A stretch of 64,000 nt of DNA, taken from positions 17,558,001-17,622,000 of the forward strand of contig NC_092580.1 in NCBI RefSeq assembly GCF_037975245.1, in the 5' to 3' direction. Source of the DNA: Apostichopus japonicus (taxonomy: Eukaryota > Echinodermata > Holothuroidea > Aspidochirotida > Stichopodidae). Of this stretch, positions 1-64,000 are shown one piece after another (within the stretch, counting starts at the first letter, position 1; each line of letters opens with the position of its first letter). A model generated the notes under the pieces. It did no database searches. It saw only the letters and a program-made list of their open reading frames with translations, and was not told the DNA's origin. A program made the translations under genes and the position numbers.

Positions 1-69
1 CTTGTCATTGTGGCAAACAGTCAATTACTGTACATAGATAAAGAGAAAAGTTGACAAATGTACTGACTG

Positions 70-767
70 CAGGGCCAGATTTAGCTTGGGGGGGCCTGGG
101 GCCAGAATAGTTTGGGGGCCCTTTCACGATTAGGCCCACTATCTAAGCAGAGCGCCACCATACAGTAGGTTGGCGCGTAGCGTGCACGAAAAGTTTAGCA
201 GAAAATGCTTCCCAGATCGCTGGAAATGGCACTTCACAGGCCTTGCAAGTTGCATCTAAACATTTTAATTTTGAAATCTCATGTTCTGGACTTTGACTAT
301 TGTCACAATTAATATGTAAATTTTTTTTTTTTTTTTACGTTGTTTTTTCTGATGCCCCTCCAGGAATCAATATTCCGTTTTCCGTAGGATCACATGATAG
401 GTGGTTGGTAGCTAGAAGATTATCCAAATATCTATAGGGATGCCAATTTGTTTTGCAAAACTGACAGAATTTACATAATTTGTAAACACTGAATTTACGG
501 GGTTTGTGGTGTCACGTGTGTGACAAGTTACGCAAATGCCGTAGAATGAAGACCATGCATCGTTATAGGCACCATGTATTTATGGAAAGACAACTTTTGT
601 TCAGTGTGGAGTTTCGAACAAAGGTCGTTATTTTACATGTTGAACATCAACGGACGGACAGAAAGGCATCTTATGCCTTCCATTTGTTGGACACCCAAAT
701 GTGGGGGCCCCTAACTGTGGGGGTCCGGGGCCTAGGCCCCAGTGGGCCTGCTGTTAATCAGGCACTG
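70..767. mobile_element. hAT-like non-autonomous DNA element with 8-bp target duplication
   Basis: The left end CAGGGCCAGATTTAG is imperfectly inverted at the right end (CAGTGCCTGATTAA when read on the minus strand). The flanks are ACTGACTG (62-69) and ACTGAGTG (768-775), an 8-bp duplication with one difference. CAG-start ends and 8-bp duplications are typical of the hAT superfamily. No transposase frame is present. Internal bases around 140-250 match segments at 51080-51180 and, inverted, at 52860-52990. Confidence 0.7.
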
Positions 768-894
768 ACTGAGTGTACTTTGTAAAACCTGTGAAAGCTT
801 CAAAACAGTTCCTGAATGAACCGTCTTTACTTTATGTTTGTATAAAGCTTAAAAGGTTTTAATAATATGTTCTTTTGCTTTCTCTCTTTTTCAG

Positions 895-948
895 CAGACT
901 GGTGGTTTTCCATTTGCATCTACTACCTTTGCCAAATGTTTCTCAGGG
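895..948 (+). CDS. IDH3G: IDH3G probable N-terminal (transit-peptide) exon
   Basis: A pyrimidine-rich tract ends in a TTTTCAGCAG acceptor. The exon reads [18 protein letters not shown] and is followed by GTAAAG. It is 54 nt, phase 0 at both ends, and so joins in frame to the next exon, which starts 'PPPACYGGR'. Phe/Ser/Thr/Lys-rich composition fits a mitochondrial presequence, and 'FAKCFS' resembles invertebrate IDH3G leaders. The acceptor is a tandem NAGNAG, so the exon may start at 895 or 898. The upstream exon with ATG was not found between 1 and 894 and may lie outside the window. Assignment rests on phase, splice sites and composition, not on a conserved domain. Confidence 0.6.
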
Positions 949-3900
949 GTAAAGTTAATGTTCAAATCATATCCACAAGGCATCTGATGTTTTTGAGTTG
1001 CATAAAGTGAGGTTACGGCTACTGTATGTGCATGAACTTAATCAATCTTATTGTGTCTGGCCTGTAGCATTATATCTGTAACTTTGTGAAGACATACAGG
1101 AATCATTTTAGATGTATGTTAAAGCCCAATATGCATTTATATATGCCATCCAGGTGATGAAAGAGCTGGATGCAAAATTGTTGTATAATTACTGGATCCA
1201 GTACTGAAACAGAAACCATATTGCATATACTGTAACTGTTTTCCAATATTAATGTCGTTGCAAATGTGGGAACATCTTGAGAAAGTGTGTTGCATGTGAG
1301 AGGAAATATCAAAACTACTTTGCAAATAGGCGTTGACATGCCACTGTCTCGTAGTAGATACTATGCATGTACTGTATCGAATCGAGACTACTTTGTGCAT
1401 TGGAATCAGGACTGAAAAGTATTTATATAAATCAATATGCCATTAACTATCAATCTGGCTAATTGCATCGTTTTGAACAAATGGAAACTTTGTTTAGTTC
1501 ATTCAGACAATACTCAAGTCAGACTACATGAGTGATACCTTTGTGATACCTTTGTGATACCTTTCTTAGTGAGAACTAAATGTATTTATTTGTATCGTCA
1601 AGAAAATGTCCTCATTTGTATCTCACACACAAGACAAAATCGACTGGTTCCATCTTACAAAATTCACTTTCTGTCTGCATTTAGTCAGATCTTGTACTTT
1701 TCAAGTGCAAACTGCTTCTGTCAATGATGAGTTGCACATGAGGTCAAAGGTTACGACCCTTGTGGGGTCACCTGTGACACATACATCATTGTGATGACTC
1801 AACCAAGTGCACAGGGGCCATCTGAGACAGATATTACTACATGAGTGATACCTTTGTGATGTGGAATATGTTTATATACATACTTTTACTTTAAGAACAT
1901 GAAAACTGAGTGATCATCCTTATCTGATTTGAGGTAAATGAACTTCAGTAAACATTGAATGGGAGAAGGCTAAATTAAGTTTAGTATAATCCACAGCTTT
2001 TGGAAGTGATCATACTGTAGTGATGAGCCTAAGATATCTCTCATCTTGACACGTTGAATCCAACCCTTTTTACAGTGAACGTCTTTGTTGCCAAAATTTT
2101 TGAGGTCATTTATGGTGTAAACTTTTAGTAAATGCTTTACAATGACCTATATCATCTTTCTAATTATTACAAATTAAAGAAATGGCTGCTAGTGATGGCT
2201 TCGTTACTTAGTTCGCTGAAAATCTGTCAGTTGATGTGGAAAACTTTGGTTTTCATATCATACACTAAGAAAAAAAAGGCAGGGCATCCCAACATGTAGA
2301 TTGTAGCTCTTGATATTCAGCTGGTGGTGGTTGTACACATTCCACATTATCATGGTAATGTTTGGTTCTGTCCAGTTTGCTAATTGTCATAGCAACCATG
2401 TACATGCTGCTTTAGCTTACTGTACAGTCAATGTTGGTTCGAGATTGTGCAGTCTTTATTGTTGCTTTGATTGGTTCAAGTTGTCCAAGCCAATCATCCT
2501 CTCTCGGACCAGCTTTGTCATCGATATCATTACATGTATACTGTAGTTTGTGGCAAAAGGTTTCGATTCCTAGTTGATCTGTACTTGAGCTCTCACTTCA
2601 AATCATATGTATGTAACTCTGATACTGTGAATGAGGTCTTGTGGCAAATATGGTTTGAAATTTCTACTCTTAACATGCACCCCCTCTTGTTGCTCCATCG
2701 CCTCATCTCCATATTAAGTTGCTCCATGTCTTACCCTCCCCCCTCCCACTCCCCCACTCCCTTTCTCACTATATAAAAATGTCCATCAAGATACATTACC
2801 TATAAAGTAGCAGAAATTAAAGAGATGATGAAATATAGGTGATGAATGTATTTTATGCTAACATTTGCCCAACAAAATTCTACCTTCTGCACCACGGCCA
2901 TAATTTATTTGCTGGAAACTTAAGATCTAACTTCTTTCTTCCCCAACATTTTTATAAATATTCCCTGACTAACAATTGAAATGCTGAATATTGCAGTACT
3001 TATCTGATGATAATCCTCTAACCATCCTTTTGTTGTGATGCACCTGTACCCCCACCCCCACTGCCCCACCCACCTTCTCTCTTTTCATGGTAATCATTTC
3101 TCTACTTACATTTTGTTGGTTGCTCCCTTTCCATTGCCTGTGGTATCTTGCAGTTGAAAGCTGACCCATACAAACATGTAAGTATGAAATTCATTGCTTC
3201 ATATTAAATATTATATATACTGTATGAATGTTAGTTGTACAGTACTTGTTTCAAATTCATACACCTCAAGAATTATGGCTTCAGTTTACATTGAACTTGT
3301 CGCTAGCTCGTAAAGTCGTACTAAATTGTTTAAAAAGTTCAAAAAGTCAAAATGTTCAAAGGTGATGTCACTGAAAATATCATCTGTCGCCTCAATCTGG
3401 AAATTAAAAGAAAAAAAAGAAGAAAATCTTATTTATGAAAGGACACTCTAAATGTCCGAGGTCACACCTGCATGTTGCAATATTTAGATTTAAAAAGTTG
3501 ATTCTAGATCAGTTATGTAAATGAATCAGATCTTCCCATTTCCTTTTGTATGTATTTACAATTGTTTTGATGTGTTGTAGTGTACAGTGGAATGTGAATG
3601 TTGAACTGAACGTTTATATACAGTGACATTATCTTCTTGCTTTTCCATATGATCACTCATCTTGCTTTAACTTGAAGGATACAGAGGCTCAATCATCATT
3701 ATTTGGTCAGTGTAATGGAGGTTACAGTGATGAACATCTTCCACAGACAGCTATAAATTATCTTTTATACTCCAATTGGGAGATATCACAGGTTTATCAC
3801 TATGACATCAGAGATTTACAAAAAACACAGCTCGCAGACAACTGTTTAACTAGAGTAGGATACCTCCCAAACATGATGGTGCTATATTCGCATCTGTTCG

Positions 3901-6900
3901 GAGAAGCTGTTTTTTTTAGGGTTACCATACTGTACATCACTGATTAATCGGGGTTGTTCCATTTTTGGCAAACAAAATGGTATTGTCCCGCCGGCAAATT
4001 TAATTGTCTCGATATATTGTCTTTGTGAGGTTCAGACTATCACTGTTTTACACCTGTAGTACACCGTTTTGGAACAATAATGTAATCTTTTTCAACACAC
4101 AGAAATGATTGATGGCCACATATTAGCCCTTCATGCTTGATGGGGTGAAAAAAAAACTTTTTACTGTAAGCTACCGTACATAGATGCAACAAGTTCTAAC
4201 AAAACATTGATTCATCTAGCTATTTTGCAATATTAGGTATAACATCATTCAGACCATACCATTATTTAAGCAAAGTTTAAGTATGGTGCTAACATGTTGT
4301 CCCACTTTTCAAGCAAAGAAATACGGTAACCTTAGCCACAGAGACCTCTAGATCATGTAAGTTAAAGATGAAAAAAGTTGGGGATGTGTCTCCTTTAAGT
4401 CCTTACTTTCATGCTATATCACCATCATCATCATCATTATCATCATGATTTTGTATTTTTGAAACCACTCAAATTCCTGACAGACAGTTGCTATTTATAG
4501 GTATGTTGGTGGTAGTGGAAAGTTGAGATAAGCAGGCATGGATCCATAGTGGGGTGGGGGTGGTGACCAAAGTTGTAAGGTCTGCAATCACTTATAGATG
4601 AATCTTGTGTTTTCTTTTTGCTCTCTAGCCCCCTCCTGCATGCTATGGTGGACGCCACACAGTTACGCTAATTCCCGGAGATGGCATTGGACCAGAGTTC
4701 ATGATGCATGTGAGGGATGTATTCAGGTACGAAAACGGTTACCATATTTTATAGAGTGAGAAATGAAGGCAACTCGTTGTGGCCTGTGGAAGATATTTGA
4801 AGGGTTTAGACATTGTTGTAAATGCAGATAGGCCAGATCAAAATCCATGTAATTGCAATATGCCTCATGAGATGATAATGGTTAATGCATTGCTAATTAC
4901 TATTTTGTACAATTTGTGCACAAATTTACCTGAAATTGTGGTTAATTTGAACAATTAGCAGATTCCACTTGGATAGCTCAAATATAAGTTAGGGAAATGA
5001 TTACATCTCCAGGGTAACCTTAGTTACCCTTTGTTTAACATCATGTTAGAATGCCCCGATTCAAAGTGCAAAGAGTTGACACCAAGGTGAGCTTATGTAA
5101 TGTGGAATTTATTAGGATTTGATGAGAAAAGCTAATAGAAATGAAGCAAAATTCAAGTAACCCCAAATGACAACGGTAATAAATGTAAACAAATATTTCC
5201 ATGTGCTTGTCTGTTCTTTCTTAGTGAGAACTGAATGTATTGATTTTTATCATCAAGAAAATGTCCTCATTTATATGTATCTCACACCCAAGACAAAATC
5301 TACCGGTTCCATTGTACAAAATTCACATTCTGTCTGCATTTAGTCAGATCTTGTACTTTTCAAGTGCAAATTGCTTCTGTCAATGATGAGTTGCACATTA
5401 GGTCAAAGGTTACGACCCTTGTGGGGTCACCTGTGACACATACATCATTGTGATGACTCAACCAAGTGCACAGGGGCCATCTGAGACAGATATAAAGCAG
5501 TGATCATTAACAAAGGCCAGGTGTTTCATTGTGTCTGTACAGGAAAATAATATTTCCAAGCCATATTGAGTAAATTAATACTGTACTGTACTAGCGGGTT
5601 TCTTCAGGACAATGTATTCACTGAATGTGTACCTTATACTAAATTCCTACTACTATATATATATATCTTTATACTTTTGTGGTAGCAAGTAATAAGAAAA
5701 TGCAGTGGGGTACTTTTGTCCCCAAATTTTTACCATTTGAAAATGGATGAGCAAAACTGTGTGTGACCTCATTGTACAGTAGGTGATTTTTTTCCAAGCA
5801 AAGCATGTTTCTTATTTTGTTCATTATGGCCCTGTGGACAGTTTTAGTCCATTTTCATTATATTAAGTATTGATTAATTTCACAGCATTTCTGCACTTTT
5901 CTTTATAAGGCATGCTGATGTTCCAGTAGAGTTTGAAGAATTTCATTTGAGTGGAGACTCTGAAGAAAACGTAGAGAACGCTATAATTGCCGTTCAAAGG
6001 AACGGAGTTGCGCTCAAAGGCAACATTCACACAGACCTGAAGGAGCTGATTCCACAGAAGGACAAAACTAAAAATGTGTCCCTCAGGTATGTTAACTCTG
6101 TAACTCACTCTGGTTGCATGACCTTAGGCTAAGAAGTAACCTATGCACTCAGGCCGTGTAGATTGGCATGCATTCACTCACTCTGGTTGCATGACGTTAG
6201 GCAAAGAAGTAACCTATGCACTCTAGTCGTGTAGATTGGCATGCATTCACTCACTCTGGTTGCATGACGTTTGGCAAAGAAGCAACCTATGCACTCTAGT
6301 CGTGTAGATTGGCATGCATTCACTCACTCTGGTTGCATGACTTTAGGCAAAGAAGTAACCTATGCACTCAAATCCTGTTGATTTGCGTGCATTCACTCAC
6401 TCTGGTTGCATGACTTTAGGCAAGGATGTAACCTATGCACTCAAGTCCTGTTGATTTGCGTGCATTCACTCACTCCCATTGCATGACTTTAGGCAAAGAA
6501 GTAACCTATGCACTCAAATCCTGTTGATTTGCGTGCATTCACTCACTCTGGTTGCATGACTTTATGCAAGGATGTAACCTATGCACTCAAGTCCTGTTGA
6601 TTTGCGTGCATTCACTCACTCCCATTGCATGACTTTAGGCATAGAAGTAACCTACTGTATGCACTCAAGTAGTGTTGATTTTCGTGCATGTGCACTCGTT
6701 TTTTATTATGACTGAGGACTTGCAAAACGGACTTCCAAGTCAGCAGATGCCATTTTGAAAGGAATCACCACATCCCCAGAAGAAGTCGGATATAAGGTTT
6801 AGGGTACTGTACGTGGATTTGGACAATGGCATAAACAATCATGGGGTGGGTCCTTAGTGAGAATGTGAAGCACACCTGTGTGCCTTGTGATGCTTTACTT

Positions 6901-9900
6901 GTGATAGATGTGAAGCTTGGATTGAAATTAAACCTTTGTCTGTGGATTCCTCCATTTGGGTTCAAGAAATCTATTATCTATAGTCATGGGCGAAGATCAT
7001 GTAAGGTCAGTATAGGTCAAATTGTAAAACCGTGTAATGACATAAGCTTTAGAAGGGAACTTTGAATGGTTCTCATATTTTCTATGTGCAGTCAGGTGTT
7101 CCACAGAGTTAGAAACTAAAAAAAAACTAGTGTGTAATGACAATTGTCCTTTTCCAATCTTAGTTTCTGGCTAATATCTGCCTATGTTAGATTTCATATT
7201 CTTCAACTTACCACTATGTTAGTACAGCAGCTGAATTCTTCTGTCAGTGATGAGTTGCGCCTAAGGTCAAAGATTAATGACCCTTGTGGGGTCACCTTTG
7301 ACACAGATATTCTTGTGGTGACCCAACCAAGTGCACTGGGGCCATCTGAGACAGATTATTCACATACAGTATATATATTAATCCAAGTATGATAGCCATG
7401 TTATCGCAATTCCACCCCTTCCACCACCTACCCTTTGTCCCCCCTCCCAGACCATATTCTTTTTACCAATCAGTTATCTACTCAAGCTAACGAAACATTC
7501 TGTTTGTTCAGAATGGCGGTCCATTTTCTCTGTAATGAGCAGCCACACTGTTTATAACATAATACTGTACAGCCCTGATTCTTACATGCAAAGAAGAATA
7601 TAGAGCTAGTTACATACCTTTGCCATGAAAGAGTGGTTGGTCTGTTTGTTGGAAAAGTTCTCAAGACGATACATAAACATTTGTTATAATACGATATCAT
7701 CTTTGTCATGGAGTTTTCCTCTTTTCTTTCTCTCACTTTGGCAGAGTCAATTTAGATGTCTTTGCCAATGTGTTACACTGTAAGAGCATCCCTGGTGTGG
7801 AAACAAGACATGATAATGTTGATATTGTCATCATCAGAGAAAACACAGAAGGAGAGTACAGCAGTTTGGAGCATGAGGTAGGTGGGCTATTATTGCTGTG
7901 CACCCTCCAACTAACAAAAATTGCTTATAGGCGTTTTACCTAGGGTGCCTCCGTAAACAGGTACTATCGGAATATCGGTTATTTCATTCTTACCCATACC
8001 GACGGTATTGAAATCTGTCATCAACGAATATACCGAAAATACCAGGTATATCCGAAACAACCTTGAATACCCGGTAACAGTAATACCTTAATTGAAATAC
8101 CGACCCAGACAGTACACCCAAACTTGAGGATTCCAATATTCCCGCTGCTACTGTTTATCGTGTATACCTTACTGCTCCCCGTAGTCCCAAAATTGTAAAC
8201 ATTCTTGTTGTACAATCTTTAGCCCTTGCATCTGTTGCTTGTACTGTACCGAGCAAAATGTCAACGAATCGACACAGATATGTTTCTTGCATTTTCACCT
8301 TCAACAATGGTTTAAGCCTAATCAGCCAATCACGAGCATGGAATAGGTACATTTACACACGATAATATGAAACAGTCTACGTACGGATGGGGGGGGGGGG
8401 GAGGTACAGAATACAGCACAGCACCTGTTGGAGGTTTCGAAACAAGTGCTTTGGTACACTAGGAAACAGGGAAAGGGTGGCATATGTGTTAGGGCTGTGC
8501 ATTTATGCTTAATTGGCCAAATTTTTGATCGTTTAAATGGACTTTTTCACTTCAACTTTGGTAAAAATCAAGCTAAATGAAATATATGGTCAACAATCCA
8601 ATTATACCCTGATTGAAGTAGAAGATTCACAAAGTATTTTCACCGCTTCATATCATGCGGTAATTTTCCCCTCACTTTAAGGTATATAATTACTTCCCAG
8701 CGTAATACATGGTAATACATGGTCATAGCGTTAACATAAAACCTTTTGTGCCAATGGAGACGCTTCCTGAAACGAAGATGTTATTGTAATACCCCCTCCC
8801 GCAAAAATACGATCAATTGCTGTACCCCCAATCCATGCTATTAAGCCAATTGTTTTTCCAGAGAGAGGTAGGTACAGTATACAGTGTAGCTGGGTGAAAA
8901 AAGATTACAGATTCACAGTCTTGCAAAAGGTGTTGCGCGGTGAACCAAATTTGTATTTTTGTTGACTAGGGAGTTCAGGTGCTACCCTTCACAATGTGTG
9001 TGTACATGTGTACAATTTTTGTCTAGCAAGGATTCTGCAGTTTCTGTAAGCGATTGAATGCGGTCTAAGAGAAACCCGAGCTGGTAAAATGTGCTTGGAG
9101 CAGGTCTAAACCACGCGAGTACATTCAGACATTTTTGCATGCTCAGCTTGCTGTACCTACTGTCAGAGAGATCTCAACGTTTCATCTAAGTTTTAAAACA
9201 ATCCATTCTTAACTAATTGATGGGATGATCTGGTCTCTATCTCACCACTTTCACAATGCCACAGAGCTCTTGCGGTTCTATGATGTCACTCGCTTTACAT
9301 TTAAGGATACCCTATCAAAATAAGGAATCTCCCAAAGTTGTTCTTACAGACAGCTACTTGCCAAGTTTAAGTCATTCCCCAGTCACGTAGTGTAACATTA
9401 CCCACACTTTGCTTCGGCTACTTGGGTTAAAACTGACAGCGTAGTTCTGCCATACTCGCAAGTACAGTTTCCAGCCAATGGTTCTCACAGTTTCCTTTCA
9501 AAGAAGATTGATGATGATTGAAAAACATGCCAAAAAGTTCACATCTGTAGTTCCATTTAGGACTATTTCTCGATGGTTTCTAACATGTTACCTATCGATA
9601 ATTCAACCTTTACAAGTTTTTCTTTTTTCCTGGAACCCTTTGAAGTTAAAGATGTTTGACTAAGTGATACCAAGTAACTTTGATAAATCTTTCTATTGAT
9701 CTTGTGGCTGTCATCTTCTCTGGCCTTTCATGGTGTATATTAACTTTCAGGAATCATGTCATGAATAAAATGATGACATTTTATCTGGACTTAAAAAATT
9801 ACAATGTATAGTTGTTCACATTGTAATGGTTATTATGGATGCTTTTTTTTAATCCGTTTTCAAACCCATAAATTTGTACCATGATGGTACATCTTTCTAC

Positions 9901-12900
9901 AATGTAGAAGTTTATGGTTTCCCTTTTTGGTTAGCAAAACTGAAAAGAAACTTGTCAGTCTCTGTTGACAAAGCAAGGTAGTCATTTCTATGCTCTGTTT
10001 TGTTTTGTCTTCTTATATTAAGTGCTTATGTTAGCATTATATCTTTTCTGTTACTTACAGACTTTGTTAAAGAAGCATAACTTTTAGCAATTTCAAAGAA
10101 ACCAGAATTGAATGTCCAGGTTTTCTTTATTTTTTATCTCTGTCTCACAGAGTGCATCCGGTGTTGTGGAGAGTTTGAAAATTATTACCAGGAAGCGGTC
10201 AGAAAGAATTGCCAAGTATGCGTTCGAGTTTGCAAGAGAAAATGGAAGGAAAAAAGTGACCGCGATTCATAAAGCAAACATTATGTAAGTTTAAGCTGAC
10301 TGGGGGGGTATACATATATTATACATATATGCATGAGAGTTTATTGCGATCTTTGTACAGACTTGATCTTTTAATATATTTGATAATAATAGGCTGTTGG
10401 TGTTGAGTGTGATTGGCAGGGTTGCAACTATACCAGTTTGGTAGGGGTGGGGTGTTGAGGGGAATAATTTATCCAGTATTGCTTTGCAAAATGCTATGAA
10501 AATCAGTCAAAGTGCTATACAATTGCAAACATGTATAACAGTATTTTACACAGGGGCCATAGTATTTTATAAGAACATAAACTCAGGGACTTCAAACCTG
10601 TGGCACAAAAGTTGAACACTAAAACATTTGCCCTGGTGAGAAATTTTGGTAAAATAGAGCGTGCTTAGATGCAAAATGGTGCTATATTTTGAAACATTGT
10701 TGAATAATGTTTGACTGCTGAGCTTGTATACAGCACGTATTGTACATGTTATATATGAAAGTACTGTACACTAGGACTTTGAGTAATATTCTGTCAGTCA
10801 GTGGGGGAGGCTGAGCTGAGCCCTGCCCCTTCCTTCGGGTTTATTCATCCGCCGCCTCCCCCCAACAGAAGGATACGTGATTGGGGACCTGATGATTGGT
10901 CATCAGATTCAGTCGTGATATAGACTGACAGATTTGAGCTGTCAGTTCTAACATCTAACTGGTCCAAATTGAGCAAAATAGAGTCAAATTTAATTTAGAT
11001 TCGATGTCAGAATTGATAAATTGTAATTGTTGAGTTGTAGGACATTTTTGGGGTTATGTTGATCATTATGGATTTGTGGTAGCTGATATTATATAGGTTT
11101 TCAGTGTTATATCCTGATATGTTATCAGATGTGATTTCCATATAGTCAGTGTTATATCCTGATATGTTGTAAGTTGTGATTTTCCATATATAGTCAGTGT
11201 TACATCCTGATATGTACAGTAATAAGTTGTGATTTCCATATATTGTCAGTACTGATCTTAGAAGCCTATCTGATTTATCCTAATGGGATCTCTCTTGATC
11301 ATAATAGTTTGAATCATATTCAATCCTAAGTTGTTATGAGATTTGATCTTTATAGCTTGGGTGTAGCAGCCATTTTGTCGCAATGAAGTCATTACAAGAT
11401 TCTCTTGAATGAGCAGACAAAGATATTTAACCCGATCATTATTAAATTACTGAAATAATATATCCCTTTGCATGTCAATATCAATTGATTGATTCATTAG
11501 TTGATAGATGAGTCAACATATCCAAGCAAGTAGAATCCTTCAGGTGGTAACAGAATGTGTTTACCTTTGTGACTAGATACTCCTAAAAGATAACCAAAAG
11601 GTCAATACAGATTAAAATGTCATCATGCATCTGTGTGCTTACTGTGTGCTCAGTCAACAATTCCAAGTATTTTTTCCTAGCTAATGGTAAGAAGAACTCT
11701 GGAATGATTTTCATTAAAACATCTATTTAGCTCCTTGAGCTGGAAGAAGTTGCCTGCCATACATTGCTCAATTTTCTACTTTAATGTCTCATCTGTGGTA
11801 TGTTCCTTCAGGAAACTGGGAGACGGTCTATTCTTGAACACTTGTCGAGAGGTCGCTGCATCTTACCCAGAGATAGAGTTTGTTGATATGATCGTGGATA
11901 ACTGTTGTATGCAGGTATGACATCTCCCTAATGTACAACTTCTGAGTGTATCGCTCTTAATGATACCAGAGCACAGATATAGTCATAATACACATATTCT
12001 GTTTCTATCATGTAATTTCTGCTAACTCAGAGTGATTTAGGGATACCCAATATGCAAGAACAATAGTGAGTGAATTATGTGAGTTAGCTCAAACAAAGCT
12101 TTGCACCCAAACACTAAAGTTAGTTGATCATGTGATCCTTGGTGTTTAGGGAGGAACTTAACATTTTAGGCAGAATGGTGGTTACCATCATTCTTAGTAA
12201 TGCCAAAGCACTCATAGCTTGATAAAATGTTTACATTCTCTGTTCATGTCATTATTGCTAACACAGAGTGATAAGGGATCCTCAGTACCCTTTTGTGTGT
12301 AAGGTGTGTGATTTAGCTAAAACAAAGCTATGCACCCAACACTAACTTTAGTCCATCATGTAATCAAAAGGCAGGAATTCAGGATATCATATCATATCAG
12401 TTTATTGCTCAGTTAGCTGCTCTGTGTGTTCCCAGTTCTATAGGAAGAATGTTGTTCTTCATGGTGAAGTTTGCTATTAACCACAGATCTGTCAAGGGCC
12501 ATAGAGTACTCTTGGCAGCATTGTTGTTCTTCATGGTGAAGTTTTGCTATGCAACACAGAGCTATCAAGGGGCATGGAGTACTCTTGGCAGCATTGTTGT
12601 TCTTCATGGTGAAGTTTTGCTATGAAACACAGAGCTATCAAGGGGCATGGAGTACTCTTGGCAGCATTGTTGTTCATCATGGTGAAGTTTTGCTATGAAA
12701 CACAGAGCTATCAAGGGGCATGGAGTACTCTTGGCAGCATTGTTGTTCTTCGTGGTGAAGTTTGCTATAAAACACAGAGTTGTCAAGGGGCACAGAGTAC
12801 TCTTGGCAGCATTGTTGTTCTTCATGGTGAAGTTTTGCTATGCAACACAGAGCTATCAAGGGGCATGGAGTACTCTTGGCAGCATTGTTGTTCTTCGTGG

Positions 12901-15900
12901 TGAAGTTTGCTATAAAACACAGAGTTGTCAAGGGGCACAGAGTACTCTTGGCAGCATTGTTGTTCTTCATGGTGAAGTTTTGCTATGAAACACAGAGCTA
13001 TCAAGGGGCATGGAGTACTCTTGGCAGCATTGTTGTTCTTCATGATGAAGTTTGCTATGAAACACAGATCTGTCAAGGGGCACAGAGTACTCTTGGCAGC
13101 ATTGTTGTTCTTCATGGTGAAGTTTTGCTATGAAACAGAGCTATCAAGGGGCATGGAGTACTCTTGGCAGCATTGTTGTTCTTCATGATGAAGTTTGCTA
13201 TGAAACACAGATCTGTCAAGGGGCACAGAGTACTCTTGGCAGCATTGTTGTTCTTCATGGTGAATTTTGCTATTAAACACAGAGTTATCAAGGGGCATGG
13301 AGTACTCTTGGCAGCATTGTTGTTCTTCATGGTGAAGTTTTGCTATGAAACACAGAGCTATCAAGGGGCATGGAGTACTCTTGGCAGCATTGTTGTTCTT
13401 CGTGGTGAAGTTTGCTATAAAACACAGAGTTGTCAAGGGGCACAGAGTACTCTTGGCAGCATTGTTGTTCTTCATGGTGAAGTTTTGCTATGAAATACAG
13501 AGCTATCAAGGGGCATGGAGTACTCTTGGCAGCATTGTTGTTCTTCGTGGTGAAGTTTTGCTATGAAACACAGAGCTATCAAGGGGCATGGAGTACTCTT
13601 GGCAGCATTGTTGTATTTCGTGGTGAAGTTTTGCTATGAAACACAGAGCTATCAAGGGGCATGGAGTACTCTTGGCAGCATTGTTGTACTTCATGGTGAA
13701 GTTTTGCTATGAAACACAGAGCTATCAAGGGGCATCGAGTACTCTTGGCAGCATTGTTGTTCTTCATGGTGAAGTTTTGCTATGAAACACAGAGCTATCA
13801 AGGGGCATGGAGTACTCTTGGCAGCATTGTTGTTCTTCATGATGAAGTTTGCTATGAAACACAGATCTGTCAAGGGGCACAGAGTACTCTTGGCAGCATT
13901 GTTGTTCTTCATGGTGAATTTTGCTATTAAACACAGAGTTATCAAGGGGCATGGAGTACTCTTGGCAGCATTGTTGTTCTTCATGGTGAAGATTTGCTAT
14001 TAAACACAGAGCTGTCAAGGGGCACAGTACTCTTGGCAGCATTGTTGTTCTTCATAGTGAAGTACTGCTATTAAACACAGAGCTGTCAAGGGGCATGGAT
14101 TACTCTAGGCAACATCGTTATTCTTGGTGAAGTTTTTCTCAAGCAGCTGTGTAAGAGTGTCCAGTATAGATAAGTATTGGTCTATATCTTGATAGTTTTA
14201 TATTTTTTATCATTTTACAGATTGTCTCCAACCCTTGGCAATTTGATGTTATGCTCTTCCCCAATCTTTACGGTAACATCGTCGGTAACATTGCTGCCGG
14301 TCTTGTGGGAGGACCTGGAGTTGTTCCGGGAAAGAATGTCGGTTTGGATTATGCTGTGTTTGAAACAGTATGTATGAAACTCTATATTCTCTCTGTGTAG
14401 TATTGAGCACCAAAATGTTTAGCCTAGTCATGGATGGAATACTGGGGTTTTAAAAGGAGAAAACAGCTGGAAAGAGTGAGGGGTAGTTGGAAATCAGATA
14501 TTTGATAAGTTGATCTGTTTTTCTCATAAAAGGTTTTTCAGCAAGGCAAATTTGATAAAGAATAGCATGAAAAGTTTATCACTAATCTTAAGTGAAAATA
14601 AGATGTTTTTTTTTATGCAAAGCTGCCTTAATTTGATGATTTTCAGATGAAATGGCAGTACTTTTGCTTTACTGGTAACATCTAGTCAAACCAAATTTGA
14701 TGTCTTTCAATTTTACTTTGGAGATCTAGTTTTGAGCAAAGCAAATCTCGTTTCTGAATCTTTAGTGGCTATAAATTAAAGACCAAATATGGAGGCAATT
14801 TTTGTTGTTGAGATTTTCCATTAATTTAGGAGTTTACATACCCATAATCAACATGTGTAAAAAATAATCTTCGAAAACCTACTATAACCCATCAAAAACG
14901 ACCACGAAAATGGACATTTTGGGTAGTCACGTGACATGAACCTCTGGAATGTCTGAAAACAGAGATTGACCCAAAGGAGCCTCTGGTCACCGTGTGACGT
15001 CAAAGTTTGTATACCGCAAAAATCAAACGCTGATATAGGCACTGTTTGTACACAGATAGCGAACAATTGTACTGTTTTTGACTTCCAATTTCGAGCGTTT
15101 GAAAAGCTGTTAGCTTAAAACAAGAACACATGAAGGTTAACAACAAGTTTTAAGACAATTATAAGAAGAAATTTTAGTTAAATTGCTTATTTTATTAGCA
15201 AAATTTCCACTCAAATGGAGGCATCTTTTACATAGCGTAGCGTCAATAGGTCCGTACGGTACAATATACTTACATAGTACTTACTCGTTTTAATATCCAA
15301 AAGTATACAAACACAGAAAAAGTATCCTGTCAATAAACAAATTTAGCAGTGAATATCCTAATCCACGTTTCTTGTTCAATCCTGGGCGAAAAACTACCGT
15401 GAGTCTGTGTAATTCCATAGAGTTAGGTCTAGTTGAAACAGGCCTTGACCAGTACTAACATCCCACAATCACAAGACAGTCACTAACGAAATAAAACGTC
15501 CGATCGCTACATACTACCGTTTTTATTCAACTCCTTGGAACATGCAGATGTCGGAATAAACAGAACAGACAATATTACACATGTATCACGAACTCACGAT
15601 ACTGGAATACAACAAATGAAATAGATAAATCCTAACATGGCTATTTACACATGCTGTGAGCCAACGCCGGCGAGAGTTGTAACTAACTACCGTACATGTA
15701 CTAACAATGCTATACCCTTGGCACGATATATATATACGGTCATCTCTTACAGTAAATATATTACTGTCAATTGCGTGATATAATGTTACATGTAAGGACG
15801 TCCAGGGCGTGTTTACGGTCAATTTCACATTAGCTATGTCCGACCATGGTCCGACACAGCTATCGACAGTATATAATTTTCACAGAATGAGACATTTGCA

Positions 15901-17796
15901 GCATACACAGAAGCAGGGTCATGCATGTGGACTCATGGGCATGAGATACTCCGGGTGCTGAAAAATCTTTCCGCGTGGATCTCAAAAAATTGATCCAAAG
16001 TCTGCGGCGTTTTACGTCCGTTCTTTTACTCGGAAATCTAAAAAAGCTGATGCTTTTGTTGGATGAGGTATAACTGCAACCTCCAACAACACAGAATTGT
16101 GACATTTTGAGGAAAAAGGAGTAATATCGTTGATGTTTTTGGCAGCTCAAGTATACGACTTTACACACTAAAAGTATAGTTGTGAGTGAGGTATACAAAC
16201 GTTGACGTCACATGGTCACCTGATGTCTTAGGAATGTTTCAGGAATGTCTGAAATAGAAGCTGACTTTTCGTCCCATTTTTCACTTATTTAACGTCCGAA
16301 ATTGGTAAAGTTAATTACAGCAATGTAATTGGAGTCAGTTAAGGATTACATACATGAAAAATGGTGGGATTTTATGTTCATCGAAAAGTCTCCATAGTTG
16401 GTCTTCACAAGTGCACTGGCTTTAGTTTTTCACTAAGTTTCATTAGAGATCTCTGTCCCTGATATCCAGACTTGTTTAAACTAACTCCAACCCTCATTCC
16501 TGGTCCAGTCGAACACAAGATTGTTACTGTTACTACAATTTAATACAACAATGGATTAACATTGAAAAATAAGGCCTGTGCTGAGGACCTGGCCTCGTCA
16601 TCAATTTAGCCTTATAGGAGCATACCAGAGATTAATCATAGCATCATGGTCTTGAAAACCAGAGTAGTTACAGAAATATAACTTGCACTCAAGTTTTTTC
16701 TTTCTTTCTTCGACTATAACATGTCAAGACTAAAATTTTACCTAAAGGCATTCTTTAAATGGTGTGGTCCATGTTGCCTGTTATAAATGATGGAAAGCCA
16801 ATTGGTGGCCACTTCTGCTCAAACTTTTGAACCTCATGATAAGTTATTAATGTCCCCCTCAAGGCTTTATCATGGAAGCATGTTATTGTGACGTTGGACA
16901 CTCCTTGATGTCTGGAGAACAAATTGTGGTCTGTCAGTGGTCAGAACCAAACCATTGGTCCAGGGACATTTCTTCCTAAAACTTTCTGCACTAAAAAAAA
17001 TTGAGGTCAAAACCGAAGAGCTTTCAAAAAAGACGAGATTGTCTGATTTGTAGGATAGTCCCCAATATGAATGCTATGTGCTGATATACATCTGCCGTCA
17101 TCTCCTCTTCTAGGCGACAAGGAATACGGGAAAGAATATCGCAGGGAAGAATCAAGCCAATCCCTCGGCTATGCTGCTTGCATCTGCATTAATGTTAGAT
17201 CACATCGGACTCAACAACCACGGACAACTGATCAGAGAAGCCGTCTACAAGACACTTTCAGAAAAGAAGGTAAGTCGTCTGTTGGCTGTGTATATGTTGC
17301 TCAGGACTGTACGACACTTCTGGATGATACTCCTTGAAAAGTGCATTTCGCTGCAAAGAGATTTCAGATTTCAGTCAGATTTTTGGACTGATTTTCATGG
17401 TCCATATTCTATGAAAAACTCACATATTATCTCAGGTTATCATTATCACGTTCGAAATAATGAATTAACGACAGCTTTGCTAAGCTATAGGTTACACTAG
17501 TGAGCCATGAAGGTTGTGGAGTGGGGAGATCGATGTGGGACTATGCGGGGACCTGTGAATGATGCGGGTGGGATTGCATTAGCTTCTATGTAAATTTCTT
17601 TACTGTACATGGTTTTAACTTAACAGACTTCAGTATTTCTACAAAACCTTGTGTTCTTTTCCCAAGTTGGTTATTCGTGCTTTCCATTCCACAGATACAC
17701 ACACCAGATCTAGGTGGCTTGCACACAACAAGAGACATGGTACAGAGTGTTATTGATGAAATTGAGGGCAGCAAACATAAATTTAGCTTCAGATGA
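895..17796 (+). CDS. IDH3G: NAD-dependent isocitrate dehydrogenase, gamma-type regulatory subunit, mitochondrial (spliced gene)
   Basis: Joined exons are 895-948 (probable), 4629-4726, 5910-6086, 7745-7877, 10151-10284, 11812-11914, 14221-14367, 17114-17269 and 17695-17796. All junctions are GT-AG and in phase. They give about 367 residues against roughly 393 in human IDH3G, so only the first N-terminal residues and start codon are missing. Family marks are [53 protein letters not shown] and [19 protein letters not shown]. In the catalytic alpha subunit the last motif has metal-binding Asp (NLYGDI..SD). Here both are Asn, as in gamma subunits, so this chain should be regulatory. By family knowledge the alpha2-beta-gamma enzyme of the mitochondrial matrix converts isocitrate to 2-oxoglutarate, CO2 and NADH in the TCA cycle, with citrate and ADP acting through gamma. 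Gamma is preferred over beta because of 'YGGRHTVT' and 'VALKGNI'. No frameshift or premature stop is seen. Confidence 0.96.
1531..1565. repeat. 15-bp direct repeat, three copies
   Basis: GTGATACCTTT recurs three times head to tail in the first visible IDH3G intron. It stands immediately before a dispersed repeat copy. Confidence 0.6.
1563..1833 (+). repeat. Dispersed intronic repeat, copy A
   Basis: About 270 bp begins TTCTTAGTGAGAACT and ends CATCTGAGACAGAT. It is closely matched by 5217-5492 and partly by 7232-7355, all in the same orientation within IDH3G introns. It has no coding potential. The family is not recognised; a SINE or a terminal-repeat remnant are both possible. Confidence 0.8.
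4629..4726 (+). CDS. IDH3G: IDH3G exon: start of mature enzyme, nucleotide-fold motif
   Basis: Acceptor CTCTCTAG and donor AG|GTACG bound 98 nt, encoding [20 protein letters not shown] followed by [12 protein letters not shown] and two bases of an Arg codon. This is the first beta-strand/loop region of the isocitrate/isopropylmalate dehydrogenase fold. Confidence 0.96.
5217..5492 (+). repeat. Dispersed intronic repeat, copy B
   Basis: Near-collinear with 1563-1833, sharing the start TTCTTAGTGAGAACT, the middle TCAATGATGAGTTGCACAT and the end CATCTGAGACAGAT. It differs by scattered substitutions and a few small indels. Confidence 0.8.
5910..6086 (+). CDS. IDH3G: IDH3G exon with VALKGNI
   Basis: Acceptor CTTTATAAG and donor CTCAG|GTATG bound 177 nt, starting by completing the split Arg codon. 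It encodes [20 protein letters not shown], then [20 protein letters not shown] and a charged loop ending KTKNVSLR. The acceptor has a weak polypyrimidine tract, but phase on both sides is exact. A 73-bp tandem array begins only about a dozen bases past the donor. Confidence 0.95.
6098..6700. repeat. 73-bp tandem repeat, about 8 copies, beside the IDH3G exon-2 donor
   Basis: TGGTTGCATGA recurs at 6111, 6184, 6257, 6330 and 6403, exactly 73 bp apart. It continues as CCATTGCATGA or TGGTTGCATGA for about three more units. Each unit also holds AACCTATGCACTC. The array starts a dozen bases after the splice donor at 6087. Confidence 0.92.
7232..7355 (+). repeat. Dispersed intronic repeat, copy C (partial, diverged)
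   Basis: Only the right half is recognisable, from TTCTGTCAGTGATGAGTTGC through CCTTGTGGGGTCACC to CCATCTGAGACAGAT. It is more diverged than copies A and B. Confidence 0.7.
7745..7877 (+). CDS. IDH3G: IDH3G exon with [14 protein letters not shown] motif
   Basis: Acceptor CACTTTGGCAG and donor GAG|GTAGG bound 133 nt encoding [20 protein letters not shown] and the hallmark [14 protein letters not shown] of NAD-isocitrate dehydrogenases. Confidence 0.97.
8386..8402. repeat. Poly-G tract in IDH3G intron
   Basis: An uninterrupted run of G within GGATGGGGG...GAGGT. It is possibly slippage-prone or quadruplex-forming. Nothing else is recognisable in the surrounding 7.9-10.1 kb intron apart from AT-rich, repeat-like sequence. 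Confidence 0.5.
10151..10284 (+). CDS. IDH3G: IDH3G exon with HKANI motif
   Basis: Acceptor CTGTCTCACAG and donor AT|GTAAGT bound 134 nt encoding [40 protein letters not shown] and KANI, ending within the Met codon of 'KANIM'. Confidence 0.97.
11098..11255. repeat. Short tandem repeat of about 52 bp, three copies
   Basis: CAGTGTTATATCCTGATATG recurs with GTGATTTCCATATA spacers three times in the intron between the KANI and KLGDG exons. Small insertions separate the copies. Confidence 0.8.
11812..11914 (+). CDS. IDH3G: IDH3G exon with KLGDGLF motif
   Basis: Acceptor TGTTCCTTCAG and donor CAG|GTATGA bound 103 nt encoding (M)[19 protein letters not shown] and [15 protein letters not shown], a direct match to the family's dimer-interface segment. 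Confidence 0.97.
12451..14122. repeat. 72/73-bp minisatellite, about 23 copies, in IDH3G intron
   Basis: Each unit contains TACTCTTGGCAGCATTGTTG, CTTCATGGTGAAG and a TGAAACACAGAGCTATCAAG-type segment. Two unit types differ: one has CTATGAAACACAGAGCTATC with GGCATGG (73 bp), the other CTATAAAACACAGAGTTGTC with GGCACAG (72 bp). In places they alternate with a 145-bp period. The array ends about 100 bp before the NLYGN exon. The open frames of 60-115 codons on both strands shift between units and are by-products of the array. Confidence 0.95.
14221..14367 (+). CDS. IDH3G: IDH3G exon with NLYGN family signature
   Basis: Acceptor CATTTTACAG and donor ACA|GTATGT bound 147 nt (49 codons) encoding [40 protein letters not shown] and GLDYAVFET. 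The two acidic metal ligands of the catalytic paralogue are Asn here. Confidence 0.97.
14779..16405. mobile_element. Terminal-inverted-repeat DNA element with THAP remnant, inside an IDH3G intron
   Basis: The left end AAGACCAAATATGGAGGC (14779-14796) matches the reverse complement of 16388-16405 at 16 of 18 positions. A second inverted pair, 14986-15015 and 16190-16219, matches at 27 of 30 and contains GTGACGTCAA and TTTGTATACC. Between them, on the minus strand, is a decayed THAP-like frame. THAP domains are typical of P-element-type transposases, so a P-like element is the best guess. An 8-bp target duplication was looked for and not seen. The element could alternatively be an inner unit (14986-16219) nested in an outer one. 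Confidence 0.65.
15860..16105 (-). pseudogene. Degenerate THAP-domain fragment of a transposase-like protein
   Basis: From the ATG at 16105 the frame reads [11 protein letters not shown], then [11 protein letters not shown] and [10 protein letters not shown], over about 81 residues to a stop at 15860. C5 and C10 match the first two zinc ligands of the C2CH THAP fold. The FRFP and W residues match its conserved core. Where Cys-x2-His is expected there is Ser-His-Ala-His, so the third ligand appears lost. No downstream AVPTxF box or catalytic domain follows. It lies inside the inverted-repeat element, antisense to IDH3G. A host THAP gene exon is the less likely alternative. Confidence 0.6.
17114..17269 (+). 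CDS. IDH3G: IDH3G penultimate exon
   Basis: Acceptor CTCTTCTAG and donor AAG|GTAAGT bound 156 nt (52 codons) encoding [40 protein letters not shown] and [12 protein letters not shown]. It follows '...YAVFET' in frame. Confidence 0.97.
17695..17796 (+). CDS. IDH3G: IDH3G terminal exon and stop
   Basis: Acceptor CATTCCACAG is followed by [20 protein letters not shown] and [13 protein letters not shown], then TGA at 17794-17796. The preceding intron is only 425 bp. 'HTPDLGG..TT' is the conserved C-terminal family segment. Confidence 0.97.
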   Translation: MHTPDLGGLHTTRDMVQSVIDEIEGSKHKFSFR

Positions 17797-17959
17797 AGAC
17801 AATCTACACTTGTGATAAAACTGAGGAATATTTTCTCACGGACAAAAAAATGTTTACAACTCATAGAAGTGACCATTTGAAACAGTGTGCTCTATCCTTG
17901 TTTCCAACGAAAAAATGATGGAATGTATTTCTTGATTGAAGTGCATCATGTTCAAAGAT

Positions 17960-17965
17960 AATAAA
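17960..17965 (+). terminator. Candidate polyadenylation signal of IDH3G
   Basis: AATAAA lies 164 bp after the stop codon and runs into an A-rich stretch. It is the first canonical hexamer downstream and would give a short 3' UTR. The cleavage site itself cannot be seen. Confidence 0.55.
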
Positions 17966-18115
17966 AAAAAAATTGCAGTGACTTATTCAGGAAAAGAGTC
18001 TTAAAGGAAGTATTTATGTGCAAGACAAGCATAAGATTAATAATGGGGTAAAAAAAAACAGTTAATCTTGAGAACTTTACAGTTTGCTACCCTTTTTTAT
18101 TTGGAACCACATAAG

Positions 18116-19063
18116 TAATGTCATTCAAACAATGGATTAGATATGTCATCACCTGATCAATGGATTAGCTGTGTCATCACCTGATCAATGGATTAGCTAT
18201 GTCATCACCTGATCAATGGATTAGCTCTATGTCATCACCTGTTCAATTGATTAGCTATGTCATCACCTGATCAATGGATTAGCTCTATGTCATCACCTGT
18301 TCAATTGATTAGCTATGTCATCACCTTATTAATGGATTAGCTGTGTCATTACCTGATCATTGGATTAGCTATGTCATCACCTGATCAATGGATTAGCTTT
18401 GTCATCACCTGATCAATGGATCAGCTGTGTCATCACCTGATCAATGGATTAGCTGTGTCATCACCTGATCAATGGATTAGATTAGGTCATCACCTGATCA
18501 ATGGATTAGCTTTGTCATCACCTGATCAATGGATTAGCTATGTCATCACCTGAACAATGGATTAGCTCTATGTCATCACCTGTTCAATTGATTAGCTATG
18601 TCATCACCTGATCAATGGATTAGCTATGTCATCACCTGATCAATGGATTAGATATGTCATCACCTTATCAATGGATTAGCTGTGTCATCACCTTATCAAT
18701 GGATTCGCTGTGTCATCACCTTATCAATGGATTAGCTGTGTCATCACCTGTTCAATGGATTAGCTATGTCATCACCTGATCAATGGATTAGCTGTGTCAT
18801 CACCTGATCAATGGATTATTTATGTCATCACCTGATCAATGGATTAGCTATGTCATCACCTTATCAATGGATTCGCTATGTCATCACCTTATCAATGGAT
18901 TTGATATATCATCACCTGATCAATGGATTAGCTGTGTCATCACTTGATCAATGGATTAGTTATGTCATCACCTGATCAATGGATTAGCTGTGTCATCACC
19001 TGATCAATGGATTCGCTATGTCATCACCTTATCAATGGATTAGCTGTGTCATTACCTGATTAC
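18116..19063. repeat. 28-bp minisatellite, about 33 copies, 3' of IDH3G
   Basis: The unit is GTCATCACCTGATCAATGG followed by ATTAGCTAT (28 bp), with common variants CTTATCAATGG and CTGTTCAATTG and an occasional 2-bp gain (AGCTCTATG). It starts about 150 bp after the candidate polyadenylation signal. There are no spacers between units, so it is not a CRISPR array. Confidence 0.95.
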
Positions 19064-19356
19064 ATGGTTTTACCTAGAATAGGCAGATTTGTTGGTTTGC
19101 TTACAGCAGATTATGGCATTGACAGTGTTAACCTTCTCTAGCTAAGACGTGTACTGTATGAGGGCAAAGCATATTTATTGCTTGCCCTGTAACAAGAATG
19201 TCACAACTCACAAGAGATGTTTCAAAAGTGTTGAGTAAATCTGTCTTCACAGTTTCAAAGTAAATATGGCACTTTGTCTGTTTGTAGATTTAATAGCAGA
19301 TGTACATAAGGTAACCTAGCAAACTTTCAGACTTTGCATATAAGAAACAAGCATTC

Positions 19357-20640
19357 ATTGTCACTTACTCTCAAGGCTAGTAACAAAATGTCGCAAAATG
19401 TATGTGGGCACCCTTAATTTTATTTGCATTTGCAGTGAAAGTGATAGAGGGAACTTCAGCAAGTTACATTTCATAACAGTATCAGCGGGGGTGGGTGGGG
19501 GGCATGCCTACCCATTTATTGGATCAGAACTGGTGTGTTCATATTGGGTCTAGGGCACCCGTTTGTGAAACCTGAGGTGTCAATGCAAATGGTGCTAGTT
19601 TTAGGTTCCAAAAAGTAGCTCGTATCAAGACCCCAGCCCTGCCAGTTGATTAACTAAGCCAGTAAAAAGTGTTGCCTCAGTCCGTCCCTGGCTCCAATCA
19701 GTTTAACTCAAGTTGCCTGATTAATGGTCTATACCAGAGGTCCGCAATCTTTTGAACTTGGTCTATTGACTTGATATTCAAAAGAAGATAAAAAAAAATT
19801 AATAGTCACCTTGCTTTGAAAAGTGTAGACAAATTTGCCCAACTTCCTGAAAAAAGATCCTGTTTTGGCTGGAAACTATTCATAGTTTGCAGAACATTTT
19901 CCACCCACGGATTGCAAGCAACAATGTAGAAATGTTTACATTCATAGGGAGTATCACCACAGAGTCCTGTAATGGTTGAGACAGATCAGCAAATTGTCAG
20001 TTAACTTTTTCAGAGATGGCACTCCTCAGGTTCATCACAACTCTCTTGACAGCTTGTGTAATTTGGTAAAATGTTGATGGATGTGTTTGACTTTTACGGA
20101 CCCTTATTGTCTTAATGCAGATCCCCTTAACAGACGCCAACCATATTGCACGGCTAATCTAGGGGTCCACTGTCCCTGGGTTGAGAAACATGGGTCTTCA
20201 CAAACATGGCATGCAACTAATTTCATGTAATGGTCAATATACATTGATGACACTTTTTATGAAGTATTTAATTGTGATAACTGGTGAAAGTTGATTTGAA
20301 TTTATGCACATTAAAGATATCTCTAAGAAAGAATTACATTCTTCTGCCCTGAAAAGTTGACGTCATGTACAAAGTTTAAAGTTAAATACAGATGCAATTC
20401 AACTTGGATTCTGCCTTTGTTAATAATTTTTGTGTGTATGTGTGTGCATAAAGATCCACTGTGAACCTGTAGCATGAAACCCATTGATATAGAGCTATTT
20501 AGTTGTCCCCATTGAGATTTAAACCTCTTCTCATTGACAATATGAACAAATTTGCAAGTATCAAAGCTTCCAATCTTTTGTAGGAGCAGAGATTGAAATG
20601 GTATAGCAGGCAAAACTAGGAATAAACTGCCTGAACAAAT
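19357..20640 (+). repeat. 1.28-kb dispersed or duplicated segment, copy 1
   Basis: Collinear with 60599-61867. Shared marks are ACTCTCAAGGCTA, CATAACAGTATCAGCGGGGG, TTCATATTGGGTCTAGGGCA, CTAATCTAGGGGTCCACTGT and AGGAATAAACTG at the right end. No open frame, terminal repeats or target duplication were seen. It ends exactly where the T+G-rich satellite begins. Confidence 0.85.
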
Positions 20641-23600
20641 TTTGATTGATTGCCGGTTGATTTGTTTCCCTGTGTGTTTTGTTGTTTTTGTTTGCTTCCT
20701 GTTTGTCTTGTGGATTGCTTGCTTGTGTTCTGGTTTGTATGCATGTTCTTTGTTTTGTCTGTTACGTGTATATGGTTGGTTCGATTAATTGCTGATTTGC
20801 TTGTATGCTTGCTAGTTGTTAGAGTGACTTTCTTGCTGATTTGTTTGCTTGCTTGCTGTTTTTTTTTCTGGTGGGTTTGCTCGGATCCTCGACTGTTTGC
20901 TTGTTTGTCGGTTGCTTTATTTACTCGTAGTTTGTTCGCTCGCTCGCTCATTGATTTGTTTGTTTTTCTTGTGGGCTCCCCACGGTTCCTTGATGGTTTG
21001 CTCGTTTGTCGGTTTGTGTGTGTGTTTGCTCTCTTGTTTCCCTCTTGATTGCTGGTTGATTTGTTTCCCAGAGTGTTTGGTTGTGTTTTTGTGTGTTGTT
21101 TTTTTTTTTGCTTGCTTGTATTGTGGTTGTTTGCTTGTTCTTTGTTTTGTCTGTTTCTTGTATATGGTTGGTTTGATTGACTGTTGTTTTGTTTGCTTGC
21201 TTGCTGGTTGATTTGTTTCTTGTGGGTTTGTTTGATGGATTGCTGTTGGTCTTGTGGATTGCTTGCTTGGATGTGCGTTTGTTTGCTTGTTATTCGTTTT
21301 GTTTGTTTCTTTGTGGATCGTCATTTGCTTTCTTGCTGGTTTGTTTGTTTGCTCGCTTGTTGCTTATTTGAATTCTCGTTTGTTTAATTTCGATCTTGCT
21401 GGTATGTTCGCTTGCTTGCTGGCTTACTTCTATTTCTTGTAAGCTTGCTCGATAGCTTGTTTTTTTCTCTTTTGTAGATTTGCTTGTATGCTTGCTGGTT
21501 TTTAGAGTGATTCCTTGCTAATTTGTTTGCTTGCTTGCTGTTACTTTTTCTCGTGGGTTTGCGGGATCCTGGACTGTTTGCTTGTTTGTCGGTTGCTTTA
21601 TTTACTCGGTTGTTTGCTCGCTCGCTGATTTGATTGTTTTTCTTGTGGGCTCCCCACTGTTCCTTGATGGTTGCTCGTTTGTGTGTTTTTGTGTGTGTTT
21701 GCTCTCTTGTTTCCCCTTGATTGCTGGTTGATTTGTTTCCCTGTGTGTTTGGTTGTTTTTTGTGTTTTTTTTTTTGCTTGCTTGTCTTGTGGATTGCATG
21801 CTTGTATTGTGGTTGTTTGCATATTCTTTGTTTTGTCTGTTTCTTGTTTATGGTTGGTTTGATTGACTGTTGTTTTGTTCGCTTACTTGCTTGTGGATTT
21901 GTTTCTTGTTGGTTTGTTTGATGGATTGCTGTTTGTCTTTTGGATTGCTTGCTTGGATGTGCGTTTGTTTGCTTGTTCTTTGTTTTGTTTGTTTCTTTGT
22001 GGATCGCCATTTGCTTTTTTGCTGGTTTGTTTGCTCGCTTGTTGCTTATCTGAATTCTCGTTTGTTGAATTTCGATCTTGCTGGTATGTTCGCTTGCTTG
22101 CTGGCTTACTTCTATTTCTTGTAAGCTTGCTCGATAGCTTTTTTTTCTCTCTTGTAGATTTGCTTGTATGCTTGCTGGTTTTTAGAGTGATTCCTTGCTG
22201 ATTTGTTTGCTTGCTTGCTGTTATTTTTTTCTGGTGGGTTTGCTCGGATCCTGGAGTGTTTGCTTGTTTGTCGGTTGCTCGCTCGCTGATTTGTTTGTTT
22301 TTCTTGTGGGCTCCCCACTGTTCCTTGATGGCTGATTCGTTTGTCAGTTATTGTGTGTGGTTGTTCTCTTGTTTCCCCCTTGATTGCTGGTTGATTTGTT
22401 TCCCTGTGTGTTTGGGTGTTTTTTTTTTTTACTTGCTTGTCTTGTGGATTGCGTCTTGTGGATTGCGTGCTTGTATTGGGGTTGTTTGCATATTCTTTGT
22501 TTTGTCTGTTTCTTGTATATGGTTGGTTTGATTGACTGTTGTTTTGTTCGCTTGCTTGCTGGTTGATTTGTTTCATGTGGGTTTGTTTGATGGATTGCTG
22601 TTGGTCTTGTGGATTGCTTGCTTGGATGTGTGTTTGTTTGCTTGTTCTTCGTTTTGTTTTTCTTTGTGGATTGTTCATTTGCTTTCTTGCTGATTTGTTT
22701 GCTTGCTTGTTGCTTATCTGAATTCTCGCTTGTTTGTTTAATTTCGATCTTGCTTGTATGTTTGCTTGCTTGCTGGCTTACTTCTATTTTTTTGTAAGCT
22801 TGCTCGATAGCTTTTTTTTCTCTCTCGTAGATTTGCTTGTATGCTTGCTGGTTTTTAGAGTGATTCCTTGCTGATTTGTTTGCTTGCTTGCTTTTTTTTT
22901 TTTCTCGTGGGTTTGCTCGGATCCTCGACTGTTTGCTTGTTTGTCGGTTGCTCGCTCGCTGATTTGTTTGTTTTTCTTGTGGGCTCCCCACTGTTCCTTG
23001 ATGGCTGATTCGTTTGTCAGTTATTGTGTGTGGTTGTTCTCTTGTTTCCCCCTTGATTGCTGGTTGATTTGTTTCCCTGTGTGTTTGGGTGTTTTTTTTT
23101 TTACTTGCTTGTCTTGTGGATTGCGTCTTGTGGATTGCGTGCTTGTATTGGGGTTGTTTGCATATTCTTTGTTTTGTCTGTTTCTTGTATATGGTTGGTT
23201 TGATTTACTGTTGTTTTGTTCGCTTGCTTGCTGGTTGATTTGTTTCTTGTGGGTTTGTTTGATGGATTGCTGTTGGTCTTGTGGATTGCTTGCTTGGATG
23301 TGCGTTTGTTTGCTTGTTATTCGTTTTGTTTGTTTCTTTGTGGATCGTCATTTGCTTTCTTGCTGGTTTGTTTGTTTGCTCGCTTGTTGCTTATTTGAAT
23401 TCTCGTTTGTTTAATTTCGATCTTGCTGGTATGTTCGCTTGCTTGCTGGCTTACTTCTATTTCTTGTAAGCTTGCTCGATAGCTTGTTTTTTTCTCTTTT
23501 GTAGATTTGCTTGTATGCTTGCTGGTTTTTAGAGTGATTCCTTGCTAATTTGTTTGCTTGCTTGCTGTTACTTTTTCTCGTGGGTTTGCAGGATCCTGGA

Positions 23601-26398
23601 CTGTTTGCTTGTTTGTCGGTTGCTTTATTTACTCGGTTGTTTGCTCGCTCGCTGATTTGATTGTTTTTCTTGTGGGCTCCCCACTGTTCCTTGATGGTTG
23701 CTCGTTTGTGTGTTTTTGTGTGTGTTTGCTCTCTTGTTTCCCCTTGATTGCTGGTTGATTTGTTTCCCTGTGTGTTTGGTTGTTTTTTGTGTTTTTTTTT
23801 TTGCTTGCTTGTCTTGTGGATTGCGTGCTTGTATTGTGGTTGTTTGCATATTCTTTGTTTTGTCTGTTTCTTGTTTATGGTTGGTTTGATTGACTGTTGT
23901 TTTGTTCGCTTACTTGCTTGTGGATTTGTTTCTTGTTGGTTTGTTTGATGGATTGCTGTTTGTCTTTTGGATTGCTTGCTTGGATGTGCGTTTGTTTGCT
24001 TGTTCTTTGTTTTGTTTGTTTCTTTGTGGATCGCCATTTGCTTTTTTGCTGGTTTGTTTGCTCGCTTGTTGCTTATCTGAATTCTCGTTTGTTGAATTTC
24101 GATCTTGCTGGTATGTTCGCTTGCTTGCTGGCTTACTTCTATTTCTTGTAAGCTTGCTCGATAGCTTTTTTTTCTCTCTTGTAGATTTGCTTGTATGCTT
24201 GCTGGTTTTTAGAGTGATTCCTTGCTGATTTGTTTGCTTGCTTGCTGTTATTTTTTTCTGGTGGGTTTGCTCGGATCCTTGAGTGTTTGCTTGTTTGTCG
24301 GTTGCTCGCTCGCTGATTTGTTTGTTTTTCTTGTGGGCTCCCCACTGTTCCTTGATGGCTGATTCGTTTGTCAGTTATTGTGTGTGGTTGTTCTCTTGTT
24401 TCCCCCTTGATTGCTGGTTGATTTGTTTCCCTGTGTGTTTGGGTGTTTTTTTTTTTTACTTGCTTGTCTTGTGGATTGCGTCTTGTGGATTGCGTGCTTG
24501 TATTGGGGTTGTTTGCATATTCTTTGTTTTGTCTGTTTCTTGTATATGGTTGGTTTGATTGACTGTTGTTTTGTTCGCTTGCTTGCTGGTTGATTTGTTT
24601 CATGTGGGTTTGTTTGATGGATTGCTGTTGGTCTTGTGGATTGCTTGCTTGGATGTGTGTTTGTTTGCTTGTTCTTCGTTTTGTTTTTCTTTGTGGATTG
24701 TTCATTTGCTTTCTTGCTGATTTGTTTGCTTGCTTGTTGCTTATCTGAATTCTCGCTTGTTTGTTTAATTTCGATCTTGCTTGTATGTTTGCTTGCTTGC
24801 TGGCTTACTTCTATTTCTTGTAAGCTTGCTCGATAGCTTTTTTTTCTCTCTCGTAGATTTGCTTGTATGCTTGCTGGTTTTTAGAGTGATTCCTTGCTGA
24901 TTTGTTTGCTTGCTTGCTTTTTTTTTTTTCTCGTGGGTTTGCTCGGATTCTCGACTGTTTGCTTGTTTGTCGGTTGCTCGCTCGCTGATTTGTTTGTTTT
25001 TCTTGTGGGCTCCCCACTGTTCCTTGATGGCTGATTCGTTTGTCAGTTATTGTGTGTGGTTGTTCTCTTGTTTCCCCCTTGATTGCTGGTTGATTTGTTT
25101 CCCTGTGTGTTTGGGTGTTTTTTTTTTTACTTGCTTGTCTTGTGGATTGCGTCTTGTGGATTGCGTGCTTGTATTGGGGTTGTTTGCATATTCTTTGTTT
25201 TGTCTGTTTCTTGTATATGGTTGGTTTGATTTACTGTTGTTTTGTTCGCTTGCTTGCTGGTTGATTTGTTTCTTGTGGGTTTGTTTGATGGATTGCTGTT
25301 GGTCTTGTGGATTGCTTGCTTGGATGTGCGTTTGTTTGCTTGTTATTCGTTTTGTTTGTTTCTTTGTGGATCGTCATTTGCTTTCTTGCTGGTTTGTTTG
25401 TTTGCTCGCTTGTTGCTTATTTGAATTCTCGTTTGTTTAATTTCGATCTTGCTGGTATGTTCGCTTGCTTGCTGGCTTCTATTTCTTGTAAGCTTGCTCG
25501 ATAGCTTGTTTGTTTCTCTTTTGTAGATTTGCTTGTATGCTTGCTGGTTTTTAGAGTGATTCCTTGCTGATTTGTTTGTTTGCTTGCTTGTTGCTTATTT
25601 GAATTCTCGTTTGTTTAATTTCGATCTTGCTGGTGTGTTTGCTTGCTTGCTTCTATTTCTTGTAAGCTTGCTCGATAGCTTGTTTTTTTTTCTCGTAGAT
25701 TTGCTTGCTGGTTTTTAGAGTGGTTTCTTGCTGATTTGTTTGCTTGCTGTTTTTTTTTTCTCGTGGGTTTGCTCGGATCCTGGACTGTTTGCTTGTTTGT
25801 CGGTTGCTTTATTTACTCGGTGGTTTGCTCGCTCGCTGATTTGTTTGTTTTTCTTGTGGACTCCCCACGGTTCCTTGATGGTTGCTCATTTGTGTGTTTT
25901 TGTGTGTGGTTGCTCTCTTGTTTCCCCATTGATTGCTGGTTGATTTGTTTCCCTGCGTGTGTGTTTGTTTTTCGCTTGCTTCCTGTTTGTCTTGTGGATT
26001 GCGTGCTTGTATTGTGGTTGTTTGCATATTCATTGTTTTGTCTGTTTCTTGTATGGTTGGTTTGGTTGACTGTTGTTTTGTTCGCTTGCTTGCTGGTTGA
26101 TTTGTTTCTTGTGGGTTTGTTTGATGGATTGCTGTTTGTCTTGTGGATTGCTTGCTTGGATGTGCGTTTGTTTGCTTGTTCTTCGTTTTGTTTGTTAACT
26201 TTGTGGATTGTTCATTTGCTTTCTTGCTGGTTTGTTTGTTTGCTTGCTTGTTGCGTATTTGAATTCTCGCTTGTTTGTTTAATTTCGATCTTGCTGGTAT
26301 GTTTGCTTGCTTGCTGGCTTCTATTTCTTGTAAGCTTGCTCGATAGCTTGGTTTTTTTCTCTCTCGTAGATTTGCTTGTATGCTTGCTGGTTTTTGGT
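20641..26398. repeat. T+G-rich hierarchical satellite, block 1
   Basis: Almost all bases on the plus strand are T or G with some C, built from TTTG/CTTG words. The GGATCC-region landmark recurs at 20883, 21565, 22247, 22919, 23591, 24274, 24946 and 25774, so units are 672-683 bp and one is 828. Each unit carries GGATCC, GAATTC, AAGCTTGCTCGATAGC and GGGCTCCCCAC. A three-unit block repeats with a 2,027-bp shift (about 21.4-23.4 kb against 23.4-25.4 kb) with very few differences. The T/G-rich strand seldom contains A and its complement seldom contains T, so stop codons are rare on both strands and the apparent proteins are artefacts. Confidence 0.96.
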
Positions 26399-26438
26399 TC
26401 CTTGCTGAAAGCAAAGGAACCTATGTATTCAGGTTGGC

Positions 26439-26460
26439 GTGTGTGTGTGTGTGTGTGTGG

Positions 26461-26498
<38 letters not shown>
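26439..26498. repeat. (GT)n microsatellite
   Basis: GTGTGTGTGTGTGTGT runs with a GGGTGTATG interruption, just inside the left edge of the block that interrupts the satellite. Confidence 0.95.
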
Positions 26499-28766
26499 CG
26501 CTTAAGCTTGTATGCACGATAACTCAACAAGGGATTGACTGATCATGATCAAACTTGGTGGGTGGGTGGCCCATAGTGAGTAGATGAACCCTATTGTTTT
26601 TGGTGCCCACAAAGGTCACCAAAGGTCAGTTATGGTCCAAAAACCCAAAATACTAAAACTGCAATAACTCCCAGTGCCAATGTGCGACAAGGTTGATATT
26701 TTGGGACAAGTTGTGAACTGGTTAGGGCAATATTTTGAAACTTAACGGTCATGTGATCTGAGGTCACCAAAGGTCAATTAATGTTAAAAAACTAGTATTT
26801 TTGCGATAACTTGAGAACGAATTGTCCGTTAGGGTTGGGAGTTGCTTCAGTGTAATCCAATTGTCGACCCACATCTGGGTGACCCTTGACCTCAATTTGA
26901 CCTCTGGTGACCTTTTCATGTTTTGGGGATTTTTACAGTTTCGATGCTATTTTCAGATGTCAAAGGTACCTTCCGATCATAAATATCGATAGGTTGACCC
27001 CCGTGTGACCTTTGTGTGCGAACTCATATGGGGTCAAAGTTTTCGGTCAGAGTTAGGATGGCTGTACAGACTTATCGTGTTGATTTTTGGAATCAGCAGA
27101 TCAAACTACATTTGAAACCAAGGTCAAAAGGTCAAAGGTCACATTAGAAAAAATGTGCTTAGTTTGGGAGAAAACGGGCGAAAAAGAAAATGTTTGGTTT
27201 TGATGCTAGATTTGGATATCAAAGGTACCTTCCGATCAAAAATGTCAATGGGTTGACACCCGGGTGACCTTTGTGTGTAAAGTTATACAAGGTCAAAGTT
27301 AATTTTCAGACATTTAATGCAATAACTCCCAGGGCCAAGGTGTAACAAGGTTGATATTTTGGGACAAGTTGCAAATGGTATAGAGGAATATTTTCAAACT
27401 TAACGGTCATGTGATCCGAGGTCATCAAAGGTCAATTAATGTTAAAAAACTAGTATTTTCGGTGAGAAAATGGGCAAAGAAAAAAATGTTTGAATTCTTA
27501 CAGTTTTGATGCTATATTCACGTCTCAACAATCAAAAATGTCAATAGGTTTACCCCAGGTGACCTTTGTGTGTGAAGTTATATGAGGTCAAAGTAAATTT
27601 TCAGACATTTAGTGCAATAATTCCCAGTTCCAAGGTGTGACACGGTTGATATTTCGGGACAAGTTGCAAATGGTATAGGGGAATATTTTCAAATTTAACG
27701 GTCATGTGATCCGAGGTCACCAAAGGTCAATTAATGATAAAAAACTAGTATTTTTGCGATAACTTGAGAATGAATTGTCCGTTAGGGTTGGGAGTTGCTT
27801 CAATTTAATCCAATTGTCGACCCGCATCTGGGTGACCCTTGACCTCAATTTGACCTCTGGTGACCTTTTCATGTTTTGGGGATTTTTACAGTTTCGATGC
27901 TATTTTCAGATGTCAAAGGTACCTTCTGATCATAAATGTCAATGGGTTGACCCCCGTGTGACCTTCGTGTGCGGAGTTATACGAGGTCAAAGTTAATTTT
28001 CAGACATTTAATGCAATAACTCTCAGTTCCAAGGTGTGACACAGTTGATATTTTGGGACAAGTTGCAAATGGTATAGGGGAATATTCTCAAACTTAACGG
28101 TCATGTGATCCGAGGTCACCAAAGGTCAATTAATGATAAAAAACTAGTATTTTTGCGATAACTTGAGAACGAATTGTCCGTTAGGGTTGGGAGTTGCTTC
28201 AATTTAATCCAATTGTCGACCCGCATCTGGGTGACCCTTGACCTCAATTTGACCTCTGGTGACCTTTTCATGTTTTGGGGATTTTTCAGTTTCGATGCTA
28301 TTTTCAGATGTCAAAGGTACCTTCTGATCATAAATGTCAATGGGTTGACCCCCGTGTGACCTTCCTGTGCGGAGTTATACGAGGTCAAAGTTAATTTTCA
28401 GACATTTAATGCAATAACTCTCAGTTCCAAGGTGTGACACGGTTGATATTTTGGGACAAGTTGCAAATGGTATAGGGGAATATTTTCAAACTTAACGGTC
28501 ATGTGATCCGAGGTCACCAAAAATGTCAAAGGTACCTTCTGATCATAAATGTCAATAGGTTGACCCCGTGTGACCTTCGTGTGCGAAGTTATACGAGGTC
28601 AAAGTTAAAAAATATTAATGAGGTCACGGGTCAAACGTGAAAAACTCCCAAGTTGCAATAACTTGGCTACTATTTATTGGAATTTCGTCAAACTTGGTAT
28701 GATGATATTGGTAGATAGTCTCCACACACTGATGTGTGTTGCAATTGATATCATGTATGTTTATAA

Positions 28767-28782
28767 GGGGGGGGGGGGGGGG
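28767..28782. repeat. Poly-G tract
   Basis: A run of about 16 G between TATAAG and CCTAGC inside the GGTCA-rich block. Confidence 0.85.
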
Positions 28783-29200
28783 CCTAGCATTATTTCGTTA
28801 TGAAAAGTTTGTATGCACAATAACTCAACAAGGGAATGACCAATCATTACCATACTTGGTGAGTGGGTGGCCAATAGTAAGTAGATTAAACCTGTTGATT
28901 TTGGTGGTCATATCATGAATATTAATGAGGTCATGGGGTCAAACGTGAAATACTCCAAATTGCAATTACTTGGCTACTATTACTAATGGGAATTTCGTCA
29001 AACTTGGTATGATGATAATGGTAGATAGTCTTCACACACTGATGTGTGTTGCAATTGATATCAGGGCTTAGCATTACTTTGGCAACAAAAGTTTGTGAGC
29101 ATAAATTACTGTTGTTGTATTAGGGCTTTGTTAGAAATTTCCCTATGAATGGAACTAATGAACAGCAGCAAGGAACCATGAAATGTTTTCATTCTGGTTA

Positions 29201-32200
29201 GAGTGATTCCTTGCTGATTTGTTTGTTTGCTTGCTTGTTGCTTATTTGAATTCTCGTTTGTTTAATTTTGATCTTGCTGGTGTGTTTGCTTGCTTGCTTC
29301 TATTTCTTGTAAGCTTGCTCGATAGCTTGTTTTTTTTTCTCGTAGATTTGCTTGTATGCTTGCTGGTTTTTAGAGTGATTCCTTGCTGATTTGTTTGCTT
29401 GCTTGCTGTTTTTTTTTCTCGTTGGTTTGCTCGGATCCTGGACTGTTTGCTTGTTTGTCGGTTGCTTTATTTACTCGGTGGTTTGCTCGCTCGCTGATTT
29501 GTTTGTTTTTCTTGTGGGCTCCCCACGGTTCCTTGATGGTTGATCGTTTGTCGGTTTTTGTGTGTGGTTGCTTTCTTGTTTTCCCCATTGATTGCTGGTT
29601 GATTTGTTTCCCTGCGTGTTTTTGTTTTTCGCTTGCTTCCTGTTTGTCTTGTGGATTGCGTGCTTGTATTGTGGTTGTTTGCATATTCTTTGTTTTGTCT
29701 GTTTCTTGTATGGTTGGTTTGATTGACTGTTGTTTTGTTTGCTTGCTTGCTGGTTGATATGTTTCTTGTGGGTTTGTTTGATGGATTGCTGTTTGTCTTG
29801 TGGATTGCTTGCTTGGATGTGTTTGTTTGCTTGTTATTCGTTTTGTTTGTTTCTTTGTGGATCGTCATTTGCTTTCTTGCTGGTTTGTTTGTTTGCTCGC
29901 TTGTTGCTTATTTGAATTCTCGTTTGTTTAATTTCGATCTTGCTGGTATGTTCGCTTGCTTGCTGGCTTCTATTTCTTGTAAGCTTGCTCGATAGCTTGT
30001 TTGTTTCTCTTTTGTAGATTTGCTTGTATGCTTGCTGGTTTTTAGAGTGATTCCTTGCTGATTTGTTTGTTTGCTTGCTTGTTGCTTATTTGAATTCTCG
30101 TTTGTTTAATTTCGATCTTGCTGGTGTGTTTGCTTGCTTGCTTCTATTTCTTGTAAGCTTGCTCGATAGCTTGTTTTTTTTTCTCGTAGATTTGCTTGCT
30201 GGTTTTTAGAGTGGTTCCTTGCTGATTTGTTTGCTTGCTGTTTTTTTTTTCTCGTGGGTTTGCTCGGATCCTGGACTGTTTGCTTGTTTGTCGGTTGCTT
30301 TATTTACTCGGTGGTTTGCTCGCTCGCTGATTTGTTTGTTTTTCTTGTGGACTCCCCACGGTTCCTTGATGGTTGCTCATTTGTGTGTTTTTGTGTGTGG
30401 TTGCTCTCTTGTTTCCCCATTGATTGCTGGTTGATTTGTTTCCCTGCGTGTGTGTTTGTTTTTCGCTTGCTTCCTGTTTGTCTTGTGGATTGCGTGCTTG
30501 TATTGTGGTTGTTTGCATATTCATTGTTTTGTCTGTTTCTTGTATGGTTGGTTTGGTTGACTGTTGTTTTGTTCGCTTGCTTGCTGGTTGATTTGTTTCT
30601 TGTGGGTTTGTTTGATGGATTGCTGTTTGTCTTGTGGATTGCTTGCTTGGATGTGCGTTTGTTTGCTTGTTCTTCGTTTTGTTTGTTAACTTTGTGGATT
30701 GTTCATTTGCTTTCTTGCTGGTTTGTTTGTTTGCTTGCTTGTTGCGTATTTGAATTCTCGCTTGTTTGTTTAATTTCGATCTTGCTGGTATGTTTGCTTG
30801 CTTGCTGGCTTCTATTTCTTGTAAGCTTGCTCGATAGCTTGGTTTTTTTCTCTCTCGTAGATTTGCTTGTATGCTTGCTGGTTTTTAGAGTGATTCCTTG
30901 CTGATTTGTTTGTTTGCTTGCTTGTTGCTTATTTGAATTCTCGTTTGTTTAATTTTGATCTTGCTGGTGTGTTTGCTTGCTTGCTTCTATTTCTTGTAAG
31001 CTTGCTCGATAGCTTGTTTTTTTTTCTCGTAGATTTGCTTGTATGCTTGCTGGTTTTTAGAGTGATTCCTTGCTGATTTGTTTGCTTGCTTGCTGTTTTT
31101 TTTTCTCGTTGGTTTGCTCGGATCCTGGACTGTTTGCTTGTTTGTCGGTTGCTTTATTTACTCGGTGGTTTGCTCGCTCGCTGATTTGTTTGTTTTTCTT
31201 GTGGGCTCCCCACGGTTCCTTGATGGTTGATCGTTTGTCGGTTTTTGTGTGTGGTTGCTTTCTTGTTTTCCCCATTGATTGCTGGTTGATTTGTTTCCCT
31301 GCGTGTGTTTTTGTTTTTCGCTTGCTTCCTGTTTGTCTTGTGGATTGCGTGCTTGTATTGTGGTTGTTTGCATATTCTTTGTTTTGTCTGTTTCTTGTAT
31401 GGTTGGTTTGATTGACTGTTGTTTTGTTTGCTTGCTTGCTGGTTGATATGTTTCTTGTGGGTTTGTTTGATGGATTGCTGTTTGTCTTGTGGATTGCTTG
31501 CTTGGATGTGTTTGTTTGCTTGTTATTCGTTTTGTTTGTTTCTTTGTGGATCGTCATTTGCTTTCTTGCTGGTTTGTTTGTTTGCTCGCTTGTTGCTTAT
31601 TTGAATTCTCGTTTGTTTAATTTCGATCTTGCTGGTATGTTCGCTTGCTTGCTGGCTTCTATTTCTTGTAAGCTTGCTCGATAGCTTGTTTGTTTCTCTT
31701 TTGTAGATTTGCTTGTATGCTTGCTGGTTTTTAGAGTGATTCCTTGCTGATTTGTTTGTTTGCTTGCTTGTTGCTTATTTGAATTCTCGTTTAATTTCGA
31801 TCTTGCTGGTGTGTTTGCTTGCTTGCTTCTATTTCTTGTAAGCTTGCTCGATAGCTTGTTTTTTTTTCTCGTAGATTTGCTTGTATGCTTGCTGGTTTTT
31901 AGAGTGATTCCTTGCTGATTTGTTTGCTTGCTTGCTGTTTTTTTTTCTCGTTGGTTTGCTCGGATCCTGGACTGTTTGCTTGTTTGTCGGTTGCTTTATT
32001 TACTCGGTGGTTTGCTCGCTCGCTGATTTGTTTGTTTTTCTTGTGGGCTCCCCACGGTTCCTTGATGGTTGATCGTTTGTCGGTTTTTGTGTGTGGTTGC
32101 TTTCTTGTTTTCCCCATTGATTGCTGGTTGATTTGTTTCCCTGCGTGTGTTTTTGTTTTTCGCTTGCTTCCTGTTTGTCTTGTGGATTGCGTGCTTGTAT

Positions 32201-35200
32201 TGTGGTTGTTTGCATATTCTTTGTTTTGTCTGTTTCTTGTATGGTTGGTTTGATTGACTGTTGTTTTGTTTGCTTGCTTGCTGGTTGATATGTTTCTTGT
32301 GGGTTTGTTTGATGGATTGCTGTTTGTCTTGTGGATTGCTTGCTTGGATGTGTGTTTGTTTGCTTGTTCTTCGTTTTGTTTTTCTTTGTGGATTGTTCAT
32401 TTGCTTTCTTGCTGATTTGTTTGCTTGCTTGTTGCTTATCTGAATTCTCGCTTGTTTGTTTAATTTCGATCTTGCTTGTATGTTTGCTTGCTTGCTGGCT
32501 TACTACTATTTCTTGTAAGCTTGCTCGATAGCTTTTTTTTCTCTCTCGTAGATTTGCTTGTATGCTTGCTGGTTTTTAGAGTGATTCCTTGCTGATTTGT
32601 TTGTTTGCTTGCTTGTTGCTTATTTGAATTCTCGTTTGTTTAATTTTGATCTTGCTGGTGTGTTTGCTTGCTTGCTTACTTCTATTTCTTGTAAGCTTGC
32701 TCGATAGCTTGTTTTTTTTTCTCGTAGATTTGCTTGTATGCTTGCTGGTTTTTAGAGTGATTCCTTGCTGATTTGTTTGCTTGCTTGCTGTTATTTTTTT
32801 CTCGTGGGTTTGCTCGGATCCTCGACTGTTTGCTTGTTTGTCGGTTGCTCGCTCGCTGATTTGTTTGTTTTTCTTGTGGGCTCCCCACTGTTCCTTGATG
32901 GCTGATTCGTTTGTCAGTTATTGTGTGTGGTTGTTCTCTTGTTTCCCCCTTGATTGCTGGTTGATTTGTTTCCCTGTGTGTTTGGGTGTTTTTTTTTTAC
33001 TTGCTTGTCTTGTGGATTGCATCTTGTGGATTGCGTGCTTGTATTGGGGTTGTTTGCATATTCTTTGTTTTGTCTGTTTCTTGTATATGGTTGGTTTGAT
33101 TTACTGTTGTTTTGTTCACTTGCTTGCTGGTTGATTTGTTTCTTGTGGGCTTGTTTGATGGATTGCTGTTGGTCTTGTGGATTGCTTGCTTGGATGTGCG
33201 TTTGTTTGCTTGTTATTCGTTTTGTTTGTTTCTTTGTGGATCGTCATTTGCTTTCTTGCTGGTTTGTTTGTTTGCTCGCTTGTTGCTTATTTGAATTCTC
33301 GTTTGTTTAATTTCGATCTTGCTGGTATGTTCGCTTGCTTGCTGGCTTACTTCTATTTCTTGTAAGCTTGCTCGATAGCTTGTTTTTTTCTCTTTTGTAG
33401 ATTTGCTTGTATGCTTGCTGGTTTTTAGAGTGATTCCTTGCTAATTTGTTTGCTTGCTTGCTGTTACTTTTTCTCGTGGGTTTGCCGGGATCCTGGACTG
33501 TTTGCTTGTTTGTCGGTTGCTTTATTTACTCGGTTGTTTGCTCGCTCGCTGATTTGATTGTTTTTCTTGTGGGCTCCCCACGTTCCTTGATTGTTGCTCG
33601 TTTGTGTGTTTTTGTGTGTGTTTGCTCTCTTGTTTCCCCTTGATTGCTGGTTGATTTGTTTCTCTGTGTGTTTGGTTGTTTTTTGTGTTTTTTTTTTTGC
33701 TTGCTTGTCTTGTGGATTGTGTGCTTGTATTGTGGTTGTTTGCATATTCTTTGTTTTGTCTGTTTCTTGTTTATGGTTGGTTTGATTGACTGTTGTTTTG
33801 TTCGCTTACTTGCTTGTGGATTTGTTTCTTGTTGGTTTGTTTGATGGATTGCTGTTTGTCTTGTGGATTGCTTGCTTGGATGTGCGTTTGTTTGCTTGTT
33901 CTTTGATTTGTTTGTTTCTTTGTGGATCGCCATTTGCTTTTTTGCTGGTTTGTTTGCTCGCTTGTTGCTTATTTGAATTCTCGTTTGTTGAATTTCGATC
34001 TTGCTGGTATGTTCGCTTGCTTGCTGGCTTACTTCTATTTCTTGTAAGCTTGCTCGATAGCTTGTTTTTTCCTCTCACGTAGATTTGCTTGAATGCTTGC
34101 TGGTTTTTAGAGTGATTCCTTGCTGATTTGTTTGCTTGCTTGCTGTGTTTTTTTCTCGTGGGTTTGCTCGGATCCTGGACTGTTTGCTTGTTTGTTGGTT
34201 GCTTTATTTACTCGGTGGTTTGCTCGCTCGCTGATTTGTTTGTTTTTCTTGTGGGCTCACAACGGTTTCTTGATGGTTTGGTCGTTTGTCGGTTTTTGTG
34301 TGTGCTGTTTTTTATTTTGCTTGCTTCCTGTTTGTCTTGTGGATTGTGTACTTGTATTGTGGTTGTTTGCATATTCTTTGTTTTGTCTGTTTCTTGTATA
34401 TGGTTGGTTTGATTGACTGTTGTTTTGTTCGCTTGCTTGCTGGTTGATTTATTTCTTGTGGGTTTGTTTGATGGATTGCTGTTTGTCTTGTGGATTGCTT
34501 GCTTGGATGTGCATTTGTTTGCTTGTTCTTCGTTTTGCTTCTTTGTGGATTGCTCATTTGCTTTCTCGCTGGTTTGTTTGTTTTCTTGCTTGTTGCTTAT
34601 TTGAATTCTTGCTTGTTTGTTTAATTTCGATCTTGCTGGTATGTATGCTTGCTTGCTGGCTTACTTCTATTTCTTGTAAGCTGGCTCAATAGCTTGTTTA
34701 TTTCTCTCTCTCTCGTAGATTTGCTTGTATGCTTGCTGGTTTTTAGAGTGATTCCTTGCTGATTTGTTTGCTTGCTTGCTGTTTTTTTTTCTCGTGGGTT
34801 TGCTCGGATCCTTGACTGTTTGCTTGTTTGTCGGTTGCTTTATTTACTCGGTTGTTTGCTCGCTCGCTGATTTGATTGTTCTTGTGGGCTCCCCACGGTT
34901 CCTTGATGGTTGCTCGTTTGTGTGTTTTTGTGTGTGTTTGCTCTCTTGTTCCCCCTTGATTGCTGGTTGATTTGTTTCCCTGTGTGTTTGGTTGTTTTTT
35001 GTGTGTTTTTTTTTTTGCTTGCTTGTCTTGTGGATTGCATGCTTGTATTGTGGTTGTTTGCATATTCTTTGTTTTGTCTGTTTCTTGTTTATGGTTGGTT
35101 TGATTGACTGTTGTTTTGTTCGCTTACTTGCTTGTGGATTTGTTTCTTGTGGGTTTGTTTGATGGATTGCTGTTTGTCTTGTGGATTGCTTGCTTGGATG

Positions 35201-36683
35201 TGCGTTTGTTTGCTTGTTATTCGTTTTGTTTGTTTCTTTGTTGATCGCCATTTGCTTTCTTGCTGGTTTGTTTGCTCGCTTGTTGCTTATTTGAATTCTC
35301 AGTTTGTTTAATTTCGATCTTGCTGGTATGTTCGCTTGCTTGCTGGCTTACTTCTATTTCTTGTAAGCTTGCTCGATAGCTTGTTTTTTTCTCTCACGTA
35401 GATTTGCTTGAATGCTTGCTGGTTGTTAGAGTGATTCCTTGCTGGTATGTTTGCTTGCTTGCTGGCTTACTTCTATTTCTTGTAAGCTGGCTCAATAGCT
35501 TGTTTATTTCTCTCTCTCTCGTAGATTTGCTTGTATGCTTGCTGGTTTTTAGAGTGATTCCTTGCTGATTTGTTTGCTTGCTTGTCGGTTGCTTTATTTA
35601 CTCGGTGGTTTGCTCGCTCGCTGATTTGTTTGTTTTTCTTGTGGGCTCACAACGGTTTCTTGATGGTTTGGTCGTTTGTCGGTTTTTGTGTGTGCTGTTT
35701 TTTATTTTGCTTGCTTCCTGTTTGTCTTGTGGATTGTGTACTTGTATTGTGGTTGTTTGCATATTCTGTTTTGTCTGTTTCTTGTATATTGTTGGTTTGA
35801 TTGACTGTTGTTTTGTTCGCTTGCTTGCTGGTTGATTTATTTCTTGTGGGTTTGTTTGATGGATTGCTGTTTGTCTTGTGGATTGCTTGCTTGGATGTGC
35901 GTTTGTTTGCTTGTTCTTCGTTTTGCTTCTTTGTGGATCGCTCATTTGCTTTCTCGCTGGTTTGTTTGTTTTCTTGCTTGTTGATTATTTGAATTCTCGC
36001 TTGTTTGTTTAATTTCGATCTTGCTGGTATGTTTGCTTGCTTGCTGGCTTACTTCTATTTCTTGTAAGCTGGCTCAATAGCTTGTTTATTTCTCTCTCTC
36101 TTGTAGATTTGCTTGTATGCTTGCTGGTTTTTAGAGTGATTCCTTGCTGATTTGTTTGCTTGCTTGCTGTTTTTTTTTCTTGTGGGTTTGCTCGTATCTT
36201 CTACTGTTTGCTTGTTTGTCGGTTGCTTTATTTACTCGGTGGTTTGCTCGCTCGCTGATTTGTTTGTTTTTCTTGTGGGCTCCCCACGGTTTCTTGATGG
36301 TTTGGTCGTTTGTCGGTTTTTGTGTGTGTTTGCTCTCTTGTTTACCCCTTGATTGCTGTTTGATTTATTTACCTGTGTGTTTTTAATTTTTTTATTTTGC
36401 TTGCTTCCTGTTTGTCTTGTGGATTGTGCACTTGTATTGTGGTTGTTTGCATATTCTTTGTTTTGTCTGTTTCTTGTTTATGGTTGGTTTGATTGACTGT
36501 TGTTTTGTTCGCTTGCTTGCTGGTTGATTTGTTTCTTGTGGGTTTGTTTGATGGATTGCTGTTTGTCTTGTGGATTGCTCGCTTGGATGTGCGTTTGTTT
36601 GCTTGTTCTTCGTTTGCTTCTCTGTGGATCGCTCATTTGCTTTCTCGCTGGTTTGTTTGCTTGCTTGCTGCTTATTTGAATTC
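29201..36683. repeat. T+G-rich hierarchical satellite, block 2
   Basis: Same family as 20641-26398. Landmarks at 29431, 30268, 31121, 31963, 32815, 33489, 34170, 34806 and 36190 show units of 837-853 bp in the first half and 636-681 bp in the second, and one region near 35.3-35.6 kb rearranged. The longer unit is the 675-bp unit with an extra module of about 160 bp holding GAATTC and AAGCTTGCTCGATAGC. Segments 25.7-26.4 kb and 30.2-30.9 kb are nearly identical at a shift of 4,491 bp, showing exchange across the interrupting block. Confidence 0.96.
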
Positions 36684-39600
36684 TCGCTTCTGGATCTGAA
36701 AGAGCAAGGCTAGAAAAACAGTTAAAACATATCAAATACATAATCCACCCACTATACCAGGAACTCCCCCCCCCCCTCTTTTTCTGGTGGCATCCTCCAG
36801 CATCTTATCCACTTCCTTCCTTCTACATACACCGTCCACGGTCATCATCCTTCTTCTTAGGTTGTGGTCCTGCGTCTTTAATCCATCTACTGGATCTGAA
36901 AGAGCAAGGCTAGAAAAACAGTTAAACATATCAAAGGCATAACCCACCCACTAACCCAGGGACCCCCTCTTCTTCTGGAGGCATTGTCCAGCATCTTAAG
37001 CCACTTCCTTCCTTCTACATACACCTTCCAAGGTCATCATCCTTCTTACGTTGTGGTCCTGCGTCTTTAATCCATCTACTGGATCTGAAAGAGCAAGGCT
37101 AGAAAAACAGTTAAACATATCAAAGGCATAAAGCACCCACTATCCCAGGACCCCTCCTCTTCTTCTGGAGGCATAGTCCAGCGTCTTAATCCACTTCCTT
37201 CCTTCTACATACACCTTTCACGGTCATCATCTTTCTTCTTACGTTGTGGTCCTGCGTCTTTAATCCATCTGCTGGATCTGAAAGAGCAAGGCTAGAAAAA
37301 CAGTTAAAACATATCACATACATAACCTACCCACTATACCAGGAACCCCCCCTCTTCTTCTGGTGGCATCGTCCAGCATCTTAAGCCACCTCCTTCCGTC
37401 CAAATATACCTTCCACGGTCATCATCCATCTTCTTACAATGTTGTTGTCCTGCGTCATAAACCCATCTACTGGATCTAAAGAACAAGGCTAGAAAAACAG
37501 TTAAAACATATCACATATATAACCCACCCACTATCACAGGAACCCCCGCTCTTCTTCTGTTGGCATCATCCAGCGTCTTAGGCCACATCCTTCCGTCCAC
37601 ATACACCTTCCACGGTCATCATCCTTCTTCTTACAATGTCGTCGGCCTGCGTCTTAAATCCATCTTCTGGATCTTAAAGAACAAGGTTAGAAAAACAGTT
37701 AAAACATATCAAATACATAACCCACGCACTATCCCAGGAACCCCTCCCCCCTCTTCTTCTGGTGGCATTGTCCAGCGTCTTAAGCCACCTCCTTCCATCC
37801 ACAAACACCTTCCAAGGTCATCATCCTTCTTCTTGCAATGTCCTCGGCCTGCGTCTTAAATCCATCTTCTGGATCTTAAAGAACAAGGTTAGAAAAACAG
37901 TAAAAACATATCACATACATAACCCACCCACTAACCCAGGGACCCCCCCTCTTCTTCTGGTGGCATCATCCAGCGTCTTAATCCACTTTCTTCCTTCTAC
38001 ATACACCTTCCACTGTCATCATCCTTCTTCTTACATTTTAATCCTGTGTCTTTAATCCATCTACTGGATCTGAAAGAGCAAGGCTAGAAAAACAGTTAAA
38101 AAATATCAAATGCATAAACCACCCAGGGACCCACCCCCCCTCTTCTTCTGGTGGCATCGTCCAGCGCCTTCAGCCACCTCCTTCCGTTCACATACACCTT
38201 CCACGGTCATCATCCTTCTTTTAACAATGTTGTGGCCCTGCATCTTTATCCATCTACTGGATCTGAAAGAGCAAGGCTAGAAAAACAATTAAAACATATC
38301 AAATGCATAAACCACCCACTAACCCAGGGACGCCCCCCCCTTCTTTGGGTGGCATCCTCCAGCCTCGTAATGCACCTCCTTCCGTCCGCCTCCACCTTCC
38401 AAGGACACCATCCTTTTCTTACGTCGTCCTGCGTCTTAAACCCATCTACTGGATCTAAAGAACAAGGCTAGAAAAACAGTTTAAACATATCAAATACATA
38501 AACCACCCACTCTACCAAGGCCCCCCCCCCTCTTCTTCTGGTGGCATCATCCAGCTTCTTAATCCACTTCCTTCCGTCTACATACACCTTCCACCGTCAT
38601 CATCCTTCTTCTTACGTCATCGTTGTCCTGTGTCTTTAATCCATCTACTGGATCTGAAAGAGCAAGGCTAGAATAACAGTTAAAACATATCAAATGCATA
38701 AACCACCCACTAACCCAGGGACCCCCACCCCCCCTCTCTCCTTCTGGTGGCATCGTCCAGCCTCTTAATGCACCTCCTTCTGTCTGCCTCCACCTTCGAG
38801 GGTCACCATCCTTCTCTTATGTCGTCCTGCGTCTTAAACCCATCTACTGGATCTAAAGAACAAGGCTAGAAAAACAGTTAAAACATATCAGATACATAAC
38901 CCACTCACTATCCCAGGAACCCCCTCTCTTCTTCTAATGGCATCGTCCAGCCTCTTAATGCACCTCCTTCTGTCCGCCTCCACCTTCCAGGGTCACCATC
39001 CTTCTCTTACGTCGTCCTGCCTCTTAAACCCATCTACTGGATCTAAAGAACAAGGCTACAAAAACAGTTAAAACATATCAAATACATAACCCACCCACTA
39101 ACCCAGGGACCCCCCCCCCCCCCTCTTCTTCTGGTGGCATCGTCCAGCGTCTTAAGCCGCCTCCTTCCATCCACATACATCTTCCACAGTCATCATCCTT
39201 CTGTTATGTCCTCCTGCAACTTTAATCAATTTACTGGATCTTAAGAACAAGGCTAGAAAAACAGTTCAAACATATCAAGTACATAACCCACCCACTAACC
39301 CAGGGACCCCCCAATCTTCTTCTGGTGGCATCGTCCAGCGTTGCCACCTCCTTCCATCTGCACACCTTTCCCCTTCCTCAGTCATCATCCTTCTTCTTAC
39401 AATGTGTGTCTTAAATCCATGTACTGGATGTAAAGAACAAGGTTAGAAAAACAGTTAAAACATACCAAATACATAACCCACCCACTAACCCAGGGACCCA
39501 CCCCCCTCTTCTTCTGGTGGCATAATTCAGAGTCTTAATGCACCTCCTTCCGTCCACATACACCTCCCACCTTCCACCGTCATCATCCTTCTTCTTACGT

Positions 39601-39990
39601 CGTCGTCCTGCGTCTTTAATCCATCTACTGGATCTTAAAGAACAAGGCTAGAAAAACAGTTAAAACATATCAAATACATAACCCACCCGCCAACCCCCTT
39701 CCTTCTGGTGGCATCGTCCAGCATTTTAATCCACCTCTTTCCTTCCATCTGCATACACCTTTCACCTTCCACCGTCATCATCCTTCATCTGACGTGGTTC
39801 ACGTTGGGCGTCTTTAATCCATCCGCTGGATCTGAAAGTGTAAGGCTAGAAAAACAGTTAAAACATATCAAATGCGCAAACCACCCATTAGCCCAGGGAC
39901 ACCCCCCCCCCTCTCTCCTTCTGGTGGCATCGTCCTCCTTAATCCACTTCCTTCTTTCCGCATCTACCTTCCAGTAAGCATCCTTCTTCT
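36684..39990. repeat. Satellite of about 195-bp units, 17 copies
   Basis: The unit begins TGGATCTGAAAGAGCAAGGC, then AGAAAAACAGTTAAAACATA, a C-tract, TCTTCTTCTGGTGGCATC and TTCCACGGTCATCATCCTTC. Starts are seen at about 36692, 36891, 37080, 37272, 37470, 37668, 37869, 38066, 38262, 38449, 38648, 38845, 39037, 39235, 39424, 39630 and 39828. It joins the T+G satellite abruptly after GAATTCTCGCTTC. Open frames on both strands change frame between units and end quickly, so coding is rejected. Confidence 0.95.
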
Positions 39991-40009
39991 TAAGTTGTCT
40001 GAAAGAACA

Positions 40010-40739
40010 ATTCAAATACATGCATTGAACTTAAGAAGTGCTAGAAGTTTTATCTCTATATACAGATATATATACAGATGAGTGTTTGTGTCTTCAGTTT
40101 TTTCTCTTCTATAGGGTCCTTGATGGGACCTTGAGTGTCCCTCCTGATCCTTTTTTTTTTCTACTCAACTAGACTCAACAAAACTAAGCTAAACTTAACT
40201 ACCCTCGTTCAGGTCAACATAGTTGACCTCTTCCATGCAAAAAAAAAAAAAAGTCTGACACAAGAATAAAATATCCTGCTGTGCGTGCATTCTAATATGA
40301 ATGTAGTTATTAACACCAATTTTCGAAAAAAAAACACCTCATTATGGACCTATAAATATTCAAAATGGAAGTGAAAACGCAAATGAAACACCAAAACTTT
40401 AACTGTTTATGTTTAAATTTGGTCATAAAAGTAGTATCTTCAACAAAGGAAAGTGGCAAGTCTGAGATGAATTGAGTATTCAGAGAAAGAAATATAAGTT
40501 GGACTTAACAGCGTCCCATCAGGGCCAAAGTAACATCTAAAACACTATAAATATCCTTAGCAATATCTAGTGGACCTATAGCAAAAGTTCGAATTTATTG
40601 GGAGGGGGTGGGGGAGGGGGCACAAACTTTGGGGAGGGTGCTATGGGAGGGATCCAAAGGGAGTGTGTACGCCTTTAAAGTCTGAAACATTGGAGTAAGG
40701 AGCACATTCCCAACACACATGCAAGGCCAGCACCCTTAG
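40010..40739. other. AT-rich interval, no gene seen
   Basis: Contains A-runs, a short TATATA stretch and a G-rich GGGAGGGGGTGGGGGAGGGG near 40600. No exon-like or element structure was recognised. Confidence 0.5.
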
Positions 40740-41248
40740 TTTGGTAGATCAAAAAGTCCCCATAAACAACCCTATTGGAGAGAAAAACACTGAAGACAAA
40801 AACACTCAGACCAGCTTACAATGCGCTTAAAGTGCTTGTCCAAAGCATTCTTAAACTCATTCACACTACTCGTAAGTACAACTTTCTCAGGCAAACCGTT
40901 CCACTCATTCACAACCCTATTCGAAAAAAAGTTATGCCCAATATTAATCCTACTTTGTGACTTTTGGAGTTTAAGACAATTGGTACAACTACTATTAGCA
41001 AACATGACAAGGCCGGTGAAGGATAAATTGTCAAAACCAAACACAATCTTGAAAACCTGAATCAATTAAGTCAACACATAACCTCCACTGTGGTGAGATT
41101 CAATAGTTGTAACCGCCTATAATAAGGAACACTCTTTAAGGAGCTATAATCATAGTAGCCCTCCTCTGGACCTTTTCAAGTACTTCCTTATATCCTTAGC
41201 AAAAAAAGGGTTACAAGCCTGCACAGTATACTCTAGAGGAGGCCTAAG
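40740..41248 (-). mobile_element. Non-LTR retrotransposon fragment, C-terminal reverse-transcriptase region (decayed)
   Basis: Minus-strand frames read EYTVQACNPFFAKDIRKYL, then after breaks IQVFKIVFGFDNLSF, SRINIGHNFFSNRVVNEWNG and LPEKVV..SSVNEFKNALDK. This is the typical end of the RT/thumb region of CR1/Jockey-type LINEs ('FF..RVVN.WN.LP..VV....N.FK..LD'). Frameshifts and stops lie between the pieces. The upstream part continues at 42022-42160, beyond an inserted DNA element. Confidence 0.85.
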
Positions 41249-42021
41249 CTGTGACGTAGAAAGAGTGGAGCGACTGCTCCCCCCCCCCCCTTTCAGTGCT
41301 ATTTTGATCTTGAATACTCGTCAGCTCCGTTAATATAATCGTAGTAACATTCAGGCCTACTGATTTAACTACTAACTTAGTTCGGCAGCTGCAATTAGCT
41401 AAATTTAGCAGCCTATAGTGGCCCTATTACAAGCCTACAGTTAGCCACTGCGTAATAAAATACATATTGCAATACAGATTGCCTACCTAACCGCACTCGA
41501 TGGAATGTCACGAACAGTATGCACAACGACGTCGACAACGTTCGTTCTCATCCTTTCTATGATTCGTCCTAAGTTGTTGCACCAACAACATGTTATGAAG
41601 CTAGCTAGCAATCGTACGTGATACCCACTTCCTATAAATCATTATTACACTGCTAATACACCACTGCACATCTGGCTGTCTTACAAAATATGAAAGTTTA
41701 TCTTGTCCATCAGTTAAGTTCGTCAAATTCGTATTAAAAGTCCAGACATTGGACAATAAACAAGAATGATCCTACTGGAAAAATTTTAGAGCACTATTTT
41801 TGTCTTTCTGATATATTATGTAAAAGAATTCAAACAGGAAACAAAATCTGCTGATAATACGATATCATATGATAATGATGAAACTGGCAAAACATTGCAC
41901 CAGATCGCATCTAAGGACCTTCCATTGTTCAAAATATATCAATGGGGAGGGGGACACCCCTCCCCCATATAAATCGCAAAAAGTGCTCCCCTTTCAAATT
42001 CCTGGCTACAGTACGTCACTG
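41249..42021. mobile_element. hAT-like non-autonomous element inserted in the retrotransposon fragment
   Basis: Ends CTGTGACGTA and, inverted, CAGTGACGTA. The 8-bp flanks are GGCCTAAG (41241-41248) and GGCCTAAC (42022-42029), with one mismatch. Removing 773 bp plus one flank rejoins the retrotransposon frame as LVRPPLEYTVQACNPF, an independent proof of insertion. Internal CGTCAGCTCCGTTA-region sequence matches, inverted, the stretch near 51360-51400. No transposase is present. Confidence 0.88.
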
Positions 42022-42160
42022 GGCCTAACCAACTGCTTATAACGCCTAACTACTATATATGTCCTCTTTCAGAAAAATGAAGTTCCTCTTGATCATACTT
42101 AAAACCCTATATATTACCTCTTTTAGCAACTTCAAGACAATGTACGTTTAGAAGGTTGCA
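42022..42160 (-). mobile_element. Upstream part of the split non-LTR retrotransposon fragment
   Basis: On the minus strand, LSMIKRNFIFLKEDIYSS precedes QLVRP across the insertion site, with stops between. 'MIKRNF.F..ED' then 'LVRP.LEY' is the usual order in LINE reverse transcriptases. Confidence 0.7.
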
Positions 42161-42985
42161 GAGATGAGTGGTTACAGTACTGCCTCCCTGCTCCAATCAA
42201 CACCGCTTTTCTGCATGCCCATCACTATTCAATAGTAAGTTCATATGCTACCATTACTCCAGCATTGTTGACCCCATTTGACGAACGCAGTGAAAAAGAC
42301 CAAACTGGTGTATCTTTACTTTGGGACCAGACCGGGGGCCAAATTGCTCCAATAGAGGGGACACAGAGTGTGCTGGGGTCAAGGCCCCACTAGTTAGTAT
42401 GTTCAAAGTGCCTTGAAGGGTTACAGACCGTTTTCTGAAGAAATATAAACGCGTTATTATTAACTGGTCGAATCTCTATCAAGTTTTGTGTTCGTCACTC
42501 AACACTAAAACAAGCAACTTGTCGTAAGCAATAAAACAAATTGGTATGTTAAATTTGGAAGATTTTACTCACCTTAACCAGGGAGTTGTTCCATAACAAC
42601 CCCCTGCCTTAACTGCATAGCAGCACAGTTACGACGTTGTATCATCATTAACCGTCATGTTGTTAACTGAATTCCCGCCAATTCTCATCACGGATGTGTT
42701 GCTGTCTGGCCTTTTATCAAAGGATCATCTTTCAAAGTCAGTGAACGATTGAGGTGACTCGACTTACGGCCGTTTAAGCTGGTTTGTAGCACCTTGTTCA
42801 AGTTGATCCTAATCTATAAGTTGTGTCCCGAATCGATGTCATTTTGTTAGTGCTTAATATCCGAGAATCCTTTAGTTTGTGACAAATAGGGGCGTGCCTA
42901 AGCTTCGAAGGTGGGCGAACTTTTGGCTGACAATTTTTTTTTTGACAAATACTCTCAAACTACTCGATCGGTTTGAGTGTCATGG
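42161..42985. other. Interval with no recognisable gene
   Basis: No conserved protein similarity, splice-flanked open frame, tandem repeat or clear inverted ends were seen between the retrotransposon fragment and the next miniature element. Confidence 0.45.
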
Positions 42986-42993
42986 ATGCTGAC

Positions 42994-43313
42994 CAAGGGC
43001 GTAGGAACCGGGGGGCTGGGGGCGTCAGTCCCCCAGTGAAAAATATGGGGGGAGGAAGTATTATTCCACCCCCGCTCCGCAAGTCAGAAAACCCCTTTTT
43101 CATTTCCAAATGAGAAAAAAATCTCATTTCGAGCACCAAATTGCATCTAAGGCCAGGTGAAAATGCAAAATTATTTACAAAATGGAGTGGGTGTTGAAGT
43201 GTGCTATATTGCACCAAATTGCATCTGAGGCTACCTGGAAATGCCCCTTAGACCCCTCCCCCAGGCCAGCCATCAGTCCCCCCCCCACTCAAAAGTACCT
43301 TCCTACGCCACTG
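42994..43313. mobile_element. hAT-like miniature element, family with GGCGTAGGAA ends, copy 1
   Basis: Starts CAAGGGCGTAGGAACCGG; the right end inverted reads CAGTGGCGTAGGAAGG. The 8-bp flanks are ATGCTGAC (42986-42993) and ATGCCGAC (43314-43321). It is 320 bp, with inner marks TTTCATTTCCAAATGAGAAA and GCACCAAATTGCATCT shared with copies at 43898 and 46166. Non-coding. Confidence 0.88.
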
Positions 43314-43897
43314 ATGCCGACACCACACTGTGAACAAACCGTGTCGTGGAATGCAGGAGTTCAAGGAGGTGCTGGGGTGGAATTATGGTCGTTGATTCCG
43401 ACTCCCTTGTATGAGGGCCCTCTCCTAAAAAAAATGTTAAATGTGAAATGGTGCATACTGAGGTCTATGTAGGCTTTCAATTACGGCCATACATGCGTAG
43501 TTGTGCTAATAAGTACTATACTGTTTTATGTGGAGTTAAAATGGAGGCGTATAATTAAAAGCCTGCAGAGAATCAACAACAATCAAACCATTCATGTTTA
43601 CTCTCATCGTAACTTGGCTACTGGTAATGGGAAATTCGTGACTATTTGGTGAGGCAAATAGAGATTTTCTTGTCTGACAAAAAGTTCAACACCCGATGCT
43701 CCCACTCCTCAGTCTGTGTAGAACATCTGGTATTTGTGGTACGAAATGTAAAGACGATCAAATTGTTCGGAAAGATTTATGAAAATAACTTAACTTAGGG
43801 ATTTGCCCCACAATCATTAATAATGATAATAACCATATTGAGGATTTATGCGCAGACATATCCACCAATAACAGTGCTCAAGGCGCATAACAATATT

Positions 43898-44125
43898 CAA
43901 GGGCGTAGGAACCCGGGGGGGCTGGGGGTCGCCAGCCCCCCAGTGAAAAATATGGAGGGGCAAGTCAGAAAACCCCTTTTTTCATTTCCAAATGAGAAAA
44001 AATTCTCATTTGGAGCACCAAATTGCATCTAAGGCCAGGTGAAAATGCAAAATTATTTACAATATGGAGTGGGTGTTGAAGTGTGCTATATTGCACCAAA
44101 TTGCATCTGAGGCTACCTGGAAATG
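43898..44125. mobile_element. hAT-like miniature element, same family, copy 2 (right end missing)
   Basis: Starts CAAGGGCGTAGGAACCCGG and follows copy 1 through GAGGCTACCTGGAAATGC, then switches to SINE sequence. The terminal CTACGCCACTG is absent, so the copy is truncated or was cut by the SINE. Confidence 0.8.
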
Positions 44126-44272
44126 CAGGTTCCCATTTACACACCTGGGTGAAGAGAGGCAATGGAGATAAAGTGCCTTGCCCAAGGATACAACATAATG
44201 ATCTGGCCAGGACTCGAACCTGCACACCTAAGATCACAAGTCCACTGCCTTAACCACTCTGCTCTCACGGGT
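44126..44272 (-). mobile_element. tRNA-derived SINE
   Basis: On the minus strand the 5' part reads GAGAGCAGAGTGGTTAAGGC (Pol III A box), then GGTTCGAGTCCTGG (B box) about 30 nt on, in a serine/leucine-tRNA-like arrangement. A body follows with CTTGGGCAAGGCACTTTATC and ACACCTGGGTGAAGAG in the plus sense. tRNA-like heads with internal promoters define SINEs. It does not look like a functional tRNA gene because no closing acceptor stem is apparent. The SINE family is not named. Confidence 0.75.
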
Positions 44273-44410
44273 GGGGTTTACCGCTGCCCCTCAAAAACAG
44301 CTGTGCCCGGTATCCTGATTGACCTCTATTCCGGCCCCTGCAAATGCACCGGGCAGAGTATAGATATGGGACAAATTTGTAGTCTTGTTGGAGTGCATAT
44401 TTGCCACCAG

Positions 44411-44523
44411 CTAGTGTTAAATTAACACCAACTTGAGAATCATTTACTTTACACCAAAAAGGGTGTTAAAATTGATTATCTTTGGTGTCAGTACTGTTAC
44501 TCTGGTTGGTGTAGAACTAGCAC
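44411..44523. mobile_element. Possible small inverted-repeat element
   Basis: Left AGCTAGTGTTAAATTAACAC..CAAC and right GTTGGTGTAGAACTAGC are imperfect inverted ends. The interior has GGTGTTAAAATTG and TTGGTGTCAG motifs. There is no clear target duplication. Confidence 0.35.
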
Positions 44524-44987
44524 TCATAATTGTATTGCTTTTTAGTCCAAAATGGTGTGACGTAGTTCTTCCCTCTGATGTTGATTGGCAGTTTTCTTAA
44601 TCGTATCTTGACTGAGTTGCTTCTCTATGTAGTACTGTTGTTAATACCTTTTCAAAGTAACACCTAAGTTTGGGCCAAATATTCAGGCAATAAACAACAG
44701 GCAAAATATATAAAAGTAAGTTTCAATGAGTTATACATTTGTATTTATCTTGAAAGCATCAGTTGTACATATGATTAAAATAAAATAAAAAGCAAACTAT
44801 TTATCAAGTTCATAAACAAGAATGAACAAAAGCTTGTGTCATATAAAGTTCCTTTGTCTCCAAAAGTTAATTGCATGAAAGCCAATCGCAAGTCAATTAT
44901 AGTGATCATAATAATTTGATGTTTAAAACATATACACAAAAATTACATGGTAGTTCTTTAGCAACCTTTTATCATGCTAAACATGTT

Positions 44988-45057
44988 CATGGGTGGCGAT
45001 CATGGAGGGGGGGGGACATGTCCCCTCAATATTTTAGGTGGGGGGATATAGTATACA
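44988..45057 (+). mobile_element. Solo left end of the CATGGGCGGCGA element family
   Basis: CATGGGTGGCGATCATGG followed by ACATGTCCCCTCAATATTTT and GGTGGGGGGATATAGTA matches the left end of the element at 52031. Similarity stops after about 70 bp, so this is a truncated copy. Confidence 0.7.
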
Positions 45058-45115
45058 AATAATAAATGGTTATGAATGCAATAGTGCAAATATTTCATGA
45101 GTTGAAAGATGGAAT

Positions 45116-45152
45116 GTTCCATTCAACGAGGCACAGCCGAGTTGAATGGAAC
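45116..45152. repeat. 12-bp perfect inverted repeat (hairpin)
   Basis: GTTCCATTCAAC (45116-45127) and GTTGAATGGAAC (45141-45152) flank a 13-nt loop GAGGCACAGCCGA. Role unknown. Confidence 0.85.
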
Positions 45153-45499
45153 AAACCCCAACAAACCCTAGTTGCTATAAAGAACTGCTCTAGTCTCTCT
45201 GCATTACTCGCAAAATCCTCACTGCTTCCATCAAATTCTTCAATTTTTTCCAATCAAAGCCATAATGCCAGCCAAATGTTGGAAACGATGAATAATAAGT
45301 CAGTTGAGAATAATGGGAAACCTCGTTGCCAGTGAGGTTATATCTTAATGATGTTACAGCATGGGTTTAACACAAATTATGAGAAAACTCCAATAGGTAA
45401 ATAAGCACGTAATATATTGACCGCATTGGACGAGAACATATTAGGAATGAAGGCAAGTATAAGAGTACACACACACAAGACCAAGGTGGTCTGATAAAT

Positions 45500-45735
45500 T
45501 TAAGGGGTAAAATTTAAAAGGTAAAATTTAAAACTAAAAGTAAAACTAAAAGTTAAAACTAAAAGTAAAAGGTTTAAAAAGTAAAATTTTAAAGGTAAAA
45601 TTATAAGATAAAATTTAAAAGGGTAAAATTTAAAAGGTAAAATTTAAAAAGGTAAAATTCAAAAGGTAAAATTTAAAAGGTAAAATTTAAAAAGGTAAAA
45701 TTTAAAAGGTAAAATTTAAAAGGAAAAATTTTTCT
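45500..45735. repeat. AT-rich short tandem repeat
   Basis: AAAAGGTAAAATTT recurs many times with 14-17-bp spacing and small length changes. Confidence 0.92.
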
Positions 45736-46165
45736 GTGAAAACTTAAGACAAACTCATTTTAAAGAGAAATTTTAATCCCAATTTAAACCACTTATTCGT
45801 AGCAGTTGAGTTGAGTTTTGAGTGCAAAACATCTCCGCCCTGAATCATTTCCTCTCCCTCGACTGAAGGTAGCATATATACGCCCATTAAAATTTGCCCC
45901 TTTGACTTACACACTAAATCACAAAAGTAATGTGGTATCCAAGTCTAGATAGAAGTTCTCACTAGCTAAACGCTCTACCCATCACCGGATAGCTACATGA
46001 CAAGTTGGCCTTTCCTGGCTTCATCAATTTCTCGTATCATGACCGCATAGACTTTTGCTATCCGAGCCGGAAGTTTTCGTCACTTGTAAACAAACCTCTT
46101 CACTTAGTAGTAAACAATTTTCGTACGCTGCTCCTGGGATGCCCCCAAAACCAGATCATGATTGA

Positions 46166-46510
46166 CAAGGACGTAGGAACCGGGGGGGGGGGGGGGCTGG
46201 GGCGGAAGTATCAATCCGCCCCCGCTTCGCAAGTGAAAACCCCTTTTTCATTTCCAAATGAGAAAAAAATCTATTTGGAGCCTCAAATTGCATCTAAGGC
46301 CAGGTGAAATTGCAAAATTATAAACAAAATTGAGTGGGTGGGTTGCAGTGTGCTATATTGCACCAAATTGCATCTAGGGCCACCTGGAAATGCAAAAAAA
46401 ATTCCAAATGGGAGAGGGACACCGGCCCCCTCCCCTTAGACCCCTCTCCCAGGCCGGCCATCAGTCTTCAGCCCCCCCCCCTCCACTCAAAGTACCTTCT
46501 TAAGCCACTG
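46166..46510. mobile_element. hAT-like miniature element, GGCGTAGGAA family, copy 3, with perfect target duplication
   Basis: Starts CAAGGACGTAGGAACCGG and ends AAGCCACTG. The flanks are identical: ATGATTGA at 46158-46165 and 46511-46518. It carries a long G-run near the left end and C-runs near the right end. Interior marks are shared with copies 1 and 2. Confidence 0.92.
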
Positions 46511-46518
46511 ATGATTGA

Positions 46519-47547
46519 TAACAAGTAGTAGAAGATGTTCTCTTGCTGCTTTTGGGCTTTTTTGCTTGAGACAGGAAATCATTCTGGCAAAAGAAAAAGA
46601 CAAAAAAAACCATGACAAAAAAAAGAGGAAAGTTTCACATAATTTTTATCAGTTACAAGTATGATTCTGGAGACTAATTTCATTCAGTGTAGGTTTCACA
46701 AAAGAATGTCGTCATGGTAACGCCAAAAACGGTATTGCCAGATTGCATAGCTAATAATAAATGATTTAATTTGAAATCAGTATTTGCTAGCGATTCGATG
46801 AGATATGAAACCCCTAGCAGTGCTTCTGCACTGAGCAGGATCCTACCCTCATTAAAGATGACAATAATAAATAATAATAATGAAAAAATACCAACAGCTT
46901 CTTGTTCCTTAGCCATGACCACAACAAGATAACGGGAGTAATTGCGACCCTAACCTGTGCTTTTCTGCGAAATCGTTACATGAAATAGCATTGACTGAAG
47001 GCCTACTTCACATACAGAGTCAAGAGTAAGCTTAGGGCAGGCCTTATGTTACGTACGCTCCATGGTATTTACCCTAACGACACTCGATCTTTGTTGGGGC
47101 CGTAGGACTAACTTGGCTAAAGTAATGGAATCAATACTGTATAGTATGTAGCTACAGACCAAAATCTTATGACAATGACAGGTGATTTGATTTAATGTAT
47201 ATATTTTCATGTTCATGCATTGTATGAATTTCATAGCAAAGGTAGCAGTATGTTATTGTACTTGAGCCTACCTTTTCAAATGAAATACATTCATTGGAGC
47301 TACTTATGTATAACCATCGATTAAATTATAACACATATCCGTAGGCTAATCTTAGGGCTAATGTTAGGTTAACAAATTAGAAGTTCAGTGACGATAGGCT
47401 ATTGCTGGTACAGTTCCGGATTAACATAAGACTAGGCCCAGGAGCCTAGGCCTATGTCATTTATGGATTGACTTGGGGTCCAATTTGTTCTTTCCTTAAG
47501 AGTGGTGGCTATTCACAGGTGTTGGTCAAGACACTAACGTAGGCATA
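46519..47547. other. Interval with no recognisable gene
   Basis: Ordinary AT-rich sequence. Short open frames (for example 46680-46922 minus) lack family similarity and splice context. Confidence 0.45.
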
Positions 47548-48045
47548 CTAGTAGGATGGTGACTTCGAAGTTCGGCCACTTAAGACTTAAAACACCCCAA
47601 AACTAAATCTTCTGGTCTAAATCACCAGAAAATATACTTCATATGGTGGGAGAATTGTGTTTTAGTACGATACACGGCCAAACTTTCTTTCCTGCAAACT
47701 GTTTTCACGTTGTTTTCCAAGAAAATTCTTCGTGATTGTGGAACTGGTATTTCTTTGCTAGAGTATTGCGAAGTTCGGCCACGCAACCTACAGTGTGGCG
47801 CTGGTAAAAATTGGTGGCGCTGTTGCTCTTTCAGTAATTATAACAGACTTCATAGATCTTCGTCATTTTATTGACAAATATGTAAGTAATTTCTTGCACA
47901 CGGGTCATTTTGGAGAGAAAATAACTGTAGCTTCGTACTTTTTGGTGAAATTTGGCTCTTCCTGTAGGTTTTCATGGTGAAAATCGTGTATTTCTTAGGG
48001 TGCCCGAACTTCGCAGTATGGCGAACTTCGCGATACTGACTATAC
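47548..48045 (+). repeat. Tandemly duplicated segment of about 508 bp, first copy
   Basis: Nearly identical to 48053-48553, offset 507-508 bp. Both start at GTAGGATGGTGACTTCGAAG and end CGATACTGACTATACT or AATACTGACTATACT. CGAAGTTCGGCC and GCCCGAACTTCGC recur in opposite orientation at the two ends. A 61-codon open frame (47795-47980) has a near-identical counterpart one codon shorter in the second copy. No family match, so it is not called a gene. Confidence 0.9.
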
Positions 48046-48052
48046 TTCGAGT

Positions 48053-48553
48053 ATAGTAGTAGGATGGTGACTTCGAAGTTCGGCCACTTAAGACTTAAAA
48101 CACCCCAAAACTAAATCTTCTGGTCTAAATCACCAGAAAATATACTTCATATGGTGGGAGAATTTTGTTATAGTACGATACACGGCCAAACTTTCTTTCC
48201 TGCAAACTGTTTTCACGTTGTTTTCCAAGAAGATTCTTCGTGATTGTGGAACTGGTATTTCTTGCTAGAGTATTGCGAATTTCGGCCACGCAACCTACAG
48301 TGTGGCGCTGGTAAAAATTGGTGGCGCTGTTGCTCTTTCAGTAATTATAACAGACTTCATAGATCTTCGTCATTTTATTGACAAATATGTAAGTAATTTC
48401 TTGCACACGGGTCATTTTGGAGAGAAAATAACTGTAGCTTCGTACTTTTTGGTGAAATTTGGCTCTTCCTGTAGGTTTTCATAGTGAAAATCGTGTATTT
48501 CTTAGGGTGCCCGAACTTCGCAGTATGGCGAACTTCGCAATACTGACTATACT
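48053..48553 (+). repeat. Tandemly duplicated segment of about 508 bp, second copy
   Basis: Differs from the first copy by only a handful of substitutions and 1-nt indels (for example TTTCTTGCTAG for TTTCTTTGCTAG). Its left edge GAGTATAGT is inverted at its right edge (ACTATACTC), which hints at a small inverted-repeat element that duplicated in tandem. Confidence 0.9.
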
Positions 48554-48574
48554 CTAAAATCCCAGTTAAATTGA

Positions 48575-49330
48575 AATCTGGCTGTTTTTAACACATTGGC
48601 TGTAGTATTCGATATGACACTGAATATCTTAGTTTAGGCCTTTCACTAACATCTTTATGAGAAGTGTCTTATACTTTTAATAGTTTGAACTGCATTGAAA
48701 AGAGAGAATCGATCATAAATAAACATTAAAACTAAAAGGAAAGAATATATCATAAATATTAATACAACATAAAGAGCTGCATTAAAAGGAAAGACTACTA
48801 CATGTATGTAAATCATTATTACATAATACATACTAATTATGGGTTAATATGGTTATTAATGATTGATTCCTTTCTGGAGGCAGAAGGAATCTATATGAGA
48901 TGGTTTTTGTGTATATGTGACACCTACTTGTATGTGGATCCATATTTTTGAGTACGAGCAGAATATTCTTTTCAATTCAATGGTCATTTGGTGTCAACAG
49001 AGGTCAAAGTCAGAAAAATTTGTTTACACGATAATTTAAAAAGTGCATCTCTGTTGAACTGTACATACTTGAATGTAGATCCAGCTTAGCAAGTGCAAGA
49101 AACATATTGAATTGGTGGAGGTCAAAGGTAATTTGGGGTCAACAAAAGTCTATAAAACATTGTCAACGTGATATCTTTAAAAGTGCACCTTGGTTGAACA
49201 TCATACTTAGTATGTAGAACCAGCTTAGTAAGTGCAAGAACCATATTGAAATTGATAGAAGTCACACGAGGTTAACACGTGTCAAAGTATGTAATCCTTG
49301 TAAACATGTTAAGTTCAAAATTAAAGCAAC
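48575..49330 (+). repeat. Dispersed segment shared with 58540-59225
   Basis: Shared marks are CACTGAATATCTTA, GTGTCTTATACTTTTA, TAGTTTGAACTGCATTGAAA, a TTCCTT..AAGGAAT hairpin near 48870-48895, GTAGATCCAGCTTAGCAAG and CATATTGAAATTGATAGAAG. Orientation is the same and the copies are about 10 kb apart. The last 150 bp also resemble 53985-54115. Confidence 0.8.
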
Positions 49331-49414
49331 TATTAATTTTGCAATGCTATTTATTTTCTTGGTTATAATTTCAGTTTAATGTAATATAAACTTGATTTCA
49401 ATACATATAGTTAT

Positions 49415-49500
49415 CAGGGCTCAAATGTAATGGTCGTCTGATCATCCGAGACAACTAAAAACATCATGTCGGACAACCTAAACCCAGCTTACTGTAGGTT
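49415..49500 (+). mobile_element. Solo end related to the 55946-58079 element
   Basis: CAGGGCTCAAATG followed by GGTCGTCTGATCATCCGAGA and GTCGGACAACC matches the inverted right end near 58079 (GGTCGTCAGGTCGTCCGAGA). No partner end or target duplication was found. Confidence 0.5.
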
Positions 49501-50582
49501 GTCCGAAGGAAGACTAGCTTAAGTGTTTAACTCTTCGAATAAAACTTGGAAATCCCTATTTTTTAAAATAAAAATCGCCCCCTCCCCCCTAAAAAAAATT
49601 ATAGAAGCTTGTTTGTATTGCCCTCCATTCATTTTAGAAACAAAATAAGAAATAAATCACATTTTGGTACATTCCATAATGAAAAGAAAATCCTACATTT
49701 TAGCTGTTTGTTCATACTGAACATATGTACAGTACCACATACAGTATACTTCGTAAACTACAGAGAACAGATCACTGATCTCTGTGGTGCAGACCCTGGT
49801 GGCTGTGACAAGGCTTGCTTTCTAACAAAAATTCCATTGGACAACCAAATACGAAGGCAAGGCAGGAAGGACAACCTTAAAATTTTTCTTAAAGTGAGTC
49901 CTGGTTATCCAGGAAAGGAAGTCTGCTTCAAATATTTGATTCTCTGTAAGGTGCTTTAAAGTGGCCCTTATCAACATTTTAAACTCTGAGCATCAAGGAA
50001 TCAACAGATTATCTCAAATTGTCTCAAAATTGGCCTTATTCTCTATATGATTGATACTAGATGGCTTTGGCAATAACTTGTGAAAATATTTCACAGCACT
50101 TGTATAAACAATGTCATGTAATTCTCAATCATTAACAACAATTATTGAAAGGATGGTTGGTGGCAGAGCTGATTTGCTAGATCAAAATTGGTAAGACAAA
50201 ATGTCCATTTGCTCATACCTCTATATGTCTGTATTTCACCTCGGAAGACTAGTTGTTCTTTCTGGTTATTGAAACAGTTTGGTAATTCTATATTGTAAAA
50301 TCCTTACCAGTGAATTAATTGTTTGATTCCCACAAGCTAGTGCAACAAATAAGTAATTGACATCTCTGATCTTCTCAAATTCTCATTTAATTCGGGGAAA
50401 AATTAAACTCACTTGGCCTACATAATTCAGATATATGTGGAATCATTATTTTTGTTCATAGATTAGTTTATGGTCCATTAATCTCTTACTAGTGCTTTGT
50501 ACCAGATTAATTTTTATTGTTGATATTATCCTGAATAGTATTTTAAAAGTCTTTACAGTTTTAAGGAACAATATAACACAAT

Positions 50583-50625
50583 AGGAATAGCTGTCCAGCT
50601 TTGACAAAGCTGGACAGCTATTCCT
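50583..50625. repeat. Perfect 21-bp-arm palindrome with 1-nt centre
   Basis: Arm 50583-50603 (AGGAATAGCTGTCCAGCTTT plus G) is the exact reverse complement of 50605-50625; the centre is A at 50604. The loop is too short for a pre-microRNA hairpin. Confidence 0.95.
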
Positions 50626-51034
50626 TTGCATCTCTTGGAGCATTCACTGTTCCAAGGTACTGTCCATGTGCTGGGAGGTTCATCTTCAAAAGATGTACAT
50701 GGCAGGACTATAATGCCATTTAGGTGTAAGTTTTGTTTGTAGTCTCAATACGTAACTACTCTATATACTGAAATATTGTAATGCTGAAAGGCCAAATGTA
50801 TTTTTAGTTTTTGCTGCCAAAGCTCTTAGGCAATTCATGTAAAAATTGTCACTGGGTATATATAGAATTGTTGACAAAAGATACTAAAATCATATCAGCG
50901 ACAAATTCTGTCAAAGCATGTTGTTCCTTTTCACGATGCAATGATGCACACATTCCTGTACATTATGTGTTGCTACATATATCTAAATGTCAATTACACA
51001 GGTTTTTGACCAGCTTGTACAGTACCATGGTTAA

Positions 51035-51496
51035 CAGGGGCGTATTCAGGATTTTGTAACCCCGGGGCATGAATTACTATCTAAGCGGAGTGCCACCATC
51101 GGTTGGCGCGCAGCGTCCCCCAAAAATTCTGGTTTGATACCCCCAGATCACCGGAAATGGCACTTCTCGGGCTTGAAAATGACCAAACAGATGTACAATG
51201 TTGCCTGAGAAACAAGAATTTCCCAATAGTTTTTTTTTTTTCATCCATAACCTTTTTGAATATTGTCACCAGTCACACATCATGTTCAACCTCATCGCAT
51301 CTCGGACTGTGGATCATTGATTTTTGTAGGTGTTACTACGAATGTTACTACGATTATAATCGAGTTAACTGAACTGACGAGTATTCAAGATCAAAAGAGC
51401 ACTGACAAAGTATGTATGCTAAAATGACAACAGTTTTTAACATTTTTTCGACGCTGAAAGAGGGGAGCAGTTGCTCCCCCCCTGGCTACGTCCCTG
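51035..51496. mobile_element. hAT-like element, CAGGGGCGTA ends, no clear target duplication
   Basis: Left CAGGGGCGTATTCAGG; right end inverted CAGGGACGTAGCCAGGGGGG. The flanks ATGGTTAA and ATTTCTTG do not match. The inner segment CTATCTAAGCGGAGTGCCAC is shared with 140-160 and, inverted, 52970-52990. Confidence 0.65.
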
Positions 51497-52030
51497 ATTT
51501 CTTGTGCTTTTTTACTTACCAGATACATCAAAGGCATCTTAATTCTTATTTTTTATAATTATATTTATATGAAAGCCCAGCATAATGTACAGTGTCCTTG
51601 GGATTTTTCGGGACCTGATCTTAGGAAATTGCAAAATCGGGAGTGGTCACATTCCATGTAGGTCAGTTCACGACCTCTAGACGTCACTAATACACAACCA
51701 GATCACATCCCGATCATTGGGAAGCGATTAGGGGGGTAGGCGTAGGGTTATGAGCGCATGTTTTCACGCAGATGGGAACAATCTCAAGAAGATTCATTGT
51801 AAGAGTTACGGTACTAGGTTTGAGGTAACAATTAGCATTCAGGTCAGAGTGTATAACATTTTATCTCTGGATGGCAGTGTTGCATCGAAGGACATAGGTC
51901 TAGTGCAGTTCGCTTATATAGATCCTGGTCTAATACCGAAATGTGTCATGTTCCCGACGACTCTGTCGTGTTCGAGACCAGTCACATTTCACATCCATAC
52001 ACACATACGCGTTATGATCGACCATAATAG

Positions 52031-53104
52031 CATGGGCGGCGACATGTCCCCCAATATTTTAGGTGGGGGGATATAGTAACTAATATCCCCCCCAATATTT
52101 GGTGGCAAAGTCTTTTTGTGTAGCTATATAAATAGAAAATAATGCGTGAGATTATTTATCCAAATCATATTTGGCGGTAGCTAAAACTTCATCCAACACA
52201 TGCTGCATGAGGTAAATGACTCTTCGTGGTTGTTTCTGTGACCTGTGACCGTATAGCATGTTGTCACTCATGATTATTATCTTTTTGTCTGTACATCTCT
52301 TCTGTGTGAGTGTAAGTACGTACAATCATATATGATCCACATCGATATGGGTTCAATGGGTTTCCATTTGGCCTGTTTCCTACAAGATAACTAAACCCAG
52401 GCGCGTAGCCAGGGGGGCAAAGGGGGAGATGGCCCCCCCCTCGAGCATATTTTTTGTATTTTTTTTATGATATCGAAGTGTTATAGTAGCCGTTTTAAGA
52501 GGTTTTAATATTTTTACACCAATAAATTAAATCATACTTCCCTCTACTCGTGCAATTTGACCGGTCTGTTAGGGGTTGAAGGTTTTTTTTTTCTATATTG
52601 GTTGTCCATAGATGGTACAGTATTTTGTGCAACATTATGGGCATGTTTTGAAGTGAATTTATTATTCAAATTCTGAACCAATAATGGGCTAAAAACCTTG
52701 AAAAGTGGGGCTGACGGGTATTGTGGGCCGTTATGTAGTATCACCTACAAAAGCAATGATCCACAGGGGATGCGATGAGGTCGAACATGATGTGTGACTG
52801 GTGACAATCATGAAAAAGGTTATGGTTAAAAAAAACTATTGGGAAAAACTTGGTTCTCAGGCTTAGTGTACATCTGGTTGGTCATTTTCAAGCCCGAGAA
52901 GGGCCATTTCCCGTGATCTTGGGGGCTATCAAAACCAGAAATTTTCTTGTACGCTGCGCGCCAACTGATGGTGGCGCTCTGCTTAGATAGAAATACACAA
53001 AAATTCACGAAGCGCGCAACAAATTTTGGGGATGAAAGTTGCTATGCGCCTCCACCCAAGCAAATGTCCTCCCCCCCAATATTTGAAACAAATCGCCGCC
53101 CATG
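52031..53104. mobile_element. 1,074-bp non-autonomous DNA element with perfect 12-bp ends and 8-bp target duplication
   Basis: Both ends are CATGGGCGGCGA, inverted and exact. Both flanks are CATAATAG (52023-52030 and 53105-53112). The 8-bp duplication fits hAT, though CATG- ends are unusual for it. The interior holds a second, inverted element-like segment beginning CGCGTAGCCAGGGGGGC near 52402 and including sequence shared with 51080-51300, so it is probably a nested insertion. No transposase frame. Confidence 0.9.
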
Positions 53105-53264
53105 CATAATAGTATATATACATTAGTGAGAGAGGAAATATGGAAAGGTCAAAACTGGAGCTGTCGGTGTAAGGGGTAGGGTGAGGTGCACGCCCCTTCC
53201 GAAATCTCAATCCGTCACTGGCTACCCTGTGTATATGGATCAGCGCTGTAATTATGACTGTTCC

Positions 53265-53440
53265 TCTTTCTTTCCCCGGTGTCTTGGCATTTTTCTTCTA
53301 CTCCCTCCTTTTCTCCTTTTTCTCTCTTTCTTCTTTTTCTTTTCCCTTCCTTCCTCTCCTACCTCTGCTTTTTCCCCCTCCTTTTCCCTATTTTTTCCTC
53401 TCTTTTTTTCTCTCTTATTTTCTCTCCTCTTTTTCTTACC
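53265..53440. repeat. Homopyrimidine (CT-rich) tract
   Basis: The plus strand is nearly all C and T. Overlapping Phe/Leu/Ser/Pro frames on plus and Lys/Glu/Arg frames on minus follow from this composition. A C-run and CCTGGATACACAACTG (hAT-like end when inverted) follow at about 53470. Confidence 0.9.
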
Positions 53441-53879
53441 CGGGGGGCATGCGCCCCCAATGCCCCCCCCCTGGATACACAACTGGTAAATGACCTAAAA
53501 TGCCCTCCTAGAGTATAGAGCTTCTAGTAAAGCTGGTAAACGAAGGATGTTGAGCATCCCAAGAAGTATCAGACCTGTACCAAGTTCAGCATTGATCAAG
53601 GAGCTAAGTACTGACACATCACTGAACAATGATAAAACAGACTACACAATTGTGACAGTGATATTTCTAGCCTGACAGGTTCTCTCCCGGCCAGTAAAGC
53701 ATGGATTTGCCAGATCTTCACTAATTAATGCACTTTGCATCAAATTAATATTGAGCAATATTGTATACTAAGCATTTCTCATCATTTGCCACAGATTCTA
53801 CCATAAATTTGGCATTTCAAGATCAGACATATTCCATGGAAATTTCACGAATAGTCACCTAGGAAGACAACTTTGATGG

Positions 53880-54420
53880 TGATGCTGACCTTGTGGATCC
53901 ATCTTATGAACTAGTAGAAACATATTCCTTTCTGTGGAGGTCACAAGTCAAAGTCAAACCTTATAACATGATAACCCAAAACTACATCTTTGTTGAACTT
54001 CATACTAAGCCTAGATAGGAGCAGCTTAGTGAGTGCAAGTACCATATTGAAATTGATAGAGGTCAAAGGGCAACATGTGTCAAAGTATGTAATCCATTTT
54101 AAACATGCTAAAAGCTACTTTTAATCTGAGAGTTCTACAATCCTATGATTTTCTTTTGGTGAACTTAGTTTGGTCAATTTCAGTTCACTTTTGTGAACAG
54201 GCCCAATATGAAATAGATCTCAAGTGGTCTTCAGCTATACATATATAAAGTTACCCAGGAAAGGATATACATTGGTACATTTTTAATGAAAATTATATAC
54301 TGTAAAATCCTTACCAGTGAATAGATTGGTTGATGCCCACAGCCGAGTGCTACTCTATGAGATGGACATCTCTGATCTTTTCTGGTTCTCACATTTAAGT
54401 CTTGGACAAGTTTAACTTAC
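53880..54420 (+). repeat. Segment related to 49190-49330 and 50280-50440
   Basis: AGTACCATATTGAAATTGAT and GTCAAAGTATGTAATCC match the first region. TGTAAAATCCTTACCAGTGA and TTGGTCTACATAA match the second, in the same order, so a larger block of about 1-1.5 kb was duplicated and has diverged. Confidence 0.65.
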
Positions 54421-55945
54421 TTGGTCTACATAAACCAGATATGTGGAATTTTGGGCAAATTATTTGGCAGGGAATCATGGAGACAACTGGCTTTCTGTTT
54501 TTGCCACCCTCACCTTCACCATCCCGTTACCCTCGCATGCATTATATGGTAAATTTCTTTTTATTCATGTATGAAACCCATCATTACCTCCTATAGGCTA
54601 TTGAGCAACATTTCCCCTTGCCCTTAACAAGATTTATCTCATAACTCTTTCTACTTTTCTTCACAGGTTTGATGACCAGCATGGCTGCTGAAGAACACAT
54701 TAATAGCCTTACAATCATCTGATAAAGGTTAGTATTCATCCCAGACAGAAACTATATATATGTATAGCTTTGTGAAATCAAAACTAATCATATGAGCAAA
54801 TTGCATCTATATATGAATAAAACAATGAGTTATTACAGTAAATATCTAGTATATACTTCTAGGTATATATAATTTCAAACTATGGCCAGCATTTGGTATT
54901 TTCTCAATTCAAAGTAAATAATTTAAATGTGTTGAAATTAGTGAGTTTTTAGACCTGCAGGAAACAAACATTCATTGAAAAGACAGCACTGAATGGTTGT
55001 GCATGAAAGTTGGTGATAGTTTGCCTTGTACATGTCTATACCAAGTAATCTTGGCTCACTTTTAGTGAAATGGCACAACCTTCTGATTTCTAGATAATAT
55101 CCTAACAGATCAAATGGTCAGTATTAAAATAATTTTTATACATGGAAAGATCTGGCCCCATCCCCTATGTGTCAGAACGATTTTGTTTCATAGTGTATCT
55201 CTAATGTTAGGAGTTGAGGGAATGTTGTGACTTAGTTGATAGAATGGTCAATAGCAGATATTGGGAATTGAAATGTGCACTGCAGAAAGAATCATTATTG
55301 AGGGAATAGACTATAATCCTGGAGTGGTATGCATCAAATACTTAAAGTGCACACCCTGTTGGATTGGCTCAGTAAGTTTTTCCTTGCAAGCTGCACTGGG
55401 GAAGTTGCCAACCGTTATGCTGGATATGTCAAGAGATACACCCTTTTGAAATTTATTCAAAGGTCATTGTGAAAGAACTAGTGCACAGCTCTACAATATT
55501 AAAAGTGTATCGTTTCAAATCTTTTATTTGTTGTTTCCAAGTATTTCATCTGTTCCTTTTTTATACCAAAGCTGTACATTTGTTGTAACTTTAATTGCAG
55601 AAAGGCTACTTTCTGGGTTAGGATTTTAGAATAACTCATTTCTACTGTAGGTGAATTACCCATATTTTCTGATGCGGCCATCAGTCTCAAATCATGGGAT
55701 TTGACATATACAAATTTAAATCAACATATATACTGTATACTAATTCTCTGAGTACAGCTAGTACACATGTATTGGAACCTCTAGAAGTTTGGATCTCGAC
55801 TTAGAGAAATCAAGCAAATGCCAGAAATGCTGATGAGGTCTTTCTATACTACATATTTCCACACTTTCAGTGTGATACCCAAATGGGAACGGACTGCTCA
55901 TGATAAAATGGATGGACTGATCACTGGGGCATGAAACACCAAATA
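54421..55945. other. Interval with no recognisable gene
   Basis: AT-rich, with a TTTTCTTCACAG acceptor-like site at about 54655 followed by a stop-containing sequence. No conserved coding segment was seen. Confidence 0.4.
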
Positions 55946-58079
55946 CAGTGTTGGATTTTCAGGAATTTGAGAAGGTTGTCTGAAGGACTACCAGTTTCAA
56001 AGATTTTCCAAGATTTGGTAGTCCTGCAAAAAACTTGGTAGTCCTTCCAAATTTTCCACCAAAATTGAAAATGAACACAAATAATACAAAACAAAACATT
56101 TTGGTGCTCAATCTGATTGTGTCAACCAAAGCTTTATTAGTTTAGCATATAACCATGTTATTGTGTAATTGTTTTCAAATAGTGTTTGCACAGGGTACCC
56201 GGATACCCGCCCGACGCGATACTACCCGGTTCCTTATTTATTACCCGAATACTACGCAGTGTGATTTTTTTTTTGCAAACCGATGGTTAGGCAAGATTTT
56301 CCCATTATGTTCCCATGTGGTCGAAGATAACAGCAATAACGAAAGTATTCCAGCATTGTTAAGAACGCAGGATTCTGCGTCCGGGATGCAATGTTTTGGC
56401 CAGGGACGCAAAATCTTCAATTTGCTTGCAAACCCCAAGTACACACAACTAGGTCAACGGAAAACATAACAAAACACATTTTTGAATGAACATCTTTCAT
56501 TATTTCTTTTAAAAAACCACAACTTCTTCTGACAAGAACCAAAAGTTTTCCTACTCCTACAGATCATTGAATTTGTTTGAAAATAAATATATCATAACAA
56601 TCAACCGCAAGGTACAGGGTTACCAAAACTTCATTACGGAGATTTTCATGCTAAAAATAGACAATGATGCTTTACCAAGATTCCAGTGATTTGATTGGCT
56701 AATAGTCCCTACTGATTGTGTGCAAACATTCTTGCAATTTTAAAGCCCAATGAACACGAAGTAAGTTGTTTAACAACAATTACTTAAAACGATAACAAAG
56801 TTTGTGGTAAAGGCTATCATATGTGTGCACTCAAATATCATAACGTTAGGCCTTGTCTCATATTTGTTACGTACATTTTGACAACAATCACTGGTGGTAT
56901 GAAGATGCACTTGAATTGGTTCTGAGACTATCACGTAATATTTTAATCATTGTTTTGATCAGAAAATGTTATGAGTTGAGACAATCTATGAATTTTGTGG
57001 GAAGCTTACATATACTGATCCTGAAAGGATATTTTATCTCACAGTATGATTCTTTTCTCTGCAATAAGAGTTGCTAATGTGAAATGTGCATTCATACCAC
57101 AGTAGTTTCTGTTGCAAACTTTTTCGCGGTCCAATTGACCACGGAGTTGGAGAGTAGGGAAGGACATGGGCGGATGAAGGAGGGGGCTGGAAGTAAAAAT
57201 TGTTTGAAACGGCAGGGTGGGCGAAAGGAGGAGTGGGGCGGGCCGCCCCTGTCAAACACCAAAGCTAAGACACTGAGCCATCTGCCCTATAATATTGTGT
57301 ATAACATTCACAAAGTATAGGCAGTGATACTACACTAGTGTTAGTACAGTAGGTCACACAATAAACGTAATTGGTGTTCGATCGGGACGCAAACTTTATT
57401 TTATGGGACGCAAACTTTTTCGGGGGCTTGCGTCCCGGGACGCAAACTTTTTCGCTAATAACATTACTGTATTCCATGGATATACCTTATAACTGCGTCA
57501 CAAATTAAGCGGTATAGGCTAGATTTCCCCAATTGACTTAGTGTGCTGTTAGGCAACCATGTGGTCGAAGATAACAGCAATAATGAAAGTATTCCATGGA
57601 TATCTTATAACTGCGTCACAAATTCAGCGGTATCGGCTAAATTTCCCCCATTGTCCAGCAATGCATTTTCACTCGGCCTATAGACTGTCAGTGTGTGATC
57701 GACTGTTGTTACAACACCGTTCAAAATGCATCGCACTGACATTTAGCCACGAGTCTCATTTGTTTTCTGGGTACATTATTAGAAACTAACGTTAGGCGAC
57801 TTTATTAATGTACCGATTTTTGCTAACGATGTTGTAAAGTTAATATATTGCGCATGTTTTTAAATAATTTATGTATGGTTTGGGTGTTATTCAGAAAATA
57901 TTTAATTGGATTGACTTTCGTTTCTAATGAAATATAATTAGGCTCAATAATTCATCAAAGCCTTCATTTTTTTGGTCGTCCGAAGGACAACCAAACACAC
58001 AACATTTTGAAAGATTTGGTAGTCCGACGTAATTTCTAGTCGTCTCGGACGACCTGACGACCGTGAAAATCCTACACTG
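55946..58079. mobile_element. 2.1-kb element with CAGTGTTGGATTTTCA ends
   Basis: Left CAGTGTTGGATTTTCAGG; right end inverted CAGTGTAGGATTTTCACGG. Both subterminal regions carry TGGTAGTCC and GTCCGAAGGAC-like motifs. The flanks ACCAAATA and AAATAACA do not match, so no target duplication is claimed. Inside are GGGACGCAAACTTT repeats, CAGGGTACCCGGATACCC at 56191 (another hAT-like end) and a duplicated TGGTCGAAGATAACAGCAAT segment. No transposase is recognised. Confidence 0.65.
57465..57655. repeat. Tandem duplication inside the 2.1-kb element
   Basis: GTATTCCATGGATAT, then CTTATAACTGCGTCACAAAT and CGGTAT.GGCTA.ATTTCCCC, occur at about 57470 and again at about 57590. A related TGGTCGAAGATAACAGCAAT occurs at about 56318 and 57561. 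Confidence 0.75.
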
Positions 58080-58539
58080 AAATAACATCTATTGATGCTA
58101 TATAACCAAGACATTAGATGAATTACTGAAAAAAAAGGAGCTAATGTCAATATGGTACTGATGTGGAAACCATTACATTGTTAACATTGTAGGCAGGAGT
58201 GAAAGGAGATGCTGAAATTCCATCATGCAGTCCGTATCCATGCTGGAAAGGAATATAGGGGTCAAGAGTTGTGTAGGGTGCCAGTGGTGGGTATGGGGAA
58301 AAGATTTGTTATATTTGAAGGTAATATCAGCTCAAACCCATAAATGTGTGAGAAAATAGGGCTGGAGCAAATTGAAAAGTTTAGCTCCAATGAAAAACAA
58401 TTGACCCTGTCAGATTTATTTGTAAGTACCTGTAAATGTGAAACAAGAAGTTGTGCATTCTTACCTAACATCTAAGATGTTGTACATGCAGTAACCCAGC
58501 CTTTCACTTCTAAGTGTTGAAGACTAATATCATTGGCTG

Positions 58540-59225
58540 TTTGTAACACATTGGCTGTAGTACTGTATTCGATATGGCACTGAATATCTTACTTCAGGCC
58601 TTTTACTAGCTTACATCTTTATGAAAAGTGTCTTATACTTTTAGTAGTTTGAACTGCATTGAAAGGAAAGAATAGATCATAAATATCAATACAATAGAAA
58701 TAGCATTAAAGTGAAAGACTACTGTATACCATTATTATTATTAATATACATATTAATTATGGGTTATTGGTTACTAATAATTGATTCTTTTCTGGAGGCA
58801 GAAGGAATATATGAGATGGTGATGGTGTGTGTATATATGTGACACTTGCTTGTAAACACTGAAACCAAAAACGTTCATACTTGGTATGTGGATCCGTATT
58901 TTTGAGTACAAGCACAATATTCTTTTCTGTTCAATGGTCATTTAGGATCAACAGAGGTCAAAGTCTGAAAAATTTGTTGACAGGATTATAACTCAAAAAG
59001 TGCATCTTTGTTGAACTACTTACTTGAATGTAGATCCAGCTTAGCAAGAACCATATTGAATTGGTGGATGTCAAAGGTCATTTGCGGTCAACATAAGTCT
59101 ATAAAACCTTGTCAACGTAATAACTCCAAAAGTGCACCTTAAGTTGCACTTCATACTTAGTAAGTAGAACCAGCTTAGTGTGTGCAAGAACCATATTGAA
59201 ATTGATAGAAGTCACATGAAGTAAA
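58540..59225 (+). repeat. Dispersed segment shared with 48575-49330
   Basis: Collinear over about 690 bp with moderate divergence. It includes the degenerate hairpin GATTCTTTTCTG / CAGAAGGAAT near 58780 and CAGCTTAGCAAGAACCATAT. Confidence 0.8.
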
Positions 59226-59301
59226 CAAACCAGTCGGCAAAAGAACAGTATGTTACTCTCAAGGATCAGCTGGTCACAGCGGCTCGGCTCATCTCCAGAT
59301 A

Positions 59302-59690
59302 GATCCATCAGGGGTTACAGCTTTGAACTTCTCCACGTCAGGGTAGATAATGACATGTAATTTAGTTGCGCCCACCAAAATACATCAGGGGTTGCAGCTT
59401 TGAATTTCTCCACCCAAGGGTAGATAATGACATGTAAATCAGTTGCACCCACCAAAATACATCAGGGGTTACAGCTTTGAACTTCTCCACCTCAGGGTAG
59501 ATAATGACATGTAATTCAGTTGCGCCCACCAAAATACATCAGGGGTTGCAGCTTTGGATTTCTCCACCCAAGGGTAGATAATGACATGTAAATCAGTTGC
59601 GCCCACCAAACTACAGTACATCAGGGGTTGCAGCTTTGAACTTCTCCACCTCAGGGTAGATAATGACATGTAAATCAGTTGCGCCCACCA
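59302..59690. repeat. 77-bp tandem repeat, five copies
   Basis: CATCAGGGGTTGCAGCTTTG, CTCCACC.CAGGGTAGATAA, TGACATGTAA and TGCGCCCACC recur five times from 59306. The minus-strand open frame (59469-59669) follows from the array. Confidence 0.93.
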
Positions 59691-60598
59691 ATAATAGCTC
59701 CACCAAGCGGATAAAAGCGATAAGGGAGCTTTGTATGGACTTTGATATAATGAAAATCTTACTCATGCCATGAAACTATCCATTAGCTATAGGTTGCATC
59801 CCAAAACCCGCCATTTGTACTGAACGGCAGGTTTTTTTTCAGTTGGTTAGCTGAGTGATCAGTCCCATCTTTTCTCACCTTAGTTGAGCTGCCTGTTCGT
59901 CTAATATGCAACTCTTCACACAGCTAGTAGCTAAATCACTATCAGATCAAGGCAGACATGGCAAGGTGTGAAGAAATCAACTCTTCAAAACTAACCAGTC
60001 TGTTTGCAGAAGAGATAAAGTTTCAATAAGTTGAGGTCAAGAGAGCTAAAAATTGTAACCTATGGTTAATGGACTAATTCTTGTCATGATTGTGTTCTTT
60101 CTACAAAGAGGTTAAAACTCTATAAAAGGACTATGTGTTTATTCCAGAGTCTGTTCAAAACACATTGTATTTATTACTGCCATGTTTATGGACAATTAGG
60201 ATGATTTTCGAGGTTAAAACTCGGCTCTCGCACCACAGGGTAGCAGCTCAGTAAGCGATTGAGTGTGGAACTTTTATAGTTTCGATTTTCAATGGAGGTT
60301 AGAATTACATATCGATAACTTATGACTCTTATAGACCTGTTTATTTATTTTAGATTATATTGAGTACCCTATGTATTAATTTCAGCCACATTTATGGACA
60401 ATTTCAATACAATGTTTCTCGGGGTTAAAACTCAGCTCAACCTCAGGGTAGCTACTGACGTGATTGATGACGAGGGTGAGGGGTGACCACCAGGGCAATG
60501 GGTGATGACGAGTGCAAGGGGTGCGATCAGACGATGAGTGCGAGGGGTGATGACGAGGGCGAGGGGTGTTGTTCCAAAGAACTACGTCTTAAGTATCA

Positions 60599-61867
60599 AT
60601 TGTCACATACTCTCAAGGCTAATAACTTCATTCCTCTGTTTGTAAATGTATGCGAGCACCCCTAATTTGATTTTTTTATTTGCATTGTCGTAAAACTGAA
60701 AGAGGAAACTTCAACCAATTACACTTCATAACAGTATCAGCGGGGGTTGGGGGGGGGGCATGCCTACACATTTATTGGATGATAACTGGTGTGTTCATAT
60801 TGGGTCTAGGGCATCTGTTTGTGAAACCTGAGGTGTCAATTTAAATGGTGCTTAGTTTTAAGGTCCAAAAAGCTTGCTCATTTCCAAACCCCAGCCCTGC
60901 CAGTTGGTTAACTAAGCCAGTAGAAAGTGTTGCCTCAGTCCGTCACTGGCTCAATCAGATTAACTCAAGGTGCTTGATTAATGGTCTATAAAGGTCCGCA
61001 ATCTTTTAATCTTGGAATACTGACTTGATGTTCAAAAAAAAAACGTCGCCAAGCACCAGAAAGTGGAGATAAATTTGCGCAACTTCCTGAAAAAAATCTT
61101 GTTGTTGCCGCAAGCTACCAAACTTTGTTTGCAGAACATTTTCGATCCGCGATTGCAAGCAACAATGTAGAAATGTTAACATTCATAGGGAGTATCACCA
61201 CAGAGTCCCGTAATGGTTGAGACTGAGATCAGCAAAATGTCAGTTCACTTCGTCAGAGATGGCACTCCTCAGGTTCCTCACAACTTTCTTGACAGCTCTT
61301 TACAGGTAAAATGTTGGTGGATGTGTTTTACTCTTATGGACCCGAGTGTCTTAATGCAGATCCCCTTGACAGACAGCAACCATATTTCACGGCTAATCTA
61401 GGGGTCCACTGTCGCTGGGTTGAGAAACATGGGTCTTCATGAACAAGGCATGCATTACTAATTTCATGAGGCTAATAGTCAGGATACATTGATGACACTT
61501 TTTTTTTATAAAATTTAAAACTGTGATAACTTGTGAAAGGTGATTTGATTTTATCCACATTAAGGAGAGCTCTACGAAAGTATGATATTCTCTGCCCTTA
61601 ATAGTTGACGTTATGCAATATTAAAGTAATACAGATTTGATGTTGATTCTGCCTTTGTCAATGTTTTTTGCCGTGTGTATGCATGGGTGCGTAGAATTAT
61701 ACTGTGATATAGAGCTAATTTAGTTGTCCCCAATGAGATTCAATGTATTCTCACTGGTAATACAAACAAATTTGCAAGTATCAATGCTTCCAATATTTTG
61801 TGGGAGATGATATTAAAATGGTATAGAAGGCATACCTGTAACTAGGAATAAACTGGCTGAAGAAAAT
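60599..61867 (+). repeat. 1.27-kb dispersed or duplicated segment, copy 2
   Basis: Partner of 19357-20640 in the same orientation about 41 kb away, with substitutions and indels throughout. The bounds are TTGTCACATACTCTCAAGGC and AGGAATAAACTGGCTGA. Confidence 0.85.
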
Positions 61868-62484
61868 TTAGTTTTCTCACATTTGATGGGGCACGATGTA
61901 TACTGTACGTCTTCGCTTAAATAACAATCAAAGGCAATGCATCATTTATAATTAAGGGGCTGACATGCGACTGTGAATGGCCAAGTTGTCCTTGGCTTTA
62001 GGTCCCACCCCCTTCACCCAATCTCTCTCAACTTGGAGGAAAATGAGGTTCACTCAGATAGACGACAGAGTGACATAAGATGGGTTCAACTACCATTCTT
62101 GATGTGGCCGGGGGGAGGAATCGCCTTTCCCTTTGCTTGCCATTGAAGATGCTCCCTGATTATAACGAAAATCATATTAATTTTATTGATTTGTGTTTTG
62201 GTTTTATTGACCAGAAGTTCAATAAAGGAAAGTTTCAATCTATCTTTTAAACTTAATGTAACAAATTTTCACACCGTGTACCCACTGACGCTTCACCATG
62301 TTGTCACAAGGTTCTTTAAGGAACTATGCAACTGTTAACACCTTAACTATAGGAAGCAAAATATTGGAGTATCAAATGTTATCCCATCAGTTACTCATGT
62401 AATTCTGGTTTGGAGACTTTTTACAAAGAAAACTGCACATCATGATATCATTTCTAAACAAGAAATAGGAGAGAAAAGATGGTG
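61868..62484. other. Intergenic interval downstream of the FReD gene
   Basis: No open frame with family similarity and no repeat structure was noticed. The minus-strand FReD gene ends immediately to the right. Confidence 0.5.
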
Positions 62485-62490
62485 TTTATT
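62485..62490 (-). terminator. Possible polyadenylation signal of the FReD gene
   Basis: TTTATT on the plus strand is AATAAA on the minus strand, 18 bp after the stop codon. That would give an unusually short 3' UTR, so a more distant signal is possible. Confidence 0.35.
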
Positions 62491-62508
62491 CTGGCTGTTG
62501 TTGTTGTT

Positions 62509-62759
62509 TTAAAGACGACGGATCTTCATCTCGGTTGTCTTGAGGGAGTAATTATGTCCTCGCCAGCCAGACCAATCAACACCGTTGGCAAAGTTATCGT
62601 GTTCCCCTTCAAGGTATAGCCCATTCAGATTTGAGGCGAGGCATGCTTGATACCACCAGGCACCGCTAAACTCCACTGCACAGTTAAGGTTTGCAGACTC
62701 ATCGTTGTCCGAGTCTTTGGTGGAAAAGGCTTGGCCGTTATGCCCAAATAATGAATCAC
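62509..62759 (-). CDS. Fibrinogen-related domain protein, terminal exon
   Basis: The exon starts after CATTCAG with GT completing a split Gly codon. It reads [56 protein letters not shown] and ends TTEMKIRRL then TAA at 62511-62509. DSDNDE..NLNCA is the calcium-site/Cys segment. WWY..C..SNLNG and W.GW....YSLK..EMKIR are the FReD C-terminal hallmarks. Such domains bind sugars, acetyl groups or matrix partners in secreted lectins and matrix proteins. Which one cannot be told because the N-terminal part lies outside the window. Confidence 0.94.
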
Positions 62760-63063
62760 CTGAATGTTGGAAAGGAAAAACCGGAGAGAATGGGAGAGAG
62801 AGAGATATTTGTCATTCATTAATAAGACATCACAAAGAGGAAAATGGCAGGGTAATCATGACAGTAAACAATCTAGACCCAAAACAAATATTCCTCGTTT
62901 ATTAAATATGGTTAACCTGGTCAGTCTTGACAGCTACCCCGTTAACCTGTTCATTAATTGTAAAGCGAGCTTTCCATTCCTTTTTTACATTTTGTCTTTT
63001 GGTAGATGTCCATACATTCTAAGGATGCTAACAGTACAGCTTAGCAACTTGTCTTGGTCTTAC

Positions 63064-63325
63064 CTGCGGTTCCACTGAATCCGCCAAGAAGTAGTTTATA
63101 GAGATTCATCTCTTCTCCAATACGAAAGTGGTCGTATTTGGCGAAACGAGTTTCTCCATCAAAATCGGCCAAATCAACCCGCATCTCGTATGATCCTTGT
63201 GCGGTCAAATAAAATAGTTTCTCGTTTCCAATCCAAAACTCAGAGTTGACATTCCCGAAACCTTCTCGGTATTCACTCCATCCTCGAAAAAATACAACCG
63301 AACCGTCAAGACGTCTTTGAAAAAC
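63064..63325 (-). CDS. Fibrinogen-related domain protein, middle exon
   Basis: Acceptor CTGAAAG and donor GCAG|GTAAG bound 262 nt encoding VFQRRLDGSVVFFRGWSEYR, EGFGNVNSEFWIGNEKLFYL, TAQGSYEMRVDLADFDGETR, FAKYDHFRIGEEMNLYKLLL and GGFSGTAG. 'GWTVFQRR.DGSV.F.R.W..Y..GFG' is the FReD A-region consensus. The frame joins both neighbouring exons exactly. Introns are 304 bp (downstream) and 634 bp (upstream). Confidence 0.95.
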
Positions 63326-63959
63326 CTTTCAGAAGAAATCAACAAATATTATACCCTTAGCATATAAACTAGCATATTACTATGAAGTTTCATATATACT
63401 TAGCCTACAGTATATGGCTTTCGTAATGATTGTTGAGGCCAATAATGAACTGATGAACATGGCTGGTTCCGGAAATGATATATATAATCGTGATGATTGC
63501 TTTTTTACCTTTCTTTACCTTTTTTTACCTTTTTACCTTTTATCGTCCTTTTGACCTTGTTCGTGTCGAAACCTGCTTCTTCTCGGTCTCGATTTACCGG
63601 GGGTTTTTACATCTATATTGGCGTGTCCTGCATCAGCCTTTAAGATATTATGAACCTCTGAAAATAACAGGAGTCAATCCAGCCCATGCCCTCCCTTGCC
63701 CCTCTCCTCCAAACGAAAGTTAGAATGGCAGAGGTCATAGCGAATCGCGAAATCAGTAGGATTGACGTTTCTGAACCACTAAGAAATCACTAATTGCCAG
63801 CCTAGCACTGTTTGTTTGACCAGCGGTTCCCAACATGCGGATATGGAGCCCCTGAGTGGGGGTTAATGAGCTGATTTTGGGAGGCATGTGGACTGTTGCT
63901 GATAGAACTAATTTGTAGAAAGTGAAGTAAGATTCACTAAAGCTATATGATGGTCTTAC

Positions 63960-64000
63960 CGTCCAGCCACCCCCGTCAGTGTCCATGTCACAGTATACAT
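63960..64000 (-). CDS. Fibrinogen-related domain protein, partial upstream exon
   Basis: On the minus strand the last 41 bases read VYCDMDTDGGGWT, then donor G|GTAAG. YCDM.T.GGGWT is the start of the FReD and joins VFQRR in phase 0. The exon continues past the window edge. Confidence 0.9.

Follow-up and report, generated by a model that had tools for sequence, protein, structure and literature searches.

About 13 kb of a chromosome of the sea cucumber Apostichopus japonicus is a real tandem repeat, as stated in an initial annotation of this DNA whose main points hold. We consider it likely that the repeat is a non-coding satellite, found on one chromosome only, that it arose from a composite tetranucleotide microsatellite by nested duplication, and that its strong strand bias is a fossil of that seed. 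The stretch of DNA analysed, referred to here as the window, is 64,000 bp long (contig NC_092580.1, positions 17,558,001 to 17,622,000).

Extent and composition of the satellite

The repeat occupies two arrays in the window:

20,641-26,387, + strand: satellite array A, with 8 of the 18 near-full ~675-bp monomers and 78% T+G (composition, monomer matches, landmarks)
29,198-36,689, + strand: satellite array B, with 10 of the 18 near-full monomers; ~845-bp units arranged as a ~1,690-bp two-unit block, followed by ~675-bp units (BamHI spacing, block alignment, monomer identities, composition)

The + strand of array A contains 53.2% T, 25.0% G, 14.6% C and 7.2% A (AT skew -0.76), and that of array B 53.0% T, 24.5% G, 14.8% C and 7.7% A (AT skew -0.75). 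T+G is therefore ~78% in the arrays, against a mean of 0.503 and a maximum of 0.588 in control 1-kb windows outside them (n=146). The initial annotation had described a single ~13-kb stretch made almost wholly of T and G. The repeat and its strong bias were found as described, but "almost wholly" overstates a T+G content of this size, and the stretch is not continuous, as a 2.8-kb dispersed element splits it into arrays A and B. All segments found with a monomer query, in the window arrays and at a second locus described below, lie on the + strand (295 of 295). With 18 near-full monomers in the window, the repeat is thus a head-to-tail array of a non-trivial monomer, as expected of a satellite.

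Unit classes and higher-order blocks

Two unit classes had been proposed, of 672-683 bp and 828-853 bp. Both were recovered: HindIII islands are 668-682 bp apart in single units, and BamHI sites at 29.4-32.8 kb are 833-854 bp apart. EcoRI spacing shows that the larger class, of ~840-845 bp, is a 675-bp unit with an additional EcoRI-EcoRI segment of 178-184 bp. The extra segments (from EcoRI spacing and monomer matches) and the three-monomer blocks are located as follows:

25,423-25,600, + strand: extra EcoRI-EcoRI segment, 178 bp
29,914-30,091, + strand: extra EcoRI-EcoRI segment
30,752-30,934, + strand: extra EcoRI-EcoRI segment
31,603-31,780, + strand: extra EcoRI-EcoRI segment
32,442-32,625, + strand: extra EcoRI-EcoRI segment
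21,370-23,396, + strand: three-monomer block, 2,027 bp, copy 1 (monomer identities, local alignment, offset profile)
23,397-25,422, + strand: three-monomer block, copy 2 (local alignment, monomer identities)

The three-unit block said to repeat at 2,027 bp does recur, and is present in two copies in the window. Paired monomers of the two copies are 99.7-99.9% identical, whereas monomers within the block are only 91-96% identical to each other; identity between blocks thus exceeds that between monomers inside a block, the mark of higher-order organisation. Two members of the block also have close relatives outside it, in single monomers at 32.6-34.0 kb with 98-99% identity. Divergence is greatest in the leftmost monomer of the window, whose mean identity is 0.909 where that of the others is 0.926-0.945, which favours the model of origin given below; against it, monomers at the right end of array B diverge no more than those in the array middle. 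The hierarchy is one of duplications of duplications, of the kind usual for satellites.

Inserted element, adjoining array and neighbouring gene

Five further features lie within or beside the satellite:

26,391-29,197, unstranded: dispersed mobile element of 2.8 kb, which contains 399-bp tandem repeats and lies inside the satellite; its exact end is ambiguous within a T run
36,690-39,999, unstranded: array of 198-bp units next to the satellite, in 16.9 copies; its + strand is C-rich, and it has no 4-bp period
10,157-10,306, + strand: exon of an isocitrate dehydrogenase-domain gene (Pfam PF00180 match)
14,209-14,370, + strand: exon of the same gene (Pfam PF00180 match)
17,099-17,293, + strand: exon of the same gene (Pfam PF00180 match)

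The mobile element has inserted into an array unit. At least 39 scored copies elsewhere are 97-99% identical, its ends are common to five copies, and a copy of the insertion site without the element is found at ~30,727-31,074. An origin of the satellite from this element is unsupported, as the element occupies a single site in the window array, with satellite sequence to its left and right. One end of the element resembles a short monomer stretch, TTCCTTGCTGA, a likeness indistinguishable from chance. When the 198-bp array was used as a genome query (best 1 of 58 candidates scored), all four reported matches fell within the array itself.

The description of a hierarchical, strand-asymmetric satellite adjoining a housekeeping gene was correct, with the isocitrate dehydrogenase-domain exons nearby on the same strand. 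They were detected in a Pfam scan that covered 79 of the 362 ORFs which are 45 aa or longer and lie outside repeat tracts. As the last detected exon ends at 17,293, the array begins ~3.3 kb past it. CKAP5, a candidate neighbour suggested by three SNORD67 copies, was rejected: a search for the TOG domain gave matches on C7 only, and the gene found here has an isocitrate dehydrogenase domain.

A second locus on the same chromosome

A sister array of the same family, ~88 kb long and composed of ~6.2-kb units, is present on the same strand of the same chromosome (C20), 112 kb upstream. The two loci are near the middle of the 35.49-Mb contig, at 17.38-17.47 Mb (second locus) and 17.58-17.59 Mb (window array), and their arrays total ~100 kb. 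Aligned 6.2-kb copies (n=11) are 99.5-99.9% identical, gaps not counted, which points to homogenisation within the locus. Between the window query and the second locus, matches longer than 600 bp are 66-86% identical, and short matches reach 92%. The 88 kb examined between the arrays are of ordinary composition and gave no monomer match.

Genome searches scored the best candidates and skipped simple repeats. Of 118 matches among these best-scored candidates, 107 fall in the two arrays, one lies elsewhere on C20 (73%) and ten are on other contigs (65-79%); eight of these ten were inspected, and all are simple or short-unit tracts. Within this search the satellite is restricted to one chromosome. 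Monomer-level matches occur on C20 only, so that among the best-scored candidates the repeat lacks the high abundance on several chromosomes of a classical, heterochromatic satellite, and is not common to the chromosomes of the set as a centromeric satellite would be, although a centromere repeat of one chromosome is still compatible with the matches. YTTG runs across the genome (the first 100 of 199 sites) are given no weight here, their backwards-read control having proved an unfair null.

Four-base periodicity and coding potential

The excess of matches at lag 4 was 0.16-0.24 in all 25 array windows. In 260 control windows its mean was -0.001 (sd 0.036), and only three exceeded 0.10, so that the period of the proposed seed is present above chance. 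One control window reaches 0.249; periodicity alone is therefore not unique to the satellite locus. Compared with 50 first-order Markov resamples, the periodicity gave z = 22 and 24. The 6.2-kb unit showed an excess above 0.10 in 18 of its 23 windows, including stretches composed of other words, and at its T/G-poor end four of eight windows had an excess of only 0.03-0.11.

ORF lengths and counts on both strands showed no excess over second-order Markov nulls. Protein coding was rejected on this ground: there are long frames on both strands, yet no more than the composition yields. Judged by sequence, the satellite is apparently non-coding.

A model for the origin of the satellite

We infer that the seed was a composite tetranucleotide microsatellite with the words TTTG, CTTG and TTGC, plus GTAG, TGTA and TCTA at the sister locus, and propose the following order of steps. 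Slippage and point mutation would have scrambled the seed while the 4-bp period was retained. Segments of ~118 bp and ~675 bp would have turned into tandem units, and a duplication within the unit would have given the ~845-bp class. Amplification would then have acted on multi-unit blocks, 1.69 kb and 2.03 kb long in the window and 6.2 kb long at the sister locus, with unequal exchange as the most likely means. In this model the T+G bias would be a fossil of the seed strand, kept because the copies hold one orientation and undergo repeated homogenisation. Growth of longer units from short repeats by cycles of duplication and divergence is described in part of a review (PMC5615363).

Such a seed could plausibly have come from an (ACTT)n-type retrotransposon tail. 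Retrotransposon-like 3′ ends in the same genome (best 40 of 55 candidates scored) resemble the satellite in carrying strand-oriented 4-bp repeats; tails were read in seven of eight copies, the eighth having no motif match. In the copy at C3:29.73 Mb, a TTAC tail continues into a long CTTG run. The tail is, however, short in six of the seven copies, and the 3′ end of the tested family was matched neither in the window nor at the second locus, nor in the 88 kb examined between the loci. As the seed at the satellite locus such a tail is therefore unsupported in the stretches examined.

Alternative explanations

The strand asymmetry might instead be upheld by ongoing strand-biased mutation linked to transcription or replication. 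Mutation spectra were obtained from sub-repeats (270 in total, 113 distinct, of which the 44 with less than 97% mutual identity were used) and from 675-bp monomers. For three frequency classes, the sub-repeat spectrum gave equilibrium AT skews of 0.07, -0.04 and -0.14, each with an interval excluding the present -0.59, and equilibrium T+G of 0.47-0.50, with intervals excluding the present 0.73. It thus supports a T+G bias that is fading, in line with the fossil proposed in our model. In the monomer spectrum (a deduplicated variant on 8 of the 18 monomers, other variants on all 18), the equilibrium AT skew is still negative in all four variants (-0.65, -0.32, -0.48 and -0.37), in line with ongoing bias; the intervals include the present AT skew (-0.80 or -0.79) in one of the four and the present T+G in three. 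The spectrum of the 198-bp control array likewise drifts from its present skew. For a 73-bp control array, with 11-18 events, the GC-skew equilibrium was implausible, and the method is therefore weak on few changes; the 6.2-kb units, with 14 and 15 singletons only, were not used. Against ongoing bias, the inserted element is without it and the adjoining 198-bp array is biased differently, being C-rich. Together with the sub-repeat equilibria, this makes the explanation unlikely.

A second possibility is that the array makes up the body of a long transcript, a putative functional strand-specific RNA whose U/G-rich repeats bind proteins, like repeat-bearing long non-coding RNAs, produced from its own promoter or by read-through from the isocitrate dehydrogenase-domain gene. 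Such an RNA would fit the single orientation of the segments across both loci and the position of the array, which follows the last detected exon and lies on the strand of the gene, but tandem arrays in general are expected to be co-oriented. Conservation within the monomer also argues against it, since the best-conserved runs are T/G-rich stretches and not distinct motifs. When 10 of the 18 near-full monomers were aligned, invariant columns made up 64% of the alignment; its longest invariant runs are T/G-rich and measure 23 and 19 bp, against a 95% limit of 18 from permutation. The restriction-site islands, earlier called sparse and invariant, are neither invariant nor the best-conserved parts: the BamHI island is 67% invariant, the HindIII island 83% and a 16-bp island 88%, the last two above the mean. 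EcoRI scored 0%, probably an edge effect because the monomers were cut at EcoRI. We regard the repeat RNA as quite improbable.

The arrays might also belong to a putative centromere or pericentromere specific to C20. Their location near the middle of the contig and their higher-order organisation would suit this role. The 88 kb examined between them, however, have neither unusual composition nor a monomer match, the best-scored candidates on other contigs include no match at monomer level, the arrays total ~100 kb, and a gene adjoins one of them; this reading is very improbable. The broader reading of the two co-oriented arrays as a putative C20-specific functional element (U/G-rich repeat RNA or (peri)centromeric block), built from a microsatellite with its bias retained, is likewise quite improbable.

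Finally, near-identical blocks are hard to assemble and exact satellite copy numbers may be wrong, but a collapsed or chimeric repeat is extremely improbable given two separate loci with related yet distinct organisation, differences present in most block copies, and a matching assembly made, according to its paper, from PacBio HiFi and Hi-C data with a contig N50 of 17.2 Mb.

Relation to known systems

The satellite resembles cryptically simple sequence, in which short words of one kind are scrambled without forming a clean array. Here, in contrast, the scrambled sequence was captured as a long monomer and then amplified. A TTTG/CTTG array at C1:9.778 Mb has similar words and strand bias, but its three matches are 65-72% similar, its words are spaced at 73 bp and it lacks the 675-bp monomer; it probably had a separate origin from similar words.

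The higher-order satellites treated in part of the review (PMC5615363) likewise have longer units derived from short repeats, and higher-order units that are amplified and homogenised. The present satellite differs from them in its strong 4-bp period within 675-bp units, its extreme strand bias, its detection on one chromosome only among the best-scored candidates and its position beside a gene. As the same part of the review accepts tandem arrays in euchromatin, the one-chromosome finding limits the classical label and not the mechanism. Among the matches listed for papers on sea cucumber or echinoderm satellites, on microsatellite-derived satellites and on Helitrons in sea cucumbers, none was, by the parts given, on this repeat. 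Judged from this literature, the repeat seems to be a new satellite, though its kind is already understood.

The locus leaves the known mechanism of satellite growth unchanged. One chromosome carries, side by side, tetranucleotide words, sub-units of ~118 bp, monomers of ~675 bp and higher-order units of 2-6 kb, and the strand bias of the presumed seed can still be read at the satellite. The locus is therefore useful for dating and modelling the birth of satellites.

Organisation of the satellite arrays

The T+G-rich satellite is real. It occupies two arrays, A and B, and lies among the following features.

1719-1831, 5378-5490 and 7242-7355, + strand: three copies of SNORD67 (Rfam), upstream of the isocitrate dehydrogenase-domain exons detected
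10,157-10,306, 14,209-14,370 and 17,099-17,293, same strand as the satellite and upstream of it: exons detected of an isocitrate dehydrogenase-domain gene (domain detection)
20,641-26,387: satellite array A, T+G 78.2%, AT skew -0.76
29,198-36,689: satellite array B, T+G 77.5%, AT skew -0.75
36,690-39,999: tandem array with a 198-bp unit in 16.9 copies, rich in C on the + strand, beginning exactly where the T+G satellite ends
62512-63328, - strand: fibrinogen C-terminal domain (3 of 79 scanned open reading frames; place read from translations)

T+G averaged 0.503 (sd 0.033, maximum 0.588) in 146 1-kb control windows outside the arrays, drawn from the window, the edges of a second locus described below and the 88 kb between the loci. 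The initial annotation had called the satellite 'T+G-only', which overstates the bias, as C makes up 15% and A 7-8% of the sequence; the landmark spacings it gave were right, being off by a few bases at most. The 840-bp class consists of the 675-bp monomer plus an added EcoRI-EcoRI segment of 178-184 bp. The 2,027-bp block contains three monomers, with EcoRI spacings of 682, 668 and 677 bp, and occurs twice in tandem. Matching monomers of the two block copies are 99.7-99.9% identical, and monomers within one block are 91-96% identical to each other. In the second half of the array, 845-bp units make a block of approximately 1,690 bp, and two of the three monomers in the 2,027-bp block are matched at 98-99% identity by monomers at 32.6-34.0 kb. 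When 18 near-full monomers were aligned, the islands containing restriction sites, described earlier as invariant, did not stand out as the most conserved, and the longest runs without variation were T/G-rich; the HindIII island did exceed the mean, with 88% of columns invariant against 64% (10 of the 18 monomers). Open reading frames were unremarkable in both number and length: in eight comparisons, between 18 and 99 out of 100 second-order Markov resamples reached the observed value.

A mobile element inserted in the satellite

The arrays are separated by an element at 26,391-29,197. Besides the copy in the window, the best 40 of 2,404 candidates included 39 others that each matched over a long stretch at 97-99%; five copies on other chromosomes had the same ends. 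This family has been mobile recently. Its hairpin-like ends and internal 399-bp tandem repeats are reminiscent of Helentron-type non-autonomous elements; a TG microsatellite lies near one end. Joined together, the element flanks matched an insert-free stretch at approximately 30,727-31,074 at 345 of 348 aligned positions and differed from it solely by three Ts where they were joined. This insert-free match argues that the element most likely struck an array unit that already existed. No target duplication was visible outside the T run at the joint.

A second locus on the same chromosome

The genome searched comprised 671,581,487 bases in 35 contigs, one of them the 16,099-bp mitochondrial genome; PMC10344927 describes an Apostichopus japonicus assembly of 671.60 Mb in 34 scaffolds, from HiFi and Hi-C data. 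Under the echinoderm code the mitochondrial contig has the order cox1, nad4L, cox2, the latter two named from translations. Additional COX1 matches were observed on a second contig (G000:C29:14745-16086 and 30842-31219), and are possibly nuclear or unplaced mitochondrial copies.

A 1,001-bp array query gave 118 genome matches among the best-scored candidates, 107 of which fell either within the array of the window or at C20:17.378-17.466 Mb, on the chromosome of the window. The window itself spans C20:17,558,001-17,622,000. Of the remaining matches listed, 10 were on other contigs at 65-79% identity and one, a weak one, was at another place on C20; on reading, eight of the 10 places on other contigs (C1, C3, C4, C15, C16, C19) proved to be simple or short-unit tracts. 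The four listed matches to a piece of the 198-bp array were all at its own locus (best 1 of 58 candidates).

The second locus is approximately 88 kb long and is built of 6.2-kb units. A 2.05-kb piece of the unit is present in 12 copies at 98-100%, with a partial 13th at 89%. Eleven whole units of 5.7-6.35 kb were cut out, and were 99.5-99.9% identical at ungapped positions, or 96-99% by local alignment counting gaps. A sub-repeat of approximately 118 bp (monomer query positions 26-142) occurs many times per unit. Every unit also includes a stretch that is not T+G-rich, made up of other 4-bp words (GTAG, TGTA, TCTA), an AT-rich part and a dispersed element of approximately 350 bp (7559-7914 of the stretch read as L006), with 27 other copies at 87-92% elsewhere (best 40 of 326 candidates). 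A single monomer used as query picked out 295 segments at the two loci, every one of them on the + strand. The 88 kb between the loci have T+G of 0.45-0.55 in 2-kb windows; no monomer match was found there on reading, and a single 120-bp stretch matched the 6.2-kb unit at 77%, within its T/G-poor part.

Tetranucleotide periodicity and a proposed origin

All 25 satellite array windows (500 bp) had a lag-4 excess of 0.16-0.24, compared with a mean of -0.001 (sd 0.036) in 260 control windows, three of which exceeded 0.10 and one of which reached 0.249. The 4-bp periodicity was absent from the inserted element (five windows, -0.06 to -0.02) and from the adjoining 198-bp array (seven windows, 0.00 to 0.03). 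In the 6.2-kb unit, 18 of 23 500-bp windows exceeded 0.10; at its T/G-poor end, four of eight 400-bp windows gave 0.19-0.22 and four gave 0.03-0.11. The simplest reading is that the seed would have been a composite tetranucleotide tract, which would first have been scrambled and next captured in ever longer units.

A 3′ end that is retrotransposon-like, with AATAAAG ahead of an ACTT-type tail, and presumably that of a non-LTR retrotransposon, gave 40 matches (best 40 of 55 candidates). All seven copies whose tail was read had an ACTT-type tail, short in six and continuing into a long CTTG tract in the seventh. Such ends could plausibly supply the genome with strand-oriented tetranucleotide repeats. 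The end was looked for at the satellite and not found, and a retrotransposon tail as the satellite seed therefore remains a suggestion. Two stretches read elsewhere, L026 (C3:29731000-29732200) and L030 (C15:8090700-8091500), have an AATAAAG-type end, (TTAC)n and then a (CTTG)n tract.

Strand bias

If the strand bias is a relic, new mutations are expected to erode it. Changes were polarised by majority, which is crude. For 44 dissimilar sub-repeats in three frequency classes (55, 81 and 93 events), the AT skew predicted at equilibrium was 0.07, -0.04 and -0.14 and the T+G 0.50, 0.47 and 0.49, and all intervals exclude the present values of -0.59 and 0.73. For the 675-bp monomers, four variants of the spectrum gave AT skews of -0.65, -0.32, -0.48 and -0.37; the interval covers the present AT skew in one variant and the present T+G in three. 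The 6.2-kb units contained too few changes for a spectrum. In the control 198-bp array, where GC skew is now -0.51, the spectrum predicts a drift towards zero, and a 73-bp control array gave an implausible equilibrium value from 11-18 events only. A relic is favoured, though not proved.

Any function that the satellite may have as RNA or in chromatin is without support. Because one control window was highly periodic and the 6.2-kb unit is partly non-periodic, our confidence in the best explanation is very slightly reduced. We consider it probable that the satellite is a new family of an already known kind, on one chromosome as found, with an unusually readable tetranucleotide origin.
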